Source: Ascidia mentula
Taxonomy: Eukaryota > Chordata > Ascidiacea > Phlebobranchia > Ascidiidae
NCBI GenBank assembly: GCA_947561715.1
Contig: OX387197.1
Coordinates: 24,950,266 to 25,014,265 of the forward strand
Length of the DNA stretch: 64,000 nt
Reading direction: 5' to 3'
Both the position numbers and the translations under genes were made by a program. This document shows positions 1-64,000 of this stretch, in pieces (position 1 is the first letter of the stretch; each line of letters opens with the position of its first letter). The notes under the pieces are model-generated. The model was given only the letters and a program-made list of their open reading frames with translations, made no database searches and was not told the origin of the DNA.

Positions 1-200
1 CGCAAATGTTTGGAAACTCAAAATACACAGCGGATAAAGGGTTGTCGTATACGGAAATGAGGAATGCTTTTATTATATAGTTTTCTCATGTGCGTGTAAC
101 CTTTCAACTGCGTTTCTGGCTTCTTTATTTCCAACAAAGGGGACCTTGATGACATCTGTAGGTTTGTGCATTTCTCGTTTTATAACGTATCTTTTTCCAG

Positions 201-1974
201 AACAACCGCGGTTTGTTCCCAAAAGACGAAAACGGAAAGTTCATTGTGAGCGACACCCATTACGTTGAAACATACAAGGTTCGTAGACGTGAAAGTGTGG
301 AAATTAATACGAAAACGTATGTAAAAGTATTGGAGCCAATAGTAAAAAAGCTGCACACAGCACCATTGTTTATTACCGATGAGACATGACAAATATAGTA
401 ACTCTACCACGTGCAAAATACATCTAAAGAGGCTTAAAATTATAGAGATAAAAGTTAATGCTACAAATCTGCTAGTAAGCATGGACGAGGCAAATGCTTC
501 AAACACTATATACTGTGGTCATCATCAGTACAATGCACCATAGTTACTCTCTCTTTATATTAGGTCATGGAACAGTTGGTCGAGCAAGGTTTGGTGAAAA
601 GCATCGGAGTTTCAAACTTTAACCAATACCAACTCGAAAAGTTGATGAAAGAATGTAAAATCAAACCTGCCAACAATCAGATCGAACTTCACCCGTATCT
701 TGTACAAAAAGAGTTGGTTCAATTCTGCCAAAAGAACGGCGTCTCTGTTACTGCTTACAGTCCATTGGGTTCAGGCGACAGACCCTGGTATGTTGATGAT
801 ACAATTGTGTGAACAGGCCATCATCAATTTAGTGGAAAAGCTCTTATGCTCAAACCGTTAAAAGTGAACAATATCTTGTGCTGATGAATTGATTTCGTGT
901 TTCAAGGGCGAAGGAGGGAGAACCTGTTCTGCTAGAGGATCCAAAACTTCTTGCCATCGCCAAAAGACTGGAAAAAACTCCTGCCCAAATCCTCATCCGC
1001 TACCAGATTGAGAGAGGGGTCGTGGTGATTCCAAAGAGCGTCACTCCGTCCAGAATAAAGAGCAACTTCGAGGTATCCGCCATTATTATAAACATTTATT
1101 TGTGCTTTTATAGTGAACAACAGACAGGACCATTGTTACTTCCTAGTAGGTGCAGCTTTGTTGTGACTTACAACGATCTTTGCAGCTAAATAGCAAAGCA
1201 AGACTTCCACTATGTGGTGTCTACACTGCCACCGTCAACCATAGGGTACCAAACTACATGCAAACGAAGCATCCGCCGAAAACTAAACATTTGTTTGTGT
1301 GTAATGAGAAGCATTCAGTTAATAATTTACATTTTGCAAGTGCATGTTAATTTCAGAATTCAAAGCGGCCCTGAACGCTTATAGTAATTTGGCAGGCTTA
1401 ATTGTGTTAGTACCTTGATTGTATTGTGTTACATCCGACAGACTTATACTTAATCTATATTATATCCCTATATATGATGGTGCAGTATTGATTTGACCTT
1501 GGACGCCCTTAGCAATTTTATAAAATTCGAATTTCTTTCCATCGTCCTACATTTGTGTTGGCCATCCACATGCTAAAGCGAATCTTTTTCCAAGGTCTTC
1601 GACTTCAAATTGTCGGCCGATGACATGAAAACTATTGAATCTTTCGATCACAATTTCCGTGGCTGCGGGTTGGAATGGTACGTTTGCTAATGAACTGTTA
1701 CTTTGGTGCGTTTGGAATGTAAAAAGTCGTGCATGAAAATAGAATGATACACCTTGGTCTTCAAACATGCAATGCGATTCCTACTTTTGAAACTAATGCG
1801 CATGGTTTTTATACGTGAAGTATTCATAACGAAATGGAAAATTTAGTTTACAAAAGTACTTGTGAACTAGGCGACGGTTATTAAACCCCTTTTGATGTCT
1901 TAAAAGTAATAAAATTGTTTTGTTGCAGGGTTACTCATAAATACCACCCTTTCAACGAGAACTACAAGGAATAA
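201..1974 (+). CDS. Aldo-keto reductase, 3' part (AKR paralogue 1)
   Basis: Cytosolic NADPH-dependent carbonyl reductase of the AKR family; 5' exons lie outside the window. Exons: 201-278, 564-787, 907-1072, 1595-1677, 1929-1974, all with AG/GT borders and consistent phase. The exon at 564 carries the family signature (KSIGVSNF, then KPANNQIE and TAYSPLGSG). The exon at 907 holds the cofactor-binding IPKSV segment followed by TPSR. The last exon gives the short C-terminal [10 protein letters not shown] tail. The catalytic Asp, Tyr, Lys and His would lie upstream and cannot be checked. Exon sizes 224, 166 and 83 nt are identical to the three minus-strand paralogues. The gene converges tail-to-tail on the next AKR. 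The stop codon overlaps an AATAAA at 1970-1975, a possible poly(A) signal. Substrate cannot be told from sequence. Confidence 0.88.
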
Positions 1975-3065
1975 ACAATAGTCTGTTCGCATACTGTTGT
2001 TACGTCACAATGTAAATTGGTAAAAAGTAATTGTTGCCTATGAATTATTCGTGATATTTCGCTGAGATATCAATACAAATCAAGTGGGTCGAAATGTTTA
2101 CTCCTTGTGGAAGTTGCTGTTTACCAGAGGTTTGGGTGACCTATTTAAACTGTTTGTCATTCCGATGATGCGTATTGTATACCTACAGTTGTAGGCAGAG
2201 TTTTTCACCAGCTTATTTTACAGGGTACCTTACATATGTCACGCCTCAGTGGGTTTATGTTCCAACCTGTTATCGACAACGTAAATAAGGCTTTGTTTGC
2301 CAATATAAATACACTTGAGGTTTACAACCAACGGACGAACTAAATGGTGGTATTCTTTATGCTTGCTGGAATTTTAAGTGCAATAAACGGAGTTAAAAAA
2401 AAAACATCGCAAGTACCAAAAAGAACTTCCAAGTTGACAAAACAACATTAGGATGAAACGACAAACATTCAACACAATACATTCTGCAACGATATTATTT
2501 TTGAAATGTTGTGTATAGGCGAAGTCAGTGAGGCAGAACGACCAACAACAGAAATTGAATCATTATTTCGTGCTTCCAAGTTGTGAATGTAAGCCGCTTT
2601 TAAAACTAAATTGGTATCACTTTGGCCGAACATGTACTTTAAGCATCATCGAGGAATTACTTGCATGTAAGGCAGTGACGTATTCACTTACATCACGGAC
2701 TGCAGTCACATGCCTTGTGGCCGTTGAGGAGCGTCAGATACGTTCTTTCATAACTTTGTACGGCGGGTCATTGTTAGGAATCGTACAAGCAAATAGTTGT
2801 GTGTCAACGTTTCGGTTGCTGGGCAGCAACCTTCATTAGGATGTGTAAAATGTCTTATTTGAAACATGACGCAGCATTTTGTGTAAGGTTATATCACAGG
2901 GCAGAGGGGGCAACTGTGGGCTTCGAGGTCCGCACAGGTCCTGTACGTCATTGGGCATGGTTGTGAATAAAACAATTAAAAAAAAACAGTAAAATTACAA
3001 GCGTAAGTGCTACATATATACACAAGCGATTTTTTTCCGAAGAAAGGAGTCAGTAGACGAATATT
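1975..3065. other. Intergenic between convergent AKR genes
   Basis: No supported gene. A short stretch near 2810-2880 (GGTTGCTGGGCAGCAACC and flank) is related to one near 15830-15900 inside an AKR4 intron, so it is probably a small dispersed repeat. An open frame at 2528-2839 shows no family features. Confidence 0.5.
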
Positions 3066-5953
3066 TCACTCCTGGTACCCCTCTCTGAACGCATAGTACT
3101 TTTTGTGTTTCGCCCTGCAAGCAAAACATATTTACATATGAACGTAAAACATACAAAATATATTGATATTGCGCAACAGTTACTCACGAAGTGAAGGTGC
3201 AGATTCGAAGATGAGTCGTTATTTCTCCTATAAGCCTCATTTGTTCTTTGGACAGCTCGAAATCAAAAATCTGTTGATTGCACATTTACCGTTTATACAT
3301 TGAATACTAAACAACATACCCAGTGAGCGGAGTGACGAAATTAACACTTTTATTCACCGAAGTTTCGCCTGACATTCAACCAGTTTCCTGTTCGTTCAAG
3401 GTCAAGCGGATCTTAACCAAAATGTGGCAACAAAGAAAAGATTTGATAACATCGATAAATATATGACCGAATCCGAATTTTCATTGCCGTCATAATTTGT
3501 TCCATTGCTCGTAAAAGAATAGTTTGTAATTTCACTGCAGCGAAATACTTGCACGCTTACAGTGGCGTATATGTGCGATTAATTTGCTCGTGTTTAATTC
3601 GTGCATATTTAATTTAGCAAGAGCTCAAACGTGACTGCAAAACCTCACCAAGAGCTTGATTTTACGATTCGAATAGTAGGGAAAAAAGGCTGTGATTCAG
3701 CGTTTTGACTGGGCTGCGATGCCAGTGAACCTTGTGACTTAATACGATAGCTGTGGTTTGCCAAGTAAGGGCTTTTCGCCAAAGGGCGATTCTGCTTTGT
3801 CATGCCACAGCATAAAGCACTTCCGCGTAGATAAATCCTAACGGCTAACGTTGTTAAATTTGAATGAAACCATATTGAATGTTGGATTCGCTTGCAATAT
3901 ACAGGTTCGGTCAAGTATTGAAATACGGCCCTTCTTATAATATTACGATTCAGTTTGACACACTCCTATCTAAAACGCTAGTTTAGTTCACTGTTTTAGC
4001 TTTGTTATTGTCGACGGTTGTGCATTTTTCGTGAACAATAAACGTATATACCTGGAAGTTACTGGCAATTCTTGATGGAGTAACACTTTTTGGCACAACC
4101 ACAACCCCCCTTTGAATTTGGAATCGTAAAACGATTTGAGCAGGAGTTTTTTTTAATTCCTCTGCAATTTCCACTATGATGGGTTCTTTCAAAAGCACAG
4201 GATTACTTTTGGGTGCACTGATGAAATAAAATTATACCATATAATTTACTTGAATTAACTTGTTTACTTGAAGCCTTACAATGGATTGTCTCCGGATCCA
4301 AGAGGGCTGTATGCTGTAACAAACACTCCATTGTCTTTGCAGAATTTCAACAATTCTTCTTGAGCAAAATATGGGTGACACTCAATCTGGTTGTTTGCAG
4401 GTATAATTTTGCATTCATTTATAATCCTTTTAAGTTGGTATTGATTGAAGTTTGAAACACCAATACTTTTAACCAAACCCTCATCAACCAGCTTTTCCAT
4501 TGCCTAAAAAATACTTTAAATATCTGATATGGAAAATTTTGTTGAGGTCAAACCTTCCAAGTTTTGACATAATCAGTATCCTCTTCTCCTTCTGGACTGT
4601 CCTGCATAATTATACATGAAAGACATTATACCATACTGCAGTATGGGGTGTAACCTTCAAATTTGATATTGCACAGGAAAGTAAACTTTAAACATGATAT
4701 TTTGAATTATGCAGGTAAATGTTAATGTTAAAACAATAACACAGACTCATTTTACCACATTTAGTTATTAAGCAAGAGATCTTTTCTCAAGCAACTTCGG
4801 TTAGTCAGTCTATCTTGTTATGGAGCAACTTACCCCAAACGGCCAATGAATTAGGTACAAATCAAGGTATTGCAGTTTCAAGTTGGACAGAGTTTCCTTC
4901 AAAGCTGGAAGGACATCTTTTGGATGGTGATGAGAATTCCAAAGCTAAAGCCAGAGAGAAAAATGCATTTGAGACATATCGTTATTTAATTTAAGTTATA
5001 ATTTTCTGCGATGCACTAAAAAGTGTGACATTCACACACAAAGGCACAAGTCTGTCTTAAGGGATTTGTTTGGTAATAATAAAAAATATATAATAAAAAC
5101 AAACCACAACCGCTTTATGTCGTAAACAGTTTATCATGACAAGGGTTTTCATAGACATATTTAAACCGGCAGTAGAACCAGGGTTTTTAATAAAGTAGCA
5201 TCACTTCACCTTGCTGACAATAAAAAGATCCTTCCTTTTGACTTTTCCCTGATTTATTTTCACTTGAATGCCGTCACCGACTTCAGTTTCATTTCTGTAG
5301 ATGTAAGCGCAGTCGATGTGACGGTAACCAACATCTATGGCACATTCAACAGCTGCCTGCACTTGTTCCTTGGGAGACTGTAGAAAACATGAAGAATTCA
5401 AATGTATGCATGAGACACACGTACAACACTGGATAAGTTTCACAACAACTTTAAGAGCAACCACTAGCATGTGAAAACGTAGATCCACTGTGAAATAGAG
5501 AAATGTTTCGTAAAGCTGCAGAATCAACTCAAATAGTTAGCCACCTCTGTTGACTTATCCGGCCCAATCATAGAAAAGGCGGGGCCTGATTAGAAAAAAT
5601 TATGGGCATAAGATTCACCGAAAAAAAACTATTCAAAAGTTGATAAATTTAACGTTTTTTTTTGTAAATTTGACGTTTTGATAAACTGTGGCTCCCCACC
5701 CAAAAAATAACAAGGGGCCCCATTTGCATTTGGTCAAACAGACAAATGTGCCTTAGTGACAGACATTCAGTAAGAAGGGATACAAAAAAGTATTCTATGT
5801 TTATTAGTAGGGTATTGTTTTTTATTTATAAGTTAGAGATATGCTCTATGCAATTGCAAAATTAATATCACATACCTTCCAGGTGCCCAATCCTATCATC
5901 GGGCACACATGGCCACTGTTCAGTTTCACCAACTTCACTGTATCAGCAGCCAT
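3066..5953 (-). CDS. Aldo-keto reductase, complete (AKR paralogue 2)
   Basis: Complete eight-exon AKR of about 308 residues, the usual family length. Exons in transcript order: 5953-5876, 5377-5210, 4944-4834, 4601-4554, 4503-4280, 4217-4052, 3270-3188, 3114-3066. The start begins [14 protein letters not shown] and is followed by CPMIGLGTW. Exon 2 has [11 protein letters not shown] (catalytic Asp and Tyr) and ends with VSK (catalytic Lys, then LWNSHH in exon 3). Exon 3 ends with LDLYLIHWP (catalytic His). Exon 5 has KSIGVSNF and exon 6 has VPKSVTPSR. All four tetrad residues are present, so the product should be an active NAD(P)H-dependent carbonyl reductase. The tail ends [11 protein letters not shown] terminal GTGAGT inside the seventh exon reads as a stop if not spliced; the paralogues show it is a donor. 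Confidence 0.92.
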
Positions 5954-6292
5954 TTTATCACTGCCTATGTTTTTGTATCTGATTTCGTATCTGAACAAAA
6001 ATTGTCACAAGAATTGGGTTTTACTGCATTCTGTGCATAAATCGAAATAGTGTAGACCCGTTGAACATCTAACAACAGCCAATAAGACCTCAAATAGTGT
6101 TGCTGCAACACCCGTATTTAAACTTGCGACATGCACGAGAAAGGATATTCCTCGTACGCTGAGGATATCCTTAAAATTACTTATTTCTGGCATAACAACC
6201 AACAAGCGACATGCAAAGTCACATGTACGGACTACGGTGGCATCAGAGCAACAGGGGTGGCAGCATTTTAAGGCACATGTCACTAATTCTGA
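5954..6292. other. AKR2 upstream region
   Basis: Likely promoter and 5' flank of the minus-strand AKR2. No clear TATA box or other motif stands out. The 3' portion may already belong to the LINE fragment, whose 5' truncation point is not resolved. Confidence 0.35.
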
Positions 6293-7081
6293 GCATGCCA
6301 ACATGGACCCCGTGTTAACGAACAACTCACAAATGTTGACAACTGGTTAAGGCACAATCGACTTTCTCTCAACATTCGGAAAACAAAGTTCCTATTGTTT
6401 TCCCCTTCCACCTCAAGCACTGGCAATTTCACCGTCACCATTGGTCATGAAAAACTTTTGCGATCAGATAATATTAAGTACCTCGGTGTATACATTGATG
6501 ACAAACTAACCTGGACAACTCACATTCACTATTTAGAAAAGAAATTGTCACAAGCATGCGGCACTTTTTTTCAGTTGCGAAATTATCTTGACGTTAAAAC
6601 GTTGAGAAACGTTTACTATTCATTTGTATATTCCCATATTCAGTACGCTATCGGTGCTTGGGGTGGAGGATCGGCACTCTCACTGAAAAAACTCAACACC
6701 ATTCATAATAACATACTCCGCTCCATAACCTTTAGTTCCTTTCAAAGCCATGTCACGCCATTATACAAGAAATTAGATCTCACAAAAATTAGAGACATTT
6801 ACCAACTCGAACTGGCCAAAGTAATGCACGATTTCCATACCGGCAATCTACCGGCCCCCTACAACTCCTTATTTTCGTTAGTAGGCACAGTGCACGATCA
6901 TTTCACAAGAAATGCATCGCAAAAGAACTTATTTCACCCAAGAGTTAACACCACCTTCGGCTTACGTATGCTAAAACATAGGGGCCCACAGATATGGGAG
7001 GAAATAAACCCTTCCATTAGATCGCTCTCCCGTCCATCATTTAAAAAAAAAATCCGCCAATATTTCACATCTCAGTATTAA
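6293..7081 (+). pseudogene. Reverse transcriptase C-terminal fragment
   Basis: Open frame of about 260 codons from just after a TGA at 6290-6292 to a stop at 7079-7081. It begins around VNEQLTNVDNWLRHN and shows the LINE RT thumb signature LSLN..KTKF then KYLGVYIDDKLTW. A downstream part starts RNVYYSFVYSHIQYAIGAWG. The YxDD catalytic box is missing because the element is truncated upstream. The frame itself is undamaged, suggesting a fairly young insertion. No function is expected. Confidence 0.8.
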
Positions 7082-7710
7082 CTTCCTTTTTCATCCACCC
7101 TGTTAGCAGTCCGTTTTTCCCTTTTTTCTTGTAGTCCTCCTGTCGATTATTGCGTTTCTTCTGTCTTTTTTTTATGGTGTTTTTATTTGTGTTTTTATGT
7201 ATATTCCACTGTACACTCTACGCCTAAATGAACAATTTACTGCCGTAGGATCCGTTGTTGTTTCAGACCTAGGAGCGCTGCACACCAACATCATCATCAG
7301 CAAGACCTACGATGATTCAACAAGCGCAACCTCCATACGATCCCGACCATCTCCAACCAAAACCACCACGTTTGGACTGTCCTCGGGACGTTAAGGTCTG
7401 TCGATGTGGATCAAAGGAAACGTTCTGAGAACCGAGTTGGCGTTTGCGTTTCGATGGGTTTTGCTTTGGCCAGCACGGCCGGGTGGCCACCTTTTCGTCA
7501 CATGCAGCTTGTCGCAACCCATCACCTCCCAGTGCGACTGGCTGCGATCCTACGGCAGACGGTGATTCTCCGTGAGGAAATCATCTTTACATGGGTGCCT
7601 GACTCGATAACCTTTATGGTTTTATCGGTGCCCATGCCATTTCATTTCCTTGTATATTGTTCGTCGCGTAGTTGCTTTTCTCGCAAAATAAACATGATTT
7701 GATTTGATTA
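6293..7710 (+). mobile_element. 5'-truncated non-LTR retrotransposon (jockey/CR1-like LINE)
   Basis: A coding remnant of the C-terminal part of a LINE reverse transcriptase is followed by about 600 bp of 3' UTR. The copy ends in a short TGATTTGATT-type tandem tail at about 7692-7709, as in CR1/L2/jockey-type elements. Nothing of the endonuclease or the RT catalytic core remains, which fits 5' truncation during target-primed reverse transcription. It lies between AKR2 and AKR3. Clade assignment is tentative. Confidence 0.75.
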
Positions 7711-8238
7711 GTACCGAGGTTGAGAAGGTCCGCGACAAACTTCATTGGAACATTTGTGTTGCCTAATTTATTTTATTCTAAATTCCAATGGAAACATGAT
7801 CAATTGTAGCAACACGTATTTATAGCCTTGTAATTAGATAAACCCGAAGGGACCCGCGACTACCTTGACGTTCGGTAAATAACCTATTTGATCAAATTAT
7901 GTATTTGCGAAAATTCACAGAAGCATTGCAAATATTTCAGTCTTTTATTTATCATCTTTTGACAACAAACGCTAAAGAACAAATTTTTTTTCTGGTTTTT
8001 ATTTTCAACAATCATGTAAAAACAAAACATATACGCACTGGAACTTAAATGGTCTTAATATTTTATTTTCTTGGTAAATTTTAGGATTTAAATTCTCTCA
8101 CAGTAACCAAGGTGAAAATGACAAGAAATTTACACAAAGTGAAAGAAAACATGGTAAAAAACATGATATTCAAACACGAATCTATAACAATACACCCAAT
8201 CCCTAGACATATAGATACAATTCATGCTTGGATGCGTA
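7711..8238. other. Intergenic, AT-rich
   Basis: No gene seen. This is the 3' flank of the minus-strand AKR3 copy. Confidence 0.4.
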
Positions 8239-9319
8239 TTATTCTTGATAATGATCCCTAAATGGATAATATTTCAATGATTCAGCCCTACAAAAATAAA
8301 CATAAACAATTACAGACAAGTATTGTTTGACCTTAAAAATTTTAGTAACTGTTGCTAAATTACAAATTTAGCTATTCTATGTTCAAATTTCAAATCTTGT
8401 GAAATCAACTTGGATCACAATATTGCTACAATATATTTTTTTAATTATTGCATTAAAAATGTTTTGCTTGAACAACTTACTCATCGTATGTGCAAAATCT
8501 AACACTGACATCAATAGATCGTATCCTTTTCACATCCTCTTCACTTAACTCGAAGTCAAAAATCTAAAAATAGTGTCATCGACTAAGTAAAAATAAGGAC
8601 AAATTAGGAGAAATTCGAAAGAATTTTATAGTTTTAAACATGCTTTGGCTTTCTGATTTCACATTTTGTTTTAATTTCCATCCTCATTACAAGATTTCAA
8701 ATAGAGGAAATATTATGATACTAACATGAAGGTTGCTTTTAATTCTTGATGGATTGACACTCTTTGGGACAACATTTATGCCTCTTTCAATTTGAAATCG
8801 CAACAGAACTTGAGCTGGGGTTTTCCCAAGTTTCTCTGCAATATTTTTGATTACTGGATCTTCCAGCAGTACAGGAAGTCCCTTTGGAACACTAAAGCAG
8901 AAAAACAAATTAAAGTTTATACTGTTTCATGTGCAACAACGTTGAATTTACTATGGATTGTCTCTTGAACCAAGAGGGCTGTATGCAGTCACAGCAATTC
9001 CACTATTCTGACAAAACTGAACCAATTCTTCTTGTACAAGGTAGGGGTGGCATTCAATCTGATTGTTGGCAGGTTTTATTTTACATTCCTTCATCAGTCT
9101 TCCCAACTGGTACGGGTTAAAATTAGAAACACCAATACTTTTAACCAATCCTTCTTCAACAAGCTTTTCCATTGCCTGCATGGAAACACAATATACACAA
9201 ATTTAATCACAAATATCTTTTTCAACCAACTACTATATATAAATGATTTTACAAAGTAAATGAACCTTCCATGTGTCTACGTAATCTACATTCTCTTCAT
9301 AATCAACATTCGTCTGAAA

Positions 9320-10126
9320 AACAAACACATGATTAATAATGCAAGTTGATATATATACCCGAGAAAACTTGGTTAATGGATAAACCTAAATAACTTCAGC
9401 AAAACAACAAAATCGTTTACAGGCCGCATCTCTGTATTTCTATGGAAAAGACTTTCCCGGTTGGGAATTGCCCTTCTCAAACTCCTGCGTAACAGAGTAA
9501 AATTGTGTGTAACAATGCAATGGGTCATGCATGGGCGCCAGTGTTTTGGTTGAATGAGCGCAGATGAACAGGCTGTTGCCAGGGCGATTTTCAGCGTGTT
9601 TGGGGCAGTTTTAGTTTGTTTTTCAGGGCTATTAGTCAGGCAGTAAATTGGTAGAGGGTGCTGTTGTACATGTAGCTGAAAAACTACCCAAATATTGAGG
9701 TTGATTTTGTGAAAAAATGAATCAGAGAAAGTATGTTCAATTTGTGATTTTCTGTTAGTGCGGACCCTTGGCAAGGAATTGTGGCCAAATTTATAATCAA
9801 AATAACTACTTAAACTGCTCCCCCGGGGGCATTTTGACCCTCTGTTGGCCATTATTTTGGTCAAAAAAGCAGAAAAAAGTGTAGGTTTGTTTTGTGAAAA
9901 AATGAATCAGAGAAAGTTACCTCCATTTGCGATTAAGTGAAGCCACCAACCCTCCTGTACACAATTCATGAAGAATTAGATGTCTTGTAATTGTCTTGGG
10001 GCCCCACCGGGGCAGTTTGTACACCCCCTAGGACTGACAATTTAGCAGTTAGCCTTTGCAAAACCCCCCAATGTGCTGTCTTAATGCAGCTGCAATCAAT
10101 TTTTTTTCTGTTCAGCAATAGTAGTA
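9320..10126. other. Non-AKR sequence replacing AKR3 exons 2-3
   Basis: Unique-looking sequence occupying the place of the missing exons. A roughly 30-bp segment (core GTGAAAAAATGAATCAGAGA) occurs twice, near 9709 and 9892, with related flanks, so part of it is an imperfect direct duplication about 180 bp apart. The 163-codon minus-strand open frame here (9373-9864) has no recognisable domain. Confidence 0.5.
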
Positions 10127-10365
10127 CATTCAACAGCTGCTTTCACCTCTTGTTTAGAAGACTGCAAATTGTGGTAAAATTATTTGCAATGTTACCACAA
10201 AAATATGACTGTAAAAAAAATTTACGTAAATTAATGATTAAAGTGTTTATGTGTTTATCAAGAAGGTGCCTATGTATTTGGATGTAGGAGTACAAGTATA
10301 GTCAAGCAATTTTGTTTTTATACTTGTAATACATTAGTACAGCAAAAATGTAGCGATGTATGTAC

Positions 10366-10553
10366 CCCAGATTGGAAAGTTTGTTTTATGCGCGGAGGAT
10401 TTTGTTTCGGCGATCGTTAATTGTGCGGACGATTGCAACGTTTTTTCGTATGTTAATGCATTAGCTAATCAATATTGCCCGGATTATTAGTAAATTTTTG
10501 CAAAATTGTGCGGGGGATATATCCTCCGCGCACAACATTTTTTCCAATCTGGG
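10366..10553. mobile_element. MITE with CCCAGATTGGAA termini (copy A)
   Basis: Begins CCCAGATTGGAAA and ends with the inverted TTTCCAATCTGGG. Subterminal GCGCGGAGGAT and ATCCTCCGCGC are also inverted. It sits in intron 1 of the AKR3 pseudogene. A second copy is at about 63451-63626. Both sides are flanked by a direct repeat of about 26 bp starting ACAGCAAAAATGTAG (10339-10364 and 10560-10585). No coding capacity. Confidence 0.75.
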
Positions 10554-10749
10554 TAGGCTACAGCAAAAATGTAGTGATGTATGTAATGTACCATATTTGC
10601 ATCAATTCCTTTAAATTAAAAAACACACCTTCCAGGTTCCTAAACCAATCATTGGGCATTCATATCCGCTGTTGAGTTTTGACGTTTTAACAGTAGGTAC
10701 AGTCGCCATTTTTGCTGTCATTGTTATGCCGAAAAATCGAATTTGCACC

Positions 10750-10985
10750 GTTCCTATCACTTTCAACACACCACTGCCCAAAGTACATTATAAAAATATG
10801 TTACATATTGAACTAAACTTTCTGTTGCTCCCGTAAATGCAACTGAAATTTACAGCAGAGACTACAATTAAAATTTACAGCAGTTGCATTTGCAAATCCT
10901 GCTGCAATCCAAACGCACGTGATTCAATCATGCATGACCATCATAGAAACAAATTTCTTCACTCGCACAGTCAAGCATGATATAT
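10750..10985. repeat. Direct repeat left of LDLa-GPCR gene
   Basis: Shares a strongly conserved core (GCATTTGCAAATC, then CAAACGCACGTGATTCAATC, then ATGCATGACC) and weaker flanks with 13690-13930, in the same orientation. It lies immediately upstream of AKR3 exon 1, so it could be a duplicated AKR-cluster promoter segment. Confidence 0.65.
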
Positions 10986-11020
10986 AATATAAAAAAGAAA
11001 ATAAACAACTTATTGCAAAA

Positions 11021-13199
11021 GAATATTTTTGTGACACGCTAGCTGTTAATGGCTGCCAGGACAATAGTGATGAAGTTCAACATGGGTTTGGATTTAAATG
11101 TTCTGGATCAACAAGAAAAGGTGTTTATTGTGTTTTACCTCAAACCAACGTATACGATTCAGTTGCTCAATGTTCGGACAGTTCTGATATTTGTTTCCTC
11201 AATGGACAGTTTAGATGTTTCCAGTGTTTGGACAGAAAGCTGATAGTTTCAAGGAAGCAAGTTTGTGACGGTGTAGTGGATTGCTTTGATATGTCAGATG
11301 AATGTTTGTGTGAAAATCAAATATTGTGTCGCGATATACGAGGAGATTGTCCCCAGAACCAAATGCATTGTAAGAACGATTCTACATGTGTGTATCTGGA
11401 CAAGGTGCTGTGTAACACAAGTGTACAATGTGTTGACCAAACTAACACAAAACACTGTTCAACTGCTTCAGCATCAGTGCAAAGTGAGTGTGTAGCAGAT
11501 GATAACATTTTTACACAGAGGAAAATGACGAACGAGTCCGTGTGCGTTTTAACTATGAATTTGTGGTTTGGATTACAAGGAAGAAACTTGGCGAAGCTCT
11601 TTTATCCGAGGTGGTGTGATGGAAATGTCAACGACAATATCAGAGTTACCGGAGAGAGTCTGTGTCCAAACAGGCATAAATGTTTTAACAATGATGAAAT
11701 AAACATAGATAAACAAAAAGTATGTGATGGAATAATTGATTGTGACGACAAATCAGACGAATTTCTACAACTTTGTCGCAATACCCGTTACTACTGCAGA
11801 AGCAAAGGAAAGATTTCCATTGATAGAAATCATGTTTGTGACGGAATAATTGACTGCGATGACGCATCTGAAGAAAGCAAGTGTCGTTGTAAAAATACCA
11901 GGTTTTATTGCACCAATAAGGAACCTTTGTCAGTTGAAACAAAACTTGTACAGAACGGAATTAACGATTGCTTAGACGGAAGTGACGAATGTGTTGATTT
12001 ATCTAACTAACGCATTTGCAGACATCAATGAAATGATCGCAAACCCAGTTTATCGAGGTATCTTCTGGGTGACAGGCATCTTAGCACTGGGAGGGAATAT
12101 TTTTGTATTTGTTACCACCACACGCGAATTGATTAAAGTTAACAAAGACAAGAATTTGTTCATCAATACAAGTACTTTTATTCTTAATCTCTACGTAGCT
12201 GACATTCTCATGGGAATATATCTACTGGCAATCATAATAAAAGCGACTTCGTTTTCTGGATCTTATTGTTTGGTTGACAAAGAATGGAGGTCAAGCAGCT
12301 TGTGTCATGGACTTGGAGCACTTGCAGTTGTATCATCAGAAGCATCAACCTTTACTATGACAGCAATGACCACATTTCGGCTAATATCGGCCTTCAAACC
12401 TTTCCTTGTTCGAAATGTCGGTGTTGGTAAAATTGTGATTGCTGAACTATCTTGTTGGATATTCGCTGTTATGTTGGCGACCGTTCCTTTGCTCAGCGCA
12501 ACTTCTGGGTACTTTGTTACTGACGTTTGGTTTCCTAATAACTTTTATGAAACAGATTTCGTGTCAAGAGAAAACATGTCGTTACTTGCACAAAGAATTT
12601 CCACATCAGAGCCAGAGTCTTGGTACGATGTTAAACGTACAATTGAAAACGCCTTTCCGCGTAACTCCATTAAAGGGGAGTTTGGATATTATGGTGAAAC
12701 CAGCGTCTGTCTGCCACGTTTATTTGCAACAACCAATGAGTTTGCTTGGGAATATTCAACTTTCCTCGTCACAATCAACTTTCTTATGTTCGTCTACATG
12801 GTGGTTGCTTACTTCTTTATTTACAAGCGAAGCAAACGCATGCAAGGATGCAGAAGCACGGATGATAGCTCTAAAATGCAGAAGAGAATCACCAGGTTGA
12901 TTTTGACCGACTTTTGTTGTTGGATTCCTATTTGTATCATGGGATTTTTGAGTGTTGGAGGAGTGAAGATGCCAGGAGACGCTTATGTGTTGAGTGCTTG
13001 TCTGTTGCTTCCGATCAACAGCGCCCTTAACCCCTTGCTCTACTCCAAAGCATTAGAACAACAAATGTCCAAGATGAAGAAATGGCTTGTTTCCAAAAGA
13101 TCATCATTACATTTATCAAGTCGTTCGTCTCATTTAAGTGTTAGATACAACCCCCGTGTTGAGCAGGATGGTGGAAGGGTGATTGAGATCGTTGAATGA
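11021..13199 (+). CDS. LDL-receptor class A repeat GPCR (rhodopsin-like, relaxin-receptor/GRL101-like)
   Basis: An open frame from about 11021 to 12010 encodes six to seven LDLa-type modules. Examples are VCDGVVDCFDMSDEC, VCDGIIDCDDKSDE and NDCLDGSDEC, with the Ca-binding Asp/Ser-Asp-Glu motifs. A second frame to 13199 encodes seven membrane segments: TM1 near GILALGGNIFVF, TM2 LNLYVADILMG, the TM4 region, TM6, and TM7 LNPLLYS, with a Ser-rich cytoplasmic tail. The two frames are offset at 11982-12021. They join in phase if GTGTTG...TTTGCAG (11991-12021, 31 nt) is an intron, or if one copy of a duplicated TAAC is removed. The ectodomain would bind ligand extracellularly and the 7TM would signal through G proteins. 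No signal-peptide exon is visible upstream, so the 5' end is missing or the copy is incomplete. The body is otherwise intronless, which is unusual beside its neighbours. Confidence 0.8.
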
Positions 13200-14423
13200 G
13201 TTAAATATTCTGGTTCGGTTGTTTTCATTGCGTTTCATTTAAGAATTAACGATTTGAAGATATATACTTGCGTCATATTGTTCTACTGCAAACGAGTTTC
13301 AAGCATTATAAAACCTGAAGTTCTGAAAATCCATCGCTCGCTTGTCAGTTTTTTGTTCAAAAGTTTTCGTAAAAAATACTTATTGTCAAAATGTGCAAAA
13401 AAGTTTAACGTAACTTCAGGAAATAATGTATCCGTGCTGTAATTTTTAACTTTTTGTCTAAAATGTGTTTATATCGGATGTACGTAGTCTGTGACGTGAT
13501 TGTGCTTTCTTTAATATAACAGACAGAATATAAATTAAATCCTTCTATTTTTTCAATATTTCAGAAAGTGCGTGCATACAGACAATTGTTTCATCAAATC
13601 ATAATATAAGCGAGTAAAATTTAGTAATTAAATGCAATTAGAGCTTTATTCTTCATAATGTTTAATATCTATTATGCCTCTCAAAACCACCGATGTTCCC
13701 CTCACTGTTTGCATCACTAATTGTAAAAAACATACCGTACTTATAAGTAAATTGAGTATTGAACCACATTTTCTGTTGCCTCTGAAAATTCAAAATTTTA
13801 CAGCAGAAAAGTCAACGTTTTGCATTTGCAAATCGTGCTGCAATTCAAACGCACGTGATTCAATCATGCATGACCGAATTTTCCGCAATAGAAACAACTT
13901 TTTGCACCCATACAGTCAAGCATGACAAGAGGTTTACTTGTTTGTCATAGCGAAAACGAATAGAAACGTTTGCAATCTTGAATTCAATTCAAAATAATAC
14001 ATTGAAAAAAAGTCAAACAAAACGTTGCAGTTCAATTTTTCGATGCAAGTGGGTGAACCTGTGGTAACACGCATGTTTTCCCTGGCCTACTTCAAACCAC
14101 ACAGCTGCTCTAAAATAGTGAAACAATGGTATAATCTGCAATAAGTTCGTTGCAAGCGTTTATAATTTACAACCTAACATTGTGGACGTTCACACATAAT
14201 TAATAACTCACTGCACATCGTCCCAGCGTAAACAAGTAAATTAAAATCGACCTAAAACAGTTTGAAGCAACTCTACTTCCACCAAACGCACACAGCAAAA
14301 CTTTAAAAAACTATTTTTGCATAGCAAAGCAATTCTAAGCACCCATCATAGTAAAATTAAAAAGTGTAACACATTATATGAATGAAATTACGCTTATTAC
14401 ACTTTCAATCCAGCTAAGCTGTT
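13200..14423. other. Intergenic, contains second direct repeat
   Basis: 3' flanks of the LDLa-GPCR and of AKR4. Apart from the repeat at 13690-13930 no feature is supported. Confidence 0.45.
13690..13930. repeat. Direct repeat right of LDLa-GPCR gene
   Basis: Partner of 10750-10985 in the same orientation, about 2.9 kb away, so the pair brackets the whole LDLa-GPCR gene. Divergent in the flanks but with a well-kept core. Confidence 0.65.
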
Positions 14424-16996
14424 TCACTCTCTGTAGTTTTCTGCAAATGGGTAATACTTGGCAGATGAAGATCTAAAAGGGTGTGTTTAGGTTTAGTAAT
14501 GGCATTTCCTCTTAATAAAACATTACAATACAAAGCAACTTCAGTATTTTCTACAGAATACTAGGAAAAAATTAAGATCATGATTTAGAACAATGGTCAA
14601 AGGTTACGCGGTTTACTGAAGCACTTACGTTTTGAAACCGCAAACTCTTAATTTTGTTGTTATTGAACGAATCATCTTCATGTCCTCGTCACTCAAGTCA
14701 AAATCAAAAATCTGTCAACAAAAAATGCATTTCTAACAGTAATATACACTTCAATATGCTGGCTACATTGCTTAGATGCAACCAACTGTAGTCAACATGC
14801 AGATTTGTCTGTAAAACAGAGGTCTGCGTTCTTTGGTCGAAATTAGAACTTCTGACAGATGTGGATTATTTTACCTGGAAATTGCTCAGAATTCTTGATG
14901 GAGTCACACTCTTGGGAATGGAATTTATACCTCTCTGCAGTTGAAATCGTAGCAGTATCTGCGCAGCAGTCTTGCTGTGTTTCTTTGCCAGTTCTGTAAT
15001 AATTGGATCTTCCAAAAGGACTGGATCTTTTTCTGTTGCCCTAGCAACAACAAAAATTCTTTGTCAAGGTTTCCGTCCATAACAACTCTCTAGTAATTAC
15101 TTTTATGATTGTTTTTAAGTTTTAGTACTCACAAAATTAATTAATACATTCTACAGGTTTTACCTAAATACAAATAAATTGCATTAAATACAAATTACAT
15201 GGTGTAACTGACAGACTCATGTCACACTAATAGATTTGTCACATTTTTCATTATAACGTCGTATAATTCAGCTAATTTCTGAGAAACAAACTTACCATGG
15301 GCGGCCTCTTGATCCTAAAGGGCTGTAAGCGGTCACAGAAATTTCATTCTTGTGGCAAAGCTGAACCATTTCATCCTGTACAAGGTACGGGTGAGACTCA
15401 AACTGATGGTTAGCTGGCTTAACTTTACAATTCTTCAGTAGTCGTTCAAGTTGGTATTGGTTGAAGTTTGAAATCCCAATGCTCCTTACCAAACCCTCCT
15501 CAAGCAACTTTTCCATTGCCTGCAGCACAATGGTACTATTTTATCCTCATTACATACACACAACATTATTTATCAAACCATAGATAAATATATATGTATA
15601 TATATATACCTTCCAAGTCTCGACGTAATCAACTTCAGCATAGAGGAGATTTCCACCATCATCTTTAGGAAAGGTGTTATCACTTTTCTTGATGAATAAT
15701 TATGAAAAAAAAACATTAAACATGTGAATCTCCACATCAAATGAGGTAAAAACAAATTACTATTGATGTTGCCAGGTATGTTTTATTGCTGCAATATGGC
15801 TCTTCTGGCAATAATTTTATTACATTAACATTCGGTTGCTATGCAACAGCCTTTATTAAGATGTGGAAAAGTAAATGTACAGAAAAACACAACATGATGT
15901 AAAAACAAGTTAAACCTAATTAAAATGCATTTGTTCTGTATAGTTGTTAAGATCAGATACATACTTTAAATGAAAATGGAGTGTGCATCAGGTAGAGATC
16001 AAGGTAATCGAGTTTAAGGTTGGACAATGACTGCATAAGGGCAGGTCGAACATCTTTGGGGTCGTGGTGAGTACTCCAAAGCTGTAACAAATGCTACCCT
16101 TAGTTGGGTATTGGAAATGTTTAAATCAGATAATTTAATTATTATACTGGAAAGACTTGTTGAAAATAAACAAGATTCGAATGTTTGGTATTTATGCATT
16201 GAATTTTTTATTTATTTATTATTTACATGAGTTTAAAAAAGAGTTGTATCAAATGATGACTCTGTGACCAAAACAACGGTTGATGGTGGTTAAAGTATAC
16301 ACAGTAAATGCATACCTTGCTGACCACAAAGAGATCTTCCCGTTTAATGTTATTTTCTTTTATCTTGTTTTCAATTGCCAAGCCAACATCTATTTCATTT
16401 TTGTAAGACATTGCATTGTCCACATGTCGATATCCAACATCTATCGCACACTCCACTGCTTTTTGAGCTTCACCGACTGTAAACTGCAAATGCAGTCATA
16501 AAAATATTAGTTGTGAGTTATGTGCACTGGCATATTTCTCACCATACACAAAGAACAACATTTTAATGAAAATTTACCTCAGTGTGCAAATGTTATTAAG
16601 ATGTTAGTGCCTTCGCATGGTAATATTTTTGTGTTTAGTAGCTAGGTTTGTACCAGCTGGTTTGAATAGCAATTAGAAAGTAGTCACTTGGCCATGAATC
16701 ATAACCTCATGTACCAACCCGGATACAAACCCCTGATTTAGATACAATTTCTTGTTAACAAGGTTAGATGATTGTGTTTTTTTTATGCAAAGAAAACAAA
16801 CTTTCATTAACCAGGTTATGAGTAAAACACTTACGATTTAAAAGTATTACATATGTATAATCTTTAATGACCCCTCATTCGGTTAAAGCAATACTATTAG
16901 CTCAAAGGTTCAGAAAAAAGCACATACCAAACATGTTCCAAGTCCAATCATGGGCATAGTAAAACCACTGGAGAGTTTTATGCTTTGCAAAACCAT
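14424..16996 (-). CDS. Aldo-keto reductase, complete (AKR paralogue 4)
   Basis: Eight exons in transcript order: 16996-16928, 16483-16316, 16081-15965, 15687-15610, 15519-15296, 15040-14875, 14711-14629, 14472-14424, giving about 317 residues. The start begins [11 protein letters not shown] and is followed by MPMIGLGT. Exon 2 has [11 protein letters not shown] (catalytic Asp and Tyr) and ends VSK; exon 3 begins LWSTHH. The catalytic His lies in YLMHTP, where the usual Trp of HWP is replaced by Thr, which may alter the active-site pocket. Later exons keep [17 protein letters not shown] and the tail [10 protein letters not shown]. The fourth exon is 78 nt, as in AKR1, not 48 nt as in AKR2/3. 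This places AKR4 nearer AKR1 in that loop. Predicted cytosolic oxidoreductase; substrate unknown. Confidence 0.9.
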
Positions 16997-17947
16997 GCTT
17001 AGTGGTGACAGTGCACTGTAATGTATTAAATTTTGTACTGTGTAACTACAAAGAGTAAGTCAACCTTTTTGAATGTTGTTGCAAAAATGTACACCAAAAA
17101 TATAGCAATATATGCCAATTCTTGTTAGTGTGTTATTTGCAAGTATCAAAGAAAACAAAACATTTTTTAAAAGATTGTAATATGAACAATATTTTGAGAA
17201 AAAATTATCCTGTTACGCCGTAAAACGATTTTATTCGCGTTGAAAGTTTGCTGATATTTAGTTGACCACAATCACTCCGGATTTGTCTTCAAAACTTTTA
17301 ATATAAACTTGAAAGTGTTTTAATAGGTATCTTATGGAGATTGGGTTAATATTATGGTGTTTACTTGTAAATTTCAGCACCTGCTACACCTAACCTACAT
17401 AGTTTCCATAACCCGTGCGTTTCAATGCTGGGTTGTTTACAGACGTGACGAAACGCACTGCGCAATGACGCGAAACGACCAAAAAAACTGAAACTTCCTA
17501 CAACATATTTTTGCCCTGATTTAAATATTGATTTAAATTCATTTCGAGGCATTGGACTTGGAGTTGGTAGTAGGATTCGTGATTATACTTGGACCAAGAC
17601 GTTGTTGCCCAGGACCGATGTGTTACATATGGTGGCTGGGAGCACGAGGTATGACGAATACTTCCTAGAATGACGTCATACAATTAGTGTAACAGTCGAA
17701 CTGCAGCGTCGTGCAATTACCACCAAACGGGTTTACACTATATGCTACATGCACGTCACTGTAACGAGTCATTTAAATGAAAAGTCGCCATACGTGTATA
17801 CATGCTGTCAGTCACCGCCAATGAATGCGATGAGGTAAAGTGAATGTGTGGCTGTAAACGTTCATTAGTGTCGGTGAATCTTCATAAGTTTCAACAAGCT
17901 GCAACAAGAAAACCTAGAAATTTTAAGGGAAGTGACCTAAAGACAAA
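16997..17947. other. Divergent intergenic region AKR4 / adhesion GPCR 1
   Basis: Probably holds the 5' regulatory sequence of both genes, which diverge from here. No TATA box or RNA gene is convincing. Confidence 0.45.
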
Positions 17948-20900
17948 ATGAATTTCAGGTGGCTGTTTGGTCTTGTCTTTGTTGCCTGTGTTCTGGAGTG
18001 TGCTTCGGGTAATGTTTTTATGCAACAATATGAATAATAAAACTTTTGAATAATACAGTAGAACTGCGTTAATCCGGATTAGGTTTATACTCGGAAATTC
18101 GCCAAATGCGTACGAAACTGGATTTGTAATCCGGATCTTCGACTATTTCGGATAAAAATTGTTTTCTGTTACATGTTTTATCATAAAGACCACTTATTAC
18201 TTCCATTGCAACATCGATGGATTAACCGCCGATTCTTGCGCGTATAACGTAAAAGTCAATTCGCGCAATCCATTCTGGGCAGTCAGTGTGTTAAGGTCAT
18301 AAATACATACAGTGTTTTATGTATCTACAGGTTACAAAGTTGACTTTAATGTTGAGCTAGAATTAAGGCGATTTTTAACAATAACCTACAAAATAGTCTT
18401 TAAGCAAGAGTAATCAGACAGTTCGGTATTCGCTTGATCCGGATAGATTTGTCGGATAAACGAATTGTGATATGAAATATTAAGAGAGAAGATTAAAATA
18501 AGGCTTTCAATTAGGCCTTGGTGACGGTTCGCCCAAACTTAATTATTGCTTCGGATTATTTCAAATTACAAACCATGTGATTATTGTTTGTTTTTATCAT
18601 TCTTAAAACGTGCTTTACGACATTCTTTCAGCACAAATTATGTTGTACACGTACCACAACACGCCAATGACCTATGATGAAGCACAGAAGGTCTGCAGAA
18701 GTAGTGGACAGGCAGCACATGGTTTGGCTCGATTAGATTCAAACGATGAATACAAACAACTTTTGGACTGTTTCCGTTTTGGTCGACATGAAAAAACGTT
18801 AATTGGTAAGTTTCCATTAATTTGATGGAATATTAACAATTGTCTACTTTTTTTGCATTTTTTCAATCACTTTGTCTTATAGCCAGAAGTTTTTGATTTT
18901 TGTGTCGTATACTTTGAACTAATTGAAAAAATAATTGAGGGGCATGAAAAAAAATAATGAATCCTATAATATTACGTTTATAATTTGCATGGCCTAATGC
19001 ACTTTTTTGCACTAGTACCTCTTTGGTAATTGGATTACAGACCAACCCGCCATATAAGCTATGATAATTTTAGCGCAAAACTAGTGGCCTTTAATTTATA
19101 GCCTAGTGTTAGTTGTTTAGTCAGTACTGACAAGTGAAAATATTTACCTGCTGAGATGGCCATACAAAAAATATTTTAGAGTGTGTGTAATACATTTTGT
19201 GCATGGAGAACACACCAATACGAGCAAATCCAATTTTTTAGGTCTTAAAGATGAAAAATGGGGCGATGGGTCCAAACCGATTGTTTGGATTCTTGGCCAA
19301 TTATTCGGCCCTAAAAATATGAAATGTGTGAGGATCTTTAGAGCAGGCGATATCCTTAAATTTCAAAGGACGAACTGCAACCAGAGAAATCCCTTTTTGT
19401 GCTACAAAAACGGTAAAAGGTAGACCCTATATACCCGTTTTCTGAAAGTCTCTGTAACGGTTAACTTTAGTTTTCTTTATCCATGTTTTGTGTTGTTAAC
19501 CGGTGAATCTTACAGAACACTCCACAAGTTTTATACACGACCTTCTTAAAACAGTTTCGAAATATGATTTGCTATTTCATCCTACATAATGGCTGGTATC
19601 CAAACGTTAAACAGCAGACTATTATTCCTTTGCAAGCTCAGTCGTATAGGCTTACCGTGTAACTTAATGATATGTTCTGGGGGAATGAAACCTTGGTATC
19701 AAAAAACAGTGTAGGGGATCCTGAAAAGGGGATGCTTTTAGTTTTACTGAAAAACACTTTTTCCCGCATGCTGTTTAGTTACCGACCCGGATGTTCAATA
19801 CAACTCGTGTCATTCTTCTGGTGACCCCGAAGGATCAACCACAGCCCAGACGACCAGCCCAACACCAGCAACATCTACTACTGCACCAGCTTCCACACTG
19901 AATACGAACGTGCAAAATTTAGGTAAAGTCCAACGTATTTGTGAGTAAAGCAGGTTTGTTAGTAACAATTTCTAACGCTTTAAAAATAACCGCATTTTTA
20001 CCGTTATTTGCAAACCACGTAAGGTAAAGACCTCCTTTATCTACATACATGCAAGCACAAAACAGCAAATTTTGTGTAGGACAGTAGATGTTTTACCCAA
20101 ACCTATGCTAAAGCCAAGAAATATTGTGACTATAAATACTTCTAAACTAAATCTTAAATACTACTATTTACGAATTCGCCTTGATACATTCATGGTTGGT
20201 GCGGTCGAAAGTGCCGCGAATCTTTCAAAGAAAAATGTTTGAGAAAATGTTTGAGAACCATCTGGCTGATGAGGTTGTTAATTTCCAGTAAATTAGTTCA
20301 CCCTTTTAAACCAATCCATAGCTGCTATACGTGCCAAACACGCAAAAAAAATCTATTAAACTAATAAATGCATTTTTCCGCTGGGATGAGAGCTATTTTA
20401 CTTTTCTTGATCTTTCAGGCAATACAACCAACAAACGTTCGTCCATTGAGCAAGAGCTTTGTGCAATATCAGTTTTTCTATGTAATGCCAACAAGTCGCA
20501 GCATTACGTTGTCAACCCCAACCAACGCAACGGAACAGACAGAGCGTTGATCAACTGGGAATCGGCTGACTTACTGGGCGTAGATTCGCCGCACGATGTC
20601 AGTGTTCTCTTCCTACATACCGACGAGAGCGGTGAAGATCTCGAAGTGTTTCTCTCGGATGTTGATGCTGGGATTGACGTTTTGGAGTCAATCCAGCTTC
20701 AAATGCCGGTACCCCTGCGGTCGCTAATGACAATTAACTCCGTCAATTCAACACCCGTGAATTACACGATGAAAATATCCGATTCAAATCTAGCTTCGAA
20801 GCGACTGAGGAAGACGGCAGTGAGTGGAGGTCGTATCCAGGGAGCCAGAATGAAGTGCGTTTTTATCGACGAAACGAACAAAAAGTAAGCAAACTACAGT

Positions 20901-22532
20901 GATATGGCAACAGTTCGCTACGTGTACCCACGAATGACAATGTGTATGATATGTGTATACACGCAAAACCGGAAGCGAAATTACGAAAAATATACTATAG
21001 TGAATAATTAAAAAGCATTTATGAAGGTGAATTTGGCATTCGTGCATTAATACACGTGGAAAAAAATACAAGAATATGTTAACATTGTTCCAGGTTTTCA
21101 ACTTTCGGTGTCACAACCCTAAATTCGATGGACAAGAATTTTATCTGTGTGTCCAATCATAGCACCGTGTTTGCGGCTTTGCTTATTCTGGATGTTGTTC
21201 AAATACCGACTGGTGTGAAGGTAAAGAAACAAACCGTAAAGAATGTTAAAACTATTGCCTTTTTCTATAACACACAAAGCACTATATTTGGAACTGCACG
21301 TTTCATAATATAAGTTTGGAAATCTCTCATTTTTTGTGAACTGCTAAAATGCACAATAAGTATAGGATAGAATCTCCAACAAAAAAACAAGAGTGGCAAA
21401 TTTTTCTGTAATGTTCTTTCATATTTTAGGGAATTATACAAACAACATCATGTTGTAATGTAGGTGCGATTCTGCATACGATTACTGTGTATGATCTATA
21501 AACGTTTACAGACAGCGTCGTACGTCTTGGAGACCGCATCACTAGTTTCACTCGTATTGGCCATCGCCTTGTTGCTGCTAGTAAGAAAGAGAGTGAGATC
21601 GAACCGAACTGTTGTGCAAATAAACCTATGTGTGGCCTTGATTCTCCTTCACTTGTTAATCCTCATCGGTGATTCGGCTTTAAACTCAAAGCCTGTTTGT
21701 GAGATGACGGCTGTGTTGACGCATTACTTTATTCTCTGTTCAGGTGAGATTGACTTTAAACCTAATTTTAACAAATATAAACCTATTTCTCAACACAGCT
21801 ATGTGGATGTTGCTCGAAGGAGTGACTCTGGCAAGAAAAATGTTTGGAAATTCTCTTAACGCAACCAACTCCAGCAAGGAAAGACTTGTAAAACTTCTTA
21901 TTGGATGGATTTTGCCTGTAGTCATGGTTACCGTCTTCTCATTGGCTGGATTTCTCACTGGAAATTACATGGACACAAACCCACCCTTGCTCGATGGACT
22001 CACTCAAGTCAAACCCTACTCACAATGCTGGATCAAGAAAGACTCGTGGGTCCTGGTTGCAGGAGTGGTGGTTCCCCTTATTCTGGTGGTTGCGACCAAC
22101 TTGTTGATTGCATTGAAAGTCGGAAAGTTCGTTTACGATATGAGCAAGAAAGCAGAGGATTTCAAAGCAACCAACGATCGACTTCGTGCTAATTCAAATA
22201 AGGTGGAAGCCGACTTGGTTCATGTCAAAGCAAGTTTTAGGGCTGTGGTGTTGCTGCTGCCAGTTCTGGGAATACCATGGACTTTCATGCTTGTACAAAG
22301 TAAGAATATGGGTTCAAAAACTGTTGATTACGTTACGTAAATTGTTTTTTTTTTCTTCACAGTAAACCACCCAGCCATGATGTACGTGAACGTGATATTG
22401 AACGGACTTCAGGGTTTCTTCCTTCTCATCATCTACTGTGTGATGAGCAAGGAGGTGAGAAAAGGTGTCGTGGATTCCTGGAACAGAAGCCAGATGACTG
22501 ATTCCCTTAAACTTTCATCAATGTCACGTTGA
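17948..22532 (+). CDS. Adhesion G-protein-coupled receptor with C-type-lectin-like ectodomain (copy 1)
   Basis: Nine exons join in frame to about 681 residues: 17948-18008, 18632-18805, 19242-19412, 19779-19922, 20419-20884, 21094-21220, 21512-21743, 21799-22299, 22363-22532. Exon 1 is a signal peptide (MNFRWLFGLVFVAC). Exons 2-3 form a C-type-lectin-like domain (TYDEAQKVC, then LARLDSNDEY, then WGDGS, then NPFLCYKN). Exon 4 is a Ser/Thr/Pro-rich stalk. Exon 5 is GAIN-like (SLMTINSVNSTPVNYTMKIS, then MKCVFID). Exon 6 has a degenerate GPS with FICVSNHST. Exons 7-9 are a class B2 7TM (WMLLEGVTL in TM3, GWILPVVMVT in TM4, GIPWTF in TM6, LNGLQGFFL in TM7). It should sit in the plasma membrane and signal through G proteins. 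Closely related to the tandem copy downstream. Confidence 0.9.
18056..18480. mobile_element. Possible pogo/Tigger-like DNA transposon relic
   Basis: Starts CAGTAGAACTGCGTTAATCC after AT-rich DNA. Degenerate ATCCGGAT-type motifs recur to about 18460, as in terminal and subterminal repeats of pogo-like elements. It lies in intron 1 of adhesion GPCR 1. No coding sequence; the right terminus is not clear. Confidence 0.45.
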
Positions 22533-23242
22533 AATTTTGCTAAGAGCGGTTGTATTTGATTGAACTGACAAATTTTACCTACGCTTTTTGTGTTTTTGAC
22601 GTTTGTTTTGCACAAACATATTTACAAGACTTGTTCGCTTTGAAATAGACAACGAAAAAAAGTTGCCATGATTTAATCCATGCCTGTTTCTATAAAATTG
22701 TAAGTTTGTGTTAAAGCTTGTAAAAGGCCATTGCCCGTGTTGGAGGATGCTGTGACCAACCTGGTTGTTTACACTAGTTATGAGGATCATGTTGAAACCA
22801 GTTAATGTGATTAATGGGCAGCAAGTTATATTTGATTTGATAACCTTTCTAATGGCATGCGCTTCATTCGCGCTAATGATTACAGAAACCCTCTGACATC
22901 ACCATGCACGTAGTCAATTGCACAGGTAACAGTTGGTATACCATGCAGACATAACGCAAACAAACACCTTTACGCCACGTAACGACCACTCCCGGAAGTG
23001 ACGGCATGATCACTATATATTTGAACTGATTGATAAAGCCTCCTTAATTACTATATATTCACGTAGCAAATACAAAAAACATTAATCTTACTGCGTACTA
23101 GGAGGCCAAAAATATAATAAATATTTTCGTGACGGGTCATTTAGTCCAGCCAGCAGTCATATTGTGCAAGGTATGTTTATCGAAAGAGCCTTGTCAAATA
23201 TTCATGTTGAGTTTCAAAAAAAAAATTGGATTTCGCAAGAAT
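22533..23242. other. Spacer between the tandem adhesion GPCR genes
   Basis: 3' flank of copy 1 and promoter region of copy 2. No other feature seen. Confidence 0.45.
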
Positions 23243-26200
23243 ATGGACACATTCTGGTTGTTGTTATTGTTGTCGTTTCCTGCCAATGTGCTGATGACTG
23301 ACTCAGGTAACTGTGCGAACAGAACTTGCTCAAAAAGGATGTGATTTGTGTTGCAACTTTTTCATAAAAGTGGAACGTGTTCAGATGTATTTCACCTAAT
23401 TGTAAAATGTAACTTTTTGCTACGGAAGTGTAAAGATTATGTTAAATTTCTACAAGCAAGCTAATCTCCCAAATAGCGTACACTGTTTACAAAATATCCG
23501 TTGTTGTGAAAGAAACTGATCCGAACGAATAATAATAATGTAAAATGTGATACAAAGGTAATACTAAACGTCACAGAGCTATTAACGATAAACAAGAAGA
23601 GTGGTTTCAAGTCAATACTTGTCCGTTATCAGCAGTGCAAAATTAATTGCGTATTTGTGTATTTAGTTCACAAGTTATACACATACCACTGCGAAAAATT
23701 GTCCTTTGATGAAGCGCGAACATTTTGCAACAACAGCGGAAAACAATTGGCAAGAATCGACAGCGTAAATGAATTTGTGAATCTACAAACCTTTTTGAGC
23801 AGTATCAGGGTCCACCGAACCTACATAGGTATGTTTAAATTCTATGCTAGTTAATCGCAAGGGCTTTTTCTATTGTGACATTTTTTTTGCCACTTTAAAG
23901 TAGTAAACGGATTTCATGGGACAAAATTCCTTAATAGTAACATTGATAAATGCAATATTACGCCTTTTCCATCCACAGGTAAGGTTTGTTGTTTTATTCT
24001 ACAGCGTCATTCAATTAGATTAAAACAATGAATGAGAGTGCTTACAAAGTGTCCAGCAAATGCGCAATGAGAGCCAGACACACAATCAACAGTTAACTCA
24101 TAATGAACTTACGCACGCAGATGTTCGCAAATGGTGTGTCACAATGCATTACAGTGTCGCTTTAATGTCGTTGCGTCGCAAGCTTACATGGAGGTGTAAT
24201 TGGAGGGATTTTATTTCCATATTAAAATGCAAAACGTTTAGCTCTTTTTTGGTGAAAAACGTATATTATCGTATTACGCAAGGGAATTCGTCCTATAAGC
24301 CGGTCAACATTTTTCGGATGCGCCTTCATCATTTTGTTGGAGATCATTTCGTCACACGGTTCAGAAAAGTTGGGAATCACTGTCTTGACATTCACTGTTT
24401 TCAAGTCAGCCTTTTCTGCACGTTTTAGACAATACTGTATTCTTTTAAACGGAGAGGTATAAAATTACTTTTAAATTCCTGACAGACATAAATTCATTTT
24501 TTTGCCTTGAATTTAGTCGCCACTTTATACCTACTATACAACGAATCATAGGTCGACAAATATAATTGGACAAATAATAACAACAATTTCATGGTGGGTA
24601 TATTTGCAGAACGATCGCATAAAGAGAATACAAAAAAACTCAGAAAACGAGAAGTCAGTTTAAAAACTATTAAAGACAGAGTCACAAAATGTAGACGAAA
24701 GTACTTCGCCCTTGCGATTTAAATATTAGATGAATTAATGCTACAACTTTCCACACAAAAAACGCTTGTCCACCACATTTTTAGTTTTCTGCATTTTGTG
24801 TACTTGGATTAAAATTGAACGCATTGATTTGTTGTCAGGATTGAAAGATGAAACGTGGACGGACGGATCAACAATTGACGGTGCTTTGTTAGGGAAGCTC
24901 GCTGATTCCAGCAGTAAATGGGATAACAGGGAATGTTTGATCATCAAAACTAGTGATGACAAAAAACTCAAATATGAGGAATGTGAAAAAGATCATTCCT
25001 TTTTATGCTACAAAAATGGTATTTTATAAGTCATTAATTAGGAAAATATAAAACAAACTAATGTATGTTCAAACAAATCAGGCTACAGTAGGGTTTCTCA
25101 TATTGTGTGCTGTAAAATGTGCTTAAGTGTGTCAAATGGGCAAGGTTTTACTAACTGACAATCATTTATAAAAGAGTTGTGTGTTTCTACTATGATGTTG
25201 ATGCAAAACAAACTACATTCGAAACTGAAAGCTGTGGATAAGACAGTATGGGTGTCCTTATCGAAAAATACAGACTGGAGTAGGAATTACCGTGTTTGTT
25301 TAGTTTCGGATTGCACAGAAGTTTCATTTAGCGACTTACCTTACACTACAACTTGTGGCTCAAATGAATCAACCACAGCCCAGACCATTAATCCCACACA
25401 AACCGCTCATCGAGATACGGTCACTTATACCAACGCATTTACAACGGAAATGTCCACGACAAAATTGAGTGAAATTAATGCCACTGGAACCCATCACAAC
25501 ATGGCAGGGACATTTCCAGCAACCAAATCTCTAACAACACATGGTAAAGTTTTATAAAGTAGTTGTGTTTTTTTCCGTTAGTTACCGTACGTTAATCATT
25601 GTTCCCAACAAAAAATGCTTCCAAGTTTTGTCAAATAAAATTTTTTCGAGCTTGTCCAAACAGTAAGGGTTATTCCGTTTTGTGTGCAGACACGACATCA
25701 ATCCCAGATAATTTATTGAAAACTGCTTCCACATCTGCGAAGATCATTGACCGAACGAGCAAGCGTGCAACACAAGTGACGTCACGTAAGCAAGCTTATT
25801 GTAAGACAGGAAAGCTTCAAAACGAATAGTCAAACGTTGATCATAGTTTTCTCGACTTTTTGTGCAATGAAAATACGTGAAATTACGTGTAACTCATTAT
25901 TAAGGTAATAAATTCCTGCTCTATAAATTTCAGTGCATTAAATTTTAATTTTTAGACAGCGCAACCAATAAACTTCCTGCAGTTCTCCAAGAGCTTTGTT
26001 CAATTTCCACTGACCTGTGCAACCCCAGAACATTGCATCAGATTTATGCAAACATCCTCCCACACAATAATTCCCGTACATCACACGTCGAAGGGAATTA
26101 CTCAATCCTTCTCGGAGTCGACTCGTCAAAGCCTCTGGACGTCTTATTCTCGAATGTTGATCCCCAAGACGAAATACTCGAAGCATTCCTTCCTCCAGTT

Positions 26201-28350
26201 GATCAGATTGTTGGGGTTTCAGGTGAAAACAATATCGCAGAGACGTTGCTTCCGTTGCTCTCACTCATGACGATCAACTCCGTCAATTCTTCGCCGGTGA
26301 ACTACACGATGAAAATATCCGATTCAAATCTCGCTTCTGAGCGACTGACGGCAATGAGTGGAGATCGCATCCAGGGAGCTAGGATGAAATGCGTTTTCAT
26401 CAATGTGACGAACAGCAAGTGAGAATGTACCAAAGTGTTGCTATACAAGTTCAAATCAACTTAACAAGTGTAACAAAGCGAAAAAATTTAACAAATTTCA
26501 ATTAGACTACACAATATATCCCTAAACTTTGAAAAGGAAAGCCAAAGCTATAGGATTTCCTTTTGAAAGTTATCAACTCCAGATATTTTGCATCCAAATA
26601 TCCCTAAACATTTTCAAAATAATTTTTTTTTTTCTTCGAAGGTTTTCGACTTTTGGAATAAAAACCTTAAGTTCGATGGACAAGAATTTTATCTGTGTGT
26701 CCAATCACAGCACCGTATTTGCGGCCTTGCTCATTCTGGATGTTGTGCAAATACCGACTGGTGTGAAGGTAAACAAACAAACCGTAATGTAAATAAAACA
26801 AGCATTGTCGTTTTTTCAGCACATAATTTACTGCAGTATTTAAGGCCAGCGTATGTCACTAAAGATTAAATCAATTCACCTTAATCGCATCAGCTCATCA
26901 AAGCCATTAATATATACCCCACGGAAGTTACCTGATATTAATTTTTCTTCTGACTCTTTTGACGTGATGTAGATGGATTGATTTCAGTCTGTTGTAATCG
27001 GATTTATTTTCAGTTTTGAAAACAGCATAATACTTTGTATTTCTGTATTTCTGATAAGTCTTAAAACCGGTCTTGTTTTTTAAGAACCAAATATTTCAGT
27101 AAGAGATTGGGTTGGCAGTACACACTATATTGTGAAAGCAGAAAAATTGTCCCAGCTTTAAACGTGATCTTGCACTGTCGGGTTAAAAAACTACTTTGCA
27201 ACTGTGGCTCTGGGGTGCCACAGAACGCTTAATTTGATTAACGAGATAAGGACGCTTAATTTGACTAACGAGGTACTGCTATGCTTTTAATTCAAATAGA
27301 GTTAAATTAAGCAGTATTACGAACTTTACAGACCACGTCGTACGTATTGGAGACAGTGACGGTGGTTTCACTCGTATTGACGATCACCTTGCTGCTTGTG
27401 ATCAGAAAGAGGGTGAGGTCAAACCGAACATTTGTGCAAATAAACTTGTGCGTTGCCTTGTTTATTTTTCACTTCTTCATCCTCATCGGTGATTCGGCTT
27501 TAAACTCAAAACCTGTTTGTGAGATGACGGCTGTGTTGACGCATTACTTCATTCTATGTTCAGGTAAGATTGACTTTAAACTTAATATTAACGAATGTTA
27601 CACCATTACTCTACACAGCTATGTGGATGTTGCTCGAAGGAGTGACTCTGGCGAGAAAAACACTGGGAAATTCTCTTCATACATCCAACGCTAAGAAGGA
27701 AAGGCTTGTGAAACTTTTCATTGGCTGGATTTTGCCTGTTGTCATGGTTACCGTCTTCTCATTAGCTGGATTTCTCACTGGAAATTATATGGACACAAAC
27801 CCACCCTTGCTCGATGGAATCACTCAAATCAAACCATACTCACAATGCTGGATCAAGAAAGACTCGTGGGTCCTGGTTGCAGGAGTGGTGGTTCCCCTCA
27901 TTCTGGTGGTTGCGACCAACTTGTTGATTGCATTAAATGTCGGAAAGTTCGTTTACGATATGAGCAAGAAAGCAGAGGATTTCAAACCGACCAACGATCG
28001 AGTTCGTGCTGCCTCAAATGTAGTGGAGGCTAATTTGCTTCATGTCAAAGCAAGTTTTAGGGCTGTGTTGTTGCTGCTGCCAGTTCTGGGAATACCATGG
28101 ACATTCATGTTCATACAAAGTAAGAAGATGGGTTGAACGACTGTTGATGGCGTTTCTTATAATGTTTTCTCTCTCTACAGTAAACCACCCTGCCATGATG
28201 TACGTGAACGTGATATTGAACGGACTTCAGGGCTTCTTCCTTTTCATCATCTACTGTGTGATGAGCAAGGAGGTGAGAAGAGGTGTTGTGGATTCCTGGA
28301 ACAGAAGCCAGATGACCGATTCATTCAAACTTTCTTCCAGTTTTCGTTGA
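23243..28350 (+). CDS. Adhesion G-protein-coupled receptor with C-type-lectin-like ectodomain (copy 2)
   Basis: Ten exons join in frame to about 744 residues: 23243-23306, 23667-23828, 24839-25018, 25304-25543, 25690-25785, 25956-26418, 26642-26768, 27332-27563, 27619-28119, 28181-28350. Signal peptide MDTFWLLLLLSFPANV, then a C-type-lectin-like domain (SFDEARTFC, then LARIDSVNEF, then WTDGS, then HSFLCYKN). A longer Thr-rich stalk includes an extra 96-nt exon absent from copy 1. GAIN-like and GPS-like regions follow (MKCVFIN, then FICVSNHST), then the 7TM. The 7TM and GAIN exons are nearly identical to copy 1 while the lectin and stalk exons differ strongly. That fits ligand-facing diversification or gene conversion of the 3' half. 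The intron between 26768 and 27332 has a small tandem repeat (units starting ACGCTTAATTTGA). Confidence 0.9.
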
Positions 28351-29400
28351 AATGATGCGAATGCTCTGCAAGTATTTTTAAACTTTGTACAGATTGAACT
28401 GTAGATAGGCTAGTATCATCTGTTTTTGTTTATTTATATCAACTTGCATTTCTCGTGATTTTGGCTGTTATACTTGATATTATTTTGAAACTTCTGTGTT
28501 TTGTGCTGCCCTCAAAAGTGAAATTAGTAGCATTTTCCTGAAAGGAAACACATAATTTTTATATTGCTTGCCTTGTACATATCCTGTCCCTTCCCATATA
28601 TACTTCTCCCGAGCCTATGCCAGCTTTGCAAATTTTATTTTTGGAGAATTTTAGCCTTTTACGTGTTCTTTAACCCGGTGTTATTGCGTAATATTGAGGC
28701 TTTGTTAAACTTTGTTCAACTGGTGTCTTTTTACCGTCCCGCCAGATAGCCTATCTATTTAAATTAATGTCGGTTAAGAACAGTTTTCGAGCTGCAGTTA
28801 AATATAATTTTGTTGCAAGTTGTTTTGCGATTCGGTTTCGGTGTACATTACTTTTGTAAATAAATAAGAAAAAAAAACTGTAGTGCAGATACTCTTTGTC
28901 CACGTGTACTTCAGTGTCGCATCTCCTAAATTTGTTGTCCTAGATGCTGCTGACCTCCGCAAATTAATAACACAGTAAACAAATATTGGAATGGTGGGCA
29001 AATATATTTGCACCGAAAAGTAACAAACTTGACGACAAAACATTCCTTCATTCAACGCAACACAAAAATCCATTTACAGTCGAAGTTCAAGACCAACAAC
29101 ACTTCAAACGATAGAAGTCAAGAGTCCCGTCGAGCTTTACAGACGCATAAGCACATAAATGTATTGGCTTCTTATTCGTCATGAAACGACATGACCAGGG
29201 CATGGAGAAAAAAGTGAACCGTATATGTGGTATGAAAGACAGGGCGTAATTGCGTGGACTTTAAAGGATAGATTGAAATGCAATGGAAACTTACACACAA
29301 CAATCAGTACCAGTGGCCAGAGGGTTTTTTTGTTGAATAGCTTGATTAATAAAAAGTTGAAAAGTACGGTCAACAACCACAATGCCCTTGTTGGTCCAGT
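28351..29400. other. Intergenic between convergent GPCR and LRR genes
   Basis: 3' flanks of adhesion GPCR 2 (+) and of the LRR gene (-). No gene supported. Confidence 0.5.
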
Positions 29401-32400
29401 TTACAAAATAATCGCCTTACTCTGTTCCTTCAGACGCTTTTCGTCGTCTTCTTCAAACTTGCAACCCCAAAGATCCAAAACATCGAGGTTGTGCACGCAA
29501 GCGATGATCGGATCCACACATCTGCTTGTCAGGTTATTCGAGGTCAAATTTAACTTCTTCATCTGAACGCAATGTACCTCGGTAACGTATGTACGAAATG
29601 TCATATTGACTGGCAAGATGGGTTATGGCATTGCTTTTCAATTCCCCCACAATAAAGGAGGGAATTTAGTATTTGCAACTGGAGTGGTTTGTTAATGAAA
29701 TTGCTCGTAAGCTATCAATTGCGTGAGTTTCTCTGCTTAACGCACGAACATAATGTATTGACAACCTAAACCTCCGGCGGAGGACAGATATATTTTAGTA
29801 GCGGCCTCGTGGAACTGGTTCATCGCCTAACTCAAAGGAAAGTTAAGCATTAACAAGCTTTAATGTTTACCAAGCCTATACAACAATGCAATGCCAATAT
29901 GTTTAAGGTGATAACGGGACAAACACCACCACGGTATATTAAGACATGAGTGTTGATAGCAGCTAAACGCACATGTATGTATCAAATTTAAAAAATATTT
30001 CTTTTATTGCCACAATCTTTGTTGTACATAGCCGTTGATAACATATTACTGCAGCCCACATTTGAAGTGTCAACACCATGCGACATGTTTTCACCGTGGC
30101 TTACCGGTTGCGGCAAAGTTTCAATTTTCGTCCACAGGAATTTCGCACCATTATCCCCGATTTCGCAACCATTCAGATACAGTTTGTTGGTGTTGTGGAT
30201 GCAGTCTGCCAAAAACTCTGCTCCGGAATCTCCAATTGGATTGAAGGAGAGTATAAAGCTCCTCAACTTAATGCAACAAAGTTATGAATACAAAAACGAG
30301 AAGCTTTAAGCATTCAATCACGACATAGGAAATATAGCATTGCACAGGTCTAATAAATCTACCATGATAAGCTGAAAAGTTTAAAAAAAGTTTTACTGGT
30401 GTTTCGAGGGCTTGAATTTCGTCAGTCAGCTTTTGTGTTCCTACGCACGTGATGCCACAACTGTGGAGGTCTATGACTCGCAGCTGGTGAATGCAGCGGG
30501 AGAGAAAGGCTGCTCCCTCGTCTCCAAAATTGTTGCAGGATATATCGAGCTCTTTTAACTATGAAAGTGTTAACAGAAACAATAACCTTTGTTTAAAATG
30601 TCGTGTCCATTTTCAGGAAACAAAGCAATTGTTCTTATTGTTTGTTATTTTTGTTTGTTTGTAAATCTTCATAAATTTGTGAAAATGTTTTTCATAATTC
30701 ATTCAGCTTTCAAATAACTTACAGGTGTGCGTGATTCCCTGATGTTTGACGAAATGCATTTTACTCCATCACAACCTATGTCGCAATCCCTGAGAGCTAG
30801 TTTGCTGAGGTTGGGGATGAATCTGATACAACGCGCAATGGAGCAAGTTGCAAAATCGCCGAGTTTGTTTTCATCAAGATGGAGTTCCTGAAACTAATCA
30901 AATACAAAAGTGTCTTTCGTATGCTTTGCACGATTAAATTGTGTAACGATTTAACATGTTTACACTTATTTAGGCATTTTTTTCTGAAGTAACAGACTTC
31001 AAAATTTCATAAAATAGACTCAATTAAAAAGGCGTACCAAAGAACTGCCCCCCTTTTGGATGACATGGGAGAGGTTTGTGATGTCCATGGATCGCAGCGA
31101 AGAACGGCCAAAGATTAGTTTTTCCTTAGAAAGTGAAGAAGAGACCTTGCGGGTTATTTGTTTTGAATCTGCTTCGAAAGCCCAACGACAACTCCTAAGA
31201 AGTGCTCCTCTTTTCTCCGACTGATCCTCCGAATCTCCTCCGTCTTCTTCTTCTTCTTCTTCTTCTTCTTCTTCTTCTTCTTCTTCTTCTTCCATTTCTT
31301 CATCCGAAACGTAATTTCTTAGCTTAATCTTTTTTGCTTTCCAATCTGCACGTGAACACTCTGGAAATACATTTTCCAGGTGGCTGAACACAGAACGATT
31401 GCAAATTTCCAAATGCAAATGTGGCAACATATTCGAATTTGTCCTCTTTAAAATGCTCAAGTTGGCGCGTGAACTCCTCAAGTGGCATAAACAGGTGGAC
31501 AGCAGCAAATAAATTTCGCTTGCTTGCTTTGAGTGTTGCCCGTTCTTTTGCCTTCGTAAATAACTCCGCAGCAACTCATTCTCGTCACTGCGTCGCCTTT
31601 TTCCTTGAGTTTTTGCCTTGATTTTCCTCGGTGTACTGGATATGGACAGATCGACAGGGGGAATGGGTCCACCTACAAGTTCCATCAATGATGATGCTTT
31701 TCCAGCTATTTCGCGCGCGCGTTCCCTCAAGTCGTGTTTTAATCGGTTGCCTGAAAATAATAAAGTCACTACCTTCATATATGGTCCAAGCAAAGTATGC
31801 ATATCATTCATCACTGTTTAGGAGTTGGCATATGATCAAGATAGACGCTTATTGTCACTTATGACAGATTGAATCAATCCCGAACTTTGAAAATGGGCTC
31901 ATGATTTGCTACCTCCGAATTTTAACCATATTTAATTTATTCTGTTTAAATTAACATCATATATAAAAAGTAACACGTTATTGTTTTGTCATTGTATTCT
32001 GATCGCTCTGGACAAAAGAGTTAATAGTTTTGAGCGGTGTCAATAACATAAAACCATATTGATGTGTTTAACCAAATTCAAATTTATTTATTTTTAGGCC
32101 TTATTTTTTTAGGCCTATACTGATAACTTAATATCAAATTTGACACTAACTTACAGATTGATTCTGTTTCCGTTGGCTGTGGTGCTGGTTCTGTCACGTT
32201 CACTGCAGGTGACTCTGGTCCTTCGACTGGTTCTGTTACATGGACAGGGACTGCAGCTTCTTGATCGATGTTATGCTGGATAGGCAGGTGTTGTAATTCT
32301 GCCAATGACTGTAAGCTAGATAACAATGAAGATGGTGGTTGTAACTCTTCGTTCGACGTCGACGAGCCAATGATCGACAGGTTTTGAGAAAAGCTCGAAT

Positions 32401-33010
32401 GCTGTGATAATTGCTGGATGCTGATGTTGAACACAGGTCCGCTTGTGTTGATATTGGTATCGCCGATGTGAGTCCCACTGCCTTCACCTTGAGATGAGAT
32501 CTATTAAAATGGTATACCGTGAAAAGTGATTCTTTCAACACAATTAAACGCAATTTATACCAATTCTAATTCTCGCGTTTCCTCTTGCAAAGCTACTGGG
32601 AGGCTTTGTGGATAAGGAACAAGGTCGCTTGGTGGTTGGTTGGAAGTTGTTTCGCCGGGCGTTTGGCTTGAAGTAGGTTGAGATGAAGGCTCATTAAAAC
32701 CATGATTTTGATTTGCTTGTGGTGGAACGTGATTCAGTGGGTGGGATGTGCACAGTTCCGGTGCAATATCACTGAGTACTTTGGCATTTGCTTGGAGAGC
32801 TGCACCCCACAGGCCCTCGGTGGGTCCTTGTTTGTAAGCAGCACCGGCAAGACGTTGGGTTGGACAAGTAAGGTGCGGAATATCACATAATTTGTAGTTT
32901 AAGTTTGATTGAGGTGTTTTTATCTCGGACTTATCAGAACTAGATTTATGTGAGCGGCTGCTGCTCATCATACAAGGCACAGATGGATCTGTTCCTGAAA
33001 GTGCTGATGA
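29401..33010 (-). CDS. LRR protein with Pro/Ser/Thr-rich N-terminus, RHIM-like motif and poly-Glu tract
   Basis: Exons in transcript order: 33010-32561, 32500-32155, 31750-31038, 30893-30723, 30558-30397, 30266-30105, 29562-29401. They join in phase to about 721 residues; an upstream 5' exon is likely because the first listed exon has an acceptor. Exons 1-2 are Pro/Ser/Thr/Gln-rich and include SGTHIGDTNIN. Exon 3 has a basic stretch (KIKAKTQGKRRR, possible NLS), about 17 consecutive Glu, and an end (DITNLSHVIQKGGSSL) that aligns with the end of the NACHT exon of the neighbouring gene. Exons 4-7 are NLR-type LRR exons (LHLDENKLGD, then CDIGCDG; LDISCNNFGDEGA; FNPIGDSGAEF; LNLTSNNLTS). No NACHT domain is present. 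Probably an intracellular immune-type regulator; function unknown. Confidence 0.75.
31243..31292. repeat. (CTT)n microsatellite coding poly-Glu
   Basis: About 50 bp of pure CTT/TTC repeat inside exon 3 of the minus-strand LRR gene, read as Glu codons in the reverse strand. Likely length-polymorphic without changing frame. A shorter one encodes seven Glu in the NACHT exon near 38757. Confidence 0.9.
32447..32473 (-). other. RHIM-like motif (THIGDTNIN)
   Basis: The residues match the pattern hydrophobic-Gly-x-x-Asn of RIP homotypic interaction motifs (RIPK3-type core VQVGDNN) in a Ser/Gly-rich unstructured region. The first position is Thr and the second is His instead of the usual Val/Ile and Gln. 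Suggestive only. Confidence 0.4.
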
Positions 33011-35257
33011 CTATCAAAAACGACTGATCTTTAAATACGCACTCCTAACCCATGCTTTTTAGGACCTTTTATGACAATGTAAATAACATAACACCACTAC
33101 CAGCAGGACCTAGAAATCAGCCTGATTGGTTAAGGATAAATGACTTTGCCTCATCTATCAAACTGTAAGCTTCATTTGAGCTTGATTTTATCTCATACGA
33201 AAGAAAAGTTCAGTTTCAAATCGTGCATTCGTTACTATCAATTCAGGAATAAATCGTCACAACACTGAATACGTAGCAAAGAAAAATGATTAATTTCCGC
33301 AATAGATTAGGCCTACAACTTTTAAAGATATTAACTATAATTTAAAAGAAGGCAATATAATTATCAGATATAAAGATAAACACATATATTTTTACAACAT
33401 TCAAATTATCCGCCATATGCAGGTACACACCGGGCACCTAAGCGCGACCGACTTCTCTTTTTTCGTTCCGTAAAGTTTTCGCGGCGAAACAGACAAACAA
33501 GTTCGACACGCTTGACGGACGGTGTGACGTAGACGAGATAAAACAAAAGATTTTTTATTTTTAAGAGGTGTTTATATGACGTAGAAAGGTAGGGCAAAAC
33601 GACATCTTTTTTCTGAGACCTTTAATATTTATGATAATGCATGTAGGCCACATGCTAATATTTATATCCAGACCACCTTCACTTTGTAAGCCCAATCTCA
33701 CAATTAAATGAATTGTTTGTCAAAACCAAATTGTTGAGACTGACGGTCATTAGGCGGCTTATTTTGAGGGGCGATGGGGCTGACATAAAATCACTAATGC
33801 CAACTGAAATTTTGCTGTTTTTTTAAAACAAAATATTGTCCAACCGGCCACTTGGGGGCAGCTAGGTAACTGTAACGGGACCAACAACAAGCACAAAAAG
33901 AATTGCAATTCGCTTCAAGGCTGCTCTTTTAGCATCACTTTAACACCACACAGCACAAATTCATTAGCTCCAAAAATTTAATTGCATGAAATCAAATGAA
34001 AATCGATCAAAATACGTTAAAAATCGAAATACCATCTGCCTGTACATGTGTGCTCATTCAACATTACCATCCCACACATGGCACAAAATGTGGTGGTGAC
34101 TATTAATCCAAATCTACTATAACAAGAGAAAAGTACCAAAGTCAACCCCCTACAGGATTTAATTAACATACCTCAGAATTTTTTTTTATATGATAACAGT
34201 ATACCTGCACTGACCTGTAAGGATTATGTCTATTTTGCAAACCATTGCTACAAATAAACTCATAAAACATATTAAAATTCTTGTGTGGTGGCAAGTAATA
34301 GTGAAGTATTAATAGAAGTACAAAAGTTACGGAATGCAACAGCTGGGCTTTCTTCCCATTTGAAAGTGTACAACTTAAAAACATGTGAAAACCTTTTTTC
34401 CGGTTAAAAATAGAAACATATGAAGCGTAAGTCCACAAATAGTACACTTCTGTTGAAATAAAATTTCTGTTGAAATACTGATACAAATTTCAAAAGTGCA
34501 ACAAGAAAAAAACAAGTTCACTTGTTATACAAAACCAATAAAAGTAAATACAAAAACAAAATTTTTGCATACTGGCTGCATATATAAGGTTAAAGCAGTG
34601 ATTGCATATAAGTTTAATACAAAAGTGTGAACTAGAGGATGAGATTAAGTGCAGAATATAAAAAATGAGAAAAATACACAATACAAAAAAACAGCTGCTC
34701 AACAAAATCTTCATTCAGAGCAGCCTTCATCTGATGCTTGAAAAATTTTGTCCAATTAAGTGCTGTTTGTTATTTGGAACTGCATATGTTTGTTTTGTCA
34801 AACAAACAAACGTTTGACATTACTTGAAGGTTATGGTACTTTTGGCTTTTAATAACATGCACGCAGCATAACAAGAATTTGCATGCCAGGAATCCTATGC
34901 AGTGTCTGAGGATGGGTCAGCTTCTGAAGTAAAACAAAAGCTTACACAAGAAAATACATATTCCAGCATTTAGTTATGGAGAACAAATACAAGATTATTA
35001 AATTTTCTATAAAAAGCATGGAGCCAATAATATGAGTTTTGTGAGGTGCAGACAGATGGCGACTGTTTCAACCTATAAGGTCTTATCAGCGCAGCTTGGT
35101 GTGTTAATGGACAATCCTATCGGGCAAATGACCAGGCAAAGACTTACATTTACTATTCTTTGTATTAATATTACGCAACCTAATTTTTGAGAATTGTTAA
35201 ATTTTGTATCTTTGTTATAACAATTACTTTGTACCAATGCTTAAAAGCTTTGCACAC
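33011..35257. other. Region between LRR gene and NLR gene
   Basis: Should contain the 5' exon and promoter of the minus-strand LRR gene and the 3' flank of the NLR gene. No exon could be fixed. AT-rich; an open frame at 33406-33597 is not convincing. Confidence 0.4.
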
Positions 35258-35263
35258 TTTATT
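35258..35263 (-). terminator. Poly(A) signal AATAAA of NLR gene
   Basis: On the minus strand AATAAA follows the TAA stop (35266-35268) by two bases, giving an extremely short stop-to-signal distance and supporting the gene end. Confidence 0.65.
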
Positions 35264-35265
35264 GC

Positions 35266-38200
35266 TTACTTGCCTGGTAAATGTTCTGCGCTAGATGGAT
35301 AACGACCTGAAAAATAGATATATTTGACAGTTTACAAGGAAAATAAAGATACCAACATTTCCACTTACCAATTTGTTGGTGTGATGTGTCTTGTTGGGTG
35401 CTGGGCCCTTGATTTACATTGTTACCAGCTGTGTTGAAGTTTGGGTTGGAAAAATTTCCACCATAAAACATGTTACCTAGCCTTTTCGAACCAAAAATCT
35501 ATGTACCCACAGCACCAAAATAGCATTTGTTCTAAAACTAGCTGCTATTATCGACAAAGATTAAAATAAGAAATATACTTACTGACTGGTTGATTTGGTC
35601 TATTCCCCTCGGCAATATCAATCTGTAAAAATGTATAACAATGCCATTGTGCTCTTAAATACAATAGCAAATCTTACACATGGCGGAAAAGGGTTCTCAA
35701 AAAAGTTTCCTTCTTCATAGATAGGTGATTCATTCCACAATACCACAACCTCAAACTCAATATCTTCATTAAGAGTGCTTCTTCGCACAAGAAAAAACTG
35801 GCTTTCAGAAAATGGCCGTTTAAACATCTTTCTTAGAGTTTTGGATGTAGGTCTACACTGAACTCCAGAAGGCCATTTTTTCATTTTTAATGTTATGTCT
35901 TTAAACTTTGACCTAAATGCGGAAAAGCATAAACCAGCATAAAGGCACCTAAACATGTAAATTCTTACTTGATCTCTACGGTGTCGGTGAAGACGTTTTG
36001 TAGATCCTCTGGTTTGTCTTGAGAATATTTCCATAAATCAACACCAATGCTATCATAGAGAAAGATTTTCAAGACTCTCATTTTTGACCGTTCATCCTCA
36101 AACTTCTTGCGCAAGCGACAACTTAAGACCATGTGTTTTCTGTCATTTTTTTCACTGGATCCTGAATGGCTTTGGCAAATGCAGTTCATTACTAAATAGC
36201 ATTGTTATTGGTGTAACAGAAACAAGACTTACTATGTAAAATGAGGGACACAAAACTGCAGGGTTTTCTGGTGTTGGTGATAAATGGGCACAACTGTCTC
36301 CCATTCCAGCCCATCAATGCTCTGTTTAATCTGAAAAACATATTAATAGCTCTATTTAATTTATTTTCCCCAAAAATATTGTTTAAATTTCATACAGGTA
36401 CCATTTTTCCACAATACAACCATTTCTAGCAAAAAAATGTTTGAGTATGTGCAAGAACTGGGTTTACCAAAATCTGTTGGGGAACTTTGTAGAAGTAGCA
36501 GGTTGGCAAGGTTACTGATACTTCCTTGTTGAATTCTACATGACTTGGCTCACACTTCAACATTGGTGTTATTTGGTGCTGTAGATAGAGTATGTAAATT
36601 TTGTGTAGGTAAATGTTTTTCACATAAGTGCATAGTTACCGTTTCACTTTGTTTTCCATAATATGCAGTAACCTTTATTAATGTTGGTTTTTCTACAGCA
36701 CCACATGGGAAATCAACTCCACATCCCAGAACTTCACATTTTCCACCATTTGGTCCAATAAGAGCTGATGTTTGTTCAATATAGTTATAGTTATCCTAAA
36801 AATATACTTTTGAGTATTAAATTGTGTAATAAAAATACAAACGTAACTTTTATGAGTAAAATGGGCCGAAAAAATAAAATTATCCTTTTTCAGGTATAAA
36901 ATTTTAAGGCTGTGTGCAACATAATTAACTTTGGAACAAAATCAGGATTGTTTTTAAATCAGACCAACCCGATCTCTCAGTTTTTCCACTTGGTCAGCAA
37001 CAGTTTTGATTCCAAAGTCAGAAGTTTTCCAAGTGTTTGCAGAATTGCCAACTTGCACATAATTTTTAATGTTATGCAAACAGCTGGCAACATGCTTAGC
37101 ACCGCCATCACTGATGTCATTGTGTGCTAAATTTATAAAAGTCATCTGAAAAACAAATGCAAATTAATTGCTTGCCTACAATCACCTGGCCAAAGCAAAT
37201 AATCACTGAATATGGCCTCTTTTTAACTGCTTCAGCCAAATGACCAGCACCGTTGCATGATATACCACAATTTCCCACATCAAGATTGTCAAAATTGTTT
37301 AAACATGTTGCCAATACTTTTGCACCACCATCTTCAATGTAGTTGCCATTAAGGTCTAATAGGTTGATCTGCAGTTTAAGTATTTGTAATTAACTTCATT
37401 TGTCTGGGATATCAGTATTGAACAATAAAACGTACCGGGTTAGCTCTACGCTGCAGCACATAGGCCAGATTTTCTAAGTCACAAAGAGAAACTGATGAAT
37501 CACTGAGATCTAACTCATCAGGAAGGGATGAGGCAAGAGATGTTGTGATTTCAGCATTATTTGCTTCATGAACCCAACAACAAACTTTCTGTATGGTAGC
37601 TTTATTGGGTGGTTTGAGGTATGATTGAAGCAGTTTGGTAAGTAGCAACTTTTTTGAATGATAATCTTTAAAATTAAATCTGAAAGTGGTTGATTCCAAA
37701 CACTGAATGTCACCCAACAATTTATCATTACATAATCCAAAGCAAAGTCTGGTGAAGTATTTCCATCCATCAGTTGTGAGTTTTGTGTATTTTTTTTGGA
37801 ACTCATCTAAAGGCATGATCATCATCAGATAGATAACAGCAAAAAACTTTTGCCAGATATCATGCGAGAAACGTGAATGTTGATATGAATAATAGTTTAC
37901 TCGTTTCCCAAAAAACATGTTATCTGCGCATTTATCAAGTTTGGCTTGTCTTAAATCATCCAAGGAGAAGTATTCCTTTTCATTTTCCGTCCCTGTCCAG
38001 GCAAGTTCTGCCAAGTTGTACACCATGATGCCTGGGTCTTCATCAAAATAGATTTGCAAATTCTGGACCAAAATTGCAGCAAGTATTGGTGAAAGCAAAA
38101 CATTTTTTACTTCACTGTCATAGCGCATCAAGCAGTTCAGCAACAAAATGTAGTTGCATGGTACTTTGCAGCATTCTAATAAGAAAGGGTTTTGTTTTAA

Positions 38201-41200
38201 AATCTGCCTTATTGAATCATATTTTGCCCCACATATTTGTCGTCCAAGTTCTTCTTGTGAACTTGGAGGTAAACCAACAATTTCAAGAACAAATGTTGGT
38301 TTGTATAACTGATAAAGTTTGTTGAATGGACCAGGTCTTGATGTAAAAATCTTTCTGGATATTGGAAGCAAGTTTCCCTCAACCAACTGCCTTAAATAAA
38401 CATCTGGTGTGTTTTTTGAATGCAAAGAAGGAATGGATTCAACTTTTTTTGATAGAAGATCAACTGCTTTTCCAACTCCATCAAAAATAATGAAAAGATC
38501 TGAATCAGTTGTAATTACCTCAAGTATGTCTGCTTCTCCTTTGGGTGTGTATGTTTGGTCAGGCAACAATGTACAAAGAAGAAACTGAAGAAATGTCACT
38601 TCCACATCAAAATCAATTTTGCTGACATCAACATAAAAGGAAAAAGACACATTTCCATACAAGTTATGTTTAGTCCATGTTTTTAGTAAAGATGTTTTTC
38701 CAATTCCTGATTGGCCAACAATAAAAATCCTATTTCCATGTTTTTGCACATATTCTTCTTCTTCTTCTTCTTCTGCTTTAGCTTGGCCCAACCCAAATCT
38801 GCGGGGTATATTTCTCAATACTGCCCTCTTTGCATCCACAAACATTTTGGTAGGAGAAATTCTATCATATTTTTTTTCTCTTTTAGAAGTAAAAGAAAAA
38901 TTAAACAAATCATCAGGCATGATGTTGCGGACTATGGAAACTTCCACTGGTGTTATGGGACATTTTGATAAAATTGCAAGCGACAACTCTTTCTGGGCAA
39001 TTTGTAGAACCTTTTCTTTCAACAACAACTTCAGTTGTTCGCCTAATGATTTTTAAAATAAAAATGATGTAATAAAGACTTCTTATACTTCACAACAAAA
39101 ATATCAACTTCCCAAACAGAATTGTCCACAATAAACTTCATGCAATGTGTTAAATTAGGATTAGCGATATGTATGTTACCAAGGCAGCTGGAAATTGTGA
39201 AATAACAAAAAAACATTTTGCAAAGTGACAAAAACAAGTTTCCTTACAATGTTTTTGATCTTGTTTAGATGTGGATGTCAATGAGGCTTTTCCACAGCTT
39301 AAAATGACTGAATGCTGTTGTTTATAGGAAAGACCATGTTCCTTTGACAAAACCTTCAAAAATATAAAAGGTTTACAAACGTTCGAATAAACTTTCCATG
39401 TATGTGCCCACAGTTCCCGGCAACATTGCCACTTTGTCTGATAGTTCATTAACAGCTTGAATGGTTAGATTGCATCCTTCCAGTTCCAATTCATCAATGT
39501 TGTGGATGCAATGTGCCAGTGCATGTCCACCCATATCTCCAATATTGTTGTGGGAGAGGTTGAGTTTCTTCAGCTGATGGCAAAAAAATCTTTGCAATTA
39601 TTAAAATAGGTTATTTGATACAATTAAAAAACAATCCCGTTTTACAAAAATGTGCAACCAAAGTACGGAAGTTGAAACAAAAAAATAAACCTGCTCGCAA
39701 GACAAAATTACATGAAAGCACAAAATAGAATAAAAATTCTATGACACCCGTAATGGCCCATTTCAGTAGTGGGATTCAACAAGTTTTAATGACCTAAATG
39801 AATCTGTTGTTAACAACCGAATGTGTGGACCTTTGATTTACTTTGAGCACTGTATTCCCGTGGTTAATATATGGTATGCTGCTAGTGAGATAAATGGTAC
39901 TAAAATATTTGCATCCCACCACTTGCCCATTTCATCAATCAGCAGTGATTAAAATGTGAGAGAACTAAATTAATGATATTAAAATGTTTTTATAGTTTTT
40001 GACAATCAATCTTTTTGAACAGTCTACTTATTACAAAGTTAGTCCTACATACCGATAAAATATTATAAAAACATTATACAAACATTCTAAAATAAAAACT
40101 GTTTTGGCCCAAGTTATTATGGGTCAGTGACAGTGTGAAGATGCAATAAAAGCCCTTTTTCATAAAATCCACTGAATCCATGACATAAAACGTACTATAA
40201 ACATTAGTATGTAAAATATTCAAAATTGTGGACTTATGAAATGCTACTGCTATGTCAAAAAGCTACAAGTTATAATTTGATGTTACAGTCACTGCTTTCA
40301 TAAAAGCAAACAATATAATAGGCTCTTTGCTATACTCCATACTATCACATCTAATCCAAAACTAACAAAATATTTCAAAGGCATGATAGTTGCACAACAT
40401 TCAAAGAAAAATTGCTTTACCCATTAGTATAGACAATATTCAAAATTGTGGAATCATGAAATCCTACTGCCATGTCAATAACCTTTAAGTTAAAATTCGA
40501 TGTTACAGTCATTGCTTCCATAAAAGCAAACAACATAATAGGTTCTTTGCTATACCCCATACTATCGAATCTAAACTAATTCAAAATTTAACTTGTAGGT
40601 TTTTAACATCGCAGTTCCCATTCTATCAAATCCAATCCAAAACTACCAAAATAATTCAAAGGCATGATAGTTGCAGCACATCTAAAGCAAAGGGAAAAAA
40701 TTAGTGCATGAGAAGCATGAGGTTGGCCACACATAATATATAAACAAACTTCGAGGTATTCAGCAAAAAAAACTTGCAAGAAAATAGATAAGTGATTTTT
40801 TGAAGTTCTGAGGAATTAGCAAGAAATTTTATAAAGTGTAGACTCTAATCAAATCATGCATTCAATTCCAGCAATCCTATTAGTTGGATTCCTAACAAAG
40901 AAATTGGAAAAAACAATTTTGTATCTATAAGAAGGTAAAAGACTTTGAAATGATACAAACATAAACTCAGTTAACAGAAGGACACACAAGCAGCAAAGTA
41001 TGCAAATAAATCCAAGAACATTTAGATTATATTACATTTATAACACAAACAGTGATCTTACAGGTTCTGGCAACATTGCAATTCTGTGTGATAGATAATA
41101 AAGAGTACGGTGAGTTAAGTTGCATCCTTCCACTTCCAATTCTTCAATGTTGTTGATGCAATTTGCCAGTTTATGTCCACCCAGATCACCAATATAGTTG

Positions 41201-44200
41201 TGGGAGAGGTTGAGTTTCTTCAGCTGAAGGCAAAACAAAACATTGCAATCATTACATTAAGTTATTTGATACAATTAAAAATATTACAGTTTCACAAACA
41301 CACAAAAATGTGCAACCAAAATATAAAAGTAGAAACAAAAAATATACAAAATATAATCAAAGTGCAAAATATATTGAAAACTAGTTGGTTCTTAGGGCAC
41401 ATTTGGTTGCTAACAACCGGCACCTACATGGACCGGTTGTTAGCAACCAAATGTGCACAGACCTATGTTTCACTGCGAGCACTGTATTATGCAGTTAATA
41501 TATGACATGCTGCTAGTGAGAGAACAGATGCTATAATATTTGCATCCCATCACTGGCCCATTTTATCAGTCAGCAGTGATTAAAAAGTGGGGGAAACTGA
41601 AGTAATAACAACAAAACTTGTTTTTAGTGTTTTAGAAATGACCCTTTTGAACAATCGACTCATTACAAAGTTGGTCCTACATATTGGACAAAAAATAATT
41701 AAATCCTAAAAAGAAAACTGTTGTGTCCCAAGTTATTATGGGTCAGTGTGGAAATGTAATAAAGGTCCTTTTTCATAAAATCCACTGAAACCATAACATA
41801 TAACATACTTTACCCATTAGTATAGACAATATTCAAAATTGTGGAACCATGAAATGCTACTGCTATGTCAAAAACCTGCAAGTTAAAATTTGATGTTACA
41901 GTCACTGCTTTCGTAACAGCCAACAATATAATGGGCTCTTTGGTATACCCCACACTATCAAATCTAATCCAAAACTAACAAAATAATTGATAGTTGCAGC
42001 ATATCTGAAGAAATCGGGGAAAATGATGCATTAGAAGCATAAGGTTGGCCACCCCTGATATATAAAAAAACTTTGAAGTTGTTGGGAAAAAAAAACTTGC
42101 AAGAAAAAATGTATGAGAATTTTTTAAGTTATCAGTAATAAAAAGAAATTTGATAGAGTGTAGACTGTAATTAAATCATGTATTCAATTCCAGCATTCCT
42201 TTTGGTTGAATCATCAACAAAGAAATTAAAAAGAAAATTTTGTATCTATCAAAAAAGTAAATAGCTTTAAAATGATACAAATATAAACTTAGTTAACAGA
42301 AGTAAACACAAGCAGCATAGTCTGCCAATAAATGCAAGAACATTTAGATTATATTACAAACACAACACAAACAGTGATCTTACAGGTTTTGCAAATCTGT
42401 GTGATAGATAATGAGGAGTTCGGTGAGTTAAGTTGCATCCTTCCACTTCCAATTTTTCAATGTTGTGGATGCAATTTCCCAGCGCAAAACCACCCATATC
42501 TCCAATATTGTTGTGGGAGAGGTTGAGTTTCTTCAGCTGGAAGTAAAAAACATCGCAATTATCTCATTAGATTATTTGATACAATAAAAAATCCAGTTTC
42601 ACAAACACACAAAAATGTGCAACCAAAGTATGAAAGTTAGAAGAAAAAAATAAACAGTACACATACAAAATAAAATGAAAGTATGAAATACAACAAAACT
42701 AAAATAATGACAATAAACCTTTCAAACAATCTACTCATTACAAAGTTAGTCATGCATATTGGACAAAAAAATTAAATCCTAAAAACATCATGTGAAGATC
42801 TTGAAAAGAAAATTGTTGTGGCCCAAGTTATTGTGGGTCAGTGTGGAGATGTGATGAAGAAATTTTTATAAAATCCACTAAAACCATTTTATAGAACATA
42901 CTATAGCCATTAGTATAGATAGTATTAAAAACTGTGGAGTCATGAAATCCTACCATCTTCACATTCACATATTATATGTTTTTTCTAAATAACTGATGCA
43001 AAAAGTGACCAGAATATTCTGCTGCACACAAAAGGATGTCATGAACTGGAAAAGGTTAAAAAACACTGCTGAACAGAAAATGAAAAAATAATCGGGAAAT
43101 GCCAACTAGGTAGTCATTTGCAATAAAATAATTCTAGTCAAAATAAAATAAGAAAAATATGCATTGAATGTTCTTTTGGGGCTCAAGCCTGTTCCGCATT
43201 ACAAAAACATTGTGCAACAGTTGTGCATTTCTACAACAATACACACAAAGTGAAACCAACCTATGGCATTTTGCAACGCTACAGACAACACACTATAACC
43301 CAGAGATGCATTCTAATGAAATATCACTTGTAGCTAGAATTGGGATTACTGAAATTTTTAAATCTAATCTAAAATAAAAAGGGATGAGAGTTAGGACACA
43401 TCTGAAAAAAAAACATTGGTGCATGAGAAGCATATGGTTGGCCACCCCTGATATACAAATAAACTTAGAGGTTGTCAGCATAAAAACCTTGGAACAAAAA
43501 AGTTGTGAATTGTGGCCCAAGTTATATTAGGTCAGTGTGGAGATGTAATAAAGAACTTTTTTCAAAAAAATTCACTGAAACCATAACACAAAACGTACTA
43601 TAATAACCATCAGTATAGAAAATATTCAAAATTGTGGAATCAAGAAATCCTACTCCAAGTTTGATGTTACAGCCTGCAAGTATGATGTTACAAGTTGATG
43701 TCTAAAACCTAAAGTTGAAATTTGATATTGCAGTCACTGCTTTCATTAAAGCCAACAATATAAGCACAACAAAGCAAAATAAATTTAATTATCAAGGATG
43801 GAAAAAAGACTACAATATGATAGCTGTGATCAACAAGTATGGACCTGCACAGTGGGGCGATCCTGCCTTGTCATGCGAAAGCTTAAAACACTTCTTTGCT
43901 ACTACTAGGTTAATGAGTCTTTTAATCCTTTTCTTAAACTTGGCATCACTGTGGTTTTATCAGAAAACCCCTTGACAAAAAGTTAACCAGTTTCAATATG
44001 ATCAGATTGCTTGGCAATTGTAGTGTAATGGTTGTAACAGTGATTCAACTCTTAAGTTGTAGGTAATACAGAGGCCACAGATTTTGCAATGAAATGGGGA
44101 GAAGAGGTTTGTTAAACAACTAACCAAATATTTAGAAATTGGCCATAAACTTACAGAAACCATCTTCACATTAACATATATCTTTTTTCTAAATAAACAA

Positions 44201-47200
44201 TTAAAATAGAGACCAAAATATTATGTTGCACACAAAAGGGTGTCATCAACTAGAGAAGGTTAAAAACACTGCTGAACAGAAAATGAAAAATTCTTTGTAT
44301 TTTCCACATACGTTGTGCCCAGACAAAACAAAGAATTTAAATATTTTTTTAAAACGCAGACTAGGTAATCATTTACAACAAAAATTTTTACTGATGAGAA
44401 AAATTTGAATTGAACGTTCTTTTTTGGCCTTTGCCTATTATCCACTGCGAAAATATTTTGTAACTGTGGTTCAATTTTCTAGCAATATATACCAGGGTTA
44501 GCCAACCTATGGCATATTGTATCACTACAAGCAACACACTATACCCAGTGGAGAATAAAAAAACATGCCTCGTCATGACAAAAAATTAAATTCACTGATT
44601 TTCAGAAGAAAATTATAAAATAAATACATATCACTAGAACTGGGAATCCTGAAATTTTTTTCAAATCTTATCTAAACTTAAAATTCGAAGGCATGATAGT
44701 TGTGGGACATCTGAAAAGTGGGGAAATAATAATGTATGAGAAGCATAAGGTTGGTCACCCCTGATATATAGACAAACTTTGAGCTTGTCAGCACAAAACC
44801 TTGCAACAAAAAAAGTTATGTGAATTCTTTAAAAGGCTTTGAAATAATACATGCATGAACATTTAGAATATAATACAATTAAAATACAAACAGTGATCTT
44901 ACAGGTTTTGGCAACTTTGCAATTTCATCAAATAGACCATTAACACCAAAGCCTTCTAGATCGCATCCTTCCAGTTCCAACTCTTCAATGTTGTGGATGC
45001 ACTTTGTCAGTGCATACAAATCCCTATCTCCAATATAGTTGTGCGAGAGGTTGAGCTTTTTCAGCTAAAACCAAAAATATGTTACAATTATTACATTAGA
45101 TTTTTCAAATTAAAATGTCGGAGAACTAAAAAATAACATAAAAAACAAATATATTTAGTGTTTAGACGGTGAACATTTTAAAGAATCTACTCAATACACC
45201 GTTAGTCCTGCATACTGGACAAAAAAAATTTAAATCCGAAAAGATTATGCAAAAATCCTAAAAAGAAAACTGTTGTGGCCCAAGTTATAACGGATCAGGG
45301 TGGTGATAAAATGATGAACTTTTGTCAGAAAATCCACTGAACCCATAACATAAAATGTACTATAACCATTAGTACAAACAATATTTAAAATTATGGAATC
45401 ATGAAATCCTACTGCGATGTCCAAAATTTACAAGTTAAATTTGATGTTACAGTCACTGCTTTCATAACAGCCAACAATATAAGCACAACAAAGCAGAATA
45501 AATTCAATTATCAAGGATGGTAAAAGATATGTAATTAATACAGGGTGGTCAATGTAATTACTGCGAACCAAATGACTTCAATATGATAGCTGTGATGAAC
45601 AAGTAAAACCTGCACAGTGGGGCGATTCTGCCTTGTCATGCAAAAGCTTAAAACACTACTTGGCTACTGTAAGGGTAATAAGTAATTTAATCTTGTTCAT
45701 AAACTTGGCATCACTGTGGTTTTATCAGAAAACCACTCGACAAAAACTTAACCAGTTTCACTATGATCAGATTGCTTGGCGGTTGTAGTGTAATGGTTGT
45801 CCAATTAAATGGAGTGAATTTAGTCACAATGAGAATCCGTTGAAACAAACAGGGCCAAACTGATCATTACACATTTTGACAGTGATTCAACTTTATGTTG
45901 TTGGTATTGAAGAGGACAAAGATTTTTTAATGTAATGTCGAGAAGAGGTTTGTTAAACAACCAATAACATATTTAGAAGTTGGCCATACGGTTACAGCAA
46001 CCATTCTCACATAAACATATGTATTTTTTCTAAATAAACGATTAAAAGAGAGACCAAAATATTATGTTGCACACAAAAGGGTGTCATGAACCAGAAAAGG
46101 TTAAAAACACTGCTGAACAGATAATTAAAATTTCCTTGTATTTTCCAGATACGTGGAGCCCAGAAAAAACAACAAAGATAGATAGTTTGTAAAATGCCAA
46201 CTAGGTAATCATTAAAAACAAAATAATTTTACTCAACATTTGAATTGAATGTTCTTTTTGGACTCTTGCCTATTATCCACTGCAAAAATTTTTGGGACTA
46301 TGGTTTAATTTTCTAACAATATATGCCAGGGTTAGCCAACCTATGGCATATTGTATCACTATAAGCAACACACTATACCCCTTAGATCAGTGGTTCTCAA
46401 ACTGTGGTACGCGTACCCCTAGAGCTTTTCAAGTGGTACGCGATTTAGTCTACTCTATACAATTTGCCGCACTTTGCAGAAGCCAAAACCACTGCAAATA
46501 CATGATGTAGGTTTTTTTATTGTGTATTTGTGACGCAATAGTATCAACGTGAAATTGTTGCACTGTTGAAGTAATTCTGACATCGTGTATACAACTGTGA
46601 AACAATTTCACGTTGATACTATTGCGTCACAAATACACAATAAAGAAAACCGACATCATGTATTTGCAGCGGTTTTGGCTTCTGCAAAGTGCGGCAAATT
46701 GTATAGAGTACACTGATTTTCACAAAAAAAATTATAAAATAAATTTAAATCACTTATAGCTAGAACTGGGAATTCTTTTTTTTTTCAATATAATAGTGTA
46801 TGAGCAGCATAAGGTTGGTCATCCCTGATACACAAATAAAGTTGGGGTTGTCAGCACAAAACCTTGCAACAAAAAATGTTACGTGAATTCTTCATTAAAG
46901 CTATTAGGATAAGAACAGAAATCGATGGAATGTGGATTTTCATTAAATTATGTATTAAATTTCAGCATTCCTATTGGTTGAATTCCTAAGAAAGAAACTG
47001 GAAGAAAAGTTTGTACCTGTAAACTAAAAGGCTTTGAAATAATACATGTTTGAACTTAGTCACTAGAAGTAAACACAAGCAGCATAGTCTGCAAATAAAG
47101 AACATTTAGATTATATTACAATCACACCACAAACAGTGAACTTACAGGTTTTGGCAAATTTGCAATTCCATGTGATAGATAAAAAAGAACAAAGTGTTTT

Positions 47201-49347
47201 AGGTTGCATCTTTCCAGCTCCAATTTTTCAATGTTGTGGATGCACCCTGTCAGTGCATATCCACCCCCATATTCAATATTGTTGTGGGAGAGGTTGAGCT
47301 TTTTTAGCTGAAAGTAAAAGTTCATTATAATGAAAGGCGGTGTGATACAATTAAACTCAAATTTCACAAACACAAAAAACTGAACAACCAAAGTATCAAA
47401 GGTAAAACAATTATTACAACATACAAAATATAATGACATGGCATATGGCACCCAATAATTTTTTTCTTTAAACCAGCAGTCAAAAAAATGTGACAAATCA
47501 TCACTAATTATTTATACACCTCTCCTATATCCAAATTTTGTGTTATAGATTTTGTTTAACATGCATTAAAAAGTATACTAGAAATATTCAGTTGTTGCGA
47601 CAGTATGATGATTTTGCCATCACAAAAATAAAGTAATAAGAATAAACCACTACACTAGGAAAAATAACAGAAAATAATGTGTTTTGTGCATAATTAGTGG
47701 GGAGTGAATTGAGGAACGCAGAGAAATGTAAAAACCATTTTTTTTTGGGCAGAATTGTAAAAAATAAGTTCTTAGAGAAGAGTGTAAACATTGTGTTTGT
47801 TAGTCCCGAATATCGGATCATAGCAGTTAGATTTTGCCTCACTTCTTTGTGTAAACAGTGTGTTTGGAAATTTTGCTTCACTTCTTTGCGTTGTTCAGTT
47901 ATGATGAGACATAAATTAAACAACTGGAACTCTCACAGGAGTGCAAAATACATAAATTTTACTCAATGAAAATGGGTTGTTCATAGCCAAGAAATGTCTA
48001 TTAATATCAATCTTGCTTTACAGCTTTCCTTGCATGATAATAATAATTTCAAAGGTAGTCGAGAATGCTTGGAAGGTAAACTAGTGGTGATGTAAAGGCC
48101 GTGTGGTAAGAAAAAGATTTAAAAATATTGTAAGTAGGAAATAAACCAACTGTTGGATATCAGACAATTTGGTCAAAAATAAGAATCTGAGGTGTTTTTT
48201 TTTTTTAGGTTGATTAATTAGACTTCATCATTCACTGGATTCAATGTAAGAGAGCTGTAAAGATTTAATGGCACCTGCATGGAGGTTTTTCTGCACTTGA
48301 AAATAAACATCACGCTTCATAAAAACAGATAGTTCTCACTGGTTTTGGTAATCCAACAATCTTTTCACACAGCTCCTCAATATCCTTCACAGTAAGTTCA
48401 CAGTTACTCAAATCAACTTCCTCCGTAAGGTTAGAAAAGTTGCTCAATGCTGCTTTTGAATTTATAACTTTGTTGCTGGATGATTTAGGCTTCTGAAAAA
48501 AGGTGACACACATAATCTTATATCGGAATGCCTGGGGTGACAAGCCCCTGTCTCGTCCAAAAATCTTTTTTGTAGCAACAAAATTATTTCTCTTAATCTT
48601 TCATAAAATAAATTTTGGATTTTTATCTATAATATGGTGACTTGACTATATATTGACTATCTAGGAGATGAACTAATGTAGCTGTGTCGAAGTGAAAGTA
48701 GTAGTATATTTCCAATGCAAAATCTGTAAAAATTTTTGTTTACAAGGTGAAAACCACCCCATTTGAAAAAAATTGTTGACAATGGTGCTTCTTAGTAGGG
48801 ATGCATCGAAAATTCGGTTTGCCAAATTTGTTTTGGACAAAACTATGATTTTTACAATTCAGTTTTGGCTGAACATTTCAGCAAAATTATGCCAAAACTG
48901 AAAATGTTACAGCATGCATTGCTGATATGCAAGGTTTAGTATAGGTTAGAATCATTGTTTAACCTGTATAAATGTGTTCGATTTATTTGTTTATTGTCAC
49001 AGAAATGATGAAAGTCAACTTTGTAGTTGGTATAACATTCGGGGTTATTCTTTAAGTGCCGATAAAAGAGTGGAGGATAGGAGTACATTCCATCCAGTAT
49101 ATACATGTTTTGTTAATGGATACCAAAGTTTTTTCAGCTGAATTTATATGGCATAAAAAATTGCATTTTCGGTGCTTTTCACCACAAATGCCTAAAAAAG
49201 TGAAATAAATCAGCAAAATTTTTTTTTTAATAGTTCTAGGACATTATAAATGTTTATCATCTTCAAATACAGCTTTTTTACCTGAAAGTATCCTTTTGAC
49301 TTGGCATCCTTTCGACTTGAAATTGGCCTTTGTTTACTAAAATCCAT
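35266..49347 (-). CDS. NLR-type protein: LRR-NACHT-LRR-ZU5-UPA
   Basis: Nineteen exons join in frame to about 1,353 residues: 49347-49282, 48492-48340, 47307-47146, 45064-44903, 42536-42384, 41223-41062, 39573-39412, 39353-39248, 39042-37436, 37368-37207, 37145-36969, 36795-36640, 36578-36468, 36330-36233, 36169-35969, 35912-35678, 35622-35583, 35476-35369, 35306-35266. Residues ~74-340 are five LRR exons (LKKLNLSHNNIGD type). The NACHT has Walker A GQSGIGKT (~485), Walker B LFIIFDG (~558) and FTSRP (~608). Two LRR exons follow, then ZU5 (LIGPNGGKCEVLGCGV, then FCVPHFT), UPA-like (KMRVLKIFLYDSIGVDLW) and an Asn-rich tail (NPNFNTAGNNVNQG). ATP-dependent cytosolic sensor by family analogy. The N-terminal LRRs and the junction acceptor at 36169 are the weakest joins. 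An alternative first exon starts at 49884 (49884-49851 to 49355), giving 1,367 residues. Confidence 0.8.
43255..43455. mobile_element. MITE copy with AACCTATGGCA / GGTTGGCCACCCCTG ends
   Basis: Left end AACCTATGGCATTTTGCAAC and right end ATGGTTGGCCACCCCTG. Related to the copies at 44491 and 46326 and to right-end remnants near 40720 and 42050 in the neighbouring LRR cassettes. Terminal form resembles hAT-type MITEs. Confidence 0.55.
44491..44762. mobile_element. hAT-like MITE, fullest copy
   Basis: Begins CAGGGTTAGCCAACCTATGG and ends with AAGGTTGGTCACCCCTG, giving imperfect terminal inverted repeats. About 270 bp, non-coding, in the intron between LRR exons 5 and 4 of the NLR gene. Confidence 0.65.
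46326..46831. mobile_element. hAT-like MITE interrupted by a second element
   Basis: Same ends as the copy at 44491 (CAGGGTTAGCCAACC and GGTTGGTCATCCCTG), but its middle is replaced by the fold-back element at 46387-46718. Confidence 0.6.
46387..46718. mobile_element. Fold-back hAT-type MITE nested in another MITE
   Basis: Starts CAGTGGTTCTCAAACTGTGG. Two long inverted arms (about 46450-46560 and 46600-46712, sharing for example TTTGCCGCACTTTGCAGAAG and its complement) surround a short loop. Terminal sequence resembles the CAGTGGTTCTCAAAC ends of hAT elements. The RNA would form a hairpin of about 110 bp. Confidence 0.7.
48796..49205. mobile_element. hAT-like MITE (GGGATGCATCGAAA end), copy 1
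   Basis: Starts GGGATGCATCGAAAATTCGG, resembling the GGGATGCACCGAAA terminus of some hAT elements. Shares internal blocks (TTTATTGTCACAGAAATGATG, shortened) with the copy at 49968. Lies in an intron of the NLR gene. Confidence 0.5.
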
Positions 49348-49554
49348 AGGTAGCCCTAAAAATTTTCAAATTAAACTTTTTCCAAGGAGTTATAATGTTA
49401 ACTACTAATGGTTGGCAAAGCGTTTTTAATAGTTTATGAAATGAATTCTCTGGGATAGGAACTCTTTAGGAAGACTGGTTTATTTACACCTAAGAGTGCC
49501 AAATCAAAAGAATTCAGTTCCTAGACATAAGACTGATACAGCACATTTAATATT

Positions 49555-49884
49555 TTAATACTCTATATAATAAGTAATACATTTTTTTTCTGCAGTTGGT
49601 TTGAAACTGGTTTTCTCCACTTTCATAAATGGTTTCCTTGAAAGGGTGGTTGGTCCATCTGTGAAAGTCTTTTCAGGAAAACGCCTGTTAATGTAAACAT
49701 TATACACTGCTGGTTCCAATGTGAGAGATTCTTTAAAATGCTGGGTTTGTTCCTCTATGTCTGGTTGTGATGAAGTTTCCTTAAATCTCCTCTTTAAATT
49801 ATCTTCAGATGCAAAATCAACAGAATGAGGTGTAGGACGAACAATTTTACTAGTTGTTGTAGTTTGTTGATCAGAATCATCCAT
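49555..49884 (-). CDS. Hypothetical 109-residue protein or alternative first exon of the NLR gene
   Basis: An acceptor (TTTTTGCAG) precedes the ATG at 49884. The frame starts MDDSDQQTTTTSKIVRP and stays open to TAA at 49555, with ATTAAA shortly after. No domain recognised; hydrophilic, Lys/Thr/Pro-rich. Alternatively a donor at 49850 (A then GTAAAA) joins its first 11 codons in phase to the NLR exon at 49355. Which use is real cannot be decided from sequence. It lies head-to-head with DPH2. Confidence 0.45.
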   Translation of the reverse strand: MDDSDQQTTTTSKIVRPTPHSVDFASEDNLKRRFKETSSQPDIEEQTQHFKESLTLEPAVYNVYINRRFPEKTFTDGPTTLSRKPFMKVEKTSFKPTAEKKCITYYIEY

Positions 49885-49967
49885 TTTTCATATTAACCTG
49901 CAAAAATATATATTCAAAAGTTGTAACACCATCTAGTTTGTAATGGTTACCATTATAGTCATTGTTA

Positions 49968-50330
49968 AGGATGCACCGAAAGTTTGGTTTGCCGAATTTA
50001 TTCGGCCGAAACAAGGTTTTTGCAAATATTAATAAAACATTTTTCCTGTATTCAATGCTGATACGCAAAGTTTAGAAAAGGTGAGAATTATTTTTTAAAG
50101 TGTACGAATGTGTTTGTTTCATTTGTTTATTGTCACAGAAATGATGAAAATCATGGTTATTCTTTAGGTGCCAATAAATGGCTAGATGCTGATAGGATTA
50201 GATCCAATGCAGTACATGTTTTGTTTAAATTTATTGTGTTTAGAGATGGATACCAAAATTAGTTTCTGTTTATTTGGTCAAATTATTTTGGCAACTTTTG
50301 CCGAATATTCAGTGTTAGCGGAATATAAAA
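49968..50330. mobile_element. hAT-like MITE, copy 2
   Basis: Begins AGGATGCACCGAAAGTTTGG. Internal blocks match 48796-49205 in the same order (CAGAAATGATGAAA, GGTTATTCTTTA, ATGGATACCAAA). Non-coding. Confidence 0.5.
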
Positions 50331-51143
50331 ATAGCTGTTTCAGTGCATCACTTATCATTGTGTTTATATCCACACCAAACACTTGGGAACTTGGCCTAAA
50401 CATGAAGAAACCTGAGTTATTCATGTCCGAGTTTAAACGAAAGTTCACACAGACCCACATTAACAATAATGTATAGAACTCTGGGTTTGAGTGAACAAAA
50501 AACTTGCTGTACCCGCTTTCAAGGGCATTTTCTGTTCCTGCGCAGCTTCGGCCTTCATGAACGAATACACCCACTGAACCATAACTTGCAACCTATAGCA
50601 ACTTGCCCTTCTGGAATCTTTTTTTATGTTTATGTGGGTGGAATGCAGTTCTGACGTTTGTCGCGATTGCATCATCAATATTAGTTGTTGGTCAAAATAA
50701 CAAAACGCTTCTCCGCTATTAAATGGAGATGCAAATGCAAACATTATTGCAGCTTTTAGTTTATTGTTACTTTGCGCAATAACATGCGATGTAAATCATC
50801 AATAAATATTAGGAATAAATGCGCACTGACAAAACCATCCTGGTAGCTAGATCTGGGTTAACACGATACAGATATATTTGCGACTTGTGACTGTGCAAAT
50901 ACAACACGGGCCTAGGTATTTGATGCAACTTTTATTTGCAACATCATTGTTTACAACATTGGTGTTGTTAGGTTTAATAAAAAGAAGATAAAAAGAACAG
51001 AAATGTTTGCTAAGCAAAGTTTTAATGATTGCATTTTTATCTAAGCAATAACTATTTTTAATTCAAAATAGGGAAAGTACCCTTACAAAAATTTCAGAAT
51101 GGTCTCAAACTTCGCAACGATAGTGCACAAAAAAAAGTGGAAA
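50331..51143. other. Upstream region of DPH2, divergent from the minus-strand gene
   Basis: Probable promoter and 5' UTR of DPH2. An in-frame upstream ATG exists at 51099. No other feature is supported. Confidence 0.4.
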
Positions 51144-54100
51144 ATGACTTCGGCTTTTAGTTCAAACGACGTTGAAGTACTTTCCCGTGGTGTAGAAGTA
51201 GATGAAGCCGCACCACTTGCAACGTCTTTGTGGGAAATGTATGAGATTTCACGCTGCGCAAAATATATCAAGGTTTGATTGTTAAACTGCAACTTGTGGA
51301 ACGCACTGGCGCATAAACCATAAAGTATTGTCTCCGAGCAACTACTGAAATTGAAAATTTTGTCACACAGAGAGTTCATCTTAATTAAAATACAGGGTCT
51401 AGTGTACTATTGTACGTACCTATCTTCTAAAAATCGGGGAACCCCCAAATTACGTCACAATGAAGGTGGGGTCAAGTTATGACGTCACACCAAAAATTAC
51501 GTCACTGTGACGTCACTAACCGAAGATATGCAACGACGAAGTTTCTCGCCCACACACACATACGCGGTTCTCCTGCAGGCACATGAAGGTCGGCAAAAGG
51601 CACAACAGCAACGAAGAAATACATTTTTACGCTTCATTGATTACATAATGAAACAAACCTGTGAGAAACTTGAAATTGGGTACGATCAACCACAAGGGTG
51701 CGTAAACCAACATATGAAAAAATGAAAGTCGTGGTTAAGGCGCTTTAGCGCCGTTGGCGGTAAACAAGTCCCAAAGTATACATCCATACGTACCAATAAA
51801 GGAGACGTCACACAAACTTTAAATTTGGTACAGACAACCACAAGGGTGACTACACCAACATACTAAAAAGTTAACTCGATACCACTTTATTGACCCTTTG
51901 TTTATTGACGACAAATATTTGTTTGTGACGTAACAATTACATTTAAAGTCGATTTTAATCCGTTCTCGAATATTATAAACAAGAGTCCCTCCTTGACAAT
52001 CGAGCCCATTCTCAACACAATCCAACAAGTATTTCTCTCAAAAATCATCAAAACTTTAACCGACGTTAACACGCTTTAGCGACGTTGGCGGTAATAAGGT
52101 TCCATAGTGTACAATTCTACGTAACAATGAAAAAGACGTTGTATAAACTTGAAATTAAGCACAAACAACCAGAAGGGTTTCCACACCAACATACTAAAAA
52201 ATTAACCCGATACCACTTTATTAACCTTCTCTAAATGAACGATAAACTTTTATTTGTGACGTAACAATTACATTTTAGGTCTATTTTATTCGGTTGTTGT
52301 ATATTATAAATAAGAGCTCCTCCTTGACAATCGAGCTCATTTTCAACGAAATCCAACCAGTATTTCCTTCAGAAATCATCAAAACGTCAACCGAAGTCGA
52401 CGCGCTTTGGCGACGTTGGCGGTAATAAGGTTCCATAGTGTACAATTGTACGTAACCATGAAGGAGACATTGTACAAACTTGAAATTTGGTACAGACAAC
52501 CACAAGGGAGTCTACACCGACATACTAAAAAATAAACCGAATACCACCTAATTAACCCTTTCTTAATCGACAACAAACTATTGTTTATGACGTAACAATT
52601 ACATTTTAAGTCTATTTTAATCGATTGTCAAATATTTTAAAAACGAGCCCCTCCTTGACAATCGAGCCCATTCTCAACAAAAACCAACAAGTATTTCTCT
52701 CAAAAATCATCTAAACGTCAACCGAAGTCGACGAGCATTAGCGCCGTTGGCGGTAATAAGGTTCCATAGTGTACAATTGTACGTAACCATGAAGGAGACG
52801 TCGTACAAACTTGAAATTTGGCATAAACAACCACAAGGGATCCTACACCAACATACTAAAAAATTAATCCGATACCACTTTATTAACCATCTCTAAATCA
52901 ACAATAAACTTTCATTTGTGACGTAACAATTACATTTTAGGTCTATTTTATTCGGTTGTTGTATATTATAAATAAGAGCCCCTTCTTGACAATCGAGCCC
53001 ATTCTAAAGAAAAACCAACCAGTATTTTTCTCAAAAATCATCTAAACGTCAACCGAAGTCGACGCGCTTTGGCGCCGTTGGCGGCAAAAAGATCCCATAG
53101 TGTACAATTGTACGTAACCATGAAGGAGACATCGTACAAACTTGAAATTTGGTACAGACAACCACAAGGGTGTCTACACCAACATAGTAAAATCTTAATC
53201 CGATACCACTTTATTAACCCTCTCTTAATCGACGACAAACTAGTGTTTATGACGTAACAAACATATTTTAGGTCTATTTTAATCGGTTGTCGAATATGTA
53301 AAAGAAGAGCCCCTTCTTGACAATCGAGCCCATTCTCAACAAAAACCAACAAGTATTTGTTTCAAAAATCATTAAATTGTCAACCGACGTTAACACGCTT
53401 CAGCGACGTTTACGGTAATAAGGTTCCATAGTGTACAATTCTACGTACCCATGAAGGAGACATTGTAAAAAACTTGAAATTTGGTACAAACAGCCACAAA
53501 TGTGTCTATACTAACATACTAAAAAATTAACCCGACACCGTTTTATTAACCTTCTCTAAATCAACAATAAACTTTCATTTGTGACGTAACAATTACATTT
53601 TAGGTCTATTTTATTCGGTTGTTGTATATTATAAATAAGAGCCCCTTCTTGACAATCGAGCCTATTCTAAAGAAAAACCAACCAGTATTTTTCTCAAAAA
53701 TCATCTAAACGTCAACCGAAGTCGACGCGCTTTGGCGCCGTTGGCGGCAAAAAGATCCCATAGTGTACAATTGTACGTAACCATGAAGGAGACATCGTAC
53801 AAACTTGAAATTTGGTACAGACAACCACAAGGGTGTCCACACCAATATAGTAAAATCTTAACCCGATACCACTTTATTAACCCTCTCTTAATCGACGACA
53901 AACTAGTGTTTTTGACGTAACAATTACATTTTAAATCGATTTTAATCCGTCCTTAAATTTTATCAAGAAGAGCCCCTCCTTCACAATCGAGAGTACTTTT
54001 AATAAAATCCAACGAGTATATCTTTCAAAAATCATTAAAACGTCAACCGACGTTAACACGATTTAGCGACGTTTACGGTAATAAGGTTCCCATAGTGTGG

Positions 54101-57100
54101 AATTGTACGTAACCATGAAGGAACAACCACAAGGGTGTCTACACCAACATAGTAAAATCTTAACCCGATACCACTTTATTAACCCTCTCTTAATCGACGA
54201 CAAACTAGTGTTTTTGACGTAACAATTACATTTTAAATCGATTTTAATCCGTCCTTAAATTTTATCAAGAAGAGCCCCTCCTTCACAATCGAGAGTACTT
54301 TTAATAAAATCCAACGAGTATATCTTTCAAAAATCATTAAAACGTCAACCGACGTTAACACGATTTAGCGACGTTTACGGTAATAAGGTTCCCATAGTGT
54401 GGAATTGTACGTAACCATGAAGGAACAACCACAAGGGTGTCTACACCAACATAGTAAGATCTTAACCCGATACCACTTTATTAACCCTCTCTTAATGGAC
54501 GACAAACTTTTGTTTGTGATGTAACAATTGCATGTACTCCTCTTCTGGCATAAAATAACGTACTGTATTTCTTCGGCGTTTCGTCTGCCATGCGGCGAGA
54601 CTTCATCAGGTATAATGCAAAAAGTGAACTGCACTAAAACACGCAGGGACACAAAAGAAAAAAGGACACCTTGACACCGCTTGTCAAATCACGTGCTAGA
54701 GGCAAAAACGCCAAACATTGCAGGAGACACAACAGTTACAACAAATTATTATAAACTGTCGGAAAGAAAGCACATTGTTCTTTGTCGTTGACGCACCCAC
54801 TATTTTTGTGGATGTGAAGCAACTCAAGAAACAGCCGCTTGGAGTGGTCCAACTCCTTCTCCAGAACTTGGGCTTTATCGAAGACAACTTCGTGTCGCAA
54901 TGTCACCGCACGCTTGGACAACGCAGTCTTGCTGGCATCTTTCGATGCGACATCAACAATTACAGTTTACAACTGTTTTGATCGACTCCTAATTATTATC
55001 AAGAAAAACTCCTCTTTGACAATCGAACCTATTTCCGCACTGTAATATTTTTATGTTATTTGAGATTTTCCAACTGCACCCTTGAGGTAATCTCCATGCA
55101 GTCGTTAGGGTTTTTTGCAGCAGGACCCTTCGCCATTAGCCATATTTTACCTGCACGAGAGTTAGGTTTTTTGCAGCAGGCCCCTTCGCAATTAGCCATA
55201 TTTTACCTGCACGAGAGTTAGGTTTTTTGCAGCAGGCCCCTTCGCAATTAGCCCTATTCTACCTGCGCACATGCGTCTTCCGCAACGGGAACGCCAGTCT
55301 ATCTGAAAAACTACATTCGTATAAACTGTTAAAATGTACCACATTAATCACACTTACATTTACACTTGATATTTTGGATTAGTGCTGATGGCCAGCACCA
55401 AATCATGGAAATAGTGCGACTTCGGTCGCCTCTGACGCCACATGAATTCGTCCAGGTACGTCGGAATATAGTCCCGATGGACACCATTTTTTGGCGTAAC
55501 TGGCGTTTAGCCGCCGACCACAGGCTTTCTATGGTGTTAGTGTGGACGCCTTGAAATTTTCAAGTCATTTGAAGGCAGATACAGCAAATGACAGCCGTGC
55601 ATCATCTTTTTGCAGAGGGCACGACCAACGCGCCTTCCGCGCGCAAAATGCGCTACGATGGTAACTGTGTGTTTCAATATTTGAAAAACGACAAGACTTA
55701 AACAAAAACTGTTTTGACAGGTCATCTCCGTCTGCATTGTAGTTAACTTGTTGAAAATTTCAAGTCATTTGAAGGCAGATACAGCAAATGACAGCCGTGC
55801 ATCATCTTTTTGCAGAGGGCACGACCAACGCGCCTTCCGCGCGCAAAATGCGCTACGATGGTAACTGTGTGTTTCAATATTTGAAAAACGACAAGACTTA
55901 AACAAAAACTGTTTTGACAGGTCATCTCCGTCTGCATTGTAGTTAACTTGTTGAAAATTTCAAGTCATTTGAAGGCAGATACAGCAAATGACAGCCGTGC
56001 ATCATCTTTTTGCAGAGGGCACGACCAACGCGCCTTCCGCGCGCAAAATGCGCTACGATGGTAACTGTGTGTTTCAATATTTGAAAAACGACAAGACTTA
56101 AACAAAAACTGTTTTGACAGGTCATCTCCGTCTGCATTGTAGTTAACTTGTTGAAAATTTCAAGTCATTTGAAGGCAGATACAGCAAATGACAGCCGTGC
56201 ATCATCTTTTTGCAGAGGGCACGACCAACGCGCCTTCCGCGCGCAAAATGCGCTACGATGGTAACTGTGTGTTTCAATATTTGAAAAACGACAAGACTTA
56301 AACAAAAACTGTTTTGACAGGTCATCTCCGTCTGCATTGTAGTTAACTTGTTGAAAATTTCAAGTCATTTGAAGGCAGATACAGCAAATGACAGCCGTGC
56401 ATCATCTTTTTGCAGAGGGCACGACCAACGCGCCTTCCGCGCGCAAAATGCGCTACGATGGTAACTGTGTGTTTCAATATTTGAAAAACGACAAGACTTA
56501 AACAAAAACTGTTTTGACAGGTCATCTCCGTCTGCATTGTAGTTAACTTGTTGAAAATTTCAAGTCATTTGAAGGCAGATACAGCAAATGACAGCCGTGC
56601 ATCATCTTTTTGCAGAGGGCACGACCAACGCGCCTTCCGCGCGCAAAATGCGCTACGATGGTAACTGTGTGTTTCAATATTTGAAAAACGACAAGACTTA
56701 AACAAAAACTGTTTTGACAGGTCATCTCCGTCTGCATTGTAGTTAACTTGTTGAAAATTTCAAGTCATTTGAAGGCAGATACAGCAAATGACAGCCGTGC
56801 ATCATCTTTTTGCAGAGGGCACGACCAACGCGCCTTCCGCGCGCAAAATGCGCTACGATGGTAACTGTGTGTTTCAATATTTGAAAAACGACAAGACTTA
56901 AACAAAAACTGTTTTGACAGGTCATCTCCGTCTGCATTGTAGTTAACTTGTTGAAAATTTCAAGTCATTTGAAGGCAGATACAGCAAATGACAGCCGTGC
57001 ATCATCTTTTTGCAGAGGGCACGACCAACGCGCCTTCCGCGCGCAAAATGCGCTACGATGGTAACTGTGTGTTTCAATATTTGAAAAACGACAAGACTTA

Positions 57101-60100
57101 AACAAAAACTGTTTTGACAGGTCATCTCCGTCTGCATTGTAGTTAACTTGTTGAAAATTTCAAGTCATTTGAAGGCAGATACAGCAAATGACAGCCGTGC
57201 ATCATCTTTTTGCAGAGGGCACGACCAACGCGCCTTCCGCGCGCAAAATGCGCTACGATGGTAACTGTGTGTTTCAATATTTGAAAAACGACAAGACTTA
57301 AACAAAAACTGTTTTGACAGGTCATCTCCGTCTGCATTGTAGTTAACTTGTTGAAAATTTCAAGTCATTTGAAGGCAGATACAGCAAATAATATTTAAAC
57401 ATTGTTCATTGCAACGGATTCCTGGGTGTATCAAGCCAGTTTTTGGTAAACTGCCTGTAAACTTATACATATCAGTATTTACTGCGTTATGAAAATGCCA
57501 CAGCATGGCTTTTTACCTTACCTTATTTGGCCAAACCATAAGTTGAAACTATTACCTTGTTTGGTAATATCAACTTCATTATAAGGACGTTGATAATGGC
57601 CTTTGTTTCGCAATATCCCCTACACTTTTTCTCATTCTTTCAATGAAATAGCGAGCAATCTGCCATGTGGTTTTTATTGCAAATTCAACATGAATTCGTT
57701 GGTAGGCATAAATGCTCGGCAACTATCGCTCTGCGGAGCTTTGCTTTATGTGGAGGATGCGATTAAATTTGCGCGGCAGTACAGGCTGTTGGCCAACAGT
57801 CACTCTTGTGTCTGTGGTACGCTGATGATGGAACAACGCCTACGGGCAAGCAAAGATGGGATAATATGGAGATGCCCGGACCAAGTAAGGGTTAGGGTTG
57901 ATTTGCATTTCCCGTTGTCTTCTCCAAATTTAGGAAATGCCCAGAAGAAGTTGCGTTAACATACACTTCCTATAGTTGCCTTCATGCTTGCAGGAATGTC
58001 GAAAACGAGTCTCCGTTCGGACAGGATCGTTCTTCGAAGGAAGCAACCTGTCCATGGTTCAACTGCTTACAATTCTGTACTATTGGGCTGAGGGACGGAG
58101 TCAGGAGGCGATCGAGAAAGAGGCAGAAATCTCTAACAAAATTTCTGTTGATTGGTGTGGATTTCTCCGAGAGGTGATGGTTTTACCATTTAAATAGGTT
58201 GTTTAATACTTATTTACAAGGTTTACACTGGCATCATGCAGATATGCACAGAGGACCTTCTGCGGAATCCATGCATCATTGGAGGCCCAGGACATGTCGT
58301 CAGCATCGACGAGTCCTTGGTTGCTAAGAGAAAGCCTTGCGCGAACGCCCAGGCTCGCCCGATTCCGCAGCAGTGGGTTTTCGGTGGCATTGATGTGGAA
58401 ACCAAGTACTTTTTTAAAAGCGTGTTAATTGCATTTTGCACAGAACTATTTTGACAGGGACTGTTTTATGGAATTGGTTCCTTCGAGGGACCAAGTAACC
58501 TTGGAGGCAGTTATACGCCGACACATTTTGCCCGGCACAGAAATTTGGTCCGACGAGTGGCGGGCCTATAACAATTTAGGAAGTAACTTCACTTAAGTGA
58601 CCAGTAGATGTAGTTTTTTTAAACGTGTGTTTTTGCATTTGTAGACATCGGATATACTCACAGAACAGTGAATCACTCTGTGCAGTATGTTACGTCACAA
58701 GGCGTCCACACTAACACCATAGAAAGCCTGTGGTCGGCGGCTAAACGCCAGTTACTCCAAAAAAATGGTGTCCATCGGGACTATATTCCGACGTACCTGG
58801 ACGAATTCATGTGGCGTCAGAGGCGACCGAAGTCGCACTATTTCCATGATTTGGTGCTGGCCATCAGCACTAATCCAAAATATCAAGTGTAAATGTAAGT
58901 GTGATTAATGTGGTACATTTTAACAGTTTATACGAATGTAGTTTTTCAGATAGACTGGCGTTCCCGTTGCGGAAGACGCATGTGCGCAGGTAGAATAGGG
59001 CTAATTGCGAAGGGGCCTGCTGCAAAAAACCTAACTCTCGTGCAGGTAAAATATGGCTAATTGCGAAGGGGCCTGCTGCAAAAAACCTAACTCTCGTGCA
59101 GGTAAAATATGGCTAATGGCGAAGGGTCCTGCTGCAAAAAACCCTAACGACTGCATGGAGATTACCTCAAGGGTGCAGTTGGAAAATCTCAAATAACATA
59201 AAAATATTACAGTGCGGAAATAGGTTCGATTGTCAAAGAGGAGTTTTTCTTGATAATAATTAGGAGTCGATCAAAACAGTTGTAAACTGTAATTGTTGAT
59301 GTCGCATCGAAAGATGCCAGCAAGACTGCGTTGTCCAAGCGTGCGGTGACATTGCGACACGAAGTTGTCTTCGATAAAGCCCAAGTTCTGGAGAAGGAGT
59401 TGGACCACTCCAAGCGGCTGTTTCTTGAGTTGCTTCACATCCACAAAAATAGTGGGTGCGTCAACGACAAAGAACAATGTGCTTTCTTTCCGACAGTTTA
59501 TAATAATTTGTTGTAACTGTTGTGTCTCCTGCAATGTTTGGCGTTTTTGCCTCTAGCACGTGATTTGACAAGCGGTGTCAAGGTGTCCTTTTTTCTTTTG
59601 TGTCCCTGCGTGTTTTAGTGCAGTTCACTTTTTGCATTATACCTGATGAAGTCTCGCCGCATGGCAGACGAAACGCCGAAGAAATACAGTACGTTATTTT
59701 ATGCCAGAAGAGGAGTACATGCAATTGTTACATCACAAACAAAAGTTTGTCGTCCATTAAGAGAGGGTTAATAAAGTGGTATCGGGTTAAGATCTTACTA
59801 TGTTGGTGTAGACACCCTTGTGGTTGTTCCTTCATGGTTACGTACAATTCCACACTATGGGAACCTTATTACCGTAAACGTCGCTAAATCGTGTTAACGT
59901 CGGTTGACGTTTTAATGATTTTTGAAAGATATACTCGTTGGATTTTATTAAAAGTACTCTCGATTGTGAAGGAGGGGCTCTTCTTGATAAAATTTAAGGA
60001 CGGATTAAAATCGATTTAAAATGTAATTGTTACGTCAAAAACACTAGTTTGTCGTCGATTAAGAGAGGGTTAATAAAGTGGTATCGGGTTAAGATTTTAC

Positions 60101-63100
60101 TATATTGGTGTGGACACCCTTGTGGTTGTCTGTACCAAATTTCAAGTTTGTACGATGTCTCCTTCATGGTTACGTACAATTGTACACTATGGGATCTTTT
60201 TGCCGCCAACGGCGCCAAAGCGCGTCGACTTCGGTTGACGTTTAGATGATTTTTGAGAAAAATACTGGTTGGTTTTTCTTTAGAATAGGCTCGATTGTCA
60301 AGAAGGGGCTCTTATTTATAATATACAACAACCGAATAAAATAGACCTAAAATGTAATTGTTACGTCACAAATGAAAGTTTATTGTTGATTTAGAGAAGG
60401 TTAATAAAACGGTGTCGGGTTAATTTTTTAGTATGTTAGTATAGACACATTTGTGGCTGTTTGTACCAAATTTCAAGTTTTTTACAATGTCTCCTTCATG
60501 GGTACGTAGAATTGTACACTATGGAACCTTATTACCGTAAACGTCGCTGAAGCGTGTTAACGTCGGTTGACAATTTAATGATTTTTGAAACAAATACTTG
60601 TTGGTTTTTGTTGAGAATGGGCTCGATTGTCAAGAAGGGGCTCTTCTTTTACATATTCGACAACCGATTAAAATAGACCTAAAATATGTTTGTTACGTCA
60701 TAAACACTAGTTTGTCGTCGATTAAGAGAGGGTTAATAAAGTGGTATCGGATTAAGATTTTACTATGTTGGTGTAGACACCCTTGTGGTTGTCTGTACCA
60801 AATTTCAAGTTTGTACGATGTCTCCTTCATGGTTACGTACAATTGTACACTATGGGATCTTTTTGCCGCCAACGGCGCCAAAGCGCGTCGACTTCGGTTG
60901 ACGTTTAGATGATTTTTGAGAAAAATACTGGTTGGTTTTTCTTTAGAATGGGCTCGATTGTCAAGAAGGGGCTCTTATTTATAATATACAACAACCGAAT
61001 AAAATAGACCTAAAATGTAATTGTTACGTCACAAATGAAAGTTTATTGTTGATTTAGAGATGGTTAATAAAGTGGTATCGGATTAATTTTTTAGTATGTT
61101 GGTGTAGGATCCCTTGTGGTTGTTTATGCCAAATTTCAAGTTTGTACGACGTCTCCTTCATGGTTACGTACAATTGTACACTATGGAACCTTATTACCGC
61201 CAACGGCGCTAATGCTCGTCGACTTCGGTTGACGTTTAGATGATTTTTGAGAGAAATACTTGTTGGTTTTTGTTGAGAATGGGCTCGATTGTCAAGGAGG
61301 GGCTCGTTTTTAAAATATTTGACAATCGATTAAAATAGACTTAAAATGTAATTGTTACGTCATAAACAATAGTTTGTTGTCGATTAAGAAAGGGTTAATT
61401 AGGTGGTATCCGGTTTATTTTTTAGTATGTCGGTGTAGACTCCCTTGTGGTTGTCTGTACCAAATTTCAAGTTTGTACAATGTCTCCTTCATGGTTACGT
61501 ACAATTGTACACTATGGAACCTTATTACCGCCAACGTCGCCAAAGCGCGTCGACTTCGGTTGACGTTTTGATAATTTCTGAAGGAAATACTGGTTGGATT
61601 TCGTTGAAAATGAGCTCGATTGTCAAGGAGGAGCTCTTCTTTATAATATATAACAACCGAATAAAATAGACCTAAAATGTAATTGTTACGTCACAAATAA
61701 AAGTTTATCGTTCATTTAGAGAGGGTTAATAAAGTGGTATCGGGTTAATTTTTTAGTATGTTGGTGTAGAAACCCTTCTGGTTGTTTGTGCTTAATTTCA
61801 AGTTTATACAACGTCTTTTTCATGGGTACGTAGAATTGTACACTATGGAACCTTATTACCGTAAACGTCGCTGAAGCGTGTTAACGTCGGTTGACGATTT
61901 AATGATTTTTGAAACAAATACTGGTTGGATTCCGTTGAGAATGGGCTCGATTGTCAAGAAGGGGCTCTTCTTTTACATATTCGACAACCGATTAAAATAG
62001 ACCTAAAATATGTTTGTTACGTCATAAACACTATTTTGTCGTCGATTAAGAGAGGGTTAATAAGGTGGTATCGGGTTAAGATTTTACTATATTGGTGTAG
62101 ACACCCTTGTGGTTGTCTGTACCAAATTTCAAGTTTGTACGATGTCTCCTTCATGGTTACGTACAATTGTACACTATGGAACCTTATTACCGCCAACGGC
62201 GCCAAAGCGCGTCGACTTTGGTTGACGTTTTGATGATTTCTGAAGGAAAACTGGTTGGATTTCGTTGAAAATGAGCTCGATTGTCAAGGAGGAGCTCTTA
62301 TTTATAATATACAACAACCGAATAAAATAGACCTAAAATGTAATTGTTACGTCACAAATAAAAGTTTATCGTTCATTTAGAGAAGGTTAATAAAGTGGTA
62401 TCGGGTTAATTTTTTAGTATGTTGGTGTGGAAACCCTTCTGGTTGTTTGTGCTTAATTTCAAGTTTATACAACGTCTTTTTCATTGTTACGTAGAATTGT
62501 ACACTATGGAACCTTATTACCGCCAACGTCGCTAAAGCGTGTTAACGTCGGTTAAAGTTTTGATGATTTTTGAGAGAAATACTTGTTGGATTGTGTTGAG
62601 AATGGGCTCGATTGTCAAGGAGGGACTCTTGTTTATAATATTCGAGAACGGATTAAAATCGACTTTAAATGTAATTGTTACGTCACAAACAAATATTTGT
62701 TGTCAATAAACAAAGGGTCAATAAAGTGGTATCGAGTTAACTTTTTAGTATGTTGGTGTAGTCACCCTTGTGGTTGTCTGTACCAAATTTAAAGTTTGTG
62801 TGACGTCTCCTTTATTGGTACGTATGGATGTATACTTTGGGACTTGTTTACCGCCAACGGCGCTAAAGCGCCTTAACCACGACTTTCATTTTTTCATATG
62901 TTGGTTTACGCACCCTTGTGGTTGATCGTACCCAATTTCAAGTTTCTCACAGGTTTGTTTCATTATGTAATCAATGAAGCGTAAAAATGTATTTCTTCGT
63001 TGCTGTTGTGCCTTTTGCCGACCTTCATGTGCCTGCAGGAGAACCGCGTATGTGTGTGTGGGCGAGAAACTTCGTCGTTGCATATCTTCGGTTAGTGACG

Positions 63101-63941
63101 TCACAGTGACGTAATTTTTGGTGTGACGTCATAACTTGACCCCACCTTCATTGTGACGTAATTTGGGGGTTCCCCGATTTTTAGAAGATAGGTACGTACA
63201 ATAGTACACTAGACCCAAAATATACAGAAAGACATCACTATCCTTTATCCTAATCCAAACCCTGACCACCAACCCTAACTCACTGGATACCCAAACTTTC
63301 CCAACATGTGGTAGGTCTATTTAGAGGAACATTTTATTGCATTAAGGTGCTGTCTCATTAGGTACTGTCCAACAGCATGGAATTGGTGATTTAAAATAGC
63401 ATGAGTATTATCACTCAAAAAGAAAAAACTTTTTGTCTTTTCTGGTGAAGGCCAGATTGGAATTTTTGTTTTTGCACGGAGGATTTTGTTTCAGCGAACG
63501 TTAATTGTGCAGACAATCGCAACGTTTTCCGTATGTTAATGTATTAGCTAATTAATATTGCACGGATTATCGGTAAATTTTCACTAAAGTGCACTGAGGA
63601 TTTATCATGACATTTTTCCAGTCTGGTATAAAGGCACTGTTGAGATTTTTTGTTAAAAATTTTTCAACACTGACTTTTGGAAGTTTTCTCTCATCTAATC
63701 ATATTTTAGTATTTTAATTCTTTTTTAGATTCGATCAAACCCTGTTATAATTAGCTGTAAATTCTTTTCATAATAACAATCTCTTACAACCTTATACACT
63801 TGTTTTGCAGGAAAGCAAGTCTTTGAAAGTTGCCCTTCAGTTTCCTGACTACATGTTAGGAGATGCTGCGAAAGTTGCCACACAACTACAAGATAATACA
63901 GATGCTGATGTTTACGTACTGGCTGATACTTCATATGGAAG
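51144..63941 (+). CDS. DPH2: DPH2, diphthamide biosynthesis subunit (first two coding exons)
   Basis: Exon 1 (51144-51272) starts MTSAFSSNDVEVLSRG and ends LWEMYEISRCAKYIK. Exon 2 (63811-63941) continues in phase with ESKSLKVALQFPDYMLGDAA, then VYVLADTSYG. This matches the N-terminus of DPH2, the partner of DPH1 in the Fe-S complex that starts diphthamide synthesis on eEF2 in the cytosol. The LQFPD and LGDAA wording fits DPH2 better than DPH1. The gene runs off the right edge after a donor at 63942. Intron 1 is about 12.5 kb, nearly all of it a transposon. An in-frame ATG 45 bp upstream (51099) is possible; 51144 fits the DPH2 start (M-x-S-x-FSS) better. Confidence 0.85.
51387..51394. repeat. 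Left target-site duplication of Merlin element
   Basis: AAAATACA directly before the left terminus. The right flank (63217-63224) is AAAATATA, 7 of 8 identical, agreeing with the 8-bp duplications known for Merlin. Confidence 0.55.
51730..54540. repeat. 331-bp tandem repeats, left arm
   Basis: About eight degenerate units recognisable by CAACCGACGTTAACACG / CAACCGAAGTCGACGCG, CATAGTGTACAATTGTACG and TGACGTAACAATTACATTTT, spaced about 331 bp. The segment near 54104-54405 is an additional 302-bp direct duplication of the last unit. Short open frames here are shared by the repeats and not genes. Confidence 0.85.
54736..54972 (-). pseudogene. Penelope-like element GIY-YIG/C-terminal relic, left copy
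   Basis: The minus-strand frame contains LRHEVVFDKAQVLEKEL, then SKRLFLELLHIHKN, then FFPTVYNNLL and a stop. This resembles the extreme C-terminus of Penelope-like or related retroelement proteins (RLFLExxHI, then the closing tyrosine motif). Mirrored at 59280-59516. Too short to be active. Confidence 0.45.
55105..55270. repeat. Three ~57-bp tandem repeats, left arm
   Basis: Units contain GGTTTTTTGCAGCAGG, CCCTTCGC and ATTAGCC. The inverse lies at 58980-59150. Confidence 0.8.
55360..55552 (-). pseudogene. Inverted copy of the transposase 3' exon
   Basis: Reads as the last ~63 codons of the transposase on the minus strand (HTNTIESLWSAAK to NPKYQV, stop 55360-55362), then runs straight into the 200-bp repeat array. 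Created because the inverted repeat reaches into the transposase gene. Confidence 0.85.
55551..57389. repeat. Central 200-bp tandem array, nine full copies plus partial
   Basis: Units beginning TTTCAAGTCATTTGAAGG recur exactly every 200 bp (55558, 55758 and so on to 57158, partial at 57358). Apart from a small difference at the start of the first, copies look identical. Contains GCGCCTTCCGCGCGC and TTTCAATATTTGAAA palindromic pieces. The repeated 64-codon minus-strand frame in each unit is a consequence of the repeat, not a protein family. Confidence 0.92.
57390..57689. other. Transposase upstream region
   Basis: Between the 200-bp array and the chosen transposase ATG. Likely promoter and 5' UTR; no clear motif seen. 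Confidence 0.4.
57690..58892 (+). CDS. Merlin (IS1016/ISXO2-like) DDE transposase
   Basis: Five exons join in frame to 310 residues: 57690-57884, 57994-58173, 58221-58405, 58458-58582, 58645-58892. The N-terminal part has a Cys cluster (HSCVCG, then WRCPDQEC), a likely zinc ribbon, followed by RVSVRTGSFFEGSNLS, a family hallmark. Catalytic acids fit: D155 in GHVVSIDESLV, D219 in IWSDEWRAYN and E255 in HTNTIESLWS. It would cut and rejoin the terminal repeats in the nucleus with 8-9 bp target duplications. No stop or frameshift is present, so it may be active. Introns of 47-109 nt are unusual for a small transposase. The start ATG at 57690 is the first in frame after an upstream open stretch. 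Its last exon lies in the right arm. Confidence 0.88.
58980..59150. repeat. Three ~57-bp tandem repeats, right arm
   Basis: Inverse of 55105-55270. Confidence 0.8.
59280..59516 (+). pseudogene. Penelope-like element C-terminal relic, right copy
   Basis: Mirror of the left copy; the same LRHEVVFDKAQVLEKEL and RLFLELLHIHKN residues, stop at 59514-59516. Followed by sequence with TGATGAAGTCTCGC and GACGAAACGCCG. Confidence 0.45.
59715..62880. repeat. 331-bp tandem repeats, right arm
   Basis: About ten degenerate units, inverse of those in the left arm. The region around 61680-62340 is extra relative to the left arm and equals two units. Confidence 0.85.
63217..63224. repeat. Right target-site duplication of Merlin element
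   Basis: AAAATATA, against AAAATACA on the left. Confidence 0.55.
63451..63626. mobile_element. MITE with CCAGATTGGAA termini (copy B)
   Basis: Starts CCAGATTGGAATTTTTG and ends TTTTTCCAGTCTGG; the interior matches the copy at 10366-10553 throughout (CGGAGGATTTTGTTT, then TTAATTGTG, then GCAACGTTTT). Lies in DPH2 intron 1 between the Merlin element and exon 2. Confidence 0.75.
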
Positions 63942-64000
63942 GTAATAGGTTACATGCTAGGGATGTATTGACATTGCAAGTATTTTACTTTGTTATCATG

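Follow-up and report, generated by a model that had tools for sequence, protein, structure and literature searches.

An ascidian NACHT-LRR gene with a ZU5 domain, a candidate self-cleavage site and a conserved tail motif

In a 64,000-nt stretch of the Ascidia mentula genome (contig OX387197.1; here called the window), 12 exons on the minus strand (39307-35266) join into one 1000-codon frame, which we term gene A. It runs from a short 5' exon through NACHT, two LRR exons and ZU5 to a region at the position of UPA and a tail (Table 1). The ZU5 homology, the HF dipeptide at its end and the tail motif recur in copies of like layout in the same genome, and no death fold is seen in the tail. We give about even chances to the full reading, that gene A is an ascidian intracellular NLR of the type NACHT-LRR-ZU5-UPA-motif that would cleave itself and release a UPA-motif piece able to nucleate a filament, with the LRR exons upstream belonging to another unit.

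Table 1. Exons of gene A and of the neighboring upstream LRR block (positions in the window)
Feature	Position	Strand	Evidence or remark
Rest of upstream LRR block	41062..49347	-	Exons 49347-49282, 48492-48340, 47307-47146, 45064-44903, 42536-42384, 41223-41062
LRR5 exon of upstream block	39373..39573	-	Own stop TAA 39375-39373
Short 5' coding exon of gene A	39248..39307	-	Phase 1 out (..SKQDQKH T/gtaagg)
NACHT exon, with winged-helix-like region and first LRR cap	37436..39042	-	Pfam NACHT
LRR exon 6	37186..37368	-	Enters and leaves in phase 0; conserved in 5/5 cluster NACHT copies
LRR exon 7	36969..37145	-	Joins ZU5 at ..DR/DNY; conserved in 5/5
ZU5 exon a	36640..36795	-	Pfam ZU5; tandem copies
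ZU5 exon b	36468..36578	-	Tandem copies
ZU5 exon c, ending PHFT(Y)	36233..36330	-	Where PIDD has its HF/S cleavage site
UPA-position region, first exon	35969..36154	-	Position after ZU5; tandem-copy conservation
UPA-position region, second exon	35678..35912	-	Position after ZU5; tandem-copy conservation
Linker exon	35583..35622	-	Phase-consistent
Tail exon with motif FSNPNFNTAGNNVN	35369..35476	-	Leave-one-out profile test
Last coding exon and stop	35266..35306	-	AATAAA 35263-35258 just beyond

On re-reading, the locus has 19 exons, 7 upstream (49347 to 39412) and 12 downstream (39307 to 35266), matching the count and end points of a preliminary description of this DNA. That description had all 19 splicing in consistent phase; this holds for the 12 downstream exons and is not confirmed at the junction 39573 to 39307. 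Acceptors 36154 and 35476 were chosen because the next upstream AG brings a stop, and paralogue U2 has its acceptors at the same places. The frame closes at TAA 35268-35266. Since gene A has both a stop and AATAAA (35268-35258), and the downstream gene B has first exons of its own, it is unlikely that the ZU5-UPA stretch forms the N-terminus of gene B. A possible donor (AA/gtaagc) lies at the gene A stop, so there may be a further 3' exon. At the other end, no true start codon was found. The 5' exon is open in all five tandem copies, with its donor conserved, and its end resembles those of two motif exons, ..LVQKK T/gtaaga (L038) and ..QIQEK T/gtaaga (L039). It is likely homologous to the last part of the N-terminal exon seen in the family.

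The NACHT domain named in the preliminary description is borne out by a Pfam match of 1.7e-14, and its exon carries Walker A (GQSGIGKT) and Walker B (FDGVGK) as well as a NOD2_WH match (0.0056) that lies under the Pfam cut-off. Pfam LRR_6 matches reach 5.3e-13 and 6.4e-10 in the upstream block, and 5.3e-5, exactly the cut-off, for the downstream LRR pair. Gene A has the arrangement taken to define an NLR, a NACHT bearing Walker A and, after it, LRRs. Walker B reads DG[VA]GK in all five NACHT copies of the cluster, and the extended acidic pair (DGxDE) is absent; at other NACHT loci, DGVDE is found in 22 of the 23 readable, two of 25 being unread by pattern. Loss of the acidic pair would bear on ATP hydrolysis, not on kinship.

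ZU5 was likewise supported when the HMM check was run. The gene A domain scores E 0.00098 in Pfam, its 19.8 bits falling just short of the cut-off (21), and three of the four relatives scanned exceed the cut-off (3e-6, 5.5e-7 and 1.9e-4); the ZU5 of L045, a distant copy, falls under it (E 0.0018). With a seven-member profile, the best solved relatives in the PDB were the ZU5 domains of ankyrin and ZO-1. Ankyrin-2 gave 5.9e-6 for the whole chain, a value that sums two ZU5 domains, and 0.011 for its best single domain, and there were chance-like matches too (MRT4, 0.058; bromodomain proteins, 0.16 and 0.22). A four-member profile returned Ankyrin-2 alone, at 0.89, and phmmer with a single ZU5-UPA sequence returned no PDB match. 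The UPA of the preliminary description did not emerge: no UPA or FIIND match was listed at E up to 10 for four UPA-region sequences, or at E up to 5 for four members of alignment A1. Of four members, one gave Peptidase_S68, at only E 0.057. From its position and its conservation in the tandem copies, we infer that the region after ZU5 corresponds to UPA.

HF is invariant at the ZU5 end in alignment A3 (7 sequences). Nine copies could be read at the next residue, giving HFT in five, HFS in three and HFA in one; gene A carries HFT, three sister units HFS, and L045 HFA. PIDD self-cleaves at HF/S (PMC3210808), and because S or T follows HF in eight of the nine copies, ZU5 self-cleavage is plausible in the gene A family. 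With Thr at the nucleophile place in gene A and Ala in L045, some copies may no longer cleave.

The gene A tail carries a conserved 14-residue motif, FSNPNFNTAGNNVN, in place of a known death domain. Tail windows were aligned by hand ahead of a leave-one-out profile test, in which 0 of 2000 shuffles reached the score. The motif is read in all six units of the gene A cluster and in L046 and L047; in L045, none was recognised. As the preliminary description had it, no death-fold domain is visible in the tail (E up to 1), nor does CARD match the ZU5-to-tail protein of gene A at E up to 1. A genome-wide search for Death, the one death-fold family covered at that scale, gave 17 matches; the one nearest to any listed ZU5 place lies on the opposite strand at a distance of 51 kb.

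The tail motif is weakly like GDTNIHTTGPVYN, a motif that precedes NACHT and NB-ARC domains in the same genome. A C-tail profile put its best site on this N-terminal motif in 4/4 exons, which are kin of one another, with 9, 76, 26 and 36 of 2000 shuffles reaching it. Genome matches to the L046 tail lie at most 3.1 kb downstream of a listed ZU5 place in 15 of 18 cases, and 13 of 20 matches to an N-terminal motif have a listed NACHT at most 7 kb downstream of them (own place counted in both). A first pattern search at 30 loci found no N-terminal motif, probably because the motif exon is often >1.5 kb from NACHT. Beyond STAND proteins, no effector bearing the motif was found.

Four tandem paralogues repeat the order of gene A, bringing the NACHT copies of the cluster to five. 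A sixth unit, L044, is LRR-ZU5-tail without NACHT. Distant copies L045 and L046 are NACHT-LRR-ZU5, and L047 is LRR-ZU5-tail, with NACHT absent within the 7 kb read. The NLRP1-like order that the preliminary description proposed for an invertebrate is supported as NACHT-LRR-ZU5-(UPA), and recurs in the same genome. A genome search with NACHT gave 84 matches, counting gene A itself and split pieces. Among 150 NACHT places listed, 11 have a listed ZU5 at most 20 kb downstream, three of them at 12 to 17 kb, and none of 25 other NACHT loci (L011-L035) has a ZU5 match in the 1.5-kb downstream flank. Plain NACHT-LRR looks commoner than the ZU5-bearing layout among the matches listed. By eye, the LRR-ZU5 junction of L045 is like that of LRR exon 7 in gene A.

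NLRP1 is laid out as PYD-NACHT-LRR-FIIND-CARD, with the site SFS, and PIDD1 as LRR-ZU5-UPA-Death. Gene A resembles NLRP1 and CARD8 in its NACHT-LRR-ZU5-UPA order (UPA here by position), in the cleavage-type motif that ends ZU5 and in an expected C-terminal signalling part; it differs in having a short motif for CARD and HFT or HFS for SFS. It also departs from NLRP1 in having no visible PYD, in its tandem copies and in the lost Walker B acidic pair. PIDD1 shares with it an LRR directly before ZU5 and an HF/S-type site, a likeness that takes in the NACHT-less LRR-ZU5 stretches (L044, L047), but gene A has a NACHT and no Death domain. To our knowledge, FIIND-type control is known mainly from NLRP1 and CARD8 of vertebrates. 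Tunicates are the sister group of vertebrates, and the NACHT-LRR-ZU5-UPA order in a tunicate would imply that such control is older, or arose more than once. What is new here is HFT/HFS at the ZU5 end together with a conserved 14-residue tail motif without a death fold. NACHT-ZU5 proteins are reported in early animals (PMC12909245); the likeness is NACHT and ZU5 in one invertebrate protein. Fusions of TRADD-N to FIIND or to UPA-ZU5, with predicted autoproteolysis (PMC8195603), share use of the ZU5-UPA module, while no TRADD-N was noticed in gene A. Amyloid signalling motifs occur in fungal and bacterial NLRs, and RHIM in metazoans (PMC7889193, PMC12261475); the likeness is a short N-terminal motif on NACHT and NB-ARC STAND proteins that somewhat resembles one on another receptor's C-terminal end, though the sequence here differs and an amyloid role is putative. 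A literature search on ZU5 and NACHT in tunicates, within a limited collection, gave no match.

In the mechanism we propose, ZU5 would cleave itself at HF/T (HF/S in sister copies) and the two pieces would stay together, the N-terminal piece (NACHT and LRRs) acting as sensor and lock. Destruction or rearrangement of that piece would set free the C-terminal one with UPA and the motif; UPA would cluster it, and the tail motif would nucleate a filament that might recruit partners with the same kind of motif, for example the motif-NACHT receptors that this genome also encodes. More tentatively, this could amount to a non-vertebrate inflammasome logic, in which self-cleaving ZU5-UPA NLRs would release a UPA fragment with a new metazoan amyloid-type signalling motif as its tail. 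NACHT and NB-ARC receptors of this genome would carry the matching motif N-terminally, so that the two receptor classes would talk by templating, not by death domains. Somewhat more doubtful is a structural adaptor as in ankyrins, with no cleavage and a plain linker for a tail. Ankyrin and ZO-1 as best solved relatives, and the HFA of L045, would fit an adaptor, but S or T at the site in nearly all copies read, retention of the tail motif by relatives and the absence of an ankyrin-repeat match among the pieces scanned all argue against it.

A single protein with LRRs before and after NACHT, as the preliminary description had it, is unsupported, because LRR5 has its own stop and no good phase-1 donor and the pre-NACHT exon matches the family's N-terminal exon. 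The upstream block probably forms a gene apart, closed by a stop codon of its own, the LRR array possibly being an operon partner or part of a NACHT-less isoform. The LRR5 stop is conserved in 5/5 copies, and among 149 matches listed for an LRR5 query (150 of 450 candidates scored), only those five reach the query end. The LRR exons end in phase 0, and phase 1 is needed to enter the pre-NACHT exon. By an approximate donor matrix, the LRR5 exon offers three phase-1 GTs with scores of 2.5, -3.0 and 0.2 and a phase-0 GT with 3.9; a subset of other junction donors has 3.3 to 9.3. About 47 nt past the stop lies AATAAA (L009, L010) or TATAAA (L006-L008). We therefore consider improbable one long transcript, LRR(5)-NACHT-LRR(2)-ZU5-UPA-tail, in which LRR5 would splice to the 60-nt exon, whose end is unlike that of an LRR exon, even though LRR5 lies ~0.5 kb before NACHT in all five tandem copies and, in L044, LRR6-LRR7-ZU5 directly follows an upstream LRR exon. 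NACHT codons 1-40 also look as constrained as the rest of the exon (omega 0.61-0.74 between two copy groups), and some upstream coding exon is thus probably joined to it. A little less improbable, but still unlikely, is an isoform in which the 41223 LRR exon skips LRR5 and NACHT into LRR6-LRR7-ZU5-UPA-tail, the NACHT form having its own start site. All these LRR junctions are phase 0, L044 has no NACHT exon at this point, and L047 has the corresponding layout; yet the NACHT frame is intact in 5/5 cluster copies, and omega beyond codon 100 is 0.41-0.78.

An 8-nt microexon (CTGCCTTG) that would link LRR5 to NACHT in phase was rejected, its acceptor being lost in L009 and L010. Exon 2 of the upstream block matches nine places in the cluster, and an LRR block precedes NACHT in each of the five tandem copies.

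All nineteen exons that the preliminary description had joined into a single LRR(5)-NACHT-LRR(2)-ZU5-UPA-tail gene were located, seven in the upstream LRR block and twelve in what we call gene A, the latter forming a single frame of 1000 codons. Pfam matched NACHT (1.7e-14), as claimed, and also LRR_6 in the original gene model. The ZU5 of gene A reached 19.8 bits, just short of the cut-off of 21, yet three of four scanned relatives exceeded the cut-off: the distant copy L046 (3e-6), the ZU5 locus L047 (5.5e-7) and tandem unit U3 (1.9e-4); the fourth, distant copy L045, fell below it (0.0018). The ZU5 assignment is supported. A profile of seven ZU5 sequences matched in the PDB Ankyrin-2 (5.9e-6 for the whole chain with its two domains, the better of which reaches 0.011), ZO-1 (0.0063) and UNC5B (1.2). 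The proposed UPA, by comparison, was without HMM support both in four UPA-region sequences and in the four members of alignment A1; the UPA of NLRP1 likewise aligned with lower confidence, according to an excerpt of PMC3210808. A start codon for gene A was looked for and not found. A methionine near codon 41 of the NACHT exon is kept in all five tandem copies (by eye), and codons 1–40 look constrained like the rest (omega 0.61–0.74 versus 0.54–0.78 past codon 100, between two copy groups; within groups changes are too few and some ratios exceed 1).

Coordinates of features, by window position or genome contig (C)
Feature	Position	Strand	Description
Window	C1:24950266-25014265		
Upstream exons	49347-39412		seven exons
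Gene A	39307-35266	minus	twelve exons
Exon before NACHT	39307-39248	minus	5' exon of gene A
Gene B	33010-29400	minus	NLR paralogue with LRR exons
L044	C1:25020000-25025300		sixth tandem unit: upstream LRR exon, then directly LRR6-LRR7-ZU5-UPA-tail; no NACHT
L045	C71:12435500-12443500		NACHT-LRR-ZU5 gene
L050	C52:5836200-5846000		STAND ATPase, two tandem copies
ZU5 exon match arrays	C70:2.09-2.64 Mb; C71:17.0-17.6 and 19.06-19.16 Mb; C52:21.2-21.4 Mb		no nearby listed NACHT
Inverted repeat	51395-55492 and 58760-63216		very large; arms span ~4.1 and 4.5 kb, with 97-100% complementarity in parts
ORF between repeat arms	58194-58454		Merlin/IS1595-type transposase-like (by eye)
ORF pieces	500-16500	both	aldo-keto reductase-like (by eye)
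Gene pieces	10988-28350		LDLa-type and C-type-lectin/adhesion-GPCR-like, two being tandem copies (by eye)

Searches of the genome (195.8 Mb, 79 contigs) returned at least 84 matches to the NACHT exon, itself and split pieces included, a lower bound with 79 of 379 candidates scored. These include four same-strand tandem paralogues (89, 89, 70 and 69% identity). LRR6, LRR7 and ZU5 lie downstream of NACHT in gene A and all four paralogues (0.9 and 0.5 kb of the LRR7–ZU5 interval being unread in two), and the same order recurs in L045 and L046 (LRRs by eye). Moreover, the first ZU5 exon has no start codon ahead of the domain and is entered in phase 0, matching the exit of the LRR exon. The shared order and the properties of this exon support the assignment of NACHT-LRR-ZU5-tail to one gene. 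Arguing against a wide spread of this order, no ZU5 match was seen in the 1.5 kb downstream flank of any of 25 other NACHT loci. A listed NACHT lies within 20 kb upstream of 11 of the 83 listed ZU5 places (11 of the 150 listed NACHT places), three of these pairs being 12 to 17 kb apart, so most listed ZU5 genes may be without NACHT. Two such genes, within the stretches read, are L044 and L047; the latter, from one of the ZU5 arrays, was read as LRR-ZU5-tail.

The claim that LRRs precede NACHT in the same gene was not supported. The LRR exons are in phase 0; gene A and the four paralogues all enter the NACHT exon in phase 1, and every one of the eight distant members inspected has an AG at that same phase-1 place. 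The exon before NACHT, open in all five copies, ends in ..QDQKH T/gtaagg, and a similar ending is seen in N-terminal motif exons elsewhere in the family (..LVQKK T/gtaaga, ..QIQEK T/gtaaga). LRR5 stays open until a conserved TAA, which is followed ~47 bases later by AATAAA or TATAAA; its phase-1 donors are poor. The cluster has nine places with block exon 2, versus five listed NACHTs. Taken together, these observations indicate that the upstream block is probably a separate gene. By eye, block exon 2 resembles the LRR cap at the end of the NACHT exon; the block perhaps derives from an NLR that lost its NACHT. Among the 149 listed matches to LRR5, the five pre-NACHT copies alone extend as far as the query does. 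LRR5 and its flanks are near identical even where the NACHTs of two copies differ by 30%, which suggests gene conversion and makes conservation there weak evidence of function.

All seven aligned sequences keep the HF that closes ZU5, and the next residue, in nine copies read, is T (five), S (three) or A (one). Cleavage occurs at HF/S in PIDD and at SF/S in CARD8 and NLRP1, as described in part of PMC3210808. L045 has HFA at this place and is perhaps a non-cleaving member. Threonine can serve at the cleavage site of adhesion GPCRs; in the present fold, the Thr of HF/T would be a candidate cleavage residue. Walker B reads DG[VA]GK in all five cluster members, versus DGVDE in 22 of 23 other readable members; L046 has DGVNE. 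We infer that the cluster NACHT may bind ATP without normal hydrolysis, which would fit a receptor switched by losing its N-terminal part.

As noted previously, no death-fold domain is visible in the tail of gene A; a Pfam scan at E up to 1 found none there. A 14-residue motif is kept there (FSNPNFNTAGNNVN), in sister units (FLNPTFSTAGKDVS, CPISTVNTAGRDVT, INNSTFNFAENDIN) and in L046 (LNNSNVNTSGSSLT) and L047 (LIEPHINIAGGSVN). A profile built from any five of these motifs recovers the sixth, whose score is matched by 0 to 3 of 2000 shuffles; the tail windows had been aligned by hand beforehand, which makes the test partly circular. Of the 18 genome matches to the L046 tail, counting its own place, 15 are no more than 3.1 kb downstream of a listed ZU5 place; even spread predicts ~0.05% for 2.5 kb, the true chance being higher because match places are clustered. 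This short motif of gene A occupies the C-terminus, where NLRP1 has its CARD.

Exons with a GDTNIHTTGPVYN-like motif are present in gene B and three other loci. Of 20 genome matches to this N-terminal motif (query included), 13 have a listed NACHT on the same strand no more than 7 kb downstream (even-spread expectation, ~0.3%). The other seven comprise one in gene B, two in L050, two in L051 and L052, and two at 13 and 16 kb. In L050 the motif (HFGDTNIHTTGPVYNAP) precedes a STAND ATPase, the scanned copy of which matches NB-ARC (4e-6); the exons of L051 and L052 end alike (..QIQGK or ..EIQEK), far from listed NACHT. The N-terminal motif was not seen in gene A, which carries a like motif at its C-terminus. 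The best site of the C-tail profile coincided with the N-terminal motif in four of four exons, themselves kin (9, 76, 26 and 36 of 2000 shuffles reach the score, compared with 401, 538 and 1251 for three control proteins). Because these scores come from four kin exons, they suggest a link between the two motifs but do not prove it. Gene B has the motif as GDTNINTSGPVFN; no P-loop could be made out by eye in its NACHT exon and the remainder is in two frames, so this gene looks broken.

NACHT-ZU5 proteins, with both domains together as in gene A, are mentioned for early animals in a passage of PMC12909245, and ZU5-UPA fusions for TRADD-N proteins in one of PMC8195603. The portion of a metazoan NLR survey available gives ascidian NLRs two architectures, NACHT-LRR and NACHT alone (PMC11508797). 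No report combining ZU5, NACHT and tunicate was found in the literature searched. What is new here is the NACHT-ZU5 combination with a tail motif and tandem copies, NACHT-ZU5 itself being already known.

The Ciona spliced-leader sequence plus GT occurs at 1070 forward and 1253 reverse places in the genome (at most one mismatch), some in arrays with ~720-base spacing; the same pattern read backwards, as a control, gave 0 and 1. We take these leader copies to mark the source as an ascidian related closely to Ciona. In Ciona intestinalis, the same 16-base leader has at least 670 gene copies, according to an excerpt of PMC7986045.
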